DNA of 64,000 nt from Gracilaria domingensis (lineage: Eukaryota; Rhodophyta; Florideophyceae; Gracilariales; Gracilariaceae). Position 1 is the first letter of the stretch. Every line of letters begins with the position of its first letter. Below, piece by piece: positions 1 to 64,000 of the stretch. Location of the stretch: positions 1 through 64,000 of the forward strand of contig VCMS01000288.1 of assembly GCA_022539475.1 (NCBI GenBank), read 5' to 3'. The notes under the pieces were generated by a model, which worked only from the letters and a program-made list of their open reading frames with translations, made no database searches and was not told the DNA's origin. The position numbers were made by a program, and so were the translations under genes.

Positions 1-64
1 CCCGTAACGGGTACGCCGTTCATGGGGCTGAAGCCGTGGATTGCGACCATCCGAGGAAGCCAAG

Positions 65-495
65 TCTTAACTCCATTTTGAGGAGAACAATTTCATTCCT
101 TCTACTTTCCTGGCTAACAGGAATGTAATTGACCGGGTGCCAAAACCGAGAGCGGGGGAGTGGTTGACATGGAAGGTACATGAGCCAGGTAGTTCAGTAC
201 CAGGTGGGCAGTACATAAGACCGGAGCAGAAGTCGAGGAGTTGATGAAGGAGTTGATATGTCGCTTCACAAGACCGGGTGATCTTGTCATGGACATGTTC
301 GCGGGAACGTTTTCTACGGGTATGGCGTGCCTATCGCTGACAAAGCATAGGAAGTTCTTGGGGTGCGAGAAGAATAGGCCATGTTTCAGCCATGCGAAGC
401 ACCATCTAACGACTCTTATGGCCGAAGTTATTCGGGGGGGAAGAATGACATCCTGGTTGAACAGGAGTGGTGGATGCGGCTTCAACGACCTATGA
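65..495 (+). pseudogene. DNA N4/N6-methyltransferase domain, partial and frame-disrupted
   Basis: The reading 193-495 contains motif I of site-specific DNA methyltransferases of the N4-cytosine/N6-adenine class (PF01555 type). It reads PGDLVMDMFAG, then ACLSL and FLGCEKN, matching the family pattern PGDlVLDpFaGsGTT...rFiGiE. Just upstream, in a neighbouring frame, are a proline/tryptophan-rich stretch (about 77-230, with RVPKPRAGEWLTW) and RPEQKS followed by VEELMKELI, which fit the usual RPxQKPVELxxxLI lead-in. The family binds S-adenosylmethionine with motif I. The catalytic DPPY-type motif is not visible and would lie left of the window. The FAG in place of FAGSG is slightly degenerate. 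At least one frame change lies inside the domain. It reads on toward the SET-like region downstream, so the two may be one gene. Confidence 0.6.
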
Positions 496-639
496 ACGGG
501 TTCCACATCGGGACCGAGGTCGGCTTGAATGGGAGGCTCCATTTGGGTACCCCCAGTACCAATGATGCCTGGACATATTACTCAGTTCCTAGGAAGATAC
601 TGAAGGACTGGGACTTTGTCGACAAGTGTGGAGAGCGTA

Positions 640-1299
640 CTGTAGATCTTTGGGAGGGGAAGTACCGAGGAGCTCTGAATCTTATGGATATGCATATGCT
701 GTTGACTGTTGAAGCCAATCGCTATCGCTTACATATAGCATCTTCTAAGATCCGACATCCCCGTGCTGGTATGGGGTGTTCACGGAACATAAGATATTGG
801 ATGGGGAAACTATCTGTCATTTCTATGAACTTTGGTAACACGGATCTGACGAACCGGAAGGAAAGACACTTACGTATGGAAGTGGCTGTCTCGGAGCAAC
901 TCCAGTGCGGTACAAGTTGTTTTCTATGATGGTCACTGTGACTGGTACGGAGTTTCTGCACCTGAGAACAGACCAGGACAGGCTCAGGATAGAAAGGAGA
1001 GCGAAGTCTACATTGTCCCGGCGCCTTTTTGTATCGGGGGCTACATTAACGACGCCGGATATCATGCCGGGGATCCCGATTTATCGGAGCCCCGGTCAAA
1101 CAGGACTCGAAGTGCCAATGTGCAGGTGGTGGAAGCGAAGTCCGTGATACAGTTTAAGTCAGACCTTTCTAACTATGCTCTACTTCGTTGTAGAGCAGTA
1201 AGAATATTGAGAGGTGCGAAGAGTGTATTCGACTACGGAGAGCAGTACGCTTGGACTGGCTCTGACATTGGAGCAATAGATGAGTTCAGTAGCGAATAA
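640..1299 (+). pseudogene. SET-like histone-methyltransferase domain, frame-disrupted
   Basis: Three overlapping plus-strand readings carry SET-domain hallmarks in the right order. Around 745-830 there is GMG followed by VFTEHKILDGETICHFYE, matching the GxGvfa...i.kGe.i...Y start of SET domains. From 850 to the TAA at 1297-1299 one open frame of 149 codons holds GGYINDAG, then SANVQVVEA, then RAVRILRGAKSVFDYGEQY. This mirrors the SET pattern of an INDxxG-like segment, xNVxFV, and AxRpIxxGEExxxDYGxxYW. SET proteins transfer methyl groups to lysines using S-adenosylmethionine. The frame changes at least twice, so the gene is broken or the sequence has small errors. It follows the DNA-methyltransferase motif without an obvious gene boundary. 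I am fairly sure of the family, less sure of activity. Confidence 0.6.
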
Positions 1300-1514
1300 A
1301 GTAAATAGCTTGTGAGTGTTGCAGCTGCCTGCAATACGCGTTGTTGTACATGTACACTGGAGCTCTTCATCTGTAACGGCGATATTTGCGACCCATTGGG
1401 CACCTCAAATTCCTAAAAAGCAGGAACTGCGGAGTCTCCCGGAATATCTGAACCATGCACCCCCCCCCCCCCTCCCCAACAATTTCGTTTCATTACCCTG
1501 TTTATCTCCACAGC

Positions 1515-3908
1515 ATGGGTATAACGCCGAGAAAGCGAAATAGTACGCAGCGGAACAAGAGTGGACAGAAGAAGAGAAGAGCATCGGATGATACGAATCA
1601 GGCTACAAGCACCGCACTTCCTAAACGGAAGTCGTCCTCGACGAAGGAGAGAGTCAGTGGGCGTCCTTCTACAGGACTCTCTCGCCCATCTCGCAGCGGA
1701 GCGTCTTCCGGGATTGCGTCAAGAATTCGTGGATCAGCGAACGATGTCGTGCCGTCAACTGCCGATAATGCAAATCGTGCATCTGTCTCTGCTCCTCAAG
1801 AAGATGAGGTAACTCGGCCCAGCGGGTCAGGACAGGAGGGCATGACAACTGGAACCGAAGAGGTTCGTATGACACCAAAACTTCATGTCCCCGGCCGATA
1901 TCGAAGACCGGAGCTACTGGGGCGCGGGTTACGCCGCCCAGTGGATCTGGACAACAAGGGACAATGACGAGAAGTCGTGAGAGTCCTAGTATATTAAGAT
2001 CGTCACGTCCATCCCTCTCTTCTAGAACTGGGGCCGCTATGAATCGTATCATGCCTCGCAATGGGTCCGGACAAGGGAGAAAGACAATAAGAAATCGAGA
2101 GACAACTGATAGACGAGTTACTTTTCGACCTTCCCCTCTTTCCAGAACGGGGGCCGTTGCAGCTCGTACGAGGCCCAATTCATCTGATATACCATGCCAT
2201 GGAGGAGGACATACACGGGGGTTGGAGCTCGGAGCCGTGCCAAGGGTGGACACAGAACGCCTGCAGCCTCTCGTGGCTAAGGCTATGGCACATGAGGATA
2301 GTTCCGATAACGAAATAACACCGAATCCTGCGGCATTACCGGGGCCTGTCGCCGAAGAAGCTAGGGAAATATCGGAAGATATCCAAACTGGTGTGAATTC
2401 AAGCTCTATGAACAGACCTGATCTTTTAAATGAACTGAATTGCTTGAAAGAAAAGGTTAAGACGCTACAAGAGGACTTGATGGTTCGGGGAATTCTAGTG
2501 AAGGTCGCCCAAGAGCAGAGTACGGCTTTGAAAAGAGGCTTGAAGAGAAGGATCTAGTCATTGAAGGGCTAAGAGGGGCACTGAAACAGGAGGGAGATAG
2601 GAGTACACGTGCTGGTGAACCTGGGCAGACAGGTCGAAAGAAGCATAAAATTGAGGTGTGCGACGAATTTCGAGGGGTTGCTCGAGCAGTGTATCACAAC
2701 ATGCTGACGTGGGCAAGGAGAGAAACAAGTGAGCTATGGCTCGAAGGTGAGTCGCTCACCCGAAATTGGGGTAACCGTGCCGAGAAGGTGGAAGACGCAA
2801 CTGAGAGTGGGGAAGGGCTTATTGAGCCGGAGGAAGGTGGTTCATACATGGTTCCTAAAAACCCCGTGGAGCTCTTGGGCAGTTTTGGCATGTTCACACC
2901 GTCGGTAGAGGGGGGCCAGATGCTTTGCTGAAGAAAATGGTTGAAAGCGAGTTGAAGGAGTTGAGCTGGGAAGGTATTAGAAAAGCATCTCTTACCGACA
3001 GGTGTATACTGGAACTTTGTGCAGATATGTGCCTTAGGCAGAGAATGCGGCAGACCATGAGTGACGTCGTGGGCGTTCGTAAGAGAAATACGAGGGATAA
3101 ACTATTTCTGCTCCTGGGGTACGATCTGATTTGGAGAAGATCAAAGCTGGTAGAAGAGAATGCTGACGAACTCACAATGCAGTTGAAGGAAGCGCAGGAG
3201 AACATACTGCGTCTTGACGAAAATGGTGTACCGAACACTTCATGGTGGAGAAAAGCCCCATTTCTTCGTCTAAAGTACTCCAATGCGGACAATGTCGAGG
3301 ATATGCCGACGGAAGATCAAGACTTGTTCTTCCGAAACCGTGTCGGGGTACAAGTGCTGAAGGAGTTTATTGGGTATGATGTGGAAGACAAGGATACGGG
3401 CACCTTTTTAGATGGCACAATACTGTTGCTCGCACGTTTGGACGCTTGGGTGTTGACGGTTGTGAGCCTTCTAAGTACGGATGTGTCAAGGGGTGGCCAG
3501 AGACAGAAACTGTTTACAAAGAAGTTTGCCGAACTGCTACCTCTGTGTTTAAAGAATGTTCTGGGGGATGTTAGGCAACGTGTCTTGAGGACCAATTCCA
3601 GCGAGTTTCATAATTTTGGAACGACAACGGAAGATTGGACTTAGGTTCTTGGTAATGACATGAGAGAGGCTACATTTGGATATCGAATGCCGTCGAACGG
3701 AAGACTTTACCTCACTGTGAAAGAACAATTTTTTATTGACAGTGTGAGCCGAAGATTGGGGTCTATTAGCGATTGCTTCGTTGGTGAATGCGAGGAAGGG
3801 GATATGGAGTTCAAGGAAATGGACATGAACGATTTCGGAATTAACACAGGATCACAAGAAAAGGCACCACAAGGTGAACATGTAGAAGATGGAGCCCTTA
3901 ATGTTTAA
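1515..3908 (+). pseudogene. Unrecognised basic/coiled-coil protein gene with internal repeats, frame-disrupted
   Basis: I do not recognise the family. The most likely start is the ATG at 1515 (MGITPRKR), preceded by a pyrimidine-rich run ending in CAG. The N-terminal third is basic and Ser/Arg/Thr-rich and contains three imperfect 40-residue repeats. The middle (about 2420-2600) is a leucine-heptad coiled coil (LNELNCLKEKVKTLQEDLM, continuing in the next frame as KRLEEKDLVIEGLRGALKQ). The C-terminal part (2925-3908) is acidic to neutral, with WEGIRKASLTDRCILELCAD and a second helical stretch. The reading moves between frames about three times and has one in-frame stop near 3642. At least one shift falls in a run of G. 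It ends at TAA 3906-3908, overlapping the transposase stop. It could be an accessory gene of the transposon. Confidence 0.45.
1815..2177. repeat. Three imperfect 120-bp tandem repeats inside the coiled-coil gene
   Basis: Units begin near 1817, 1937 and 2057. Each contains a version of cccagtggatctggacaaca followed by a segment ending in ccagaactggggccgc. The period is 120 bp (40 codons) apart from a one-base slip between the first two. The plus-strand product repeats SRTGA...NGSGQ...RETTD, and the minus-strand reading is open across all units as well. Confidence 0.75.
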
Positions 3909-6900
3909 GGCTGTACAAGATCAACGTGCTCAGTTGGTCCTTCATCTGAATCATGATAGAATCGATTGATGTAGAATCGGTGTTGGAACCATTGAAGTGG
4001 AGGACAAAAAGGTGGAGCAGGGTAGTTTGATCGAACAACATGGACAGTTCCCTGTAGTGCAGAAGCCGGAACCATCCCGTACCAAGGAGTTAACTCTACG
4101 ATAGTCTCCGCTTTGGAATGACGAGGGAACGGAAGAGTGTGGTTCTTCTCATCGTTTGTAGCCCACCGTAAAGATATGCATTTCAATATGTGGTCGATGT
4201 TTGTTGCGGGGGGTAAAACCTCGAAATACCGGACGAATGCCACCTCTGGTGCGGTAAGTGCAGAATCAAGGAGAGATATTCGAATCAGAGCGACTACCTG
4301 GGCAACCCAAGTCTCTGAATCTTCTCCGCTTACCAATACAGTGGAAAACTTTGGCTTTCTACTGGGACCAAATGCTGGAGAAGCGAAGACACGTTGGATG
4401 ATGGGGTATTTGGGTCGTCCCAGCTTAAGTGCCTTAGAAGACGAATCGAAGTGTTCAAGAGTCAGAACGAAACCGCCTTTCACGACGGCCGAATTCACCA
4501 GAGTTATCCTTGTCTTTTCTGGGAAGTATGTAATAGAGTGCTCATCCAGTGTTTCTTTCACGAGACTGAGGAAAGGAGGAAGGGCCTGTTCACCAGTTTG
4601 ATCAAGAATCGACCTTGTGTCCGTACTTGAGAACATTTCTCTAACAGCAGTCCATGTTTTTGAACTGGACATACTTGAAACACAATGTTGAAGAGCTCGT
4701 AAAGTGAAAGAACGCCCTCTCATTGCAAACCGAGGAAGCTGTGTGGAAGTTCCTGGTAAATCTGGATTACGCTGGTAAGGAGTATTGCCATTCCATTGCT
4801 TTCTAACATGTCCGTGCTCAATGGAGCGAATAGTCTCCTCCACAGCCGTTGCTGTTCTTCTGGACGTCTTTTTGTAGTGTCTTTTAAATAGCAGGTGTGC
4901 ATGTTCGTATATGCCTGCGTCGTAATACTTGATACTTCCCAGACGGCGAATATCGTCCACGAGATGATCGAGAAGATGAAACTTCAGAGTTCCCAGTCTG
5001 GAGGGATGAAAATCCGCCAGAGTCTTTGTTGCGGAACGCTTGAAGGCTTCAATCTCCGAACTAAGACACAGGAGAGAGCTTTCAGTCCAATACGGGTCAC
5101 GATTGTATCTGAATAAGGTCGAGAGCAAGTCCGAGTACTGAGAGAAAACGGTTGTGATTGGGGCAACGTCCTGTTCTCCACAGCATATGTCAAAGAATGC
5201 TCCTATGAAGGGAAAGACCATGTCAAGTGCTTTGTAGTTTTTGGCCTCCAGCATTCCACGGAGACCGTCTTTCGTGGAGATACCATTCAAAGATTTGCCT
5301 TTCTCCTGCGTGGAGAAATCGATATGTAAACCTTTGGCAAAAGAATCGCGTTCTATGGCAGCTAGAATTGCGTTTGCATGGTTGAGGAGTTGGGTGCGTA
5401 TCGTTCGAAATGAACGCGATGCAGATGTTCCTATTGTGGTGCACAGGGTGTCTGACTGCAGTCTCTCGATTGTCGCCGTTTTTATCAACTTTGAGATGCC
5501 GAGATGCAAGTTGTGTAATGGTTCGAATGAGAACAGACTGTATGGAGACAATCCCGGGATCATTCCAAGGCTTACGGAAGTTTCGAGGAACGAAGGAATG
5601 AGAGATATGGAATTTGAACGCATCAGAGTATCCGCTTGAGATCTCCTCTCCCTCGCACGACGTGGACGTCTTTCCGCCTCGTCTTTTTGTGCATGTTGCA
5701 AGATAGCTGTGTATGTCTTTCGGATGCTTTTCGTGTGCTTTTGAGAACGTCCGTTGAATGAGGTGGGAATAGGACTGCATAAAGATGAGCGAGGGGCTTT
5801 GCATCTATGACACGGGCTTTCCGTTTTGGTCCCATGAAGAATGGACAGAATGTCCTTAGCCTCAGGAATATCCGCACAATAACTTGCAAGCAGAGGATGG
5901 CACACTCGACTTAGTTTGTCTTCCCCGATGAACTGAAAACCTTTCTGCGTGAGATTTAGAATGGGCTCCAGGACTTGACGAAGAGATTCTTGAAGGATTT
6001 GCATCCTGGACTCGCGTAGAGACTTGCTAGAAACAAATGGCATTGCGTCTGCTTCAGATGCGGAAACCTCGATCAGTGTGGTAGGGAAGTATGCCACTAC
6101 TGTGAGGTCATCACGGATACACTTACGGCGAAGCTGGTCGGAGAAGTTGAGAAATATGAGGTGAAGAGGATAGGCGGTAACCGATGTTTGCTTTAGAGTT
6201 GTTGAAGACTTATCGGTGTATACCTGCAGAAGACCTACGAAAGATTCACTGTAACTTATTTCTTGGGAGTACCACACTATTCTACTATCCAAAGAGCCCA
6301 TGACCATTTCCTTAAGTTTTGAGGTGGCGTCTCTTGCGAGAGAGCCGGACATGGGGTGAGATATTTTCGTGGAGTGGGTCTGAGGTATAGGGTGGAAGAA
6401 TGTGTTTTCGTTGTTAGCCAACTGGAGCTGTTTCACAAGTGTCTGAACGGGGTCTCTTGTGTAGAGGGTGGCGCTGAACTTACATCCTTCTGGCGAGACA
6501 GTTCTGCGATTGAAACCGTCCTTTGAAGCGTATCGTTCGAAAATGGCCTTCTTCAGTTCTGTACAGCGCTTGGAACTTGTTATGGTCTCGTTGAATCGCT
6601 TTTGCGAGAATCGCGGGTCCCGAAGTAGCCCAATTAGCTCGTCCGCCTCACGATGACCAAGGTTGGAAGCTATTGAAGCCAGACAAACCGTGAGATAATC
6701 CATATGCAAATCACCGAGGGCCTCCTCAGAAGGCACTGGGCGGGAACTGCTTCCGTGTTCTCGCTCTAATGACGCAGGAGCCGGGGAAGGAGAAACACAA
6801 TGCGAAGTGTCCGGAATGGGAGGGGCGCACGGAGTGGGGTCGACGATGTCCTCGGACACTGGAGGCTCGGGAAGGCGAGGGGCAGTGACCGTTTCGGAAG

Positions 6901-7177
6901 ATGCGGGCGCGGGTGCGGAAAGCTTGAGACGCTTGCTTCTCCGAATGGGCCGGCTATTGTCGTCTTCCAGCGCTGCTTTCAGACAAAACGGGCAAGGGTT
7001 GACATGCTGTTGAAGGGATAAGACTCCTCGGCGAGTAACGAAGGGGCACCCACGCTTCTTATGTGTACAGTAGTAGACCATGGGAAGAAGAACTGAACGA
7101 GAAACGACGACAAAGACTGCAAGGGAAGGGCGTCCGAAGGGAGAAGGAGGTCGAGCGACAGTCAAGATCGACGTCAT
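3905..7177 (-). CDS. Plavaka/CACTA-superfamily DDE transposase, apparently intact
   Basis: One uninterrupted frame of 1090 residues. Residues 33-66 (MVYYCTHKKRGCPF...CPFC) form a Cys/His zinc-finger-like motif. Residues 75-150 are a Pro/Ser-rich linker. The catalytic core resembles Plavaka/CACTA transposases: YTDKS with Asp322, the YPLHLIFLNFS segment, CHPLLASYCADIPEAK with Asp436, a CHRCKAP zinc knuckle at 456-462, FEPLHNLHLGISK at 551-563, FHLLDHLVDD at 733-742 and DAGIYEHAHLLFKRHYKKT with Glu758. Such enzymes cut at terminal repeats to move the element. An A/T box near 7195-7200 lies only about 20 nt above the first ATG, so the true start may be Met33 (7081), which would put the zinc finger at the N-terminus as in relatives. 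Family confidence is high; the exact subgroup (Plavaka versus KDZ) is less certain. Confidence 0.8.
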   Translation of the reverse strand: MTSILTVARPPSPFGRPSLAVFVVVSRSVLLPMVYYCTHKKRGCPFVTRRGVLSLQQHVNPCPFCLKAALEDDNSRPIRRSKRLKLSAPAPASSETVTAPRLPEPPVSEDIVDPTPCAPPIPDTSHCVSPSPAPASLEREHGSSSRPVPSEEALGDLHMDYLTVCLASIASNLGHREADELIGLLRDPRFSQKRFNETITSSKRCTELKKAIFERYASKDGFNRRTVSPEGCKFSATLYTRDPVQTLVKQLQLANNENTFFHPIPQTHSTKISHPMSGSLARDATSKLKEMVMGSLDSRIVWYSQEISYSESFVGLLQVYTDKSSTTLKQTSVTAYPLHLIFLNFSDQLRRKCIRDDLTVVAYFPTTLIEVSASEADAMPFVSSKSLRESRMQILQESLRQVLEPILNLTQKGFQFIGEDKLSRVCHPLLASYCADIPEAKDILSILHGTKTESPCHRCKAPRSSLCSPIPTSFNGRSQKHTKSIRKTYTAILQHAQKDEAERRPRRARERRSQADTLMRSNSISLIPSFLETSVSLGMIPGLSPYSLFSFEPLHNLHLGISKLIKTATIERLQSDTLCTTIGTSASRSFRTIRTQLLNHANAILAAIERDSFAKGLHIDFSTQEKGKSLNGISTKDGLRGMLEAKNYKALDMVFPFIGAFFDICCGEQDVAPITTVFSQYSDLLSTLFRYNRDPYWTESSLLCLSSEIEAFKRSATKTLADFHPSRLGTLKFHLLDHLVDDIRRLGSIKYYDAGIYEHAHLLFKRHYKKTSRRTATAVEETIRSIEHGHVRKQWNGNTPYQRNPDLPGTSTQLPRFAMRGRSFTLRALQHCVSSMSSSKTWTAVREMFSSTDTRSILDQTGEQALPPFLSLVKETLDEHSITYFPEKTRITLVNSAVVKGGFVLTLEHFDSSSKALKLGRPKYPIIQRVFASPAFGPSRKPKFSTVLVSGEDSETWVAQVVALIRISLLDSALTAPEVAFVRYFEVLPPATNIDHILKCISLRWATNDEKNHTLPFPRHSKAETIVELTPWYGMVPASALQGTVHVVRSNYPAPPFCPPLQWFQHRFYINRFYHDSDEGPTEHVDLVQP

Positions 7178-7450
7178 GCTGAGAACGGAGAATATATTTT
7201 GAGTTTAAATCACGTGCTTTCGTTCAAAAAGGAACGTAGGTACACGTCGACCTCAACACAAGGGTGTACTTCTCGTATTATCTACCACTGGTTATAAACC
7301 TGTGGTTTCCCAACGTTGTACGCTGTACACTTGTCCAATCTCGCACAGAAAAATAAATCTCTTCCCTTCGCCGCCGCCGCCGCGCCTCCGACGTCCGAAC
7401 TTCCGTTACCGTCGTGAGCCATGCCATCGATATCATCGCGTTATACTCCG

Positions 7451-7525
7451 CTCCGTCGTACTTTTTCCCGCCCTCCACTTTATGGAGGCTTCATAAAGTA
7501 GAGGGCGGAAGAAAGTAGGACGGAG
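7451..7525. repeat. 75-bp near-perfect hairpin
   Basis: The left arm starting ctccgtcgtacttttt pairs with the right arm ending aagtaggacggag. The arms are about 35 bases with roughly four mismatches around a very short loop. It lies about 270 bp upstream of the transposase start, so it could be a foldback remnant near the transposon end or an independent MITE-like repeat. Confidence 0.7.
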
Positions 7526-7803
7526 TCATCCGTATCTCAGGGATGTATTCCGTGCAGTCTTTTCGTACGTTCTTCCATATCCTTCCACGTATCTTTGCTC
7601 TAAACTAACCAATCCTCACCGCGTTTCTTCGCGCTCTGCGACATGGAAACGGCAGGAAATAAGCTAATCACCCTCAACTTCTTCTATTTGTTCAAGATAT
7701 AGAACGAGTTGAAGGGTGAAAACGGGAACCCGGTAACCCAAACCGACGACTGTAAGTACGCGACCAATAGTTCATTTCGTTGCGCCATAGGCTCTAGCTC
7801 TGC

Positions 7804-8141
7804 CTGTTCGGGATAGGCGATTCTGGTACTTGGTTGAGACATAGATTTCTGTCTCGTTTATCGCATCTTGCGGTATGTTTGCTGCATGGGCATTCTCGGT
7901 GTCGTTGCTTGTGAGTTCTTGCTTCGAGACCTTTCGCGTTTTACGATGAATGGATTGCTGGTAATCTAACCGATCACTTTCCTTCTTCTTCTTCCTTTTG
8001 CGAGTTACTAGGTCCCTCGACTTTTCTAGCGCAACGTTTCTGTTTTGCTTTATCAATGGTACGTTCCATCGCAATTCAAATGTTTCCAACGGAGCATTGA
8101 CTAACTTATGGATACTTTCTGCTTGCGTATACAGGTAAACG
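7804..8141 (-). repeat. 338-bp direct repeat, copy 1 (coding-like on the minus strand)
   Basis: This segment begins ctgttcgggataggcgatt and ends at cgtatacaggtaaa, and is repeated at 8218-8555 at about 90% identity by eye. On the minus strand copy 1 stays open through 124 codons (8146-7772) with a Lys/Arg-rich core (TRKRKKKKESDRL). Copy 2 does not stay open, so the protein reading is weak. A short version of the junction motif (gaccaatagttcattt, 7762-7777) also flanks copy 1 on its left. Confidence 0.75.
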
Positions 8142-8210
8142 ACCAATTTTATTTCATCTCTCCAGATCCATCATCGATCTTGAGAGACAAAATGAAATTG
8201 GTCGTTTTAC
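8135..8210. repeat. Inverted repeat joining the two 338-bp copies
   Basis: The left arm gtaaacgaccaattttattt (from 8135) pairs with the right arm ending aaattggtcgttttac (to 8210), about 28 bases each with a few mismatches. A similar half-site occurs at 7759-7780. The arms look like terminal inverted repeats of adjoining copies of a small DNA element placed head to tail. Confidence 0.65.
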
Positions 8211-8217
8211 TGTCTGA

Positions 8218-8555
8218 CTGTTCGGGATAGGCGATTCTGGTACTTGTTTGGGATATAGGCTAGATTCTCGTTTATCGCGTCTTGCGGTATGTTTGCTGCA
8301 TGGGCATTCTCGGTGTCCTTGCTTGTGAGTTCTCGCTTCGACACCTTTCGCGGTTTACGATGATATGGTGGGCTGGTAATCTAACCGATCCCTTTCCTGC
8401 TTCTTCTTCCGTTTGCGAGTTACCAGGTCCCTCGACTTTTCTAGCGCAACGTTTCTGTTTCGTTTTATCAATGGTACGTTCCATCGCATTTCAAATGTAT
8501 CTAACGGATCATTGACTAACTTATGGATAATTTCTGCTTGCGTATACAGGTAAAT
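8218..8555 (-). repeat. 338-bp direct repeat, copy 2
   Basis: This is the second copy of the 7804-8141 segment. It keeps the same ends and the rcgtatacaggtaaa junction, with scattered substitutions and small changes that close the minus-strand reading frame seen in copy 1. The 76 bp between the copies is an inverted repeat. Confidence 0.75.
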
Positions 8556-8595
8556 GACTTTTGATGCGGACGTAGCTCACGAGTTGCAGGTGCAG

Positions 8596-8681
8596 GTTCC
8601 TCAAGTAGGGAACCATGCATCTGGGCATGGTTCCCTACATGAGGAACGGAGAGGATGAGGCGCTTCGCCCCTCATCCTCTC
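8596..8681. repeat. Two adjacent hairpins
   Basis: Hairpin 1 has arms gttcctcaagtagggaacca (from 8596) and tggttccctacatgaggaac (to 8647), 23 bases each with one or two mismatches. Hairpin 2 has arms gagaggatgaggcg (8649-8662) and cgcccctcatcctctc (8666-8681). No gene is seen here. Confidence 0.75.
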
Positions 8682-9239
8682 GGAGTGCGTATGTGTTCTA
8701 CCGATACAGCCGATGGTGGAGGTGCCCTCTGCGGCATCTGCCGCAGATTGCGCCTACACCCGCTCCATTATGGGGAAATGGTACATGTAATATAGCGAAG
8801 TAGTGGTTAGCAAAAGCGGTCGATAGAAGAATAGATACGAATAAAACGGTATGATTTCAGAATGGGCATCATCTGTACTAGCACTAGTATTCCATGCGTT
8901 GCAGGGTATCATTCCGCAGAAGGTATCGTGTAATGTGCACCTTAATGGAAACTGAACCTAGACTTCGCGAAATACCGTTCAGGTAGCCCTCGACTAAAGA
9001 ACTAGCACGAGTGGAAAACCCCCCAGTATTTACTGCACAGAGATTCTGGACGACCCAAGCAATTATCTGCAAATTTTGAAATAATTGATCTCGATATTTT
9101 TTCAAAAAATTTAATGGACGACCCTTGCCAATTTCTGGACGACCCTCGCCAAAAACTAGCATCTGCAAGAGACAGACGACAACACATTCCGGGTTCGGAT
9201 CCACGTCATCGTTCCACTCATAATTTTGAGTTCCCTATC
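8682..9239. other. Intergenic stretch with a short repeated motif
   Basis: No convincing gene was seen. The motif tggacgaccc occurs three times between about 9048 and 9150, twice followed by a variant of ttgccaa. The surrounding short open frames have no recognisable protein features. Confidence 0.4.
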
Positions 9240-9840
9240 GATGTGCCTCTCCATAGGTTATGATTGTCACTACCGAAACGTTATCCCTGAGGAAGGTTTG
9301 CGCTACATGTCTCACCACTGAATGGTCATTTGTTGTTGATCCGATTACGGCTAGTTTCAAGCGTCTTGGCCCTGTAGTAGCGTCGCCCTGGACATAGTGA
9401 CCTGATTTAGGTTTGGTTCCCGCCGCTGTATTCGGTTTGTTTTCGTATTGGTCGCCGTTATCGCTCCGCTCTTGGCCCTGTTTCCGCAGGTTGGCACGGG
9501 GCGTAGCACCGCTTCTGGGTTGGTTTCCTTTGAGGCATTTCCCGTATTTAGGGTTCCTTTTCCCTTCCTTTCCCCTTCATTCGGGTTTTCTTACTGTATA
9601 TTGATCACTATCTCTTCTTGGTTTCTCATTTCTGTAGGGTTATCCAGGCACGGTCTTCGGTCTTACAATCGACTAGCCACTCGGCTAGAGTGCGAACAGA
9701 GAGCCCTACCTCTGAGTCTGCCCATACAGGCAGCAACACTCGGATATCCTGTGGATCATTGCCCTTTTTCAGTGTTGCTTAACACGTCCAACGCGAGCTT
9801 TGGCTCAGATAGTAGTATCGGTCGAAAGACCTAGTCAGAT
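9240..9840 (+). repeat. LTR-like dispersed repeat, copy 1
   Basis: This T/C-rich segment is clearly similar to the reverse complement of about 55300-55880. Shared blocks include caccactgaatggtcatttg, ggcgaccaatrcgaaaa on the complementary strand, and gtatattgatcac. The overall texture (pyrimidine-rich runs, ggtttcc and cgggtttt words) resembles the gypsy-type LTR of element B lower in the window, so I suspect a decayed solo LTR. Neither the ends nor a target duplication could be set. Open frames inside are by-products of the composition, though the two copies share a translated stretch (RSYxRxATRLEC). Confidence 0.5.
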
Positions 9841-10674
9841 ATAGAGTTTTGCGCTGGACGGGAAGCTGCCCGTTGGGTTTTGTTAGAGTGCTGCGTAAGA
9901 AGTTAGCTCGGGGTACGGAATGAAGACTAATCTTCAGTAGGTAACTCTTCTTTGAGACGTCTCTTAAGAAGTCTATACGTTTGGTTGTCGCCGTGGAGAA
10001 ATGTTTTTAAGTGCAGATTTCCAGTGCTGTTAGTTGTCATTTGTTGTTTGATATCTTTCGTTTTATGGTAATTACACTACTAATTACTCTTTTTTCTTCA
10101 TTGGCTATAAGATCTTGACCCAGCCATATTACGTTTATTTCTTCGGTGAATTCTGGGCACACGTTGTTCGTTTTCGCTGGCTAGTTTTTCTCTGCTAAGT
10201 TTCTGTTTGGTACCTGAGGCACGTACAAGTAAACACGGGCGTCGTTTGCGACCAAAATGGCGCCCAGACGTTGATTTCAGAACTCATGCCGAACTGAAAG
10301 GTAAATGGAGAAAAAGGTTTTGCCAGATACCATGTTTGTAAGCTTTTTTGGGTTTAAGAGTGCTTCGAGAACGATATTGAGATTTTCAAGCAGTAGCTGG
10401 GTTGATGTGACTACGAGTGACAGCTGATGTAAAGCAAGGCTCTGATTCCGTAGTGTTCGGAGACATTTACGGAGGTGTTTGTCGAGAATCGCGGATCTCA
10501 TGGTCAAGAACAGCACGTCGCATTAGGCTGCTGTGGAGCAGAGCTGCCGGAGAACGTTTTGTTGTCTTAACCAGGTGGAGTTTGGGTATTGATGATGTTG
10601 AAGAAAGAGTGCGGATCATGTGAGTTTAAAAGGTATCCAGAGCAGCTAGAGATGGTCTTATCAGGATTGATAAA
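9841..10674. other. Intergenic, nothing recognised
   Basis: No gene, RNA or clear repeat was recognised. It contains short open frames below 80 codons only. Confidence 0.4.
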
Positions 10675-10838
10675 TGACAGAGCCTAAACAATTTGTACGC
10701 CTGAAGTGGAAGGTGATGGATCAACGATCGTCGAAGACAAGCTGCTTGCCGCCAAAGCTTTGGCTTGGAGAACCACCGAAGCTACGCTTTTCGCGGCAAG
10801 CTGCTCCAGTAAGATCCAAAGAGCTGCTCCCAAATTCC
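10675..10838 (+). repeat. Palindromic dispersed repeat, copy 1
   Basis: About 164 bp, matching 23851-24013 at roughly 88-90% by eye. Both begin tgacagagcctaaa and end gagctgctcccaaa. The centre is an inverted repeat: gcttgccgccaaagc pairs with gcttttcgcggcaagc. It is short, palindromic and present twice, so probably a MITE-like element. Confidence 0.7.
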
Positions 10839-11061
10839 AATAAATTTTATCCCTAGTTCGCGGACATTCTAGTATAGAAATGCCGCCTACTATGCGACGT
10901 GCCCATAGCTTGTCTCAGTTTGCGAAGCTCCGCCTTTTTGCTGATGACAACAGTCTGTATTACACGGTTCATCATAAATCTAAGTCTTGTTCCAACACAA
11001 ATGGGGGTTTGGAATGAAACAACATAGGAATGCAGCTATCGTTAACTCCGACGGACAGTGT

Positions 11062-11500
11062 AATCGCAGCGCCGTTCGTTACGAGCTGTCCTTATCTACG
11101 TTATTGATTTGTACCTACTTAATGCACCTACTCCATCCTGTGTGTCAGGACCTACCATTGTGGTACAGTCCGGCTGTAGGAGCGGCGCAAATCAAGCCAA
11201 TGGCATCATCAGCTGGCGGAAAAAGTCTTTCCCAACAACGTCTCGTGTCCACGACGCCAGACAAACACGTCGACGTGTGTGTCTGGCTTCGTGGACATGA
11301 AATGCCTCTCTTGCCCTTCGGCGCCCGAGTAGCCTCATCATGCTGCTCTTACAGCACAACGAGAGCTTCAGGTTCCGCAGCGGAGAGCAAAATCTTAACT
11401 GAGAAGTAGCCCTGAGAAGACCGCATCTTGCTCCAGCCCTTTTTTTTAGTTTTGTATCCTGCTCTACCAGTTTTGAAGAGAACGACGTAAACAAAGAAAC
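11062..11500 (+). repeat. Dispersed hairpin-bearing repeat, copy 1
   Basis: Similar along its length to 54700-55190. Shared blocks are gtcaggacctaccaytgtg, aaaaagtctttc, the hairpin block at 11245-11296, tcatgctgctcttacagcac and ttgtatcctg near the end. The hairpin arms tgtccacgacgccagac and gtctggcttcgtggaca frame a central acgtcgacgt. Confidence 0.65.
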
Positions 11501-11853
11501 TAAGCTTTCATTTTGCAGTGAACTTGAACTTCTGCGGAGAAATGTTTTTTATTTGAGACTCACAGCCGAGAGTGATAGTCTCATGACTGCAAAGCTCGAT
11601 CTCGGAGACAGCGTCAGCTCCACGCTGACACCGAGTGTGAGATATGTAAATATAGATATATGTTTTGCTACCTGTATTGCATGCTTCTGGTTTCCCAAAA
11701 TTATCAACAATTCTTCCTTTTCGAAGACGTTAACGTCGGGTATACAAGCCATCGCAGCAAGCGACGATGTAGATTTGTAACCCAACCGCTATTCGCACAA
11801 ACGCGACTCATCCAAAACTTTGTAGTGCCCATTCATCCAAGCAAAGTACAAAC

Positions 11854-12687
11854 ATGTCCCCGTACGATATAGTATTTTCTCGCAACCCAAAATATAGTTA
11901 TGACCCATGGGCGTGGCCACTGCAACCAATCTTGAAACATTCAAGACTCACAATCTCAGAACCATCACGACCACGGAAACGCGTAACATTTGCAGATTTT
12001 CCCAGTATCCACCCATGGTTCTACCGAAAATACTATCATTCAAGCACGAAGAGAACAGTGTATTCGAAGCGGGCAAAAACATATCAACTTCCAAGTTTGG
12101 ACGAGCAACTTGACGAGATTTGGGAATTAGATGATAAACGTCACGAGCCCGAGCTCCGACAAATCTCTTCACAGTTGGCTTCATTTCCACTTCATCTCAG
12201 CGGCAGAAGACGGTCAGCAGATAGCAACAAGCAAAGAACGTCACGCCATGCAGAGTCGTTTTCTCTTTGTCATAGTTCCTCATCGTTCTCATCCTCTTGT
12301 TGTCTACTTTCAAAGACGCGAAGGAATATGGATGAAATATGTTCCGAGTCTTCGAAAAGTTTTGGTGAGAGTTTAGGCTCTCCGATTCCATCCCGTCGAT
12401 CACACTATGGTCCAAAGATCGGCAGTTTTTGGCATTCTCGTCATATTCCTCATCTGGGTTCAAAAGGAGCCTCGTCTAATTCACATGTTTGTGCACACCA
12501 AGATGTTTCTAATGCCATCAGAAACCCATCATCTTGCTCCTATAAACCTCTAGAATATCCCGAACAAACTCCGAGGTCGGGTCATCCGCTAGGAAACCAA
12601 TTGGCATGGGAGCAGACATATTGTGGTCAAGAAGAGAGGAAACCATTGCGAGAAAAATGCTGTAAGAGTCGTAAGAAATGTCCTTGA
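11854..12687 (+). CDS. Hypothetical protein with PP1-docking-like motifs
   Basis: A 277-residue open frame from ATG 11854. I do not recognise a domain. The N-terminal 110 residues look most protein-like. They contain PILKHS at about residues 25-30 and RKRVTFADFP at about 41-50. This pairing resembles the SILK and RVxF docking motifs of protein phosphatase 1 regulators, which usually occur in that order. Residues 55-75 are basic and aromatic, and 80-95 are acidic (DEQLDEIWELDD). The C-terminal half is Ser/Cys/Arg-rich and less convincing, so an intron or earlier end is possible. No clear TATA box was seen. A protein-coding gene is moderately likely; a PP1 role is inference from two short motifs. 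Confidence 0.4.
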   Translation: MSPYDIVFSRNPKYSYDPWAWPLQPILKHSRLTISEPSRPRKRVTFADFPSIHPWFYRKYYHSSTKRTVYSKRAKTYQLPSLDEQLDEIWELDDKRHEPELRQISSQLASFPLHLSGRRRSADSNKQRTSRHAESFSLCHSSSSFSSSCCLLSKTRRNMDEICSESSKSFGESLGSPIPSRRSHYGPKIGSFWHSRHIPHLGSKGASSNSHVCAHQDVSNAIRNPSSCSYKPLEYPEQTPRSGHPLGNQLAWEQTYCGQEERKPLREKCCKSRKKCP

Positions 12688-13900
12688 AAACAATGCAGCC
12701 AGTCTCGCTTTCAGCAGATGGAGCAATCCAAAGAGAGCAAGAAGAATACTAGAGTTTTTACACTCTCTGCATGGGTGTTGAGTCTGGTGTTTTGGACAAG
12801 TAACACGAAATGAGGTAGCAGTCTCACACCGGTTGGAAATGCGTTGCAACTTGTCGAATGGTCCTGGCAATGCATGTCAAGATGAGTTTGAATATTCCCC
12901 TTTCTCATTCTCAAAGTCAAGAGACGTAGAAATAAAGAGTTTCTATTTCATTAAGGTTTTTTCTTCAATTGAGGAAGTGCTCTTTGGTCATACGGTTAAA
13001 GTTGTTTTGGAATGTTCTTTGTTTGTAAACGATGAGTACTTCTGCTTTGTTCCCTCGTACTAGCTGCATCAAAAAATTGCATGCGGTACTTCTCGGTTGA
13101 TTGCCATTTGTTGAAAATTCGTACTAGTAAAAACAAATCTTTGAGAGCAAGGAAACTTTCATGTCGAACATAGCGCGAATATAGAAAAAACACAGCTGAA
13201 AGCATTTAAAGAAAGCCTTATGTGAGCTGGGGTTTGCAAGGCTATGACTGTAGGTGTAAGGCAGGATGACATCGTGCATTGCACCCCGCTAAAGCCAGCA
13301 CATCAAATACCACAGATTCACGATACCAGCAGTTGAGAGGAGCTATGGTTGAGTGCAGTTCTCTCATCCACGCTTAAATGAAGCTCAAGATTGACGCTTA
13401 GAAGAACTGAGTATAATTCATCTACTTCCAGCAAATACGAGCGACCCAGATGTGTATCTGTTCGTACTATTGTGCTCGTGTATATGTTTTACATGACACA
13501 CGTTACGATCTACACGTTTCAATACGCACATGCTTCAATACAAAGGACGAAGCCTCGAAGACACCGTTGCGCAGAGAGGCGCCGCACACGTGCAGCGCTA
13601 CCGAGTTTCGTGAGAAAAGGACAACGGGAGCTGGAAATTCAAACTCCGGGCAACCGCACCAGCCACCATGCGTCATCATGCTAATGAATCCTATGTAACG
13701 CACAACCTCTTGGCGAGCTAGATCGAGTGTTGTGCCAACGACGTCCATCTGCGAGCTAGAAACCGTCGTCTTTCATGTGAAAGATAAAAAGGAATCTTGC
13801 TCACCGTTTGACAGATTGGTGAGCTTGCTACTGGCTGTTGCACCGAGAAATATTATCCAACCATCGCCAAGAATAGCAGAGTACAACATCAAGTTTTCAC
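12688..13900. other. Intergenic, no convincing gene
   Basis: Only short open frames (below 100 codons) on both strands, without recognisable motifs. No repeat shared with the rest of the window was noticed. Confidence 0.35.
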
Positions 13901-13916
13901 AAAACCGGAACTTTTC

Positions 13917-14590
13917 TCACACTCTGCACGCGGAACCCGCCATTGCACAACAAACTGCTCTCCCCACCTCGCTGCTCACCATTCGGCTGTTCGGTGTGCG
14001 GCGTGGAAAATGTTCTTGCAAAGAACCCGACGGGAGCCACTCGTGCCACGTGGCATTCCACGTGGACGGGCAAATATCCCTCAGTACGGGACAGACTGTC
14101 AAGGTGGTGCACAACCTCAGCCACGTGGCACTCCTTCCGCCATGCCAAGTGGACGAACAAATGAGCCGCAGCGCAACGCAGGAGTGTGGACTCTGAGCGT
14201 TAAGTCCAACAACACGCACGTCCCCGCCGGCGAGTCGATCGCTATCTCCAGCATAGCATCGTCCCAATTCGCCCTGTCCAGAGAGCTGTCGCCAAACCTG
14301 GCACTCAGTTTTTCTGCCGAGACGTATTTTTCGGCCATTGAGCCGTTCTTCTTCCTGCTCATTCTTTATCGAACTCTCACTCGCGCCTATCTCCCGTGGG
14401 AACTGCGACAAACCGAGACGCCCACTGCCGCCACCTTCGAACTCGCGTCGCGCCACCCGTCTCCGCTACGCACCACAGAAAATGAAGCTACTTACACATC
14501 GTAGCTTGAGCAGTGCAGCTGTCACCATCGACAACATCACTTCATGGTCGTCTGCGGACGACATGAAGAGCGCTCGTGAACACACATAGT
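13917..14590. other. Possibly coding stretch, strand unclear
   Basis: Both strands are open for long distances here: minus 14456-13917 (179 codons) and 14362-14117, plus 14010-14504. I cannot choose between them. Two CACGTGG-containing blocks near 14042-14075 and 14118-14155 are similar to each other. They could be plant-type G-box promoter elements or part of a decayed gene. Confidence 0.2.
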
Positions 14591-14860
14591 ACCACATTTA
14601 ACAACAGAAAGCTTGAATTCGAGAACATCCATCCACACGCGACGAAAATTCACACAGCACACTATGAAATTGTGCCTGACGATGGCAGCCCAAGCGATCC
14701 GACAAAAAGAAATCACATTAGCGCCTTGTTTCCGACTGCTCCAATAAAATATCATCTTCGAATAGGCTATTACTGACGCTAGCCGTGGCAAGTTGGAAGC
14801 CCCCTAGGAGCTAGCAGCATCTGCGCCGAGCAGGATGTGGCCGGCGATTCGAAATAAAAG

Positions 14861-14883
14861 GCCCTCGGTCTCTGACCGAGGGC
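14861..14883. repeat. Short perfect hairpin
   Basis: gccctcggtc and gaccgagggc form a perfect 10-bp stem around tct. It is not followed by a T-run, and in a eukaryote it is unlikely to be a terminator. Confidence 0.6.
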
Positions 14884-15090
14884 AACCTCCGAGAAAGGGC
14901 TGAGTAGCCAATTCGTCTTGGAGGTGCGCTTTCCTTGGTGTTTTCTTTTCTACCGCCTTTTCCCCTTTCCTGTTGTTTCTGTAGTGCCCACGACCACCAC
15001 ACTCGCCAACACATGCCCTACTCCTTCTCTGACGCAAACCAATTGCCAGCGTCCAGCCCACCTGCCACTCAATTGCGACCGAATTTCTGG

Positions 15091-15135
15091 CATGGCCATC
15101 GTTGGACACCCATTAAGTGTCCAACGACGGCCATG
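15091..15135. repeat. 19-bp-stem hairpin
   Basis: catggccatcgttggacac pairs with gtgtccaacgacggccatg with one mismatch around the loop ccattaa. It resembles the other intergenic hairpins in this window. No gene was placed here with confidence, although long GC-rich frames exist on both strands from 14950 to 15520. Confidence 0.7.
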
Positions 15136-15522
15136 AAGATCGTCCTCAATGGATAGCTCAAGAAGTTGCCATCCTCTTCTTGCTGTATGATGTATTGTCA
15201 GAAGCTCGTGAATTTTGCCGGACGTGTCGCAGAATTCGTCAAGTCTTTCGCTCTCCGCGTTGTGTCGGCAAAAAGGCAAAAAAAAAGCATTGCTGGCGCG
15301 AAACGGTTGGCCGCGAAAATGGCGCGCAACAATTCTTGTGTCAGGCAGCGATGCAACGTCGGCCGCCGGATCAAGAGCCGCGTGCGCTGCTCCACGTAAA
15401 AGCCGCCGCCGCTCGGCGCGTCTGGAAAGCCGCGGGAGAGCCTCGTCACCCTTCGCATGCACATCGCCCGCATCTCAGCTTTTTTCGATCGATCGGAATC
15501 TTCTCTAACAAGTGTTGCACAT

Positions 15523-15690
15523 ATGGGTAGCTGTGTGAGTAAGCACGGGAGCGCCCCCGTCAAACATCCGCCGTCTAAGGGCAAGAAGCACAAGCTGTTC
15601 GCCGCGCTCAGCGATGTCTTTGACGACCATGGTGGAGATGGATTTGGAGGCTTCGAATTTAGCTTCGAGTGTGATGGCGGCGGCGAGTGA
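15523..15690 (+). CDS. 55-residue protein with N-terminal myristoylation/palmitoylation signal
   Basis: ATG 15523 opens MGSCVSKHGS. Gly2, Ser6 and Lys7 fit the N-myristoyltransferase consensus, and Cys4 is a typical partner palmitoylation site. A basic patch (KGKKHK, residues 19-24) follows, then a hydrophobic/amphipathic turn (LFAALSDVF, 25-33), then a Gly/Asp/Phe-rich acidic tail ending at TGA. The frame is open upstream of 15523, but the myristoyl signal requires Met1 at this position, which decides the start. Dual acylation plus a basic patch predicts attachment to the inner face of a membrane. No family recognised. The gene is short, so the call rests on the N-terminal motif. Confidence 0.5.
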   Translation: MGSCVSKHGSAPVKHPPSKGKKHKLFAALSDVFDDHGGDGFGGFEFSFECDGGGE

Positions 15691-16196
15691 GTGTGACGCG
15701 CTCATGGTGGCTGATGCGATGATGGATGTCGATGCGACGATGAGATGAGCTTTGAAAAAACACTTGTGGGGATCTTGGCTTGTCTTTGCTTGCTTCAAAC
15801 TTTCAGGGTAGTGGTGTATTATCATACGACGTCCGCAACATGTCACTAGTCTAGGGAATTATGGAGGGGTACGTCCATCATGTTTGAGGTTGAGACGAAG
15901 TTCAATGATGTTCTATATCCGATATCTGCGTTAATGTTCGAGCTAGCTGTGTTTATCTGCGATGGAAGTATCAGAGCGTTTCAGTAAAGAGATAATGAAA
16001 GTTCTCTCGGGGACGACATGATCGGCAATCAAATGTTAAGGTGATTGATAAATATAAGGGCGACAGCTCAGGATCGAGACATGAGATCACAAGTTCAATG
16101 TTTCTCAAGAGTGGAAACGACCAATTTTGCCAAACTGTTTCTCTCTGGGCAGTCATCTCTGGAATGAAAATCAAACCGAATAGGATAGCTCATGGA
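15691..16196. other. Intergenic, nothing recognised
   Basis: This presumably holds the 3' ends of the convergent genes on either side (plus-strand small protein, minus-strand hypothetical protein). No poly(A) consensus stands out. Confidence 0.35.
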
Positions 16197-17081
16197 TCAA
16201 GTTGAGAAGCTAAAGGCAGAGAATTCATATCTGGCCAATCCGTCTCTCACCGTTTCCACGTCTTTCAAAGCTTGGCGTAGCTTGCCTCCGCAAGAGCGCA
16301 AATCGTTCTCTAACTTCGCGTTGATGAGATCTTGTTTCTTCCACAATTCTATCACACTATATCTCATTCTTGTTGCTTCATCCCGAATTCTCTTTATAAC
16401 CCGCTCGCGGAAAACCAGATTGACTCCGAATGGCAAATCGATGATGGTGAAATGAGGCATGCGAAGTTTGTGAATATCGGGAAGTAGCAGTTCCTCGTTG
16501 CGTTCGTTCAACGCGCTTGAGAGGTAGGGGCTCCGATCAACAGCCCTCGAGAGCCACTTAGCCGCAGTTGAAACGCACCTGTTCGTGAATTCTCGCATGT
16601 ACAATCGTGGAACAGTATGCGTCAGCTGCGTTGCATGTCGTGGTAAGCGTGTGTTGCCTGTTGCCGCTCGTGGATTGTCGACATAAACCGAGATCAAGTA
16701 ATCCATATGGTTTGCCACAGAGAGGAGCAAACTGGCAGAGCTTTCCAAGTCCTTTGCGGCATTGGTTTGGTCAGCAAAAGTGGAGTGCATCAGCCTCAAG
16801 TCGCAAAGAAGGGTGTTCAATCTTTGCAGGAAAGGCTCGATACATTGCGAATTCGGGTATAATTGTTCCAAGAGCCTGAACGTTTGACTGTCCTCCTTGG
16901 TCCAAGATGGGGCTTCACTTCGCGGTTGACTGGCTTCCTGATCTTTCAGATACAAGTAGGAGAAGAATAGGAGACGTCGTTTAGCCGATGCCATAGACGG
17001 AGAGGTGGAATACGCTGCCCTGAGCGAGCGAACAGCCACACAATCCATGTCGAGTATAATGGTTGAAAGGTCGCGCTGCAT
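16197..17081 (-). CDS. Hypothetical protein, 294 residues
   Basis: A single open frame from ATG 17079-17081. I do not recognise a family. It is largely alpha-helical by composition. A central region has a YMREFTNRCVSTAAKWLSRAV segment split by regular hydrophobics. A more conserved-looking block follows (LPDIHKLRMPHFTIIDLPFG, about residues 205-225), then a C-terminal coiled coil (RVIKRIRDEATRMRY...LWKKQDLINAKLENDL...LRQALKDVE). No signal peptide or membrane segment is clear. The codon pattern and length make it likely to be a real gene. Other methionines near residues 12 and 30 could be the true start. Confidence 0.55.
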   Translation of the reverse strand: MQRDLSTIILDMDCVAVRSLRAAYSTSPSMASAKRRLLFFSYLYLKDQEASQPRSEAPSWTKEDSQTFRLLEQLYPNSQCIEPFLQRLNTLLCDLRLMHSTFADQTNAAKDLESSASLLLSVANHMDYLISVYVDNPRAATGNTRLPRHATQLTHTVPRLYMREFTNRCVSTAAKWLSRAVDRSPYLSSALNERNEELLLPDIHKLRMPHFTIIDLPFGVNLVFRERVIKRIRDEATRMRYSVIELWKKQDLINAKLENDLRSCGGKLRQALKDVETVRDGLARYEFSAFSFST

Positions 17082-18410
17082 GGCGACGCACTATGGTTCG
17101 AACACGGTACTTTGATAAATGCAAGCGAACTGAGCAATCTGCGTGCACAGGACGTGATTTGGAATGCAGAACGCAAGAGGCCAAAGACGAGAAACATGAG
17201 CGGAGAGTCATGATCAAAAGGGGGAAACTGTCAAATCCCGCCCGCATTCCAGTGCAGCGGCAGTTGATCGCAGGTTCGGCTTAGCTCAGCCCAGCTCAGC
17301 TGCTGAAGAGACGCGCTCACGTCAGACCATCTGTTGTGCGCCTTGGTGGCGTTTTGCTTGGAATCAAGAAGTGATCTACGGTCAGGGCAGATGCCGACCG
17401 AGCATCGCTTCCGCAACAACATTATCTACACATCAGCTCAGCTCCGCTCAGCGCTGAGCGCACGAGCCACTCCTTGGCGCGGGAGGCGGTGGTTCGTTCG
17501 TTCCTGCGAGCAAACGTCGGCCACGGCGCCACGCGTGCCAGCACGGGCAGCAGACAACGACGGCAACCCCGACGTCGATGTCGGCGGCGCAATCGCGACT
17601 GCTCACTTTCGGAAGGCGCCCAAGACTCTCCGCTCGACCATACCACAACGAACGACACGTGGCCATAGAACTGTAAGTACGAGGGTGCATGACACTGAAT
17701 TTGAGTAGCTGAATTTGAGTAGCGGATCAATTAAGAACCCCGGTATTAATACTCGCTTTCCTTCGAATCACCCGAAAAGCATCCGTTGTACAGACACCTG
17801 TCTGATTTCACGTTGCTTGAGCTTAGTTTTCCTTGTCGTTTTCAATACTCCGAATCAAAACGCTCTATTTCACAGGCATAGATATTTACATATATGTCAA
17901 TCATTCTCCTACCCTAAGCAGAGAAGCGAACAGCGTATGAGCGTGAATACTGCTTGGGAGCTTACGGAACTGAGTGACTTATGTGCTCTTGTTTGCATTC
18001 CACGAAATAGATGTAGATATGGATGTTTCACCATGCTAGGCGATCTAGGAATTTAGATTCAATCAAAATACTTGAAGGTCGCGTAGAATACAAATCTTAA
18101 TTCGATTCACTTCTCACATTGTCAAGTCAAGAAGGATGTCGCTCTCGTTCCAAATATTCTCATATTGTCTCTATCGCCTCAAAACCCAGCCGCAGTTTGT
18201 ATGAGAAGAGTTATTCAACGAAAATAAGTGGAAGGCACAACTACTTCTTTGCTTTCTGCACTCGAAAACAAGAAAATCTCCCAGAATTTGACCCCTGCAC
18301 TTCATTTTATATTAAAATGTACAGAGTGCATCATCCCGCACTTATTGCCTTCATAGGAACTTAAATACTAAACATCGACGTGCTTATACATCCACGACCA
18401 TAACGAGAAA
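17082..18410. other. Intergenic with clustered AGCTCAGC words
   Basis: No gene was accepted. Between about 17280 and 17460 the word agctcagc and close variants (cttagctcagcccagctcag, cagctcagctccgctcagcg) recur in two clusters. Short frames at 17715-18364 have no recognisable motifs. The last 60 bp before 18411 are A/T-rich (cttaaatact) and may be the kinase promoter. Confidence 0.35.
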
Positions 18411-19265
18411 ATGTCTTCAGCTTTTGTGCATGGTCCAGATTACACTGGGCAAACTATAAATGGACGATGGAAGATACTATACTTGATTGGTATCGGTGGA
18501 TTTGGGGCTGTCTACGCTGCTAGAGATAGGTTGAGAAGACACTCCTCCGTAGTCCTAAAATTTGAATACGCGCATAGCGAACAAGAAGTCGACGAAGTCC
18601 GACGATCTTTGGGCGAAGAGTGGAGAAACCTTCGACACTTAAATCGAGTAGCTCCTAATCTACCGATACCTACAGTTTATGAGAATGGAACCCATAACGG
18701 TACCAAGTACATTGCAATGACGAGATTTGGAGCCTCTATCGAAGAATGGCTTGAAGATAGAGAGGGACCTGCTTCAAATTATAGAATTCTTCATATTACT
18801 TACCAAATATACAATATCATTCGTTGTATGCATCAGGAACACATTGCTCATGGTGATATCTCAGAACGAAATATTTTGTTTGGAAGAAATAGGAACGATC
18901 GCCAATCTGTGTATGCCATAGACTTGGGAAATTCTGGTCGGGATGACGAGAGCATAGAAATGGAAGATCTTGGCGAGTTGTGCCATGTCATGGTGAAAAT
19001 GTTCAGGAATGGGGTAGATGGACTCGTTCCAGACCAGCACCGTGGAGGTGTTTTCTGGATTTCGCTCTCCGCTTTCCAGAGAAACCTGATTTTGGAAAAC
19101 CTCGAAAAAGCCTTTGACTTACGAAAGAGCAATGGTGTGCCAATTCCAGATCCCGTTCGTACCCTGGTGAACTACGTGGTGAGTGGAGACGAGATAGACT
19201 ACTCTCGAATATCCAGGCTGCTCCGGCGTGCGCTTCGGGAAGCGAAGGCACAGCAGCGACGGTGA
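18411..19265 (+). CDS. Compact CK1/VRK-like protein kinase
   Basis: 284 residues from ATG 18411. The glycine loop is GIGGFGAVY at 27-35. The ATP lysine is in VVLKFEY (Lys50) and a helix-C acid lies in GEEWRNL (Glu69/70). FGASIEEWL (106-114) matches the CK1 'GPSLEDL' segment. The catalytic loop is HGDISERN (147-154), with Asp149 and Asn154 kept but the usual Lys of HxDxK replaced by Ser. The metal-binding motif is DLG (171-173) instead of DFG. Only about 12 residues separate DLG from the helix-F-like EDLGEL (185-190), where CK1 kinases have around 40, so the activation segment is largely missing. It may be a pseudokinase or a minimal kinase. A possible AATAAA poly(A) signal lies at 19431-19436. 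Confidence 0.75.
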   Translation: MSSAFVHGPDYTGQTINGRWKILYLIGIGGFGAVYAARDRLRRHSSVVLKFEYAHSEQEVDEVRRSLGEEWRNLRHLNRVAPNLPIPTVYENGTHNGTKYIAMTRFGASIEEWLEDREGPASNYRILHITYQIYNIIRCMHQEHIAHGDISERNILFGRNRNDRQSVYAIDLGNSGRDDESIEMEDLGELCHVMVKMFRNGVDGLVPDQHRGGVFWISLSAFQRNLILENLEKAFDLRKSNGVPIPDPVRTLVNYVVSGDEIDYSRISRLLRRALREAKAQQRR

Positions 19266-19590
19266 CTCTTGTTATGCCAAGATTTCACGAAGGATATCAT
19301 CAGATGTCGGGCAATCACGCTCTGGTTTAAGGATTTTCTTTTATACCAAGAATGGTCTTGAAGTACGTCGATATTTTCCAATTCAATATAGAACGTATCG
19401 TTAGTTCAAGTACTTGGTAGTAGGCGCTCAAATAAAAATCAAACTGCAGGATTTCCGCATTTCGCTACCCTTGTACATGAACTGGGCGATGATGTGTGTT
19501 GCGGTTTGCCATGACTGTGGTAGCATAAAGAATGGCAGTATTACAAAGGGTGGTAGTGACTAACGTGTACACGTGAACAATAATGTTCTC

Positions 19591-20621
19591 TCATAAATCT
19601 GCATTTCCAAATCGCACGTCATTGCGCACGAACACCGCATCATTTCCGAGAGAGTTTTTCTTCACCACCGACATTTTGCGCTCATTTACGGGCATTCGCA
19701 TGTACCCCAGCTGCGCCAAAAGCAAACTCACGTTGGCGAACACGGGCGTAAGCTCCACGGTGAGCACGTCGATTCTCACCCGGCTCCAATCGATGCCCTT
19801 TAACACGTTCAGCTCGTGCCCCTCCACGTCAAGGCTCATGTAGTCCACGTGCGTGATAGACGCGCGGTCGAGCATCTTCTGCACTGTCGTGCAGCGCTGT
19901 TCCACCATGTCTCCATCAGAGAGGTTGCCATGCTTGTACGAGTCTCCCACTATGCCTCCAATCTTGTGCAGCATGTGAAACGTGACCACCTCGCCATCGG
20001 TATCGCTCGCGCACGTCGGCGCAAGCATGCAGGATCTCTCCCGGAAGATCGGTTCGAAATACATCGGATTCGCCTCCACGCAGACCCCCTTCCATCCTAA
20101 GCATTCGTCCATAAAGTACGTGTTCGAGAGCCGCACTGGATCATTCGCTGCCACGTCGAGATACACCCCTTGTCGATTCAGTCGATTGAAATGCTTCACG
20201 TACAAGTACGAATCCTGCATAAACTGCGAGAACATTTTGATTTCATTCATGTGGTACGATCTATAGTCCCGCGGCACCGTGCAGCTGCCGCTCTGTTCGT
20301 ACGGACCGCACAGGTAACCGTTGCGGGCCAGCTCTTTGAACAACGGCTTGCACACTTCAGAAGGGGTTTTTCTCACCCAGTCATTCTCTCCATTTGCTGT
20401 GTCTGCGTTCGACTCGATCCGGCTCCGACCTGGCACGTTTTCCAGAGCAACTTCCACCGGGCGCTTTGGCACTGCCAGTTTGTGCTCTTGGTTATCGTGG
20501 GCCGCAGTATGACGAGAAAGGAGAGAAGCGCCAAAATGGCGGAGAGCAACGCCAATGTAGGCGTACACGAGACGCGGATTTGACGCCAGTCGGGAGATTT
20601 TGCTTTCACGCTTTGTGTCAT
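19591..20621 (-). CDS. FkbM-family methyltransferase with probable N-terminal membrane anchor
   Basis: The minus-strand frame ending at 19591 carries the FkbM (PF05050, Methyltransf_21) core. This is GVYLDVAANDPVRLSNTYF, then KGVCVEANPMYFE (SAM-binding beta strands), then HVDYMSLDVEGHELNVLKGI and DVLTVEL. Members O-methylate sugars or lipids. This frame has no ATG before the core. An ATG at 20619-20621 in a neighbouring frame starts MTQSVKAKSPDW and runs into a clear membrane segment (TLALLSAILALLSFLVIL), as expected for a type II anchor in the secretory pathway. The switch from that frame to the FkbM frame lies near 20500-20515. It could be a one-base sequencing error or a true small disruption. 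I therefore start the gene at 20621. Confidence 0.75.
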
Positions 20622-21359
20622 GGTGTTCCAACGTATTGCTACCGACGGGAAGGGAGCACGAAAGAAGTGCAGTGACCGCAGATTATCGCTTGCCAAGAAT
20701 TGTAGCAAAACTGTGCTTCTTTCCAGGAAGCTCCAGTGATGTGTTGCAGACTGCTATGGGACGAGGGGAGGCAGTAAGAGATGATGGGAAAGCGAAAACA
20801 GCTCGTAAGCAATTCAACCAGCGCGAGGAGCGGATTAGGGCTGCACTGCTTTTCCTTCGCAACATGCCAGGAATCCGTTGAATGCTGAACAGGGATCGTG
20901 ATGCGTACACAAGTATATTGCGCAGTCGGCTAAGCTCTCCAGTGTCATGGAGGTATGTGTAGACCTCTACCGAAGCTGCGTTTTGGCTTACACAATTTCC
21001 TACAACGGCAGAGACGTATGCGTCTCAACCACTCATTCTAGGGATCAGAGTAAGTACGAAGAGTAGAAACATCGATTCATTCGGGAGCATGTAAAGTTTA
21101 GGTGTACGTCTTCTCCCATCACTAGTGGCTCCCCCATTTCTACCCCTCGTATAATAATACAGTAGAAGGCCACATGATGTGTGGCCCACATCTAAGGAGT
21201 TTCTATTTTTGCATGAGAGAAAAAAGCAGCAATAGATATCGTTGGACATGTAAGAGCATTTGCACCAGGAGGTTGGTACTACCAAAAACTTAATCAAAAG
21301 GATTTGATTCTGAAAAACGTGCACCAGCATTTTTTTGGTTTGGGTTTGAACCAAATTTC

Positions 21360-21419
21360 GAACCAAACCAATTTTTTGAACCAATCCAGCCCATTTGGCT
21401 ATAAAAATTGGTTTGGTTC
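21360..21419. repeat. Palindrome of gaaccaaaccaatttt words
   Basis: gaaccaaaccaatttttt (21360-21377) pairs with aaaaattggtttggttc (21403-21419). Further ggtttggg and ttgaacc words lie to the left (21336-21352). The rest of 20640-21795 has no accepted gene. Confidence 0.6.
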
Positions 21420-21824
21420 CCTGCACAAATCCTGGAGGCCTGTATTTGTCGTCCACGTGTCACACGTTCTCCTCTTGCGCTATATAATATATTGGATTTT
21501 CCGGATGAGGAAGTAGATTTATTGGAAAATTTGGGGACTGTGAAAAAAAACCGCGGCAGCTTCGAAGATCGCAACGCGATCTGCGAAAACCAGCAGCCTT
21601 GAGAATCGCAACGCGATTCTAAGTTGAGATGACAGTAGTGAAGCCTTCACAAAAGACATCTGCGAATGGCACAGGCAAGGTGCCTGCTTTCGTCGCCGCG
21701 CGACGGCGGTGCATCAAACACACGCACAACTGTCCAGGATCGAAAACCTAAAAATAAAATATATTCTTCGTCCCTCGAAAAGATCATTGCTGGTTCTGCC
21801 CGCTGTTGGTTCCGTACTTATGGG

Positions 21825-22550
21825 CAGGGCTGCGTCCAATATAATTGCAATTAATTGCACCTAAAAACGCAATAAACAATATTTTCATATATTGTACCCG
21901 ATCTTGCAATAATAATTGCAATGATAGCGCCCTAAATCTCCAATATAATTAGCAATAACCGAACGGGTTTGCAATAATCTAGCAATATTGGTAAGCTAAC
22001 CAATGCCGATACATGCCAAAGAATACGTTCCAAACTTTAGCGTGTACATTTCTATGTGAACTTCAAATTTTAATTTGATATTAAAGCCTCTTTGGCGGCA
22101 TGCTCTTCGAAAGGATCAACAACTCGATCTGATCTTGAACCAAATCTTTGTCCCAAATTCTTTTGTCAATCTTTAAAAAGCTAATGCTTCGAAAATTTGT
22201 GACGTCATAGTATTTCTAATGTCAGACAATATGTTATTTACGATGCTTCAACGTCTTTCCAACTTAGCTACTGATCCTAAAATAAAGTCATAGTTTATGT
22301 ACTTCTGTTTCCTGATAGACAAGCTTTCATGTTTACGTGATATTTACTTTGAACGGCAAGAGCTAAATTCATTACGGCATTTATTTTCAGTATGAAATAA
22401 ATCCAGCAATATCATAGCATTTTGCAATATGAGCTCCAATATGAAATGAAACTGCAATATGTATTGCAATAGGCAATAGTACTTGCAATATGCAATAATT
22501 ATTGCATATTGCAATATATTGCAATAGCAATTAATTGCAACACAGTCCTG
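21825..22550. mobile_element. Non-autonomous hAT-type MITE, 726 bp, with 8-bp target duplication
   Basis: The left end CAGGGCTGCGTCCAAT and the reverse complement of the right end (CAGGACTGTGTTGCAAT) match as terminal inverted repeats with the CAGGG-like start of hAT transposons. Inside both ends, ttgcaattaattgc words continue the inverted symmetry. An exact 8-bp duplication, cttatggg, flanks the element at 21817-21824 and 22551-22558, the duplication length typical of hAT. The interior is A/T-rich with many gcaata words and no coding capacity. Confidence 0.85.
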
Positions 22551-22582
22551 CTTATGGGTGTCGCTGGAGCAACAGCGGGCAG

Positions 22583-23850
22583 CTGAAGCCGACCAGCGTC
22601 GATCAGTCACCACCATCTTGGGATACAACGAAGGCATTCCTAGAGATCTTTTTTGTGACGGTAGTAGAGCAGATCATGTTGTCAACTGTAACAGGTTCCA
22701 TCCCGTGTTTCCCTGACACCCTGTCCGCGAGCTTGAAGCCCGATTGCATTCTGATACCAACGTTTGCTCATAGTACGCAAGTCTGCACACACGTACATAC
22801 ATGTTTAGTGAATACGAGCTATGTTACTACTCAGAAACTTTGAAACGCATGTATGGAGATCATGCTATTTTGTAGCTAAACTGAGCGGGTAGCATAACGA
22901 ATTCAGCGTCTTGCTGCCGAGCAGCACAAAGCAAGAAACAGTAGCTGCGTCTCAAGTGTTCTAGAAGACCCAAGAGAAGAACAGTCGCTGTCGATTCGCA
23001 GAACGCTCGTGGGAAGTACCAGTACACTGGCAGTGCCAGTGGCACTGTGCTCGCCAGCGATCGCGCGGGACACCAATCTGACGCCGAGGCTGCGACACCG
23101 AGCGCCACAACTTGCCTAGCCCCACTACGGGACCAAAACAAGTTTCTTCGACAGATCTCAACAACTTTAGCGTCGGACGACCGTGCGGACGGCGAGACTT
23201 AACCGATCATGCCATGGGGAGCATAGATTGCAAGCAGAGTCTGTCCCGCGATGCAGCGACAGTTAATTCGCACTCAGCACCGAATTTCAATGCGTTTGTT
23301 TAAACGGTTTTAATATCACGTCACTTTATATCAGCCGATACAGAAGATTTTCTATAATGCCCATGTGGAGTCATGTTTGAAAATCAAGTTAACATCCAAA
23401 GGCTCCCGAACACCTTCTTAGACGAAGCGATGAACTCGAGCCCTCACAGTAGAAGTAAAGGCTTCGCTATCATTAAATTTTTTGTAGTCAGTAGTGGCCT
23501 GTTCTGGCTGCCCTTCGCCATTTCCGGCGCCCACTATTGTCCCAATTGACCCAACACTTTGTGCAAGGCTTTTTTGGGCAAAGCAAAGAAGCGGACTAAC
23601 TTAGCGTAAGGCGGTGAACGGTTCATCTGAAATCTACGTTTTGTTCCAACGAACAATGCGTTGGAATGATACAATATAGGTATATAATTGTCCATGTGTC
23701 TCACAGCTCTCAAAAGCGATCTTTAATGTTTTGATAGAAGGAAAGTGCGGAAGTTAACAGTGCAGACACCACTGATTTATATAGTAATTCTGTTCCACGA
23801 GCACGTTGAGGGTGCAACATGTCCCTTGGGCGTGGATGAGTGGGTGAAAA
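22583..23850. other. Intergenic, nothing recognised
   Basis: Short frames only. No repeat was found apart from a weak similarity of 23636-23690 (ttgttccaac...ggaatgatacaatatagg) to 10987-11035. Confidence 0.35.
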
Positions 23851-24013
23851 TGACAGAGCCTAAAAAATTTGTACAGCCGAAATAGAAGGTGGTGGATCAA
23901 CGATCGTCGAAGGCAGACTGCTTGCCGCCAAAGCTTTGGCTTGCAGAACCTCCGAAGCTACGCTTTTGGCGGCAAGCTGCTCCAGCAAGATCAAAAGAGC
24001 TGCTCCCAAATCC
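23851..24013 (+). repeat. Palindromic dispersed repeat, copy 2
   Basis: Matches 10675-10838. The internal palindrome is better preserved here: gcttgccgccaaagc (23920-23934) pairs with gcttttggcggcaagc (23962-23977). Confidence 0.7.
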
Positions 24014-24371
24014 TGGACAAATCGAAGATTATATGTTATCGGAGCATCTGGGAACGAGACGAAAATGTAATGGCCCGGATCAGGCTGCTGCACTCTTAAA
24101 TCTGGGTATGTATCAATCGACAGCCATTCTTGCGGGCAGATTTGCGTGTTGAGCATGTTTTTTGTGATTTTCCACTTCGAGATGAACTGGTGCTGGACTG
24201 GTATATAAGCAACAGGTTTACTTCACTGCTACGAGCAAAGTTCTCGACAGCTCTGCACGTCTCTGCTCTTTTATCTGAGCCAAAAACTCTCTATTCTAGA
24301 GTTTTATCTTCTTTTATTTCCACCTACCTAAACATCCCTGACTTTTTCGTTAATAAGGCTTCATTGCTTTA

Positions 24372-24712
24372 TGTGAAGACTCTGAAACGTCTGTGAAGCA
24401 CATGTTGCTCAAGGACGTTGCAGTCTGGTTATACTGCAACGCCCGCATGGAGCAACATGGTGCAAGACGTTGCACTGCACACTGGTACAGTTGGTACAGT
24501 GGTTTGCAGTGACAAGTCAGCAGAGCGTTCCAAACGGGCTGCTCTCTAATCAGAAGAAGAGCGAGCACCCAAAATACAAACATTAGTTTTAGTCTGTGAC
24601 TTAGTTGCTGGAAGCTAGTGACAGATAAAAAGGTAGCTCAAACAAGTAAACAGCAGATCGAGGAGTCGATCTAACCTCTTGTGACACCAATCTACCCCCT
24701 CCCGCTACAACA
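24372..24712 (+). repeat. Element A left LTR
   Basis: 341 bp, TGTGAAGACTC to CGCTACAACA. It contains a palindromic block (cacatgttgctc...gagcaacatgg) and ends in a pyrimidine-rich run. It matches 29004-29241 joined to 50087-50180. Confidence 0.85.
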
Positions 24713-24794
24713 GATTATCGGGCCTACTACGAACTACTGTCGCGTGTTGCGGTTCTTTCTCTTTCTCTAGTGCGTCTGGGGCTACCGCATCGTC

Positions 24795-25500
24795 ATGGAC
24801 GACACCTTTGTCGACGTTGCGAAGTTTCGCATTTCGCTTTTGAAGGCGGATAACTACTTCATGTGGTCGCACAAAATGGAGCTAGTGTTGCGCTCCAAAA
24901 GCGTGTGGCCTCTGGTGACTAACGCTGATCGGAAACCTGAGGACGAAGACGCTGTAGAGAAGTTTGAAAAGAAGAAGGATATCGCTCTGACCTGCATACT
25001 ACTCTCGGTAAATGAGTCCTGTGTGGCATCGGTGATAACGATACGGGACCTGGCTGAGATATGGAAGACGCTAAAGTCGAATTTCGAATTGGTATCGCAG
25101 GCGAGCAAAGATGCGCTACTGGAACAGTATCAGGATATGAAGATGACAACGGATGAACGTGTGCTTGACTACACCAATCGACTTGCAGTCATCGAGATGA
25201 AGCTGAATATTATCAGACACACTCTGTCTGATGCCGAAAGGCTTAGAGCGATCCTGAGGGGTCTCACAAAGGACTTTGATGTGACAGCTGAAGTCATAAG
25301 TCAGACTGGAACTACTCTGAAGGACGCTATACCGCGCTTGATAGCCCGTGAGGGGTAGTTGTTGAAGGACAGTCGGTCTTCCAGCTCCACTTCAGGACAT
25401 GTGAGAGCACTACAGGCGCGTACGAAGAAGACTTCGGAAGACCGGAAATGCTTCTTTTGTGACAAGAAAGGTCACATCAAGAAGAACTGCTGGGACAATC
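24795..25500 (+). pseudogene. Element A gag region
   Basis: The gag of copia type starts at ATG 24795 (MDDTFVDVAKF). It has the family's WSHKMELVL and IWKTLKSNFE segments. A CCHC zinc knuckle (CFFCDKKGHIKKNC) lies near 25450-25490. It belongs to a broken fossil. Confidence 0.8.
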
Positions 25501-28500
25501 CTCGCAGTAAGAGTTACAAAGGAAAGAAGAACGGCCATGAAGAGAAGCATTCGGATCGTGGAAATGGAAATGATGGTGTGGCTGGGATCGTCGCTGGAAT
25601 GGTAGTGGTTGCCTTTGAAGATGAAGAGGCACCAGTAATGGAGACACTTGATGTACCTGACGCGAATGGATGTCGAGAGAACATCGTATTGAAGGAAGCC
25701 GGATACATTCCAAATCACTGAGTTCCTGAGGGACAGGAGTTCTCATGGTACTTGGACTCAGGGGCATCGAAGCACATGACTAATAGCCAGAGCTACTTCG
25801 TTCATGGCGTGCATTCCTCCACGAAGAAGACTGTATCAGTAGGAGACGGTGCAAAGCTGCGAGTGAATGGACAGGGTACTGTAGAATGTTGGATTCGTGC
25901 AACAGAAGGTCAACGCGAGAGGATTGTTCTTAACGACGTACTCTACGTGCCGGAGCTTATGTGTAATCTGCTGTCCGTGAGCGCTATTCGTCGTCGCGGA
26001 TACATGACGGTGTTCATGTCTGACAATGAAGGATCAGGGATCACGGTAATTGTGGACCAGAGTAGCCTGAGGATTCTGACAGTAGGGAAAGAACTCGATG
26101 AAGGACTCTACGAAATCAAGCTTGCTCCGTCTGAAAACCGTGGAACTAACGTTTTGATTGCGCAGGACGGAGAAAACTATGCGCTAACCTGGCATAGACG
26201 TCTCGGCCACGCAAGCTTAGACTACATTCGGAAGACTCTGCGAATCATCAATGGCGTACGACAGGTATCGATACACGACTTCGGACACTGCGAACCGTGT
26301 GCGGAAGGCAAAGCTACTCGAGCACCGCGGAACCCAAGCGATGCATCGAAGAAGAACATGGAGGTTCTTGACCTTGTCCACTCAGACGTCATGGGACCCA
26401 TGAACGTTGAGAGCTTGTCAAAGGCGAAGTACGCGGTGACCACTTATGAAGACAAGACTTGTCTGTCAGCAGTGCGGTTCACACGAACACGGGCGCAAGT
26501 AGGAGACCGAATCAAGGACATGATCACCTTGTTTGAGACTCAGTCTGGACGAGTGCTGAAGCGGTTCAGGTTTGACAACGCCGGCGAGTATTTGTCCGGT
26601 GCAATGCAGAACTGGTTGAACAGCAAAGGAGTGATCATGGAACCGAGTCCGGCATACAGCCCTGAGTCCAACGGAAAGGCGGAGAGACTCAATCGTACAC
26701 TGAATGACAAGGCTCGAACGATGTTACGGACGATTGAAGGGACACCACGCAGTGGCCAACTGTGAGCAGAAGCCGTAAACACAGCGAACTATATCCGGAA
26801 CCGCACATTCGTTCGACGCGAAGGGGAGCCTCACATGACTCCGATAGAGGCTTTCACTGGTATCAAGCCTAACCTAGCGCACTTACGAACCTTCGGGGCA
26901 CAATGTTATGTACACATCCCGAAAGAGCTCCGTCAACGTAGTGCAAAGTACGAGAAGCGTGCCATCAAGGGGATCCTTGTCGGGTATGAGAGGGGCAAGT
27001 GCTATAGGGTGTACATTCCGAACGAGAACAAAGTGATTGTGTCTCAAGATGTCACATTCAATGAGAAGGTGACTGGATGGAACCCTGAATCTGAGACTGA
27101 ATCTCTCCCTGGACCAGAGAAAGTCGACCTCAGTGGGGTAGACCACTGTGAAGAGGATCATGAAGTACAGATGGATGTGAAGCAAGACGATATGGATGAA
27201 ATGGAATCAAAAAAGCAAGAAGATCAGAAGCAGGAAAATTTGGTGGATGATGAAGTGAAGGAAGAAGAAGAGCTTGTGGACGCACAAGTGGAGTATTCCT
27301 ACGACCCGGAGCTTGTGACTCACTACCCAGATGACCCAAGAAGGTCCAGTCGATTCCGCCAGGCACCCAATCGATACACACCAGACGCCACCATGGCATT
27401 ACTCACTACTAGTGCGTTGGGGAACCCTGTGGACGACAGTCCACTGACTGTTCGTGAAGCTTTGCAGGGAAACGACGCCGAAGACTGGCGAGCATCCATG
27501 CGTGAGGAGATGGATCATATGGATCAGAGAGCTGTATGGGAACTGGTTCCGCCTCCAGAGAACTGCCGACCTATCAGTAGCAGGTGGATTTTTCTCAAGA
27601 AGCGAGATGAGATAGGCCAGATAGAGCGATACCGTGCACGATTGATAGCTCGAGGCTTCTCACAGCGTCCTGGACTGGACTATGAGGAACTGTTCTCCCC
27701 TGTTGTGAAGTATAGTACAGTTAGAGCCGTACTGTCGCACATGGTGGCCAATGATATTGATGCTATTCAGTTTGATGTTAGAACAGCGTTCCTGTATGGT
27801 GATCTCACTGAAGACCTTTACATGAAACAACCGGAAGGCTTCATGAATGCACAATGTAGGGATCACGTGTAAAAGCTGAAGAAGGCCATTTATGGCCTAA
27901 AGCAGGCATCGCGCGCATGGAGGACCAAGTTTAAGGCTATCATGAAGAAGATTGGCTGCACTGTGTCTGAGAACGACCCTGGCCTCTTCCTTTACAACAG
28001 TGGTGAGGGACGGGTGACCATTCTTGTGTACGTAGAAGACGGTATCATTGTCGGCAAAGGAAGAGACATGTTGCTGGAGTTTGTGAAGAAATTACAAGCC
28101 CATGTCGACCTTAGGGTCTACGATGAGCCACGGAAGTTCCTCGGGATGATCATCGAACGTAGCGCTGACAGGAAATCACTCAGTCTACACAATCAACCGA
28201 TAATAGAGCGCCTGGCTGCCCAGTTTCATGTAGAGAATGGCGCCAAAGTTAACGTTCCTCTGCAGACCACAATCTTGGCAAAGGCGTCAGATGTTAATGA
28301 AGATGTTGGAAATCTCCCTTACAGAGAACTGGTAGGCTCCTTGCTGCATCTGGCAAACACTGTGCGTCCTGACATCGCCTTTTCGGTCTCTTATCTCTCG
28401 CGCTTTATTCATCAATACTCGCGCGAACACTGGAGTGCGGCTTTGAATGTCCTCAAGTACCTTAGCACCACGAAAGATGCTAAGATTGTGTATCGTGCTG

Positions 28501-29003
28501 ATGATACTGTTGGAATTGAAGGAACTTCAGATGCAGACTTTGCTGGCGATAGAGAGGACAGGAAGTCCACTAGTGGCTTCATCTTTACGTATGCTGGAGG
28601 CCCTATTTCGTGGAGAAGCAAGAAGCAGACTGTTGTAGCGCAGTCTACTCTAGAAGCGGAAGAGGTTGCAATTTCCTTCGCTGTTCGAGAGGGAGTGTGG
28701 CTACGACGAATATTTTACGAACTGCGTGGACACGAAGCTCTGAGAAGTATTGACATCTTCGGAGATAATCAGGGCACGATTTCTTTTTGTGCCATGATGA
28801 AGTCCTGAACGAGAAAACAAAGCACATCGAAGTGAAATATCATCTCGTGAAAGACTCTGTGGAACGTGGACTTGTGCGAGTTGGCTACAGGAGAAGCAGT
28901 GAGTCAGCTGCAGATTTATTTACGAAGCGCCACAACACGAAGACGCATAGACGTCTTTGCGAGATGTTTGGTATGACATTGGTGCGTTTGGATCGGGAGG
29001 GAG
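25501..29003 (+). pseudogene. Element A pol region: protease, integrase, RT, RNase H
   Basis: The protease motif YLDSGASKHMT lies near 25755. The GAG-pre-integrase block is WHRRLGHASLDY, near 26190. The integrase core (LVHSDVMGPM, FDNAGEYL, AYSPESNGKAERLNR) spans 26360-26690. RT lies at about 27470-28130 (FDVRTAFLYGDL, KAIYGLKQASRAW, YVEDGIIV). RNase H lies at 28500-28990 (SDADFAGDREDRKSTSG, HIEVKYHLVKD). This domain order is diagnostic of Ty1/copia. The reading is broken in several places. Confidence 0.85.
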
Positions 29004-29241
29004 TGTGGAGACACTGAAACGTCTGTGAAGCACATGTTGCTCAAGGACGTTGCAGTCTGGTTATACTGCAACGTCCGCATGGAGCAACATGGTGCAAGAC
29101 TTTGCACTGCACACTGGTGCAGTGGTTGGCAGTGACAAGTCAGCAGAGCGTTCTAAACGGGCTGCTCTCTAATTAGAAGAAGAGCGAGCACCCAAAATAA
29201 AGACATTAGTTGTAGTCTGTGACTTAGTTGCTGGAAGCTAG
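29004..29241 (+). repeat. Element A right LTR, first part
   Basis: It matches the left LTR of A up to the insertion point of element B. It continues at 50087 after B and the 5-bp target duplication gctag (29237-29241 and 50082-50086). Confidence 0.85.
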
Positions 29242-30083
29242 TGTAGAGCAAAAACACTCCGCGGAAGGAGACAAAAACCACCCGCGTGCGCGGTACTCTC
29301 AAGGTGTTCAGACTTGCTCCTTATGAAGGGTGGCGCAGCGGAATAGCCCCCCGATGAGGTCGACACTAGCCGGGCGTAACTCCCGGCGACCTCTTCCTGA
29401 CTTACAGACGGAGGTAAGGGATGAACCCAAAAGAGGCGGTAGTAACCGTATCAACGGGAAACCCAAAGGAATGGGGAAATAAAGGGGAAAACAGGCCGTA
29501 TGTACGGGACACAGACCCGAAAAGAGGGAACAACAGAACAACAACAACAAGAGGCCTGTACACACAGGGCGGAGAACAACCGTAAGGGCGGGAAAACAAA
29601 CAGAAAACAACAGAAAACAAACAATAAATATAACCGTAGGTAAACGGGAACTCCTCAGAGACGCGAGGTGGATAAGTACTACCGTAGACGGCACGGAAGC
29701 TCTCCAAGAAGAAATCGCGATCCCACGCAGGCGAGATACTTAGAGCCGAACACTCGGTTATCTTTACTTCCCAGGAGGGTGGCCGTGAGGCCAACCTTTA
29801 AGTAGGGATCACTATACTATCTTAAAGTATCAACTATACCGGTACACGTCCGGACAATACACTACACGTGTACCGTGACCCTCGGCTCAGAGGGCAATCC
29901 GCGTGCGCGGACACATCCACCATGTGGACACCTGATGTGTCCACCATCCAGGCCAACAATCTATACTTTGTCCTGCGACCGTCAACTCAGTCCTCAACAT
30001 TCTGAGGTAACACTCCGGGAAACCCGGTAAACCTGCAAAAAGCAGCGCGAGCACCACCAGAAATCCGGGCGTTTTGCTCTACA
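29242..30083 (-). repeat. Element B LTR (3' side of the element)
   Basis: 842 bp with inverted ends TGTAGAGCAAAA/TTTTGCTCTACA. It shares all landmarks with 49240-50081. Open frames on its minus strand (up to 130 codons) recur in both LTRs and are not genes. Confidence 0.9.
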
Positions 30084-32330
30084 TCTCTCCCTCCTCAAGA
30101 TTCGGGAACCTTCCCGAATCCACGGGTTTCTTCCTGGAAGAGGCGAGAAGCACAATGTCCGAGAATTCGGTCGAAGCGAGCGAAATCCAATCCGATATCC
30201 CTCCTCGGTTCACCTAGACAACGAGCGACAATCCGTACAAACGGTGATTCAACACGACATCCGACCCAACGACGCTGGTATATCCACTCAGTGGTCATCA
30301 CCACAAGATGCGGAGTGACAAACACATCCGTAGCAAACCGGTCGCTGGTGGAACGGTCCAGTTCCAACACACCCCACCAGTGGGTTCAGCAATTAACCGA
30401 TACCATCGGATTCCGCAATGCGGTTAGCACGCGACATCCTATTCAGTAGCACTCAGCATTAGTGCACCTCCACTGCAGGAGTTCCTGTCGTGAAAACGGT
30501 ACTCCTTCCGGCCTCCATCAGATACTTGGAGACTTCCAGAGCTCCTGGCGCTTCACTATCTTCTCGTGTTGCGAGCCAGGCGAACCGCGACTTCGCGGCG
30601 CTTGAGACGAACAAACAAACTGATACTATCGGAAAACTCAGGTAAAGTAGCATACAAGGACCGTTGATCGCGGCATTCCAAGTTAGTTAGACCTTGGCTA
30701 GGGTTCGAACCACCTGGGATCCGGTGACGAACGGTAGCGAGACGCTCCAGTTCGCACTGGTACCCAACGATAATCACTGAACATCCAGGACAACACCAAG
30801 GGCTTCGAAGCCTTTTGGTACTTCTCCGCAGTGCGGCGTTCGTACTCAGCACACGCAGTGTCCCGTCGCACGGCGACCAAATAACCCATGACTTACATGG
30901 AAATCCTCACTTCTCGTGAGTATCCCAAAGACAAAAAGACATCCCGCCCAACACCGGACATAGCAACACTCTCCGTCCATTGGCGGTAACATCCCTCATG
31001 AGGGTCTCTGCACGACACGAGTCCCTTCCGTACTCCATCGCGGAGAAGTTCCACAGCGTGGCAACCGCGCGTTGCTGACTCGAAACAGTCGAGTTCATAC
31101 CAGACCACAACAGAGACATACTCATTCTGAGTGGCACTCAGAGTCCGAGGACCACAGCAGTCCATCCCAGTACAGTGGGTACATCATCCAGACATCCTGG
31201 TATTCCGTAACCAACGGTGTGCGTATCTCCCAGAGAACTCTGGAATATCCAGTAGATGTCCTGAACAATCAGGCTTTGTTCCCAGTAACAAGGGTCTACT
31301 GATAACTTCAGCCCGGACCAGAGACTGCTCTCCTCGAAAAGAGTCGATCCGCAATGCGGTATTTGATTAATCAGATCCTCCTTCCCAGATGCCAATCCCA
31401 GCAGGGCTCAACTTCCTTCGCAAGGCTCAATCCACTGAGCGGTCCTCGTAAAGTCCATTCACCAATGGTGCTCCGCCGTGACAGACACGGTAAACGATAT
31501 CCAACACATCCTAGGTTGGTTTCCGAGAATATCGAATACGTACAACGAATCGGTCCTTCCTCACTGAGGTTCTTTCTCCATGACGCATGGAGTCATTCTC
31601 AAGTTTCAACCCGTACTGACCGTCAGCAACGCATGACGAATTGCGTGATTTACCTCAAGAGAGGACCGACCGCTATGATTATTGTTCCTTCCGTGACGGG
31701 GGGTCTTTCCAGGACAACTAGTTCGCTCCTATGTGGAGTTAGTGCTCTACGTGATGGTTTTTTCCACGCAGGGCCGACACCCAGAATATGGCGACTCTCC
31801 ATGATTCCATGGTTTTTCTCAGTGAGCTTGAGTCCAGCGACAGCCTCCAGTAAATTACCAGAGAAGTTGCCCATCCTCATTGAGGCTCTCCTCAAATGAG
31901 GTGTTAACAAAAAAAATTTATCTGCTTTGGCGGTCTGCATCCAAGTCCGCAAAGGCAGCGGCTGCTTCGCACGGCCCCTGACTGGAGTCATTCCCGATAA
32001 AGTCGGTTCCAGTCCAGAAATCACCGCCTTTTCCCAGAAATTTATCCGTCTAGAGACGGCACAACGAACAGAACACGTTCTCCTGACTACGGGGAGGTGC
32101 CGCCCAGCATGAACGGACTCTTCGTTGCGGAGTTATAACATGTTGAACACAAGTACCTCCGTTGATAGGACGGATAAAATGCCAAGGGCCAAAATCATCT
32201 TAATATGCACAATGCACATTGCTAGCACGGCTTTCCAGACATGCAATGCATTCCAATATATTGGTCGTACCACAGTACACGTGGGGAAGTGCAATTCAAT
32301 TTCATTGCTCCTTCCCTCTGCCAAGTAGAT
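30084..32330 (-). other. Element B interior, 3' part, unrecognised
   Basis: By position this should hold RNase H and integrase, but no catalytic motif could be recognised in any minus-strand frame. It is probably strongly decayed. The last 150 bp (from about 32180) begin the CACGTG-rich repeat array that resumes at 38285. Confidence 0.4.
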
Positions 32331-32680
32331 TGTCGGTGAACACGAATAGATTTCAGCTGTGCTGTGCTACAGAACTCCGACGCAGGTCGGAGCTTCGTTC
32401 GCGGGAACGCAGGTAGCGATTGTTTCACAACAAACAGTACAGATACTTTACAACTTCGATGACCCCCCTTTCCTTCCTTCGTCGGAAAAGGGTCCAGCTC
32501 CTTAACTGGCACGCCAAAGGACAGGAGTTTGCACAAAACTGCAACTGTCTGACGTACAACTAGATAAGTGAATGTTGTTCAATTCAAACGCAGAAAAATA
32601 AAATTACAACCCAATACAATTAGAACAATTCAAGATGATACATTACTTCATTGTCAGCAGAGCTGACAGTTATACGGACA
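32331..32680 (-). repeat. Element C1 LTR (3' side)
   Basis: 350 bp, nearly identical to 37919-38268. The 60 bp following it (32681-32740) are repeated at 33118-33177. Confidence 0.85.
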
Positions 32681-32778
32681 CTCGGGCATCTTCAACGTCA
32701 GACATTGCAAAACGACGCCTCACTTGGACTCCATCAGTCCTTCACATTCAGTCATTGCTCATTGCCATGTACAGTAGA

Positions 32779-33117
32779 TGTCGTGAACACGAATAGATCA
32801 GCTGTGCTGTGCTACAGACTCCGACGCAGGTCGAGCTTCGTTCGCGGAACGCAGTAGCGATTGTTCACAACAAACAGTACAGATACTTTACAACTTCGAT
32901 GACCCCCCTTTCCTTCCTTCGTCGAAAAGGTCCAGCTCCTTAACTGCACGCCAAAGGACAGGAGTTTGCACAAAACTGCAACTGTCTGACGTACAACTAG
33001 ATAAGTGAATGTTGTTCAATTCAAACGCAGAAAAATAAAATTACAACCCAATACAATTAGAACAATTCAAGATGATACATTACTTCATTGTCAGCAGAGC
33101 TGACAGTTATACGGACA
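32779..33117 (-). repeat. Extra copy of the C1 LTR, run-shortened
   Basis: 339 bp, the same sequence as 32331-32680. Almost every difference is one base missing from a run of two or more identical bases. The spacer 32741-32778 resembles the sequence left of 32331. This pattern suits a sequencing or assembly error more than a true tandem LTR. Confidence 0.75.
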
Positions 33118-36100
33118 CTCGGGCATCTTCAACGTCAGACATTGCAAAACGACGCCTCACTTGGACTCCATCAGTCCTAATCACCCATTGCAACACTTCC
33201 AAGTCTATTGCTCCATTGTCCATGATAGATTCTAGAGCCAAACATCTTCCATGCTTAGTCAAACCATCTGCGGGGTTATCGGCGCTACGGATCCAACCAA
33301 TGTTGCTGATTTCACGCGCAGTGTAGGCTTCTCGAGCAGACTCGATGTCAATCATCAATCTTCGTTCCGTAGTTGTTGAGTTGCGGATGAGAACTTTGAA
33401 TAGACTGTCATAGTCTGTATACATACTGAGAGGTATGCGACGCCCCAGGATTCGTTCCAAATCGTGACGCAACGTGTACGCAAAATCGAACGCGTCAGCA
33501 AAAGCGTAGACCTCTGCGCCCAAGACGGAGCGCACTACGCGTTTGGACTTGTAACTTGCGTAATGAAGAATGTTGCAACGTCCGGACTTGTCACAAAGCA
33601 GCACCAAGTACCCCAGTTGAGATCGGTTACCTTCAGCGTTGGCAAATGATGCATCCGCGAAAACCTTGATTGACAATGATTGGTCGTCCAAAGATTGTTG
33701 GTGTATGCCACGCCGGGGGTGTTGCTTAACGTACTTGATGATTCCATTGATGGCCTTGAGTACTTGTCGCGACCACATACGCTCTGTTACCTGAGACAAG
33801 AGGTTCACTTCGGCAGTGATGTCCGGACGAGTGTGAGAAAGCCAAGCGAGCTCCTGACGGCGACAGCGGAAGTCGTGAAAAGAACAGTCCTTCGGTAGGG
33901 GTTTGAGTCCATTGCAATACCGCTCTTGGTGGATGAGGTATCCAACGTCCGTTGGCGCAATCTGTAGACCAGCAAAAAGGAAGGAGTCATACTCACGCGG
34001 TTTGGTATCAAAGCGCTGTTCGGTAGACTTCGTCTGATCATGAAATGATTGGTTGCCGGCGGTAATGGTATCATCAACGTGTGTACCCATCAGGCCAACG
34101 AGTTTACCATGGATGGTGCGAAAGAAGAATTCCAGATCGCTTGCCACCGGACGCATGAGAAGATCCTCGCGTAGATGGCGGGCAAAGTTAGCATGCCAGT
34201 AGTCACCACTATCGGAAAGACCATAGAGGGGTTTCAACAACTTCAGCAGTTGGTTGTTAGAGAGGCGAAATTCCTTGGCTGGTCGCACGTATGCATCGCG
34301 CATGAGTTGGCCGGAGGACTGCAAGTAGGCCTGGGAAATGTCCTGAGACCATAGGCGAAAACTAAAAATTGCAGCAAGCGCGATGAGCATCCAGATGGAA
34401 CTGTGTTTCACTGTAGTACTCTGGTGGACAAGCAAAGCTTTCTCAGCGTCAGTGTGTCCTTGTACCACAAAGCGGGCCTTGTACACCTCATCATTGGTAC
34501 CTTTGTTCTCGATCGACAGAACAAAACGACCGCCCATCACATTTGCGTCTGCGGGGAGATCCTCCTTGCATACGATTTCAAATACGCCACGTTCCGCAAG
34601 TCCGGCGAGTTCTTTTGCCTTCGCGGCATTGAAATGAGGCAGAGAAGGACGATGATCACGGGGAGTGAGGACGTCAGTGATGTGTACGCGCGTTGGAGGT
34701 GTAGGATCGGATCGAAATGCATCGAGGGCGCACTTGAGACGTTCCAGTTCCCGATCGGCAGATGTGTCGGGGGTGGGAAGAATTTGGGAGAGGTTAAAGT
34801 GCTTCACAGTACCGTTGTAGTCCACAAAAACTTCCTTGTCGCGAACACGTTGAACAGAAAAAGGTCCTTCCCAAGATCCACGGTCGAGTGCATCGCGCTT
34901 CGGAAAGACATAAATATTATCCCCAGGGTTGATCAGATAGTGTGTCACAGGAGGTAGGCGAGATTGCAGGGCTTCCGTAACGCGAAGACGTGCCGTGATG
35001 GTTTCCATTTCGCTTCGTGCCTTCTGCAAGGCTGCCATACGTTCTTTCTGCTCTGGAAGACTTGCGTTGCGCACAGGAAAGGTGGGGTAAGTTCCATAAA
35101 CAAGTAAAGTTGGTACGTACCCTTCGGGACCCATAGTATCGTTCATACCCTTAACGGCAAGACGGAGTGCGACTTCGGGATCAATGGAGGGGTGGTCGGT
35201 TCGAATGACGTTAAAGATTCGACGTAAGGGCGCATGGTATCGTTCTCCTAGACCAATCGACTTGTGACTCTCAATACCCGAAATTTGTACGTCGATGCCA
35301 TGCAGCGAGGTAACTTTCTCCCAGTATTTTGACGTGAACACTTTTGCAGCGTCGGCGCGAATGCGATGCGGATATCCAACGTAAACAGAGGCCCAACCTT
35401 CGACGAAGGCATCCCAGATGTCCTTGGCGGATTCACCCTTCAATAGAATCGCGTTTTGATACCTTGTGTGGGTGTCCACAATGTGTAGGATGGGATTACC
35501 GTCAATCCACATAAGGTCAATGGCCACTTCGTGGTTGAATATCAATTTGTCTGGCGGAATGGAGACGCGAAAGCGGTAAGGACGTGGAGAGGTGGATTTG
35601 CATGTGCGACAGTGGGAGGCTATCTCCTCAAGAATCTTCCGGGTATCCGGGTTCGCATCGTTAAGACGGGCCTTGCGCAGCAGGTTGTACAATCGTTGTG
35701 CATTCGGGTGGAAGAAATGGAGGTGGAGCTTTCGTAGTTCTGAATGCGTGAACAAGATTCTGCTTGTGTTCCATTCCACAAAGAGGTGCCCGTGTTTCCT
35801 GGTGATAGGCATCTTCCATCCAGCACGGCGGCTATCCAATACATTTTCGACGTTGTCAGGCACTAGAGATTCTTTGTCCATGATATCCAGACCAATTAGC
35901 AGCGGTACGTCGGCGGAGACAACATCGATCATGATGGAGAGAAAACCTCCGTCAGGTGTTGGCATGCGTATGTTGACTTTCCCAAGACTGTTCCGAATAT
36001 CGTTGCCAAATCGAAAGGAATACCATGAGTGCTGTAGCCTCATCTTGAGCTTATGCTCCAGATGGTAGGCCTTGGCTTGACGCAGACCAATGACGGACTT

Positions 36101-36340
36101 CTGTGCTCCACTGTCAAGACATGCTCCTTCAAATCGCCTAGATGAGTATTTGGGAAGGCTTTTGAGTGATATGTTGTGTACGTGAATCAGGCGACGTCTT
36201 GGTTCTCGTGAGATCCGATAGGATGCTGTGTGACGACGTGATCCGATCCGACGTGAACGAGGGACAAGAAAACGGTTCTTATCTGGTGCCTTCTTCAGCC
36301 TTGTGGTCAGAACCTGGCGGCTAGGTAGGTTCTGCTTCAA
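33107..36340 (-). CDS. Element C1 pol (protease, integrase, RT, RNase H)
   Basis: A 1077-codon open frame of a copia-type pol. The retropepsin motif is ACLDSGAQKSVIG. The GAG-pre-integrase block has CRTCKSTSPRPYRFR. The integrase has IDLMWIDGN, RADAAKVFTS and HKSIGLGERYHAPLRR. RT follows with WSQDISQAYLQSS, KPLYGLSDSGDYW and GTHVDDT. RNase H has VFADASFANAEGNRSQLGY, YKSKRVVRSVLGAE and SADNPADGLTKH. The integrase core with GLGERYH is shared with C2, so both belong to one lineage, distinct from A. The stop codon lies just inside the 3' LTR. It looks whole. Confidence 0.85.
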   Translation of the reverse strand: MKQNLPSRQVLTTRLKKAPDKNRFLVPRSRRIGSRRHTASYRISREPRRRLIHVHNISLKSLPKYSSRRFEGACLDSGAQKSVIGLRQAKAYHLEHKLKMRLQHSWYSFRFGNDIRNSLGKVNIRMPTPDGGFLSIMIDVVSADVPLLIGLDIMDKESLVPDNVENVLDSRRAGWKMPITRKHGHLFVEWNTSRILFTHSELRKLHLHFFHPNAQRLYNLLRKARLNDANPDTRKILEEIASHCRTCKSTSPRPYRFRVSIPPDKLIFNHEVAIDLMWIDGNPILHIVDTHTRYQNAILLKGESAKDIWDAFVEGWASVYVGYPHRIRADAAKVFTSKYWEKVTSLHGIDVQISGIESHKSIGLGERYHAPLRRIFNVIRTDHPSIDPEVALRLAVKGMNDTMGPEGYVPTLLVYGTYPTFPVRNASLPEQKERMAALQKARSEMETITARLRVTEALQSRLPPVTHYLINPGDNIYVFPKRDALDRGSWEGPFSVQRVRDKEVFVDYNGTVKHFNLSQILPTPDTSADRELERLKCALDAFRSDPTPPTRVHITDVLTPRDHRPSLPHFNAAKAKELAGLAERGVFEIVCKEDLPADANVMGGRFVLSIENKGTNDEVYKARFVVQGHTDAEKALLVHQSTTVKHSSIWMLIALAAIFSFRLWSQDISQAYLQSSGQLMRDAYVRPAKEFRLSNNQLLKLLKPLYGLSDSGDYWHANFARHLREDLLMRPVASDLEFFFRTIHGKLVGLMGTHVDDTITAGNQSFHDQTKSTEQRFDTKPREYDSFLFAGLQIAPTDVGYLIHQERYCNGLKPLPKDCSFHDFRCRRQELAWLSHTRPDITAEVNLLSQVTERMWSRQVLKAINGIIKYVKQHPRRGIHQQSLDDQSLSIKVFADASFANAEGNRSQLGYLVLLCDKSGRCNILHYASYKSKRVVRSVLGAEVYAFADAFDFAYTLRHDLERILGRRIPLSMYTDYDSLFKVLIRNSTTTERRLMIDIESAREAYTAREISNIGWIRSADNPADGLTKHGRCLALESIMDNGAIDLEVLQWVIRTDGVQVRRRFAMSDVEDARVSV

Positions 36341-37881
36341 AAGGTATCGTTCTCAACGTTCGGGATCTGCGTGTCACTCACAAGTGCGGCGGATGCGGCG
36401 GTGAGTTGATCGATGGTAGCCCTTTCTTCAACGAGAGAGAGGAAATTAGCGTCAAAAGTTTCTCCCTGTGCATCTTCGCAGTGGGGACCATTGTCAGAGT
36501 CGTCGTTGTCGCGAGGGGGATCTTCGTCGAAGGCTTCTTGTAATTCGCGTGCAAAATCCATGAGAATCTCCGTAACATTCACAGATTTGTTGTTCTTAGC
36601 TTCATAGTAGGCGACCTTGTTTGCAGCAATACGCTCGAAATCAAGGGGTTTGTCGCACTGAGAAACACGTCAATTCTCTTTGCTACAGTTGAAACAACGA
36701 GTGAATGAGGCTTTGCCGTTCTGTTTCTTGGGGCCCGATGATTGAGGATAGCGTCCGTATCGACCATGGTTGTTGTAGTTCACGTTCCACCTAGACTTTC
36801 GATATGCTGGATCGAAAGAACTGGACCAGTCGTGCTCTTCCCATTGGGTTTGCGCCTGTTCCAGCAAGGACAAATACTTCAAATAGCTCAGTTGCTCAAT
36901 CTGAGTGGTGCTGGCGACACTACGCGCCCATTCGCGACCCTTCACAGCGTTCTGGAGGAATACGCGCATGCGTCGATCGGATCGATCCTCATGATGGGCC
37001 ATGGGGACCAATCTTTCGATATCACGTGCCTAGTCATACAATGCCTGTGCTTCCGTTCGACTGTTTGCTTCAAACTGTGATATGTGTAGACTCTGCAATT
37101 TCTGAGAAGTTCGCTCCATTTTCGCGGGAGAAGCAAATACCTCACGAAACATTGTAACGACAGCTCCCCAATTATTCTCTCTACCGTCAACATTGCGGTA
37201 GTAGAACTGAAGAGCCTGACCTCGAAGCATGTGATGCAGGTACGTTACACGATCATTAGCTCTGATCCTATTCTCGACACATAACTTTTGATACTGGGCC
37301 AGGAAATACTCCCAATCCTCATCTGAAGCACCTGAAAACTTATCATCCTTGGAGCGAAATTTCAAGGCGAACATCCGTGTTGACTTGTTTTCATACTGTT
37401 CGTCAGAACGGCTGCTGTTCCCATGATTTCTATCAGAATTGAATGGCTGAGGTTCGTTTTGCGCAGCTCTTGGCGATACGATAACCTCGTCTCCGCGACG
37501 GATAGCATCATAGGTAGCCATGGCACGCCTGCACTGCTCGGTATCGGATGTTCCATAAATAGCCCATAGTACCCTGCGCGGTATGAGACGTCCAGACTCT
37601 TCCGTTTGCGCGCATGACACCTGTTTACTCTCCAAGAATCTTCGAATGCATTTGTATATCTCTGGATTGCATGCAATGTCAGGGTGAACCATCTGCATGG
37701 GGGTATAGTCATCACGAATTGCAGCGGTGAGAGCGTCTCCTACCAATTGTGTCGTGGTGTCATCAGCATATGACGCAAACGTGTTCCGCAATCTATGCTG
37801 ACGATCGTTAGTAAACTGTACCAATCCAAACAGAAGGTAGCCAGAAGTTGGTTGAACTTGTTTGACAACATTGTTGGCCAT
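36337..37881 (-). pseudogene. Element C1 gag region
   Basis: The region begins MANNVVKQVQPTSGYLLFG close to the 5' LTR. It contains a capsid-like segment (DDKFSGASDEDWEYFLAQYQ) and a zinc-knuckle remnant (RCFNCSKEN). It ends overlapping the start of pol. Broken, with about two breaks. Confidence 0.75.
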
Positions 37882-37918
37882 TGTGGCTGGAAATCACGTA
37901 GTTACCGTTATTCCGGAA

Positions 37919-38268
37919 TGTCGGTGAACACGAAGAGATTTCAGCTGTGCTGTGCTACAGAATTCCGACGCAGGTCGGAGCTTCGTTCGCGGGAACGCAG
38001 GTAGCGATTGTTTCACAACAAACAGTACAGATACTTTACAACTTCGATGACCCCCCTTTCCTTCCTTCGTCGGAAAAGGGTCCAGCTCCTTAACTGGCAC
38101 GCCAAAGGACAGGAGTTTGCACAAAACTGCAACTGTCTGACGTACAACTAGATAAGTGAATGTTGTTCAATTCAAACGCAGAAAAATAAAATTACAACCC
38201 AATACAATTAGAACAATTCAAGATGATACATTACTTCATTGTCAGCAGAGCTGACAGTTATACGGACA
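37919..38268 (-). repeat. Element C1 LTR (5' side)
   Basis: 350 bp, matching 32331-32680 with about two differences. It contains a small hairpin, ttccgacgcaggtcggag. Confidence 0.85.
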
Positions 38269-38499
38269 TAGATGTGTGCACTGCGCTCCGTTTGCACGGG
38301 AAGCCACGTGTAGTGGTGCACACTTTCAATATCCGGTCCACCCATGGAGGGTTCACATTCGCCTGCACGGGCCAAACGACACGTGTGGCATTGCACATCA
38401 TTCAATTTGTCTTCCATCCACGAAGGGTTCACTTCCGGTTGCACCGGTCAAAATACACGTGTGGCACTGCACAAACAATAATGTGGCCACTCCCTAGGA
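38269..38499 (-). repeat. CACGTG-rich tandem repeat array inside element B
   Basis: Roughly 73-75-bp units, each with gcacggg/gcaccggt, then cacgtgtggcactgcaca, then a catycacgaagggttcac-like block. The best units are about 38341-38413 and 38414-38485. A partial unit lies before them, others before C1 (32180-32330) and after C2 (about 44885-44905). C1 and C2 split what was one array. Confidence 0.6.
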
Positions 38500-38800
38500 T
38501 GATGGTCTACTTTTGGTCTGCGGTATGCAGCAGGGATGCGGTTTGCAAGGTTAGAAAGTCATATATTCAAAATCATGGGGAGACCCCTTTACTGATGCTG
38601 GAGTCCCTAGCTACTTAAGTACCCTGGGGACCGATTCCCAGTACTGGGTTATCGCTAAGGTTCTCAGGGGTTTATCGACTCCTGTTGGCCTTGGCCCAGA
38701 GCTGGCTGTAGGCGGGAGTTCGTAGCGATATGCGACAGCCGGGTGCGCGGCGTGCGAACACGCTCGCATCAAGAGCATGCTTGGCACTCGCTGAGCGTCA
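38500..38800 (-). repeat. Element C2 LTR (3' side)
   Basis: 301 bp, matching 44562-44862. On the minus strand a purine tract (aagaagaagag) lies just before it. Confidence 0.9.
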
Positions 38801-41800
38801 GTCGCTCTTCTTCTTGTTCGCACGTTGCGCAGGTAAGGGCGAAAACACGCTCCCGTTGGCGTGCACGACCCATTGCTGGACGGGATGATCAACAACCCCG
38901 CGCTGGAGAAGATCACTAAGTGCTGGGCATGGTTTTGGCTTCGTTAGTGGATCAGCGCAATTGTAGGGCCGGAGAATGTGCCCAATATCCGAGATTTCTT
39001 CTCGTTGGTAGGCCTCGCGAGCCGCAGCCAAGTCAATCATCAGACGCTTCTCGCGCGTGTAGGAGGCTTTCGTGATCGTGTCGAAAATAGATTGGCTATC
39101 TGTTAGCATGCAGATCCGAATAGAACGATTGAAACACCTTTCCAAGTCCGTCTTCCGGATGAACGCTGCGTCAAATGCGTCCGCAAACGCGTAGATTTCA
39201 GCGCCGAGTATAGAACGGACAACACGCTTGCTCTTGTAGCTGCGATATGCGAGGATGTTGCAGCGTCCAAACGAATCACACAGTATTATGATATACCCAA
39301 GCTGGGAGGAGAGGTCAGGGTTGTTAGCAAATGACCCTTCAGAGTACACGCGGATGTATACACTGTTTTTGTCCAGGTGGTAATGTTTGATTGACACTTC
39401 GTCCCTTTTCTTCAGATGCTCCACAACAGAATTGAGAGCCTTCACGTGCGTGACGTCATACTGCTCCGCTGTGACCTGCGCAAGTTGTGCAGTTCTGCAA
39501 GCGACATCAGGTCGAGTGTAGACGATCCAATTGATCTTCATTAAATGGGACTTAAAACTGCAAAATGGAGCGCTCTCATCAAGAGGGGACAGACGGGCGA
39601 TCTGCGGTCGTTGGTGCAGCTCGATGTACCTCGGGTGAGTAGAAACATAAAGTCCGGCGTAGAGAAATGAATCGTATTGTTTGGGCTTTGAGTCGAACTT
39701 TTCCCCGGTTTGGTCCGTAAGCTTCTCGAAGTGCGCAGTTCCTGTTTGCAGGGTATCATCGACGTAGTTGCCCGTGAGCCCATCAAGGTTGCCTGAGGGA
39801 GCATGTTTGAAAAACATGGCGTGATCAGAAGACGATTTCTCAATTTGCAAGTCCGTAAGGAAGTGTTGTGTCAACGTGTGGTACCAGTAGTCTCCTGACT
39901 CCGTGAGGCCGTAAAGAGTACGACGCAATTTAAGGAGGGAACCGGGAGGTAGTTCCATCTCTGGAGGCGGTTTTAGGTAGACGCGGAGTTGAATTGGGAA
40001 ACTGGCCTGGAGGTAAGCTAGTGTAATATCTCGGGACCAGAGTCGGAACCGGAAAACGGCAGCAATGGAGGCGATGAATCGGACAGCTTGCAAGCGTAGG
40101 GAACGCGAGTCATGAACTAGAGCACCTTTCTCACGGTCTGCGTGACCCTGGGCGATGAGACGAGCCTTATATTTCGGCGAAGGCCTCTCGGCGTTCTTAA
40201 TTGTCAGCACCCAACGGGAGCCAATAATATTCGGCTTCTCGTTGTGCGGGCAGCATTCCTCTCGGGCATCGTCGAAGGAGACGACAGTATACACGTTTCG
40301 ATCACGAAGACCCTGAAGCCCCTTTTGACGAGCAGGGATGAATTCTGGTGATTGGGAGCGAGGGTCATTGGGGGGTAGGATTTCCGTGATCAAAATGGAA
40401 GGAGGTGTATGCGGTTCGTTGTGTGTTGGGGTGGTGAATGCATCTAATTGTGCCTTAAAGCGTTCGAGAATAGTCCTGTCTGTGGAGACATCAGATGGGA
40501 TACATTGCGTGATCGAGAATTGTTGAACACCAGCAGGGGTGCGAACATGGAGCTGTTTGTCGTAGCAAAGAACAACACGGTAAGGGCCAACAAATTGTTT
40601 GGGCTTTTCGCGATAGATGCGAACCCATGATTCAGGCTCAAACTTGAATTGGGCAGCGGGTGGGACGCGAGCGCGCAGTGCTTCAACGACGCGAAGTTTG
40701 GCAACGATGGTAGCGTATTCGCGACGAGCAGCGGCGAGGGCTGAAAGGCGCACCTTCTGATCCTTATGAGTGGTGTGCGAAGGGTCAAGGCGTGGCAATG
40801 TGCCAAAGACTAAGAGCGACGGAACGAGGCCATTAGGTCCCATGGTGTCGTTGATGGTCTTAACAGCAATGCGTAGGCGGACGTCGCGTGGGAGGAGTGG
40901 GAAGTCAATGGATACCTTAGAGTAAATTCGTCGTAGCGGTGCATGATATCGCTCGCCCAGTCCGAGACTTTTGTGGCTTTCGATGCCTGAGGTGGTAATG
41001 GAGATACCGAGAGCTGCTGATTGTTCGTGCCAAGCTTTGGAAGTGAAATTACTTCCTTGATCAACATGCTGATTGTTTCGAGCTCCAGTGTACACCGTTA
41101 GCCAGCAAACAAGAAACGTATGCCAAACTACCTCTGCAGATTCACCTGGCAAGAATGCGGCGTTGGAAAATCCAGTTTCGATGTCAACAATGTGGAGCAC
41201 TGGGAGTTTCTTACCATGATCTCGGAGGTACATAAGATCGAGACTGATCTTATTGTTAAATACGATCTTGTCGGGAGGTAAAGAAACGCGGAACCGTAAC
41301 GGGCGAGTGCGCAACGTTTGGCATGTTCCGCAGGAGTCGGCGATGCGTCGGAGGAGTTCCTTGGTGTGGTTGTCGGTCTGTCGAAGTGAGGCACGGCGGA
41401 GGAGTTGGAGTAGTTTGTCCGTTGAGGGGTGGTAAAATTGGAGATGCAGACGGCGGAGCTCCCCCTCGGTGTAGGGGCTGGTAGCAGTGTGGAGAATGCT
41501 AGAGGGAGACGAGATATCCCAGACGATGAAAAGGTGGCCGTTGCGTTTTTGAAGGTGGATAATCCAGTCAACAGTTCCTGATTCGAGCTGCTGGAGCTTC
41601 ATATCTAAGATAAGATGGTGTCGGTCACCAATATCTAGCCCAAGGAGGAAGGGCACAGCGGCGTCGACGGTGTCGATGTGGAGGGCAAGAGAGGAGCCAT
41701 CGGGAAGCGGGATTAGAACGGGGAAAGTGCCGAGGGAGTGGTGTATGGCATTCGCGAATTTGAAGGACTCATGCGAGGGTTGTAAGGCAGAGTGCAGATT

Positions 41801-42304
41801 GGTGTTCGGTTGTTGTTGGGCCTTGTGGAGCAGGATGGCTTGGGGGAGCCCAACCACGGATTTGGCGGCGCCAGAATCGATGCAGGCACCGAGGAATGGG
41901 TGTTGCGGCTGGGTAGCGACGTGAACGCTGGATGCGAAGAAGGTTTCCCAAAAAAGAACAGATTTGGGCACAGTATGGGAATCGGGCGAGGCGTCGATGG
42001 TTGTCAAATTGGCACTCCGAATGACGGCGGTTGTGTGTTGGTGAAGTGGAGGCTTTGCGTGTGGTGGTTTGTTGGTACCGTCGGGCGGGATAGATGGTGT
42101 CGGAGGGGACAAGTTGGCGCTCGCGCGCAGAGGCACCCTGGATATTGCACAACGGGTGGCTGCGAGGGGAGTAGGATGCGAAGGTTTGGGGGCAAGGTCA
42201 ACAGATCGCACTTCAGTATGGGTGTGGAGGACAGAAAAGGCGGTGTTGTTGGGCGGGGGAGTGAGGACATTTCGCCTTGGGTTGGAGACGAGTGGGCGGG
42301 TCAA
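38798..42304 (-). CDS. Element C2 pol (protease, integrase, RT, RNase H)
   Basis: A 1168-codon open frame. Protease: ACIDSGAAKSVVGLPQA. GAG-pre-integrase: HLQFYHPSTDKLLQLLRRAS and CGTCQTLRTRPLRFR. Integrase: SLDLMYLRDHG, VDQGSNFTSKAW and HKSLGLGERYHAPLRR. RT: WSRDITLAYLQASF, RTLYGLTESGDYW and GNYVDDT. RNase H: RVYSEGSFANNPDLSSQLGY, YKSKRVVRSILGAE and YNCADPLTKPKP. The TGA stop is formed by the first three bases of the 3' LTR. Copia type, sister to C1. It looks whole. Confidence 0.88.
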   Translation of the reverse strand: MTRPLVSNPRRNVLTPPPNNTAFSVLHTHTEVRSVDLAPKPSHPTPLAATRCAISRVPLRASANLSPPTPSIPPDGTNKPPHAKPPLHQHTTAVIRSANLTTIDASPDSHTVPKSVLFWETFFASSVHVATQPQHPFLGACIDSGAAKSVVGLPQAILLHKAQQQPNTNLHSALQPSHESFKFANAIHHSLGTFPVLIPLPDGSSLALHIDTVDAAVPFLLGLDIGDRHHLILDMKLQQLESGTVDWIIHLQKRNGHLFIVWDISSPSSILHTATSPYTEGELRRLHLQFYHPSTDKLLQLLRRASLRQTDNHTKELLRRIADSCGTCQTLRTRPLRFRVSLPPDKIVFNNKISLDLMYLRDHGKKLPVLHIVDIETGFSNAAFLPGESAEVVWHTFLVCWLTVYTGARNNQHVDQGSNFTSKAWHEQSAALGISITTSGIESHKSLGLGERYHAPLRRIYSKVSIDFPLLPRDVRLRIAVKTINDTMGPNGLVPSLLVFGTLPRLDPSHTTHKDQKVRLSALAAARREYATIVAKLRVVEALRARVPPAAQFKFEPESWVRIYREKPKQFVGPYRVVLCYDKQLHVRTPAGVQQFSITQCIPSDVSTDRTILERFKAQLDAFTTPTHNEPHTPPSILITEILPPNDPRSQSPEFIPARQKGLQGLRDRNVYTVVSFDDAREECCPHNEKPNIIGSRWVLTIKNAERPSPKYKARLIAQGHADREKGALVHDSRSLRLQAVRFIASIAAVFRFRLWSRDITLAYLQASFPIQLRVYLKPPPEMELPPGSLLKLRRTLYGLTESGDYWYHTLTQHFLTDLQIEKSSSDHAMFFKHAPSGNLDGLTGNYVDDTLQTGTAHFEKLTDQTGEKFDSKPKQYDSFLYAGLYVSTHPRYIELHQRPQIARLSPLDESAPFCSFKSHLMKINWIVYTRPDVACRTAQLAQVTAEQYDVTHVKALNSVVEHLKKRDEVSIKHYHLDKNSVYIRVYSEGSFANNPDLSSQLGYIIILCDSFGRCNILAYRSYKSKRVVRSILGAEIYAFADAFDAAFIRKTDLERCFNRSIRICMLTDSQSIFDTITKASYTREKRLMIDLAAAREAYQREEISDIGHILRPYNCADPLTKPKPCPALSDLLQRGVVDHPVQQWVVHANGSVFSPLPAQRANKKKSD

Positions 42305-42312
42305 GTCTCCAT

Positions 42313-44526
42313 TTAAAAAGGCTGGGTAAGATGGTCGGTGGCTGCAGAAGCAGTAGCGACGTGAAGAGTTGACGAGGCCTGCAAGAAGTTCGTGAAGTTC
42401 GGGTTGATATCAAAGGGAGCTTCGGCATAAACATCCGTATTGTCCATTGGGGATTCATGTGTCTCGTCTGGGGCAAGTGCTGCTGTAGCGGCATTTATGA
42501 CATGCTCAGGGGTCTCGTCAGCGCAATCGGCCAATGCAGCATTGAGTATGGACTGTACTGTTTCGGCGTTCTCGCCGGTGGCTTCACCCTCGGGGTTGGC
42601 GTCATTCAAGGAGTTGTAGAGGGTCTGGTGCAGCTTCTTGCCACGGCGATAGTGAGGGCAGTCACGTTTCATGTGCCCCTTCTGCCGACAGTAGTAGCAC
42701 CTGTCGCTAGGGCGATAGCGTTGGTGGGACTAGTATGGTGCATTCGGCGTGCGGTGGAAATGGCGAGAGCGCGTTGGAAGAAAGGAAGAACGGTTGACTG
42801 GACGCCCGTAACGCGGGTTGGCGTAGTTAATGTCAACCGCCTTATCTACGTTCCCGAAAACAGCACGTTCATTCCCAGAGGCTTTCTGGATAGAACAGTA
42901 TCGCTGAGCGCAGTCAGCGATAGCGGTGGAGAGGGTTTGGAACATACGATACGTCGTTGATGGACGGTTGCATTCAATGGCACACCAGTCTTGGCCTTGT
43001 AGTGATGCGATTAAGAGTTCCCGTTTGAAGTGTTCTCCCTGGAAGTCATCAGGGATGCGTTCGAATTGGGCTTGAATTTCCGCAGTCAACTTGCGAAAAG
43101 CGTCATTGATTGACGTCGATCCATCAAGAAAGTCCGATAGGCGGAGGTCTTGCAGGTAATTGAGCACTCGACGCTTGTTAGCTACAGTGTCAAATCGCTC
43201 AGACATTAAAGCACTCGCTTGACGGAATCCTCGTGCCACAGGTACAACGTGTTTGTTGTAGTGTTTGCGTGCTTCCCCCTTTATCGTGAAGGGCACAACA
43301 GTAAGTGTTTCAGTGTCAGTCAGATTATAGACATCAATGACATATTGTTGCAGCTCCTCAGCTGTTTCAGACCAAGCTTCTGAGATTAAGCCTTGGAACC
43401 GGTTGTCCTTAAAGTAATGCGACGCGTGCTTACTGGCGTTCTGTAATGTGTATTCACGGTTGTTGGCGTGATACGGCTGGTATGAATGTGAAGGGTCAAA
43501 GTTTGGCGGCGGAGGGTTGAATTGAGAGGTGTAGAGAGCAGTTGGCGGGTTCGAAGTATGAGTGACAAAAGGCGGTGCAGTTCCATGTGCTGTGTGATTG
43601 GCAGTATTGCCTTGTAGCGAAGAGGGGTTGGTGTTTAAGGACGGTTGCTGCGCTGAGGTGTGCGGCATGGACGATAGTGGGACAGCAGCATTAGAGGCGG
43701 GAGGTGGGGCGGTATTGGGACGTTCAATGTTGAGGTTTTCGAGAGCTTGACGGAAGTTCTCGTACTCAGCGGCCCTTTGCGCTTGTTGTGCTTGCATTCG
43801 CACTAAAGCCTGTTGCATATTGCTCACGACAGCGCTTAGACCGGATCCTCTTGGGGAGTGAGGAGTGGCTGGCGGTGCATGGGCGGTGCTCGGCGCGCCG
43901 GTTTGAGGAGTGACCAGCTGATAGGGCATTGAATTCGCGGGCTGCGAAGGGGGACGGAACTGAGGGCTGGATGCGATAGGAGTGTTCGTGCTACTCTGCC
44001 AAGGGTGCGGCCGTTTTTCGACAACGATGCCATAGATGAGCTGGAAGAGATCCTCCTCGTCTCCCTCCTAGTAGATGGCATGGGCAACTCGTACAGTTGG
44101 GCTGTGGTACATGGTGTTGTTTGGAACACTTAAACCGAAAGCCTGAAGCTTGGTTTCCAGCGCACGAGCACAATTCCTGCGAACGGTGGGCTCGCAGAGG
44201 AGCATAGGGTCAAGATCCGCTCGCAAACGCTCTAGAAGCAGTTTGGGGGAAGGCCTTGTGCTGAGAATTTCGCGGACAATCGCGGCAAACACGCGTTGTG
44301 TAGGCGTCGTTAGCTCGGCTCGGGGAAGAAATTGGTATAACGCAGCATTTCCAACCGGGGAGGATAGTTCATGATACGTTAGAGATTGGACCGTGTTCGT
44401 CGCGACGGTGGCAGCAGTGTCAACGTTCTGGAAAGCGGTAGGCGGAGCAGAAGCGGTAGTGGGCGGGTTGGTTGTTTGGTCGGAAGGACCGGCTTGGTCA
44501 GCAACGGATTGGTTCTCGGGGTTCAT
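42313..44526 (-). pseudogene. Element C2 gag region
   Basis: It starts near the 5' LTR with MNPENQSVADQAGPSDQ. It runs through a Pro/Ala/Thr-rich segment and a capsid-like block (KDNRFQGLISEAWSETAEEL, TVVPFTIKGEARKHY). A CCHC zinc knuckle (CYYCRQKGHMKRDC) lies near 42670-42710. Broken, with about two breaks. Confidence 0.75.
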
Positions 44527-44561
44527 TGCGGAGAGCAATTAAGCAAAAGAGGTCAATCGAT

Positions 44562-44862
44562 TGATGGTCTACTTTTGGTCTGCGGTTTGCAGCAAGGATG
44601 CGGTTTGCAAGGTTAGGAAGTCATATATTCAAAATCATGGGGCGACCCCTTTACTGATGCTGGAGTCCCTAGCTACTTAAGTACCCTGGGGACCGATTCC
44701 CAGTACTGGGTTATCGCTAAGGTTCTCAGGGGTTTATCGACTCCTGTTGGCCTTGGCCCAGAGCTGGCTGTAGGCGGGAGTTCGTAGCGATATGCGACAG
44801 CCGGGTGCGCGGCGTGCGAACACGCTCGCATCAAGAGCATGCTTGGCACTCGCTGAGCGTCA
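44562..44862 (-). repeat. Element C2 LTR (5' side)
   Basis: 301 bp, matching 38500-38800 with about four differences. It is followed by the target duplication tagga. Confidence 0.9.
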
Positions 44863-44867
44863 TAGGA

Positions 44868-46860
44868 AGGGTAGACAACCGAGGGCAATGGTAAAAACAC
44901 ACGTGTGGTCCGACTTCGTCGGCCAGCCATGTGCATTACATGGGTTGTCCCACGCGCCGCGGCAAGCGACCTTGCTGTGCAGCCCTGCAACATTGAGCAG
45001 TGAATAAATCCGAATTTTTTGGCCTAGATGCACAACCGCGGTGCGCGGGCAGCTTCCAAACGGTGCAAAAGCTCTGCGCCGCAAGCAGCAACATCCGCCA
45101 TCTTTAACGGTCATTTAATTCTCGCTCATGCGAGTCAGAACCGTCATAGCAACGGGTAATCCGTTATTCACGGTACTTTCTTACCAGATGTCTCCGCGCC
45201 AAATGCGGCCTATGCCGAGCAATTGGAACAGCACCAAGTGCCCGCAACACACTCGCACAGCGCGAACGGTATCAGACAAAACCTGCGAGAACTGCCTTGC
45301 AACGAAACGACCACTCACTGACGTGGATATTCTCACCCATTGCAGGCAACACTCGTGAAACATCTCCAACGGAGCGAACGAACAAGCGACCACAGCACTG
45401 CGGGAAGTACCAGAGATCTGGATCACATCCGCAATAACCAAGCGGCAAAAGAGCGAACAACTGAAATACCATTCTTCTCCCATTGCTGGGCTTTCTGCAA
45501 GCAGGTGCGACACCCATTGATGTTTATTCTGCGAGGGTCTCTTCATCATTCGAAAGTTATTCTACCGCGATCAACGGCCTGGGAAACCGAGCGTAACCTG
45601 ACTTCAGGACCAAAATTCTCCCACTGACTGTGGCCTGCGACAGACTCACTCCTCAACGTGTTAGATTAGAAACCCAGTGATGATGGGACCTTCCGACATG
45701 AGATAAGCGGCACTCTTGACAAAAACTCCATGATTGGAGGACACCACCGACTGACACCAACAGTTATTCTCAATGCGAGCGCCCTGTACACAGGTTCGAA
45801 ACCCACTATTGGGATACTTCACGAGGCATCCTCCGGAACTTCTGGAGGTCACTTTCCGGTAACAGACGGACATGTAATCTGCAACCATCAACGCAGCAGA
45901 TCTTCATTCTTCAAGACGAGGCACATGAAAACCCTATTACAACGGGGACAACAGCATCGTATAGATGGCTTCTCCCGAAAAATTCGGTGTATCTCTCCCG
46001 ACCATTCCGAGAGCACGCGGGACCTAACTGACACTGTCGGAAGACACTCTTCAACCAATTCCGCGACGATGCGTCATCAACACGCGCCGAAGCGAGACTA
46101 TGCGAAACCCAAACCTGGGAAACATTACTGTCTTAACGAAACAGTATTCCGTTGACAACGGTGAATCGTCGTCACTTGGAGAATCGAGAACAGAATCCGA
46201 TCTGATCCGTATCCGAGTAGAATCCGGACGGGCACCACCAGGACTTCACTGGACATTCCGAAACTCGGTCAAAACGTTCGTACCGCGTGATACTGCAGAA
46301 GTCACCCGCACTCCGGAAAGCGAACATCGCGACGGCAATGCGACTGCACTAACCATCTAACATTCAATCTTCTTTTCCCAACGAGGGGATTCGGCCAACC
46401 ACCGGTACATAAAGCGGTAGGACTCGAGATGTACGAGACGACTTCACCGTTCTACACGGGACCTGACTCCTTTCACGGAGACATAGAGAACTGCTACATG
46501 CGGCGTTGCGACACCGGATGCGAAGACACTGGAGTGTCCAAATCGCACAAGCGAGCACTCTCCTCCCCCTCCTCAGGTGGAGCAACGGAGTATGAAGTTC
46601 TAACGCCAGAAGGCGGATGAAACCGTGTGTAAACATACGGATTAACCTTAGCCATAGGAACAGAAGTAGGGATAGAGTTGTCCGACGAAATCGGGAGTTC
46701 TTGTAAACCCAGAGAATTCTGGTATCCAATCGCATCTTGCGAATCCATAACCATAACATTGGGAATTTCGTTACAATCTTCCGGTGCAGGAACCGGTACT
46801 TCTAAATCCTCTTCACGTGAGGCAAAGTTCATAGCGCAAGGGTGTGGGTAGACACCGTTC
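44868..46860 (-). other. Element B interior, middle part, unrecognised
   Basis: This should contain most of RT by position, but beyond the start of RT near 46950 no further catalytic motif was recognised. Strongly decayed. Confidence 0.4.
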
Positions 46861-46861
46861 C

Positions 46862-48196
46862 TTACGGGTCCCACGCTGTATGTTCCAGTACAGTCTCCGC
46901 GGATATTGCGGTAGTCCAGACAGAACTGGAGCAAATTACCGGGACGACAACGATCGGCGTCCAAGAAGAAGCAGAACCAGTAAGACTGGCCAATGACCGT
47001 TCGAACGGGATGAAACTTAAATGTTGAGCCTTGCGCTGTATCCCATCCGTCAGGGACGACCATAACATGGAAACTTTGTTGAAAAACGAGGTCAAACTCT
47101 TAGGATCAGAGACTTCGCAAAATTGAAAATCCTGTGGAGGAGAAAACGTTTCCAAACGTGAACCAACTAAACCGTGATGCGGCAACTTTCCAAAAGGTCG
47201 GGACTTCAACTCTTGGACTTCCGAGCTATCGTAAAAACCGAGGACATCGGAGATATCCACATTAGTGGCAAAGAAAGCCTTCGGGTGAGGAAAGGTCTGA
47301 CCAATGACTTGGTTCTTCTGCAAGTACAGTGGTGATCGCGAGAAGTTCGCGACTAATACCTGGAAAAGCATATCCTCTTTACAGAGTGCAACACCATTCG
47401 CCATGGCAGCCTTCAGATTTCCGTACATGGACGGCAGGTGTTCTAAACACAATACTCCGCTCTGTGCGGTAGAAACAGTAACCCAAGACTGGGATTCCGG
47501 GGGAATCTCGGTAAAGACTTCAACGCGTATACGTGAAGATTTCCGACCACTTCGGACGTACTGCTGTGCGGAAGGCAATGGTGCCGGATTCTTTCGCGCC
47601 CGTTCCCACGGTTTTCCAGCAAATTGAACGGAGCTTCCGTCAACCAATTCCACCCGAGAAAGCCTCGGTTTTATCTCCTCAACGAAGAGGTCACAAAACT
47701 CACAACCGAGGACGATCGGGGCAGCAAGCTTCTTGCACACAACGAAGTCCACCGTAACCACGGATAATCTAAGTCGAACAAGAATTGGAACAGTCCCCAA
47801 AGTTTCAATCGGGGAATTGTTTGCATCACAAATATCCTCCAGGGGACCATATCGGATGTTTGGAATACACTCCTGAGGGAAAAGCGAATCCAGAATACAG
47901 TTCGGACGTGCTCCCGTATCAAGAACGGTCACATGACGAACCATCAGATGATGGGAGAACCCGAGATCGGCGTAGACCTTGAAGCTTCGCTTCGACAGCA
48001 TGAGTGCGCGACCCGGATACTTCGGGTTAATCTTCCGTATCCACGGTCTAGCAAGCTGTCCCATATCTGGGTGTGAATCCGATAAGGATAAAGAAACCTT
48101 CCTCGAAAGGATGGTCACAGGGGAGCGGGACTGGAATGTCCCAGGTGTCAATGACCCCTGTTCAAAGGGCACCTCTCCCGAATGGGAGGCTCCCAA
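46862..48196 (-). pseudogene. Element B protease region and start of RT
   Basis: A 444-codon frame carries a retropepsin-like motif (VLDTGARPNCI) followed by PIVLGCEFCDLFVEEIKPRL, the flap-to-ILG arrangement of retroviral aspartic proteases. At its end and in the neighbouring frame there are SSWTPIVVVP and LQFCLDYRNI. These match the SPxxSPVVLVxK and LRFCVDYRxLN start of Ty3/gypsy RT. This is the reason for calling B gypsy-like. Broken. Confidence 0.65.
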
Positions 48197-48280
48197 ACTC
48201 AGTTTTTCTGAGCCAAATCCGTTCGTGACGGACGAAACTTCTCCTGAAAACCAGGTGGTTCCACAGAAGTGGTGATGTTG

Positions 48281-49194
48281 TCAACGACCTGAGGAACAGG
48301 CATCGGCCGAGTGTCGGCAAACCTCGAAGAGTGGGGGACACCTGTATGTGAACAGACATTTCTTCGCAAGAAGGTAAGAACCAATCGGGACGGTCTTCTG
48401 CTCTTCAGCAGTCAACATCTCGTACTGACGAGCGACGATGTCGAAATCCCTGATAGGGTGAGTACACACCGAACCGTTGTGATCTTTTCCGTAACAGTGG
48501 TGACAGATAACCGCACAACCGCTACGGGCAACACCTGTACGAAGCGGAAACACAGGATCCCATTGAGTAGGGGTATCAAACGAAGACGTTTCCCAAGATT
48601 GGGCTTGCAATCCGATGACTCGGTATCATGATTGGCCATCAAAATGGTATGTTCCAACGACTCCAAACGTTGGTCGATACGATTCAACTTTGAATCACAC
48701 CTCGTCAGAGGACCATCGAGAGTTTTCACCATAAACTCGACATCACCTCGCAACACGAGCAAATCACCGCGAACATCCCTAGCCAGGGTCTCATCAACCT
48801 TAGAGACAAGGGTGTTCAAAACCTCTAGAATTGAGGACTGCACGAGCTGCAAAGTGCACACGCGAGCCTCCAACTCAGAGTAAAGGGAATAGGACCCACC
48901 AGAGGGGCGAGTATTCTCCATCGGCGGGGAGTCAACAAACCCAACATCTGGGGATACCGAAAGGGAAGGTCGGGAATTCCTGAGGCCAGGGCCATATCCA
49001 TCATGAATGGGAACATTCTGGACAGACCGCAGTTGCGGAGGCGCGACGGAAGCGCCAACAACAGACATAAGTAGGGAACGATTCCGAGTTTCATTCGGTG
49101 CCAATCGAGACATTAGACCGACTCGTCGGAAAGGACAAACTCGACTTCGACACTTTCGGAGCACCAAACCGGGTAAACTCAACCAAAGAGACAA
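48281..49194 (-). pseudogene. Element B gag region
   Basis: A predicted helical segment (LVSKVDETLARDVRGDLLVL, RIDQRLESLEHTI) is followed by a CCHC-type zinc knuckle (CHHCYGKDHNGSVC) near 48490-48530. It lies directly after the primer-site-like sequence inside the 5' LTR. Broken. Confidence 0.6.
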
Positions 49195-49239
49195 CCGTTA
49201 AAACGGATCAACCGACAACTTCTAAGTCGGGAGACCACT

Positions 49240-50081
49240 TGTAGAGCAAAAACATTCCGCGGAAGGAGACAAAAACCACCCGCGTGCGCGGTACTCTCAG
49301 GGTGTTCAGCCTTGCTCCCTATGAAGGGTGGCGCAGCGGAATAGCCCTCCGATGAGGTCGACACTAGCCAGGCGTAACTCCCGGCGACCTCTTCCTGACT
49401 TAGAGACGGAGGTAAGGGATGAACCCAAAAGAGGCGGTAGTAACCGTATCAACGGGAAACCCAAAGGAATGGGGAAATAAAGGGGAAAACAGGCCGTATG
49501 TACGGGACACAGACCCGAAAAGAGGGAACAACAGAACAACAACAACAAGAAGCCTGTACACACAGGGCGGAGAACAACCGTAAGGGCTGGAAAACAAACA
49601 GAAAACAACAGAAAACAAACAATAAATATAACCGTAGGTAAACGGGAACTCCTCAGAGACGCGAGGTGGATAAGTACTACCGTAGACGGCACGGAAGCTC
49701 TCCAAGAAGAAATCGCGATCCCACGCAGGCGAGATACTTAGAGCCGAACACTCGGTTATCTTTACTTCCCAGGAGGGTGGCCGTGAGGCCAACCCTTAAG
49801 TAGGGATCACTATACTATCTTAAAGTATCAACTATACCGGTACACGTCTGGACAATACACTACACGTGTACCGTGCCCCTCGGCTCAGAGGGCAATCCGC
49901 GTGCGCGGACACATCCACCATGTGGACACCTGATGTGTCCACCATCCAGGCCAACAATCTATACTTTGTCCTGCGACCGTCAACTCAGTCCTCAACATTC
50001 TGAGGTAACACTCCGGGAAACCCGGTAAACCTGCAAAAAGCAGCGCGAGCACCACCAGAAATCTCAGCGTTTTGCTCTACA
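49240..50081 (-). repeat. Element B LTR (5' side of the element)
   Basis: 842 bp, about 98% identical by eye to 29242-30083. It is followed by the duplicated gctag and the rest of the A LTR. Confidence 0.9.
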
Positions 50082-50086
50082 GCTAG

Positions 50087-50180
50087 TGACAGATAAAAAG
50101 GTAGCTCAAACAAGTAAACAGAGGATCGAGGAGTCGATATAACCCCTTGTGAGACCAACCTACCCCCCCCCCTTACAACA
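50087..50180 (+). repeat. Element A right LTR, second part
   Basis: It continues the A LTR after the B insertion (tgacagataaaaaggtag to cttacaaca) and matches the end of the left LTR (about 24620-24712). Confidence 0.85.
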
Positions 50181-50429
50181 ATTTAAATTTACCTTTTATG
50201 CCTCTAGCGTCTACTGTGTCCAGCAAGTGCCACGACTTGAGAGGTTTCGAATTAAAAATCTACCGAAAAGTGCAGGTTTTCCAAAAATGAGTAAACAAAT
50301 TAATCGGTTCTAAAATATACTACATGCCAGAACTATTCTGGCGAAGTGGACAGTGTGGGATAAAATAAATTTTCTTCCTGGTTCCCAAAAATTCCAATGC
50401 TATCTTTAGCTCCAACGGGCAGTCTAATC

Positions 50430-50979
50430 CAGGCCCGTGTTTGTGACTGACTGACTTGATAGAAACATAAATGACTAATGACTAACTGACTAGCATATGC
50501 AATAAAATGCCAGTCATATTTAGTCATTTACAGTACAATTGGTCAGAAAGACACGATACGTGTTCATAACCACTCATAATCCCACACGCGTGCCACATAA
50601 TAGCTAAAATGGTTTTCAAATATTGATTTTGGTTTTGTTTTCACTGAAAATAGTTTACATATTTAAGTAGTCGGTAAGTTATACCTTTTTCTGAATATTT
50701 TTACCTTTATTTTCAATTTCTTGCTCATTTTTGATAACTTTTTAAACACTTTGAAGTTTGAATGAACATTCTTTAGAACAAATATACATCGTTAGAACCA
50801 AAGCAAGCTGATGAGTATACTTATATATCTTAAACCAAGAGCAGTCCAGTTTAATTTCTAGGCAATCACGTTAAGAAAAAGGGCAAAAAATATGAGACTA
50901 AATATGACTGATTACGAATTTTATTGAGTGACTTTGACTTTTTGACTTGGTTAAAAATCTAGTCACAAATACGGCCCTG
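50430..50979. mobile_element. hAT-like MITE, 550 bp, copy 1
   Basis: The left end CAGGCCCGTGTTTGTGACT and the reverse complement of the right end (CAGGGCCGTATTTGTGACTA) are terminal inverted repeats of hAT type. It aligns end to end with 54145-54698. The interior is A/T-rich without coding capacity and contains agtcattta words. No exact 8-bp target duplication remains. Confidence 0.75.
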
Positions 50980-51483
50980 TCGTACCCCCTAAACGACAAC
51001 AAGGAGGTAAGGCCACCGAGCTACCCTCAGCAAGTTGTATTCTTTCAACAGGTTATTGGGCGTACACACAAGGTTGGAATTGATACGGATTTCATCCATT
51101 GCTAATGAGTAGTAGAATGTGGATGTGAACGGAAAAATAGCGTAGAAGATCAACGAAGCAGTCGGTCAGCTGCATTTTATGCTCTCTTATCGTATATTTA
51201 CGTACAGTAATGAGGCCCTTACCTTCGGTACCTTCGTATCTTCGGTACAAAGGTAACCAACGGTACCGTCGTACCTCACCCATTTGGTGCAACGGCTATC
51301 TTTAGGCAGAGGTTGTCGTGTAAGCAATAATTATATCAGCATTACAGTTGATCGAAGACGGGGAGAAAAGGGTGTAGATTTAAATACGCATTTTGTGCCA
51401 CTCTCATCTTTACGGGGTATGCATTTGCTGGTGTGTAAGTAGTAACGGCTGCATTACAGTATACACGAATACACGCATCATTC
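50980..51483. other. Intergenic, clustered ggtacc words
   Basis: No gene seen. Between 51218 and 51275 the words accttcggtaccttcg and caacggtaccgtcgtacc form a short partly palindromic cluster. The DUF4419 gene ends at 51484. Confidence 0.4.
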
Positions 51484-52815
51484 TCAACTGTTCTCTCTCT
51501 CGTGTGGTTGATCGTGAGTGACAAGCCATCCGACGTAAGGGCGCAATGCCCGCGTGTCAGCATCCTGCGTCATCCCAAAGTATCCAGCGTGAAAGTGAAG
51601 AGGGAACTCCTCTTCGAAATAATTCCACTTTACAGCCACGGACGAAACAAGCTTGGGAAACTTGTTTGGATTTGGGCCGCAATACTGTGACGTATGCTGC
51701 CACGGCTTTATGTGTTGATTTACCCTACCGCCCTCAAGGTACGGATAAAGGTTGTTGATCCACCCGCTCACAACAGGAGATGCTCCGCTTCCTTCTTTCG
51801 AATACTCCTTCACCATGCGTTGCCAAAACGCATGATTCACATTTCCCATATACGCAGACACGAATTCATCCAGCACAGGGAGCAGGTTCGGAAGCCATTT
51901 GTCAGCAAACTCGCACAATAGCACTCGATTCAACCTCCCGGCCCGTTCCCGAACCGCCATCCAGTCTCCAAGCGTTCCTTCCAACTGCACGTAAGGAATT
52001 CCGCACAATATACCAAGTTCAAAACTGAAATACCGAGCGGTGGCAGCCATAAGAGTGATTTCCGCGGCAGCTATCTCCGCCTTGGACGAGGTGCTGAACG
52101 GAGCCGACAGAAGCTGATGCAAATCGTTACCGATATTGGCGCGTATTTGATGGCTGAACGCGTGAAACACACCCGATTCCCACTCATGCACAGCGCTATT
52201 CCCCATCCGAAGCTCATCGTTGCGAACCTCCAGTTCCTTCTTCCCCTTGAAGGACACAAAGCGCGTGCGAAGCGCCTCCGCATTCTGGTCGATGTGCTTC
52301 GCGGCACCGTACGCAATGGCCAGCCACACGTGCTGCGGCGAAAGCACGAGCGGGTAGTGCGAAGCAAATGCGAAAAGGCAGATCTGCATGAGTGAGCGCG
52401 GGCCATACTTGATGAGTTTCTCCGTCGGGAAACTGTGCTGCTCCACCTTTGGAGATGCGCGTTCGCGAGCTCTTTGACGCCATTCGCTCCGTTTCCGTTT
52501 CGCATCGCTGTTGTGTAGGATGCTTGAACATACTTGTCTGGCGCATTGCGTTACCCGTTCTGCCGTCTGCGAGGCCGTTAGCACGTCTAAGCGCTCGCCT
52601 AAAGACGAAACCGTTTGCACGTTGAAGCGGACACCATTTTCGACAACTTGGTGGAGGGGGACGACATCGTGGGCAGGCGAGGGCTCGTTCGTACCGTCGG
52701 AGATGGTTGTTTGTTGCCGGATTCGTTGCGAGCGACGGAGCGATTTTGCAGTGGGGTCGTTGTTGTTTCCATCTCGTTTGCGTGGACGACGGTTCTTGTT
52801 GACTGAGATTTGCAT
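51484..52815 (-). CDS. DUF4419-family protein
   Basis: 443 residues from ATG 52813-52815 (MQISVNKNRRPRKRDG). Residues 5-35 are a basic, possibly nuclear-targeting segment. The remainder matches the DUF4419 (PF14388) pattern: LSPQHVWLAIAYGAAKHI, LRTRFVSFKGKKELEV, FSFELGILCGIPYVQLEG, GDWMAVRERAGRL, WINNLYPYL and AVKWNYFEEEFPLHFHAG. The family is widespread in fungi, algae and protists and its biochemical function is unknown. The frame is open 29 codons farther upstream, but that extension has no ATG and contains the TATA box, so the start at 52815 is preferred. Confidence 0.8.
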   Translation of the reverse strand: MQISVNKNRRPRKRDGNNNDPTAKSLRRSQRIRQQTTISDGTNEPSPAHDVVPLHQVVENGVRFNVQTVSSLGERLDVLTASQTAERVTQCARQVCSSILHNSDAKRKRSEWRQRARERASPKVEQHSFPTEKLIKYGPRSLMQICLFAFASHYPLVLSPQHVWLAIAYGAAKHIDQNAEALRTRFVSFKGKKELEVRNDELRMGNSAVHEWESGVFHAFSHQIRANIGNDLHQLLSAPFSTSSKAEIAAAEITLMAATARYFSFELGILCGIPYVQLEGTLGDWMAVRERAGRLNRVLLCEFADKWLPNLLPVLDEFVSAYMGNVNHAFWQRMVKEYSKEGSGASPVVSGWINNLYPYLEGGRVNQHIKPWQHTSQYCGPNPNKFPKLVSSVAVKWNYFEEEFPLHFHAGYFGMTQDADTRALRPYVGWLVTHDQPHERENS

Positions 52816-52877
52816 GTTGATGGCGGTATGGGCTGCCAGGGGAAGGGCGAGAGCGTGACGGTAGAGAGATGTAGGCG

Positions 52878-52886
52878 CTTTTATAG
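52878..52886 (-). promoter_or_regulatory. TATA box of the DUF4419 gene
   Basis: The minus strand reads CTATAAAAG here, a consensus TATA box, 63-70 nt upstream of the ATG at 52815. It would place transcription start about 40 nt before that ATG. Confidence 0.6.
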
Positions 52887-52902
52887 GGCGGCGCGTTGCC
52901 AA

Positions 52903-54144
52903 CTGGGAAAGAAGCCGGCCTCGTGAAACGAATACAGCTGAAAGCTTATTAGAAAAGACGTATAAATGTATACAGTACTTTTAAATCATGCGATACGTGT
53001 ACGGCGACGTGGAATATGTGACCGCGTGGAATGGATGCCCGCGTGGATTACATGTCCACGTGGAAGGCGACCAAAAGCTCAGTCGCTTTCATCGACGATG
53101 CAGGTGCAGAAAGGAATGTCGATCAACGCGCGATTGCTCGTGCCAATATTCGTGGCGCGCATAATCGGCGGGCAAGTCGTCCACGTCAAACCGCGGCACG
53201 CGCGCGTTCCGCGTCGATATGTGCGCCGGCACCGGCAGCCGCAGCACCACAAAACAATGGTTCAATCGAGATGGTGGTTTACTGGAACGCGGCGTAGCAC
53301 ACGACGTCATCGTGGACAGGCGGACGAATGTGCTGGTCCTGGGTGGCTGTGCTGCTCTCCTCGTATTCAAATCATGGGTGGCCTTTTACTCGACTACCAA
53401 AGCGAACGGTTTCTGCCCCGAATCTCATCTCCACTTTCAGTTGTATCGCTCTCCGCTAACTTGGTCTACGTTCTCGAGCTTTGCTTTGGTTTTCGTTTTT
53501 GACCACGAAGCACCGCCCGCAACAGTTCACAGCCCCCAACGCCGCCACCGCGCCCTGGGCCGGTCCGCACTCCTCACAACCCTGCAGACGGAAGGGAACT
53601 CTTCGTTATAATCTCTAATGCAAACTTTTCTATCAAGCCAAGACGTCGATGTCGTCACGTACTAACCCAATACTTTTGCATCCACGAATTTTGAATTGAT
53701 GTTAAAGATTCTTTGGCAAACTTTTTTGCTTTAACCTGACGGCTGCAATACCTTTTCTTCTCTAACAGTTTTAGTCCCACTTAGTTTTTATATCAGTGAA
53801 GTTTTTAATGGTTCGGCCAAAATCAGGTAGTGATCGTTACCGTGCACGTGTCTACACAATTAGAAGCACAATGAGAACATCGTGGTACAGAACCGCATGT
53901 CACAAAGCGACATATATGGGATGGGAACATGACGAGCAACTGTCATGTGCGCATGGCGACTTGTGTGGGGCGTTGTTCTGGCGAAGGAGAGCATACATTG
54001 CGATCAAGAGGCCCACAGAGAACAAAAGAAACGGACCGCTCGAATGCGGACTTTGCCACAAACTGGAACTTAATAAAGTTCTGTGAGAAGCACGACGCTT
54101 CTCTTGTTCTGGGTGTGCGTAGGTAGTAGAATAAAAGTATATAT
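52903..54144. other. Intergenic with possible small genes
   Basis: Near 53005-53066 the word gcgtggaa/cacgtgga recurs four times at short spacing, a possible promoter element cluster. Frames at 53031-53297 (Ala/Pro-rich) and 53219-53611 (with VLVLGGCAALLVFKSWVAFY, a membrane-like stretch) might be parts of one small gene. A 96-codon frame at 53796-54086 has paired cysteines. None is convincing. Confidence 0.25.
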
Positions 54145-54698
54145 CAGGCCCGTATTTGTCACTGACTGAATAGATAGAAAAATAAATGATTAATGTTTGA
54201 CTGACTAGCAGAAGCAATAGAATGCTAGTCACACATAGTCATTTACAGTAGAAATCGCCAAAAAGAACACGTGGCACCCTAACAACCATTAATACTCCTA
54301 CACTTGTGTACTGTGATAGGTTGAATGGTTTTCAGATGATGTCTCAAGTTTTATCTTCACAAGAAATAGTATATATAGTTCATAATTTGTTAAGATGTCC
54401 TTTTGTTTGGTTAGTTTTGCCTTTGTTTTCAATTTTCGGGTCATGTTTTAAAACATTTCAAAAACTTTGAAGTTTGATATTAACATTCTTTAGAACGAAT
54501 TTACAGTGTTGGAGCCTTAGCAAGTTCCCAAATATACTCATATATCTCAAAGAAAGGGCAGTGCAGTTTAAATTCTAAGCCAAAACGCTTAGAAAAAAAA
54601 CGAAGGAAAATGTGACTGAATGTGAGTGACTATGAATATTCTTGAGTGACTTCGACTTTTTGGACTTGCTCAAAAATCTAGTCACAAATACGGCCCTG
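54145..54698. mobile_element. hAT-like MITE, 554 bp, copy 2
   Basis: Left end CAGGCCCGTATTTGTCACT, right end tagtcacaaatacggccctg. It aligns with 50430-50979 throughout. No exact target duplication was seen. It abuts the second copy of the hairpin-bearing repeat, suggesting insertion at its edge. Confidence 0.75.
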
Positions 54699-54699
54699 A

Positions 54700-55190
54700 T
54701 GTAAGCGCAGCGCTATTTGTGGCGAGCACTTCTTGTCTATGTTGCTGATTTGCACCCACTCAACTGCACCTACATTAATCTGCATGTCAGGACCTACCAC
54801 TGTGTTACCGTTCGGCTTTGGTACCGTATCGGTTTGATGTGACATTCCTACGGAGTGTCACATCAAACCGATGGCACCATCAGCCTGCAGAAAGGCTGAT
54901 GGCTGATAGTGCCATCGGTTTGGTAAAAAGTCTTTCTGGACGACGCCAGGCAAACACGTCGTCTTGTGCACCTGGCGTCGTGGACATGAAGCACCTCTGT
55001 TGCCGTCCAGCACCGATAATCATGATCATGCTCCTGCTCTTACAGCACAGCGAGCGCGGGATGATGCGTTATCTGCAGCCGTGGGCACAATCGAAACTGA
55101 AAAAACCTGACGAAAACCGCATGACGAGCCAACTCTTATCCTCTCATTTGTATCCTGTTCCATCATTTTTGGAGTAGAAGAATGTAAGAG
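54700..55190 (+). repeat. Dispersed hairpin-bearing repeat, copy 2
   Basis: It matches 11062-11500. It contains a hairpin with arms atcggtttgatgtgaca (54828-54844) and tgtcacatcaaaccgat (54856-54872). A third arm (atcagcct...aggctgat...agtgccatcggttt, to about 54921) can pair instead with the middle one. A further hairpin lies at about 54942-54995 (gacgacgccaggc / cacctggcgtcgtgg). Confidence 0.65.
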
Positions 55191-55289
55191 AAGAAGCCAG
55201 GCCTTCAGATTGAAGAGACCTTGAAATAAGTTGAAATATCTCTTTGATCAAGATTCAAAGGCGAGAGAGATAGGTCTCATTACACTAAT

Positions 55290-55900
55290 TTTGTCGTTGG
55301 TTGAACAAGACTGGGTTTGACCGCGTACTAAGCGCTGACTCGACCATGTACACAGTGCCAGCGCGTGTAGAGGAAAACCCAAAAGAGGGATTATCCACAG
55401 AATTTCCGAGTTCTTCTCCCTCAAGGGCAAATCCAGCAGAAGAGCCCTCTGTCCGCATTCAAGCCGAGTAGCTTGCCGGGTGTAAGACCGGAAACATTGC
55501 CTGGATGTATCTACAGAGGTGAGAGACCAAGAAAAAATTGTAATCAATACGCAGTAAGGAAACACAGAAAAACGAGGAGAAAAGGACATAGGAACTAAAT
55601 ATACGGAGAATGCCTCAAGGAAAAGAACCCAGAAGCAGAGCTAAAGCAGATGCCCACCGGCGGGAACAAGGCCGAAAGCGGAGCGACAACGGCGACCAAT
55701 GCCAAAATAAACCCAATACAGGGGCGGAAACCGAACCTGAACAAGGTGATTACGTCCAAAGAGAGGCCAATTCACGGCCGAGACGCTTGACTCTAGCCGG
55801 AATTGGATCAAAAACAAATGACCATTCAGTGGTGAGAGAGAGCTTTCTATGTGACCCTGAGGAGATAGTTGTACAGGAACCAAACGTGGCTACCGACCGT
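55290..55900 (-). repeat. LTR-like dispersed repeat, copy 2
   Basis: The reverse complement matches 9240-9840. Shared blocks include caccactgaatggtcatttg, gccgttrtcgctccgct, cttactgygtattgat and the translated stretch FRSYTRQATRLEC. Limits are approximate; similarity may extend to about 56000. Confidence 0.5.
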
Positions 55901-56912
55901 AAAGAAGTTTGTAAACCTACGAAGGAAGTACGAGCTAGCACCAAGCCTTTGGTTAAGCGAGGCGACCTCAGTTGACTTTACTTAGTGCCTGCGACCCGGA
56001 GGTCACGCTCACCTGAGTAAGTTCAACTAGACATTAAACTAACAACTTTTACTTAATGTAGTGCACACCTCACGGAGTCCATATCCGTGGCTTATCCACT
56101 GTCAGGTTGTCTAGAGAGGCGGTGCACTAGCTACAAACTACACAATATTCACGTGTCAATGACTATGCAATGGTTTTAAGACCGACTTCACATGACAAGG
56201 TTCACCAGAAACATCAACAACATTACCCAAGTAGTGGGCACAGTCTCCAAGAGTATAGCACCTTATCCCAGAGGGAGCGCCCATCCTTGGCAGGCTCAGA
56301 AGTACCCGTGAGGGGTGGTTTTGCTCCACAGTGTGGAGCTGGCTTTGTGTGCGTGAGGATATAGATATCGATATGTGTCTGGCTACCACTCTTGAAGGCT
56401 TGTGCTTTCCTGTATTAAAAGCTCTTCTGGCTCCGTCTCAGCCTTTCACGTTTTGTATATAAGCTAGCAACTGAAGTTCACGGCGATGCATTCTTGTAAT
56501 CCAACGCCGAATCACACATATACATACCTATTCAAAACTTTGTCGTAATCATTCAAAACAACTATCGGGTTTGCGTACAGTAACCCGGGGTGAAATAAAA
56601 AACTATTTTGCAGCGCAGCTAAATAAGTCTTAAAACACGTGGAGGTAATTAAGGCCTAAAACAATCATAAAATCGCACTTTTGGGGATGTATTGTAAGCC
56701 TTAAAATACTGCGCTGTAACGTAACATAATCGTAAAGGATTGCATTACATTGGGCAGCTGTAGCGTACCATGTTTGTCGCAAAATTGTGGACGTCATTAT
56801 TGAACGGAATGACGCGCGTGGTGACAAACCCAACGGAAGTGTCAGGGGGTACCAGCCAATTTAATAGCAATGTGCAGATGTGCACAATAAAATAAGCAAA
56901 GAATAGAAAAGC
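55901..56912. other. Intergenic, no gene recognised
   Basis: Short frames only. The stretch 56806-56853 (cgcgcgtggtgacaaaccca and flanks) resembles 63957-63995 at the right edge of the window. Confidence 0.35.
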
Positions 56913-57090
56913 GGCTAAAGCCCACGCCAACTCTAGACGAGGACTTGAAATAATTCGACTAAAACCTGCGTCGAGCTTCAGACACAGATTCGAAACCAAA
57001 CGGCTAAAGTCCACGCCAACTCCAGACGAGGACTCGAACAAACACGGCAAAAGCTTGTGCTTAACTTCAGACACAAGCTCGAAAAGACTT
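56913..57090. repeat. Two 89-bp tandem repeat units
   Basis: Units start at 56913 and 57002, each opening ggctaaagycccacgccaac-like and containing cttcagacaca(gat/agc)tcgaaa. The minus strand is open across both (57110-56745, 121 codons), with a strongly hydrophobic stretch (AWALAAFLFFAYFIVHICTL). Confidence 0.65.
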
Positions 57091-57439
57091 AACAAGAAAT
57101 TGGGAGCCAATCCCCAACCGTAGGCAAAAAGGTTTGAAAAAAGAGAAAAAAGAGTGGGGGAAGGCCAGAACTACCAACTGGCCAAAGGGGTAGTAGTAGA
57201 GGAAGCCCATCACACTAAAAGAAAGAAGAAAGGAAAGATTGAAGGGTGTGAAGCAAACCCGATTCTGAGGGTGTCTGACAATGAAGCTCTTCATACATGA
57301 ACGATGCGCCCGTGCACGTGGCACTTGACATTATGAGGTGCATCCCCTATGAGAGTCTTCAACCGTTGGTTAATTTAATTTTAATAAGCACCCGTAGAAG
57401 GGCGTGCGTGGGCCAAGGCCCCTGGCCGGGCGTGGACAC

Positions 57440-58260
57440 GTGAAGGTGGATGGCTAGTGCACAAGTGTGGTATTTTGGGGAATATTTAAGTTTGTCCTTA
57501 TTTTCTGCACCCTGACAGTGAGGTTGCGTACGTGTACCAACCTACGGGTGTGCCTTATTGTAATCAGTTAACCGGCCCTGCACCTGGGGTGCTTAGAGAT
57601 GCAGGGGCGGCTGAACACCACCTGATTATAAAGTAACCAAGCTTCTCCTTCGAGAAATGCCACTCGGATCAAGGAGCACTTGAGACTCATCTTGAGTGTA
57701 GGATCTAGGCGCTACTGCCCTTGCCGGTGTACTACTCCGCCCGCAGGGTCATCGCAAGAGATATAAGTACGTGTACTTTCCTTGGGACGCCTAAGGAATC
57801 TGTATATACCGTGTGGTATTGACGTCTACTATTTCGATTTATTCCTGATTGCAGGACAGATCTATGCCCCAGTATTGGGTTGTTTCTTGCTCTTTTTCCG
57901 CGACGTGGGGCCTGTTGCCGGCTTGTGCACGGCACGCGTCTCCTCTTCGGAAGTATCTCTTTTCCTTTTCTTTCTTGGGCTACGCCTCCCTTCTGAGTGT
58001 CTGGCTTACCCTTTTTCGGGTATGAATCGCTTCTACACCGTTCTCGGCTCGTGATTCTCCTGATATTAGACTTTCTGCATTCATCCCTCTTGGTTTTCCT
58101 CAGGACCCTACTAGTGTTACACCAAAGTCCCCGGTGTGACCAGAGGCTCGTTTACCAAGTTACCATCCTCCAGGAAGCAGGACTTTGGACATCTAGTGCG
58201 TGTTTCACCTGTCCTTGGTTTGCACCACAAAGGGATGTTTGACAAGCAGGTGTTGCTTTT
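57440..58260 (+). repeat. LTR-like T/C-rich segment, possible solo LTR
   Basis: It has a TATA-like gatataag (57756-57764), then long pyrimidine-rich runs with cttttccttttctttcttgg and ttttcgggt words. The composition resembles the B LTR and the 9.4-kb repeat. Ends, partner LTR and target duplication were not found. Confidence 0.25.
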
Positions 58261-58956
58261 TATGTGACGGTGTGATGCGTAGTGGGTGGTTGGAGAGAAC
58301 CGAAGAAGGGTCAGCTCAAATACCACCCTGCTTGTTTAGATGATTGTTATTTGCTATTGCAACTTTGTTTGAGGGTAGTAAATCATAGAAACTATTAATG
58401 CACATTTCTAATTTCTACTTTATCAAAAGATTAATTCTAGACACTTCGCCGTCTTACTAATGCCTTACTACTTCCACCTCCAAAGCTTCGAGCCACATGT
58501 TTTTCTCCTAACATGTTGTTCGAGAACTTCTCAAATTTCTAGTATAGTGAGAAGATTTCTAAACAAGCTATTCATAAAATTCTAGACCGCCTCGTGTCCT
58601 AAATATAGTAACTTAAACGGTTCCGTCAGGAGATCTCGATACTCTACAGAGTCCATCCAGATCCTTCCGATTTGTTCAAGGGGAGAAGAGGGTGGTTTCA
58701 GAACTTTCTTGCATTTTCTAGAATATTCCAGAAAGTTCCTGAGTCCTAAAATACCCCTCAGGATTATTGTTGCTTACGGTGCGCCAGTGTCCGAACAACT
58801 TGTCATTTGACTCGTGACGGAGTGGTGCTGAGTGCGACAATCTGTCACACTCAGTCTCGGTCAGTTGATATCACTCGCATCAACGTAATCAATTCCATTT
58901 CGCAGTGAACTTTGCGCTGTAGTCATCGTATTCCCCGTCAGCGTTTGGTCTTCGCC
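58261..58956. other. Intergenic, nothing recognised
   Basis: A/T-rich. Repeated ttctag/ctagaa words occur between 58430 and 58735 (attctagac, tttctagaatattccagaa), partly palindromic. Confidence 0.3.
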
Positions 58957-59172
58957 ATGGCTCCTGCTACCATCCTTGGCGAGATTTCGCTTGCTTCTGC
59001 CGTCGCTGGCGACGGTGCGCTCGCTACTGCCGTCCATGGCGAGGATGCAGTTGTTGCTTCCGCCCTTATCGACTCCGTCTTAGATGTCGCCTACGGTGCT
59101 CACGTGGATGGCATTAAAGGTGAGAACGTCGCGGAAGACACCGAATCGTTGGAGTTCGTGGCCGAATTTTAG
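58957..59172 (+). CDS. Possible 71-residue acidic protein
   Basis: The open frame from ATG 58957 (MAPATILGEISLASAVAGDG) to TAG 59170-59172 has short internal repeats of the type A(S/T)AV(A/H)G(D/E)(G/D)A. It is acidic and Ala/Val-rich, without signal peptide. Purine/pyrimidine balance and codon use look protein-like. It might be the first exon of a longer gene, or the beginning of a degraded gag behind the LTR-like segment. Confidence 0.25.
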   Translation: MAPATILGEISLASAVAGDGALATAVHGEDAVVASALIDSVLDVAYGAHVDGIKGENVAEDTESLEFVAEF

Positions 59173-59721
59173 GCAGCGCCTCCGTCGGTGCCGCGCTTTA
59201 TCCTCTTACCGCCGCCGAGGACCCACGCTGTGTCCACGTTCCATCTTAAAAGAGCTTATTTGGCTGTGTGGAAAGATGCCTATAAGTGTGTTGAGTAATC
59301 ATTGGCTAGGCATCGTTCCTTGGAAATCACTTATTCAGTTCTCGTGCGCTCGCTTTGCACTCTGCGCCGTTTCATAAGAGCTTTAAAGGCCCGTTTGTTG
59401 TACTCCTAGCTTCAGTCAAATCTACTTTCTTGCTTCCTTGTAAGCTCTTGATGCCTTTTGTCCCTCCAAACCTTTCTTGTCTTCACACATATGATCACAC
59501 CGCATCCGTGATTGGTGGACTCACAGGTTGATAACTAGAATTAATGACAAAGGTATTCACATTCTGGATACGGGAACAGATAAGGCGGATGCTTGGTCTC
59601 TATCTGACAAGAACGATTGGCTTTCCACGAGAATATTGAGAGTCCCAACGCGGCAGATCTAAAGATGTTCCTTTGAAGTATAACTCTTTAGGAGGATAGC
59701 GGGTGATCTATCTCACATTGC
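59173..59721. other. Intergenic, nothing recognised
   Basis: It contains the 3' flank of the membrane-protein gene on the minus strand. No motif stands out. Confidence 0.3.
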
Positions 59722-61845
59722 TCATCCGCCGCCGACGAAGTCTTCAAGGAGGGCGACATGGTATTTGGGTTGCCAAATAGCGATATGCGAAGTCGCCTCT
59801 CGTTCTTCGACGCCCTTATTGCTCACATCAGTTATCTGCAGAGGCCCAAAGTAAGCATGGGCTTGCATTTTCGAATCCATACCGAGGAAGAACCACCCGC
59901 ATTGCTGTTTTATCTCAAGCCGACGGGCAAGCAACTTGAAGCATCCAGCGTAGCAGCCTCGTCCGCGCCGGCAAACCACATTATCTGAATTCATATTAAC
60001 TATCTTGGTTGCTGCAAGGACCAGTATTATTAGTGCAATGGTAGCAAAAGTGGAGATTCTTCTCAACGCGGGCAGGAGGCCTTTGAAGATAGTTGACGTG
60101 CGGCAAAGATCCTTTTGAATGAGCACAGCTGTGCACCAAATGTAGCTGAGATACAATCCCAGACCACAATAGCGCTCTTGTCTCATTAGGAACCAGAGAG
60201 CCCAAGCTGTGAAGACAGCCTTCACGAAAGAATACACTAGCAGCCAACGAAAAAGCATTTCGAACCCTACTGAGCATACGACATAAACGACTATTAGATT
60301 TCGATGCTGAGGGTAGTCGAGAGCGAGATTTCGGATTTCAAATACAAGCAAAATGGGAGCCAAGCTTCCGGAGCGAACTATTTCCGAAACCACTTGATTG
60401 AATAACAGGAGCAACGGGCCTACGATAAATGAGACAGACAAAGAAGCTTGCGAAGTGAGAAGCAAGAGTCGCATCGTGATCAACATCAGCACTGCTTTTG
60501 AGCCCAGGTCGCGCCCACTCTCACACAGCTGCATGAACATGATAATGTCGTAAACAGTTTCAGCGGCCATTGTTATGTGAAAGCTGAATACAGAGAGTTT
60601 GTTGTCCCAATTCCACACCGCAAGGAAGATGAGAAGGAAAGCGATGCGGATAAAACTGCGCAATACAGCTGCGGCGCTACTTAAGTCTATGCGGTACTCA
60701 GATTGATTGCTCTCCACGAAACGATAACCTTGTGCGTACGCCTCAAATGCGTCTATGGCGGCCACCGTCTTCCAATAGTCCCTATTAGTGGGACAATCAC
60801 TCTCCGAACTTAGGCGCAACCTGTTCGCAGCACTGCTCGCAATGACGTAATTGCTTCTGAGAGCGTTATCTGCGGAGTTCTCAACGTAGCTCGGGAGCCC
60901 CTCAGGAAACGAACGGGTGCATGTTTTGTATGGACCTCCTTCTTCTCCTTGCGATGCAAAAAGTGGAGTACGATGCAGATCCATTTCCACCATGTTGAGT
61001 TTGAAAACGCCACCTGTACCGACCATGATCATCAGCCTGAGATACTCCTTGTCTCTGCTCCACCCCGTGCGCGACGTGCGAAAGTCATCGCTGCGCATCA
61101 GTTTCATGAGCGTATCCTTAATGGACGCGGCAGCATCGACAGCAAGCGGGTCGGCAACCGCGAGCGATTGATCAACGCCGTCGCGAACGGCACGTTCCAC
61201 GAGCATCCACGTCCTGGTACGGTCGAAGCCGATGGTGATGGTCTCGCAAAGCGTGTACGGAACAAGCCCGTACTCATACCAAGGGCGCGGCTCCACAGCG
61301 GCAAAACCTTTGTGTCTATCGACCCACAATACAACGTGCCTCAACTTTGGCCGCTGGCTCACCACGCGACGATACAGCTTCTGTACGTCAGAAACGTCAT
61401 TATACGAGTACGAAACAGCCAGAACGACCTCGGTCGACACCAAGCGAATGGCCGTTCGGTAGATTTTGTCAATCGCCGCAGCCTTCTTTGTACGCTCGTC
61501 GTCGTTGCCGGTGCTCAAATGCAAATCCTGGTAAAGGCGATCCGCCTCATCCACGTCCAGCACGCGCCTCGCCTCGAACGGGCTCTCGCGGGTGGCGGCA
61601 CGACGTGGGACAGAGATTAGACGCAGACGACTGAGCCACACGAGGACGTCCTTGGGGTCGAGATGCCTGAAAATCAGCACCATTCGACGGAGGTTCTGCT
61701 TGGTGTTGGGCCCCGCGCGCAGACGGGCAATAAAGAGCTCGACGGAGGTGCGCGAGTTATGCGCGCGGCTGCGGGCATACTTTTTGACCTCGAGCGCTAC
61801 GAGTTCGGCGATCGTGCGCAGAAGGTCGCTAGTCGTTAGGTCCAT
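59722..61845 (-). CDS. Large multi-pass membrane protein of unknown function
   Basis: The single open frame runs 719 codons from 61881; I prefer Met13 (61845, MDLTTSDLLRTI) because a TATAAAA box lies at 61897-61903, too close to the first ATG. Residue numbers below are for the longer frame. Residues 13-400 form a soluble domain with basic helices (VKKYARSRAHNSRTSVELFI), an alternating beta-like region (RHVVLWVDRHKGFAAVEPRP) and an acidic linker. From about 405 to 627 there are six or seven membrane segments (about 407-423, 463-495, 528-545, 548-565, 573-588, 610-627). A 90-residue Cys-containing C-terminal tail follows (VCRRGRGCYAGC). I do not recognise a family. Codon pattern and length make it a convincing gene. 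Confidence 0.7.
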   Translation of the reverse strand: MDLTTSDLLRTIAELVALEVKKYARSRAHNSRTSVELFIARLRAGPNTKQNLRRMVLIFRHLDPKDVLVWLSRLRLISVPRRAATRESPFEARRVLDVDEADRLYQDLHLSTGNDDERTKKAAAIDKIYRTAIRLVSTEVVLAVSYSYNDVSDVQKLYRRVVSQRPKLRHVVLWVDRHKGFAAVEPRPWYEYGLVPYTLCETITIGFDRTRTWMLVERAVRDGVDQSLAVADPLAVDAAASIKDTLMKLMRSDDFRTSRTGWSRDKEYLRLMIMVGTGGVFKLNMVEMDLHRTPLFASQGEEGGPYKTCTRSFPEGLPSYVENSADNALRSNYVIASSAANRLRLSSESDCPTNRDYWKTVAAIDAFEAYAQGYRFVESNQSEYRIDLSSAAAVLRSFIRIAFLLIFLAVWNWDNKLSVFSFHITMAAETVYDIIMFMQLCESGRDLGSKAVLMLITMRLLLLTSQASLSVSFIVGPLLLLFNQVVSEIVRSGSLAPILLVFEIRNLALDYPQHRNLIVVYVVCSVGFEMLFRWLLVYSFVKAVFTAWALWFLMRQERYCGLGLYLSYIWCTAVLIQKDLCRTSTIFKGLLPALRRISTFATIALIILVLAATKIVNMNSDNVVCRRGRGCYAGCFKLLARRLEIKQQCGWFFLGMDSKMQAHAYFGPLQITDVSNKGVEEREATSHIAIWQPKYHVALLEDFVGGG

Positions 61846-61896
61846 GGTTGCTTCGCAGGTCGGCGAATGGGTTGTGCGCATTTCGAATCTGAGCTA

Positions 61897-61903
61897 TTTT
61901 ATA
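61897..61903 (-). promoter_or_regulatory. TATA box of the membrane-protein gene
   Basis: The minus strand reads gaTATAAAAtag, 52-58 nt above the ATG at 61845 but only 16-22 nt above the ATG at 61881. Confidence 0.55.
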
Positions 61904-62220
61904 TCTCGAGCGGAATCTCTCGCAAGCATTGCTTACATTACATAATCGACCTATTTACAGTTCCAGTCGACAACTCATGGCCACGTGTGCAGTAGTACTT
62001 GCAAAGCTCCTACTGGGAAATGCGGGAATTCCTCAAATTCCAAGATTTTCGCGCTTTATGGACTTCCTTTCTATAAAAAGAACTCTCTATCCAAACGGAA
62101 ATTAGGAGTGTTTAAGATATTAAATATTGAGTAACATAAAAACCCAAAGTATATACAAGAAGATACTTTAAAAAAATATGGCATTACGTATTTCTTTTAC
62201 GATTTATACAAAGCCTTTTC
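61904..62220. other. Intergenic, A/T-rich
   Basis: No gene seen between the membrane-protein promoter and the Harbinger-type transposase end. It may include the end of the transposon, but no inverted repeat was identified. Confidence 0.3.
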
Positions 62221-63173
62221 TTAGTTACTGAAGACAGGAAAAAGTCTTGCCCCATTACGCAGCAAAAGTTGCACAATATTAGCTATAGCAAAAAAACAAC
62301 TCGAATGAGTCAAACGGTTGTGACGGTATTTTTGATCCAGTACTTTGAACTTTTTGAAATAACGATTCAATGCTTCATGCCTTGCCCTCAATCTGCAATG
62401 CACATCTTCCAGATGTGAGGGAATGTGATTAGCTCTCAGACATCTTGAATCAGGGTAGCCATTGTCCGTAACGACTTTTTCTTCATGTTGAAGTCTGACT
62501 TTTAAATCTCGTCTAAATATTTTAACATCCGGGAAGGATCGACACGGAAAGCCACCATTCACCCAAACAATAAATCCATTATCTACTCTTAACTCTATTT
62601 AATATCGGAGACCTGCACCCTTAAATTTATGAGAATACCATGTTCTTAAAAAAGGGTACGGTTCGTTGATAAAACAGTCTGTACAATCTACTGAAATAAA
62701 ACAAGACTGAAACTGTTTTGAAAGAAGCCTTTTCTGTAGTCGTATCTGATGTGTTATGGTCAGTATAATTCAAATAAGATCTTGTTTACCTGAAATGATT
62801 AACTTACAATTTTAAGTCCTGATAGTAACCTGACAAACTTCCAAGACCATTTTCTAAAGGTTTTTTCGTCAACACCGGTAATACCTGTGTTCACAGCTTC
62901 TGGATTGTACTGCTTTAGAAACAGAAAAGCCCAAAGTAGGTGTTTGGGCAATGCTGCTTGTGGCACAAGCGGTCGTAGCTTGTTCCAAAGAACAGAACAA
63001 ACATGATAGTTCGTGCCAAACAAACAAAGAAAACGTCGACTCGCGTTCACACTTCTTCGTCGCTTTGCAATGCTTGGGAGAGAAACGAAAACGTTGCGAA
63101 ACGTTGAGGGAGTAGCTGGCTGACCTCTGATGATTGATGATTTCTGACAACGCTTCTGAAGTTGACATTGCAT
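62221..63173 (-). pseudogene. PIF/Harbinger-type (DDE_Tnp_4) transposase, decayed, with an intron
   Basis: Exon 1 (63173 to 62808) reads FGTNYHVCSVLWNKLRP, LLWAFLFLKQYNPEA and GVDEKTFRKWSWKFV, the N-terminal signature of DDE_Tnp_4 transposases of diatoms, oomycetes and algae. A GTAAGT donor (62802-62807) and a TTTTATTTCAG acceptor (ending 62691) bound a 117-bp intron. Exon 2 reads VDCTDCFINEPYPF, WYSHKFKGAGLRY, FIVWVNGGFPC, PDVKIFR, KVVTDNGYPDSRC and RARHEALNRYFK. This gives the three catalytic acids (Asp of the CTDC segment, an Asp in the PDV or TDNGYPD segment, Glu of ARHE). There is one in-frame stop after GLRY, and the visible splice junction does not keep a perfect frame, so the copy is probably dead. 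Terminal repeats were not identified. Confidence 0.75.
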
Positions 63174-64000
63174 ATCTGGCCTTTAAGTATGGATAGTCAA
63201 TGTGTGTTCATGACATTTATACAAGAAATATTGTCATTCCTCCCTCTTGCATACCTATCGAGACCCAAAAGGTGATGGGCATTACAAGAGAATTACTGTC
63301 GCAGGAGCATTGTTGGCGGCCTGTGTCAATAGAACATTTTATATTTGGACAAGAGGATAATCGTTTACATAGAATGAAATATCGATTAAAAGCACTCCAT
63401 ACTCTGTTTCTAGTGACCCACGTTTCTCTCGAACTTACGCAACTGACTCACGTACTTAACTGTAGATTGTAAACGTTTGAATATATTACAAGAAAGTATA
63501 TGATATGTTATATGTAAAACGCATGTTGTGTCTTCTGAGCTTTCCATGTATGTTTTAAGTTTCGCGGTCTCACAGGGAGCAAACGGTCTAAGTGCTCTCC
63601 TCTTTCGAAATAAAACCTTACGATAGAATTCTGTAAGTAGTTTTCTAAGACTCAGAATCTACAAAACGAATATTTTGCAGTATTTTAGCAAACCTTTCAA
63701 CATTGCATTAAGTGAAACCTGTGCCCACCTTATAACCCTAATATGAAACAAAATCTCTACCCCTCCAAAAGCCCCTAAAAGCAGGGTTCTTTTTCAAATC
63801 TGTACCCACCCAAAACCCCCTAAAATCGCACCCCGCTAAAAAACACCTAAAATCTGGGCACCTTGATGCCTTCCAGAGGCAACATTTGCTGACACGTGTA
63901 TTTGGAGTTTTAGGTAAAAATCTATGCGAAGTGTGAACGCCCTTTTTGGGGGAAACAGCGCGGGTGGTAACAAACCCAAGGAGAGCGACTCAGTAAATTG
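63174..64000. other. Right edge: no gene; C/A-rich repeats near 63730-63860
   Basis: Variants of acccacccaaaaccccctaaaa occur three to four times between 63720 and 63860. The last 45 bp resemble 56806-56853. No coding features. Confidence 0.35.

Follow-up and report, generated by a model that had tools for sequence, protein, structure and literature searches.

A Plavaka-type transposase gene converging on damaged DNA-methylase and SET-like coding sequence in the red alga Gracilaria domingensis

At the left end of a 64,000-nucleotide stretch of Gracilaria domingensis DNA (contig VCMS01000288.1, positions 1 to 64,000, forward strand; hereafter the window), an uninterrupted Plavaka-type transposase gene was found to converge, without spacer, on two disrupted plus-strand genes, the first of which encodes the terminal portion of an N4/N6 DNA methylase and, after it, a SET-like region. 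The favoured reading is a Plavaka element whose cargo included a DNA methylase with a SET-like domain; on balance, the locus probably belongs to a large Plavaka/EnSpm-type DNA transposon with several genes, of which the window, through its left edge, retains the right-hand part and in which the methylase–SET cargo is dead. It is proposed only tentatively, and with the balance tilting somewhat against it, that this represents a Plavaka family with a dual chromatin writer, i.e. a bacterial-type N4/N6 DNA methylase and a SET histone methylase in one protein, which would place a DNA and a histone mark on the element.

The transposase ORF (3905..7177, minus strand, 1090 aa) was assigned by ORF reading and by its match to the Plavaka profile PF18759 in Pfam (E 1.1e-18; score 68.1 bits, cut-off 26.3), which covered profile positions 41–272 of 325 and passed the curated Plavaka cut-off. 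Its frame is open from 7204 to the stop codon at 3905–3907, with an ATG at 7177 and no internal stop, and the intact Plavaka transposase claimed in the initial annotation is thus borne out. The residues CHRC at 456–459 fit a C(2)C pattern, judged from the letters rather than from an alignment of catalytic residues, and a candidate HNLH at residues 555–558 shows two-residue spacing. By eye, a possible Cys/His finger, matched by no library, was read from residue 36. Codon tracking, with a training set that included the transposase itself, called a change at 4090 under penalties of 4 to 8 and, under penalty 4 only, two further changes at 5656 and 5399; when scored with other training ORFs, an overlapping frame exceeded the ORF frame both over the last 60 codons (6.5 vs. 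2.0) and in the block 5677–5378 (4.6 vs. −2.7). These three changes were left uncounted, the ORF being open at all of them. A second copy of the gene was not found within the window.

The stop codon of the transposase overlaps the TAA of the second accessory gene (3906–3908, plus strand), and frame 3 gave the best plus-strand codon score up to approximately 3900, so the missing spacer, which had been remarked on before, is real. Given the overlapping stops at 3905–3908 and the coding signal up to approximately 3900, a terminal repeat could not be accommodated between the two genes, and the missing spacer favours one element.

The methylase gene starts before base 1, and the window holds the SAM-binding, C-terminal end of a permuted N4/N6 DNA methylase (3..434, plus strand, frames 3, 2 and 1), which was identified with PF01555, PDB 5hek and phage methylases. 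The frame-1 ORF 193–492 matched PF01555 in Pfam at E 3e-10 (profile positions 168–216 of 221), confirming the earlier assignment to a PF01555-type DNA methylase for the C-terminal part that lies in the window, and matched the solved adenine methylase PDB 5hek at E 2.9e-7. All 83 matching phage records were below 60% identity, the best 15 of them being 33.7–45.8% identical to the methylase piece. The catalytic motif is presumably located before the window. An intron behind the frame change beside the stretch ‘RPEQKS’ was rejected because the spacing to two phage enzymes was kept within five residues; this comparison counts the inserted X, and the intron reading was examined at this change only.

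The methylase is followed by a linker and a SET-like region (440..1299, plus strand; frame 3, possibly 2, then 1, ending with TAA 1297–1299), supported by a motif test and Smith–Waterman alignment. Its residues include the SET-type C-terminal order N(H/D) ... I..G ... (D/S/N)YG with aromatic residues. The corresponding pattern, which was written after the sequence had been seen, matched once in the six frames of the window and in 0 of 100 random 64-kb sequences; in peptide shuffles, the strict form occurred in 1 and the looser form in 142 of 200,000. Against the solved SET domain PDB 5tuy, the region ranked first of 546 window tiles by Smith–Waterman alignment. The X-joined region and its C-terminal piece did not match PF00856 up to E 10, the other cuts were without a SET match in Pfam up to E 1, and none was obtained in the PDB (phmmer) or plasmids, nor in NCBIfam or PHROGs for the frame-1 piece. 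The SET-like domain of the initial annotation thus stands in its motif order and its alignment to one solved SET domain, and fails in that no library recognises it; at the level of sequence, the SET label denotes a weak similarity and is to be read as putative. The structure predicted for one piece of the window was unusable (mean pLDDT 32.5). By eye, the reading passes through frame 2 at approximately 770–905; the codon tracker stays in frame 3, and this stretch was excluded from the codon-use comparison.

The second accessory gene (1515..3908, plus strand), outlined by frame tracking, is without known domain: its pieces and the X-joined reading had no Pfam match, one piece had no match in NCBIfam, two pieces reached a best E of 0.083 in PHROGs, and the structure predicted for one piece was unusable (pLDDT 38.1). 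Once tracker events at the extremities of each tracked stretch had been discarded as end effects, 4 frame changes were accepted in 1–1299 and, at stricter settings, 3 frame changes plus one in-frame TAG in 1515–3908, in agreement with the description of the cargo genes as damaged. Hence 8 disruptions fall within 3693 plus-strand bases vs. 0 accepted in the transposase, with a probability of 0.006 if evenly spread; were the change at 4090 counted, the plus-strand side would hold 8 of 9.

This uneven decay speaks against one element, and it is the first of two observations in favour of the strongest alternative, namely that two unrelated mobile pieces are juxtaposed, a younger transposase-only Plavaka having come to lie, by insertion or by rearrangement, at the end of two older, decayed genes of another element. 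The second is codon use, in which the transposase resembles the retroelement-like ORFs (0.35 to 0.53) more than its plus-strand neighbours (0.28 and 0.31); the latter resemble the copia-like ORFs (0.26 and 0.28) to about the same degree as they do the transposase. Against two pieces, the coding signal on both strands reaches the shared stop codons (over the last 60 transposase codons, as given above), and terminal repeats better than chance were detected neither at the junction nor as a pair enclosing only the transposase. Plavaka transposons are characterised by TGT..ACA or CATCA..TGATG terminal inverted repeats with target duplications of 2–3 bp. In inverted-repeat comparisons, the best score for 3850–3990 vs. 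7178–8800 was reached by 217 of 300 shuffles, for 3500–4000 vs. 7178–8800 by 158 of 200, and for 3850–3990 vs. 7178–7450 by 256 of 300; none of six comparisons yielded a pair around the transposase alone that beat shuffles, with little power for very short repeats. Terminal repeats that leave out the plus-strand genes, which the initial annotation had named as evidence against its proposal, were sought in part, with this result and this power. The juxtaposition of two pieces is considered unlikely, though it deserves the most weight among the alternatives. The reading as one Plavaka element has against it that neither a left end nor terminal repeats nor target duplications were seen in the window.

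It is improbable, though compatible with the other readings, that errors of sequence or assembly produced the frame changes and that the living alga has intact accessory genes. Two of the changes may lie at homopolymer runs, since that at 2911–2914 adjoins a G6 run at 2910, and beside the change at 376 the overlapping open frames 378–495 contain a G7 run at 434; yet the transposase region, in which a G6 run (4208) likewise occurs and runs of at least five number 7, equal to the count in the second accessory gene, has an open ORF, and one of the disruptions is a plain in-frame stop codon. Least probable of all is that the plus-strand genes are decayed host genes to which a transposon is merely adjacent, for although they have no second copy in the window and resemble the kinase ORF in codon use (0.26 and 0.45), they are unrelated in this respect to the FkbM, DUF4419 and 59725–61893 ORFs (−0.10 to 0.03; these and the kinase ORF were taken as non-retroelement), and an N4/N6 methylase is not an ordinary eukaryotic host gene, given that, according to PMC8885841, the bdelloid N6_N4 methylase lacks eukaryotic homologs and can be aligned with bacterial enzymes alone. 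Between themselves, the two plus-strand genes have codon preferences in common (0.46), which, with their lack of correlation to those three ORFs, speaks for the reading as one element.

No methylase and SET pair in one transposon was recognised among the literature matches listed, two key sources lying outside this scope. Repbase Reports 2013 and Petroll 2025 are the primary sources on red-algal EnSpm elements. The earlier statement that no described transposon with this combination was known was too strong, as methylase-bearing algal (PMC12477816) and SET-bearing oomycete elements (PMC12730594) are on record in the passages of these papers that treat them. Among the closest systems is Sola1-1_Ec32, a giant transposon of the brown alga Ectocarpus in which an accessory gene for an N4/N6 methylase and the transposase lie on opposite strands (PMC12477816, 2025), a precedent in favour of the reading as one element; ParB and N4/N6 methylase accessory proteins like those of Sola1-1_Ec32 are cited there in green and red algae. 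It shares with the present locus the type of methylase, its strand and a proposed element-marking role, and differs in that its transposase is of the Sola-1 type, whereas here a Plavaka transposase and a SET-like region after the methylase are found; moreover, according to the same account, the transposase is frequently the broken gene in the Ectocarpus giants, the reverse of the situation here. Among red algae, enlarged EnSpm/CACTA families of Chondrus crispus measure 16–20 kb with 4–5 ORFs in the section of PMC6431247 on them, and giant EnSpm elements with accessory genes are mentioned in PMC12477816; common to these and the present locus are an EnSpm-related transposase and several genes. 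For the Plavaka giant repeats of Amoebidium, database matches of the genes occur in dinoflagellates and red algae, and the cargo named in that passage is tyrosine recombinases, neither methylase nor SET (PMC11244446). Fungal Plavaka/KDZ elements carry TET/JBP enzymes, as the initial annotation had stated and as the relevant passage of PMC12730594 agrees; both systems pair a Plavaka transposase and a gene whose product targets DNA methylation, but the fungal enzyme oxidises methylcytosine, and here the plus-strand ORFs matched no TET/JBP family in Pfam up to E 1. HarbingerS and MuDR elements of Phytophthora, for which SET methylases are cited in the same paper, are likewise DNA transposons with a SET histone methylase gene, of other transposase superfamilies, and DNA methylase is unmentioned in the passage concerned. 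The locus therefore looks like a damaged relative of the methylase-carrying algal transposons with a possible extra part, and the methylase–SET pairing on a Plavaka element would be what is new.

If the locus is one Plavaka element, the transposase would have moved it by cutting at putative terminal repeats, and the methylase–SET protein may once have placed marks on the DNA of the element and on histones close to it, evading or steering host silencing. Since this protein is dead here, the accessory genes were, as this suggests, dispensable for one copy or supplied by others. Should intact sister copies exist, a transposon writing a DNA and a histone mark together could show how silencing is negotiated; if not, this is one more decayed giant transposon of a kind already known from algae. 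Relatives were not found in viral_contigs (three queries), genome_contigs (two) or plasmids (transposase), contig searches that seed on exact short peptides and so reach close relatives only; within the window, the plus-strand genes had no second copy, and neither a tRNA nor any Rfam family was detected.

TGTACA at 3912 and 7324 was rejected as a pair of Plavaka ends, as the flanking bases differ, the first 9000 bases contain the hexamer 6 times, and the best repeat pairs did not exceed shuffles. Five weak inverted pairs (I9, I10, I11, I12 and I15; 18–20 bases, 75–79% complementary) have one arm on each side of the transposase and span the plus-strand genes wholly or partly; they look like chance. 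Just past the transposase start lies an imperfect palindrome with 25-base arms (7451..7525), followed at 7799..8558 by two direct copies of approximately 345 bases that are 91% alike and have a hairpin between them.

The Plavaka-type transposase was located on the minus strand as one open frame of 1090 aa (3905–7177; ATG at 7177, stop at 3905–3907) with a Pfam Plavaka match at E 1.1e-18, confirming its initial annotation; relatives were found in none of viral_contigs, genome_contigs or plasmids. Two broken plus-strand genes, here called accessory genes, converge on it; the first enters the window (1–1299) with the end of a DNA methylase (3–434). Its frame-1 ORF 193–492 corresponds to the end of the Pfam N6_N4 DNA methylase model (E 3e-10), in agreement with the methylase annotated there, and matched solved adenine methylases from the PDB at up to E 2.9e-7. 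Upon alignment of the methylase part to two phage enzymes, the SAM-binding end corresponded; in a methylase of this permuted class, the catalytic motif would be expected upstream of base 1, outside the window (motif order given for the class in PMC8885841). When phages were searched by tblastn with the joined methylase part as query, 83 records came in at or under E 1e-3, every one below 60% identity; no relatives of the methylase were found in viral_contigs or genome_contigs.

Downstream of the methylase come a linker and, with moderate confidence, a SET-like region (440–1299). A pattern modelled on SET domains, composed after the sequence had been seen so that its counts flatter this reading, matched once across the six frames of the window and in none of 100 random sequences built to the dinucleotide statistics of the window; among 200,000 shuffles of the ORF peptide, the strict form occurred in 1 and a looser form in 142. 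The tail pattern by itself was no rarity, turning up in 32 of the 100 random sequences and in 952 of 200,000 shuffles. In comparisons with a single solved SET domain, 5tuy, scores were 83 for the frame-1 piece, reached in 1 of 2000 shuffles, and 75 for two joined readings (6 and 3 of 2000). When 546 tiles covering the whole window, each 60 to 150 residues long, were scored likewise, the frame-1 piece ranked top (83); second came a retroelement-like tile (71) and third the frame-3 piece from the gene with the SET-like region (63). A SET match was absent from Pfam and PDB (phmmer) for separate frames and the X-joined reading alike, and from NCBIfam and PHROGs for the frame-1 piece; the SET-like domain initially proposed is favoured by the weaker tests, the motif pattern and the 5tuy score.

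The second accessory gene (1515–3908) is read via frames 3, 2, 1 and then 3. Its pieces and their X-joined reading had no Pfam match, one piece had none in NCBIfam, two pieces gave nothing better than E 0.083 against PHROGs, and relatives of a piece were not found in viral_contigs. Single-sequence structure prediction of one piece was mostly helical, at a pLDDT (38.1) too low for interpretation.

Damage to the accessory genes, as annotated, was borne out by codon tracking, with 4 frame changes accepted in the first and, under the two stricter penalties, 3 frame changes plus one TAG in the second; under the two more lenient penalties, one of the latter was divided into two. In the transposase, an event at 4090 appeared under every penalty and two further events under the lowest; the ORF has no stop at those places, and these events were left out of the disruption count. 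Given an even spread over 6962 bases, the probability that all 8 plus-strand disruptions fall left of 3909 is 0.006, so decay seems to have gone further in the accessory genes than in the transposase. Such uneven decay is consistent with a transposon lineage in which accessory genes are no longer required by each copy, and equally with two pieces differing in age.

The genes and their junction are real: the stop codons of transposase and second accessory gene overlap and plus-strand coding signal extends to about 3900, leaving no spacer, as had been noted. Inverted-repeat pairs enclosing just the transposase did not outscore shuffles, a comparison with little power for very short repeats. In codon use, the accessory genes resembled each other (0.46) and were unlike 3 of 4 ORFs taken as non-retroelement and named from Pfam, the kinase ORF being alike (0.26 and 0.45). 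The transposase gave 0.35 to 0.53 against ORFs that we take to be retroelement-like and 0.28 and 0.31 against the accessory genes, which were about as close to copia-like ORFs (0.26 and 0.28). The initial proposal of one transposon, whose other end would lie beyond the window's left edge, is favoured by the stop overlap, coding signal, repeat result and mutual codon likeness of the accessory genes, but opposed by the transposase's greater likeness to retroelement-like ORFs, by that of the accessory genes to copia-like ORFs and by the uneven decay. Within the window, no blastn self-match touched 1–7177, and the best translated match elsewhere had E 0.049.

Transposons with an N4/N6 DNA methylase are already in print for algae, which tempers the initial statement that no described transposon combining methylase and SET was known. 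In Ectocarpus, a brown alga, PMC12477816 reports giant transposons of the KDZ, EnSpm and Sola-1 types, of which one has a ParB and N4/N6 DNA methylase protein opposite the transposase; the transposase gene is frequently broken in those giants, whereas here it is open and the accessory genes are broken. Other papers describe Chondrus crispus EnSpm families of 16–20 kb with 4–5 ORFs (cited in PMC6431247), similarity of Plavaka to EnSpm transposases, Plavaka termini and SET-bearing Phytophthora transposons (PMC12730594, the last cited there), and a bacterial-type methylase with chromodomain in bdelloid rotifers (PMC8885841). A methylase–SET transposon protein was not recognised among the titles and abstract openings listed, two of the lists giving 20 of 173 and 20 of 31 papers; Petroll 2025 and Iyer 2011, cited for algal methylase elements, may already describe one. 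The pairing of a methylase with a SET-like domain beside a Plavaka transposase is plausibly a new variant.

Elsewhere in the window, three short hairpins (arms 23, 15 and 22 bases) cluster within 170 bases at 8596–8760, and an 845-base direct repeat (29242–30086 and 49240–50084, 98% alike) has 20 kb between its copies. Three successive ORFs in one frame at 25722–28808 presumably represent a single Ty1/copia polyprotein broken by stops. A retroelement-like unit at 32302–38268, which we take to be a probably young LTR element, contains minus-strand ORFs 33107–36352 and 37030–37893, flanking repeats (32328–32680 and 37916–38268) 99% alike and a further repeat copy at 32752–33178; another retroelement-like unit (38500–44862) contains ORFs 38798–42409 and 42730–44067 between repeats 98.7% alike. 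The DUF4419 protein at 51484–52980 is uninterrupted (Pfam, E 1.1e-66).
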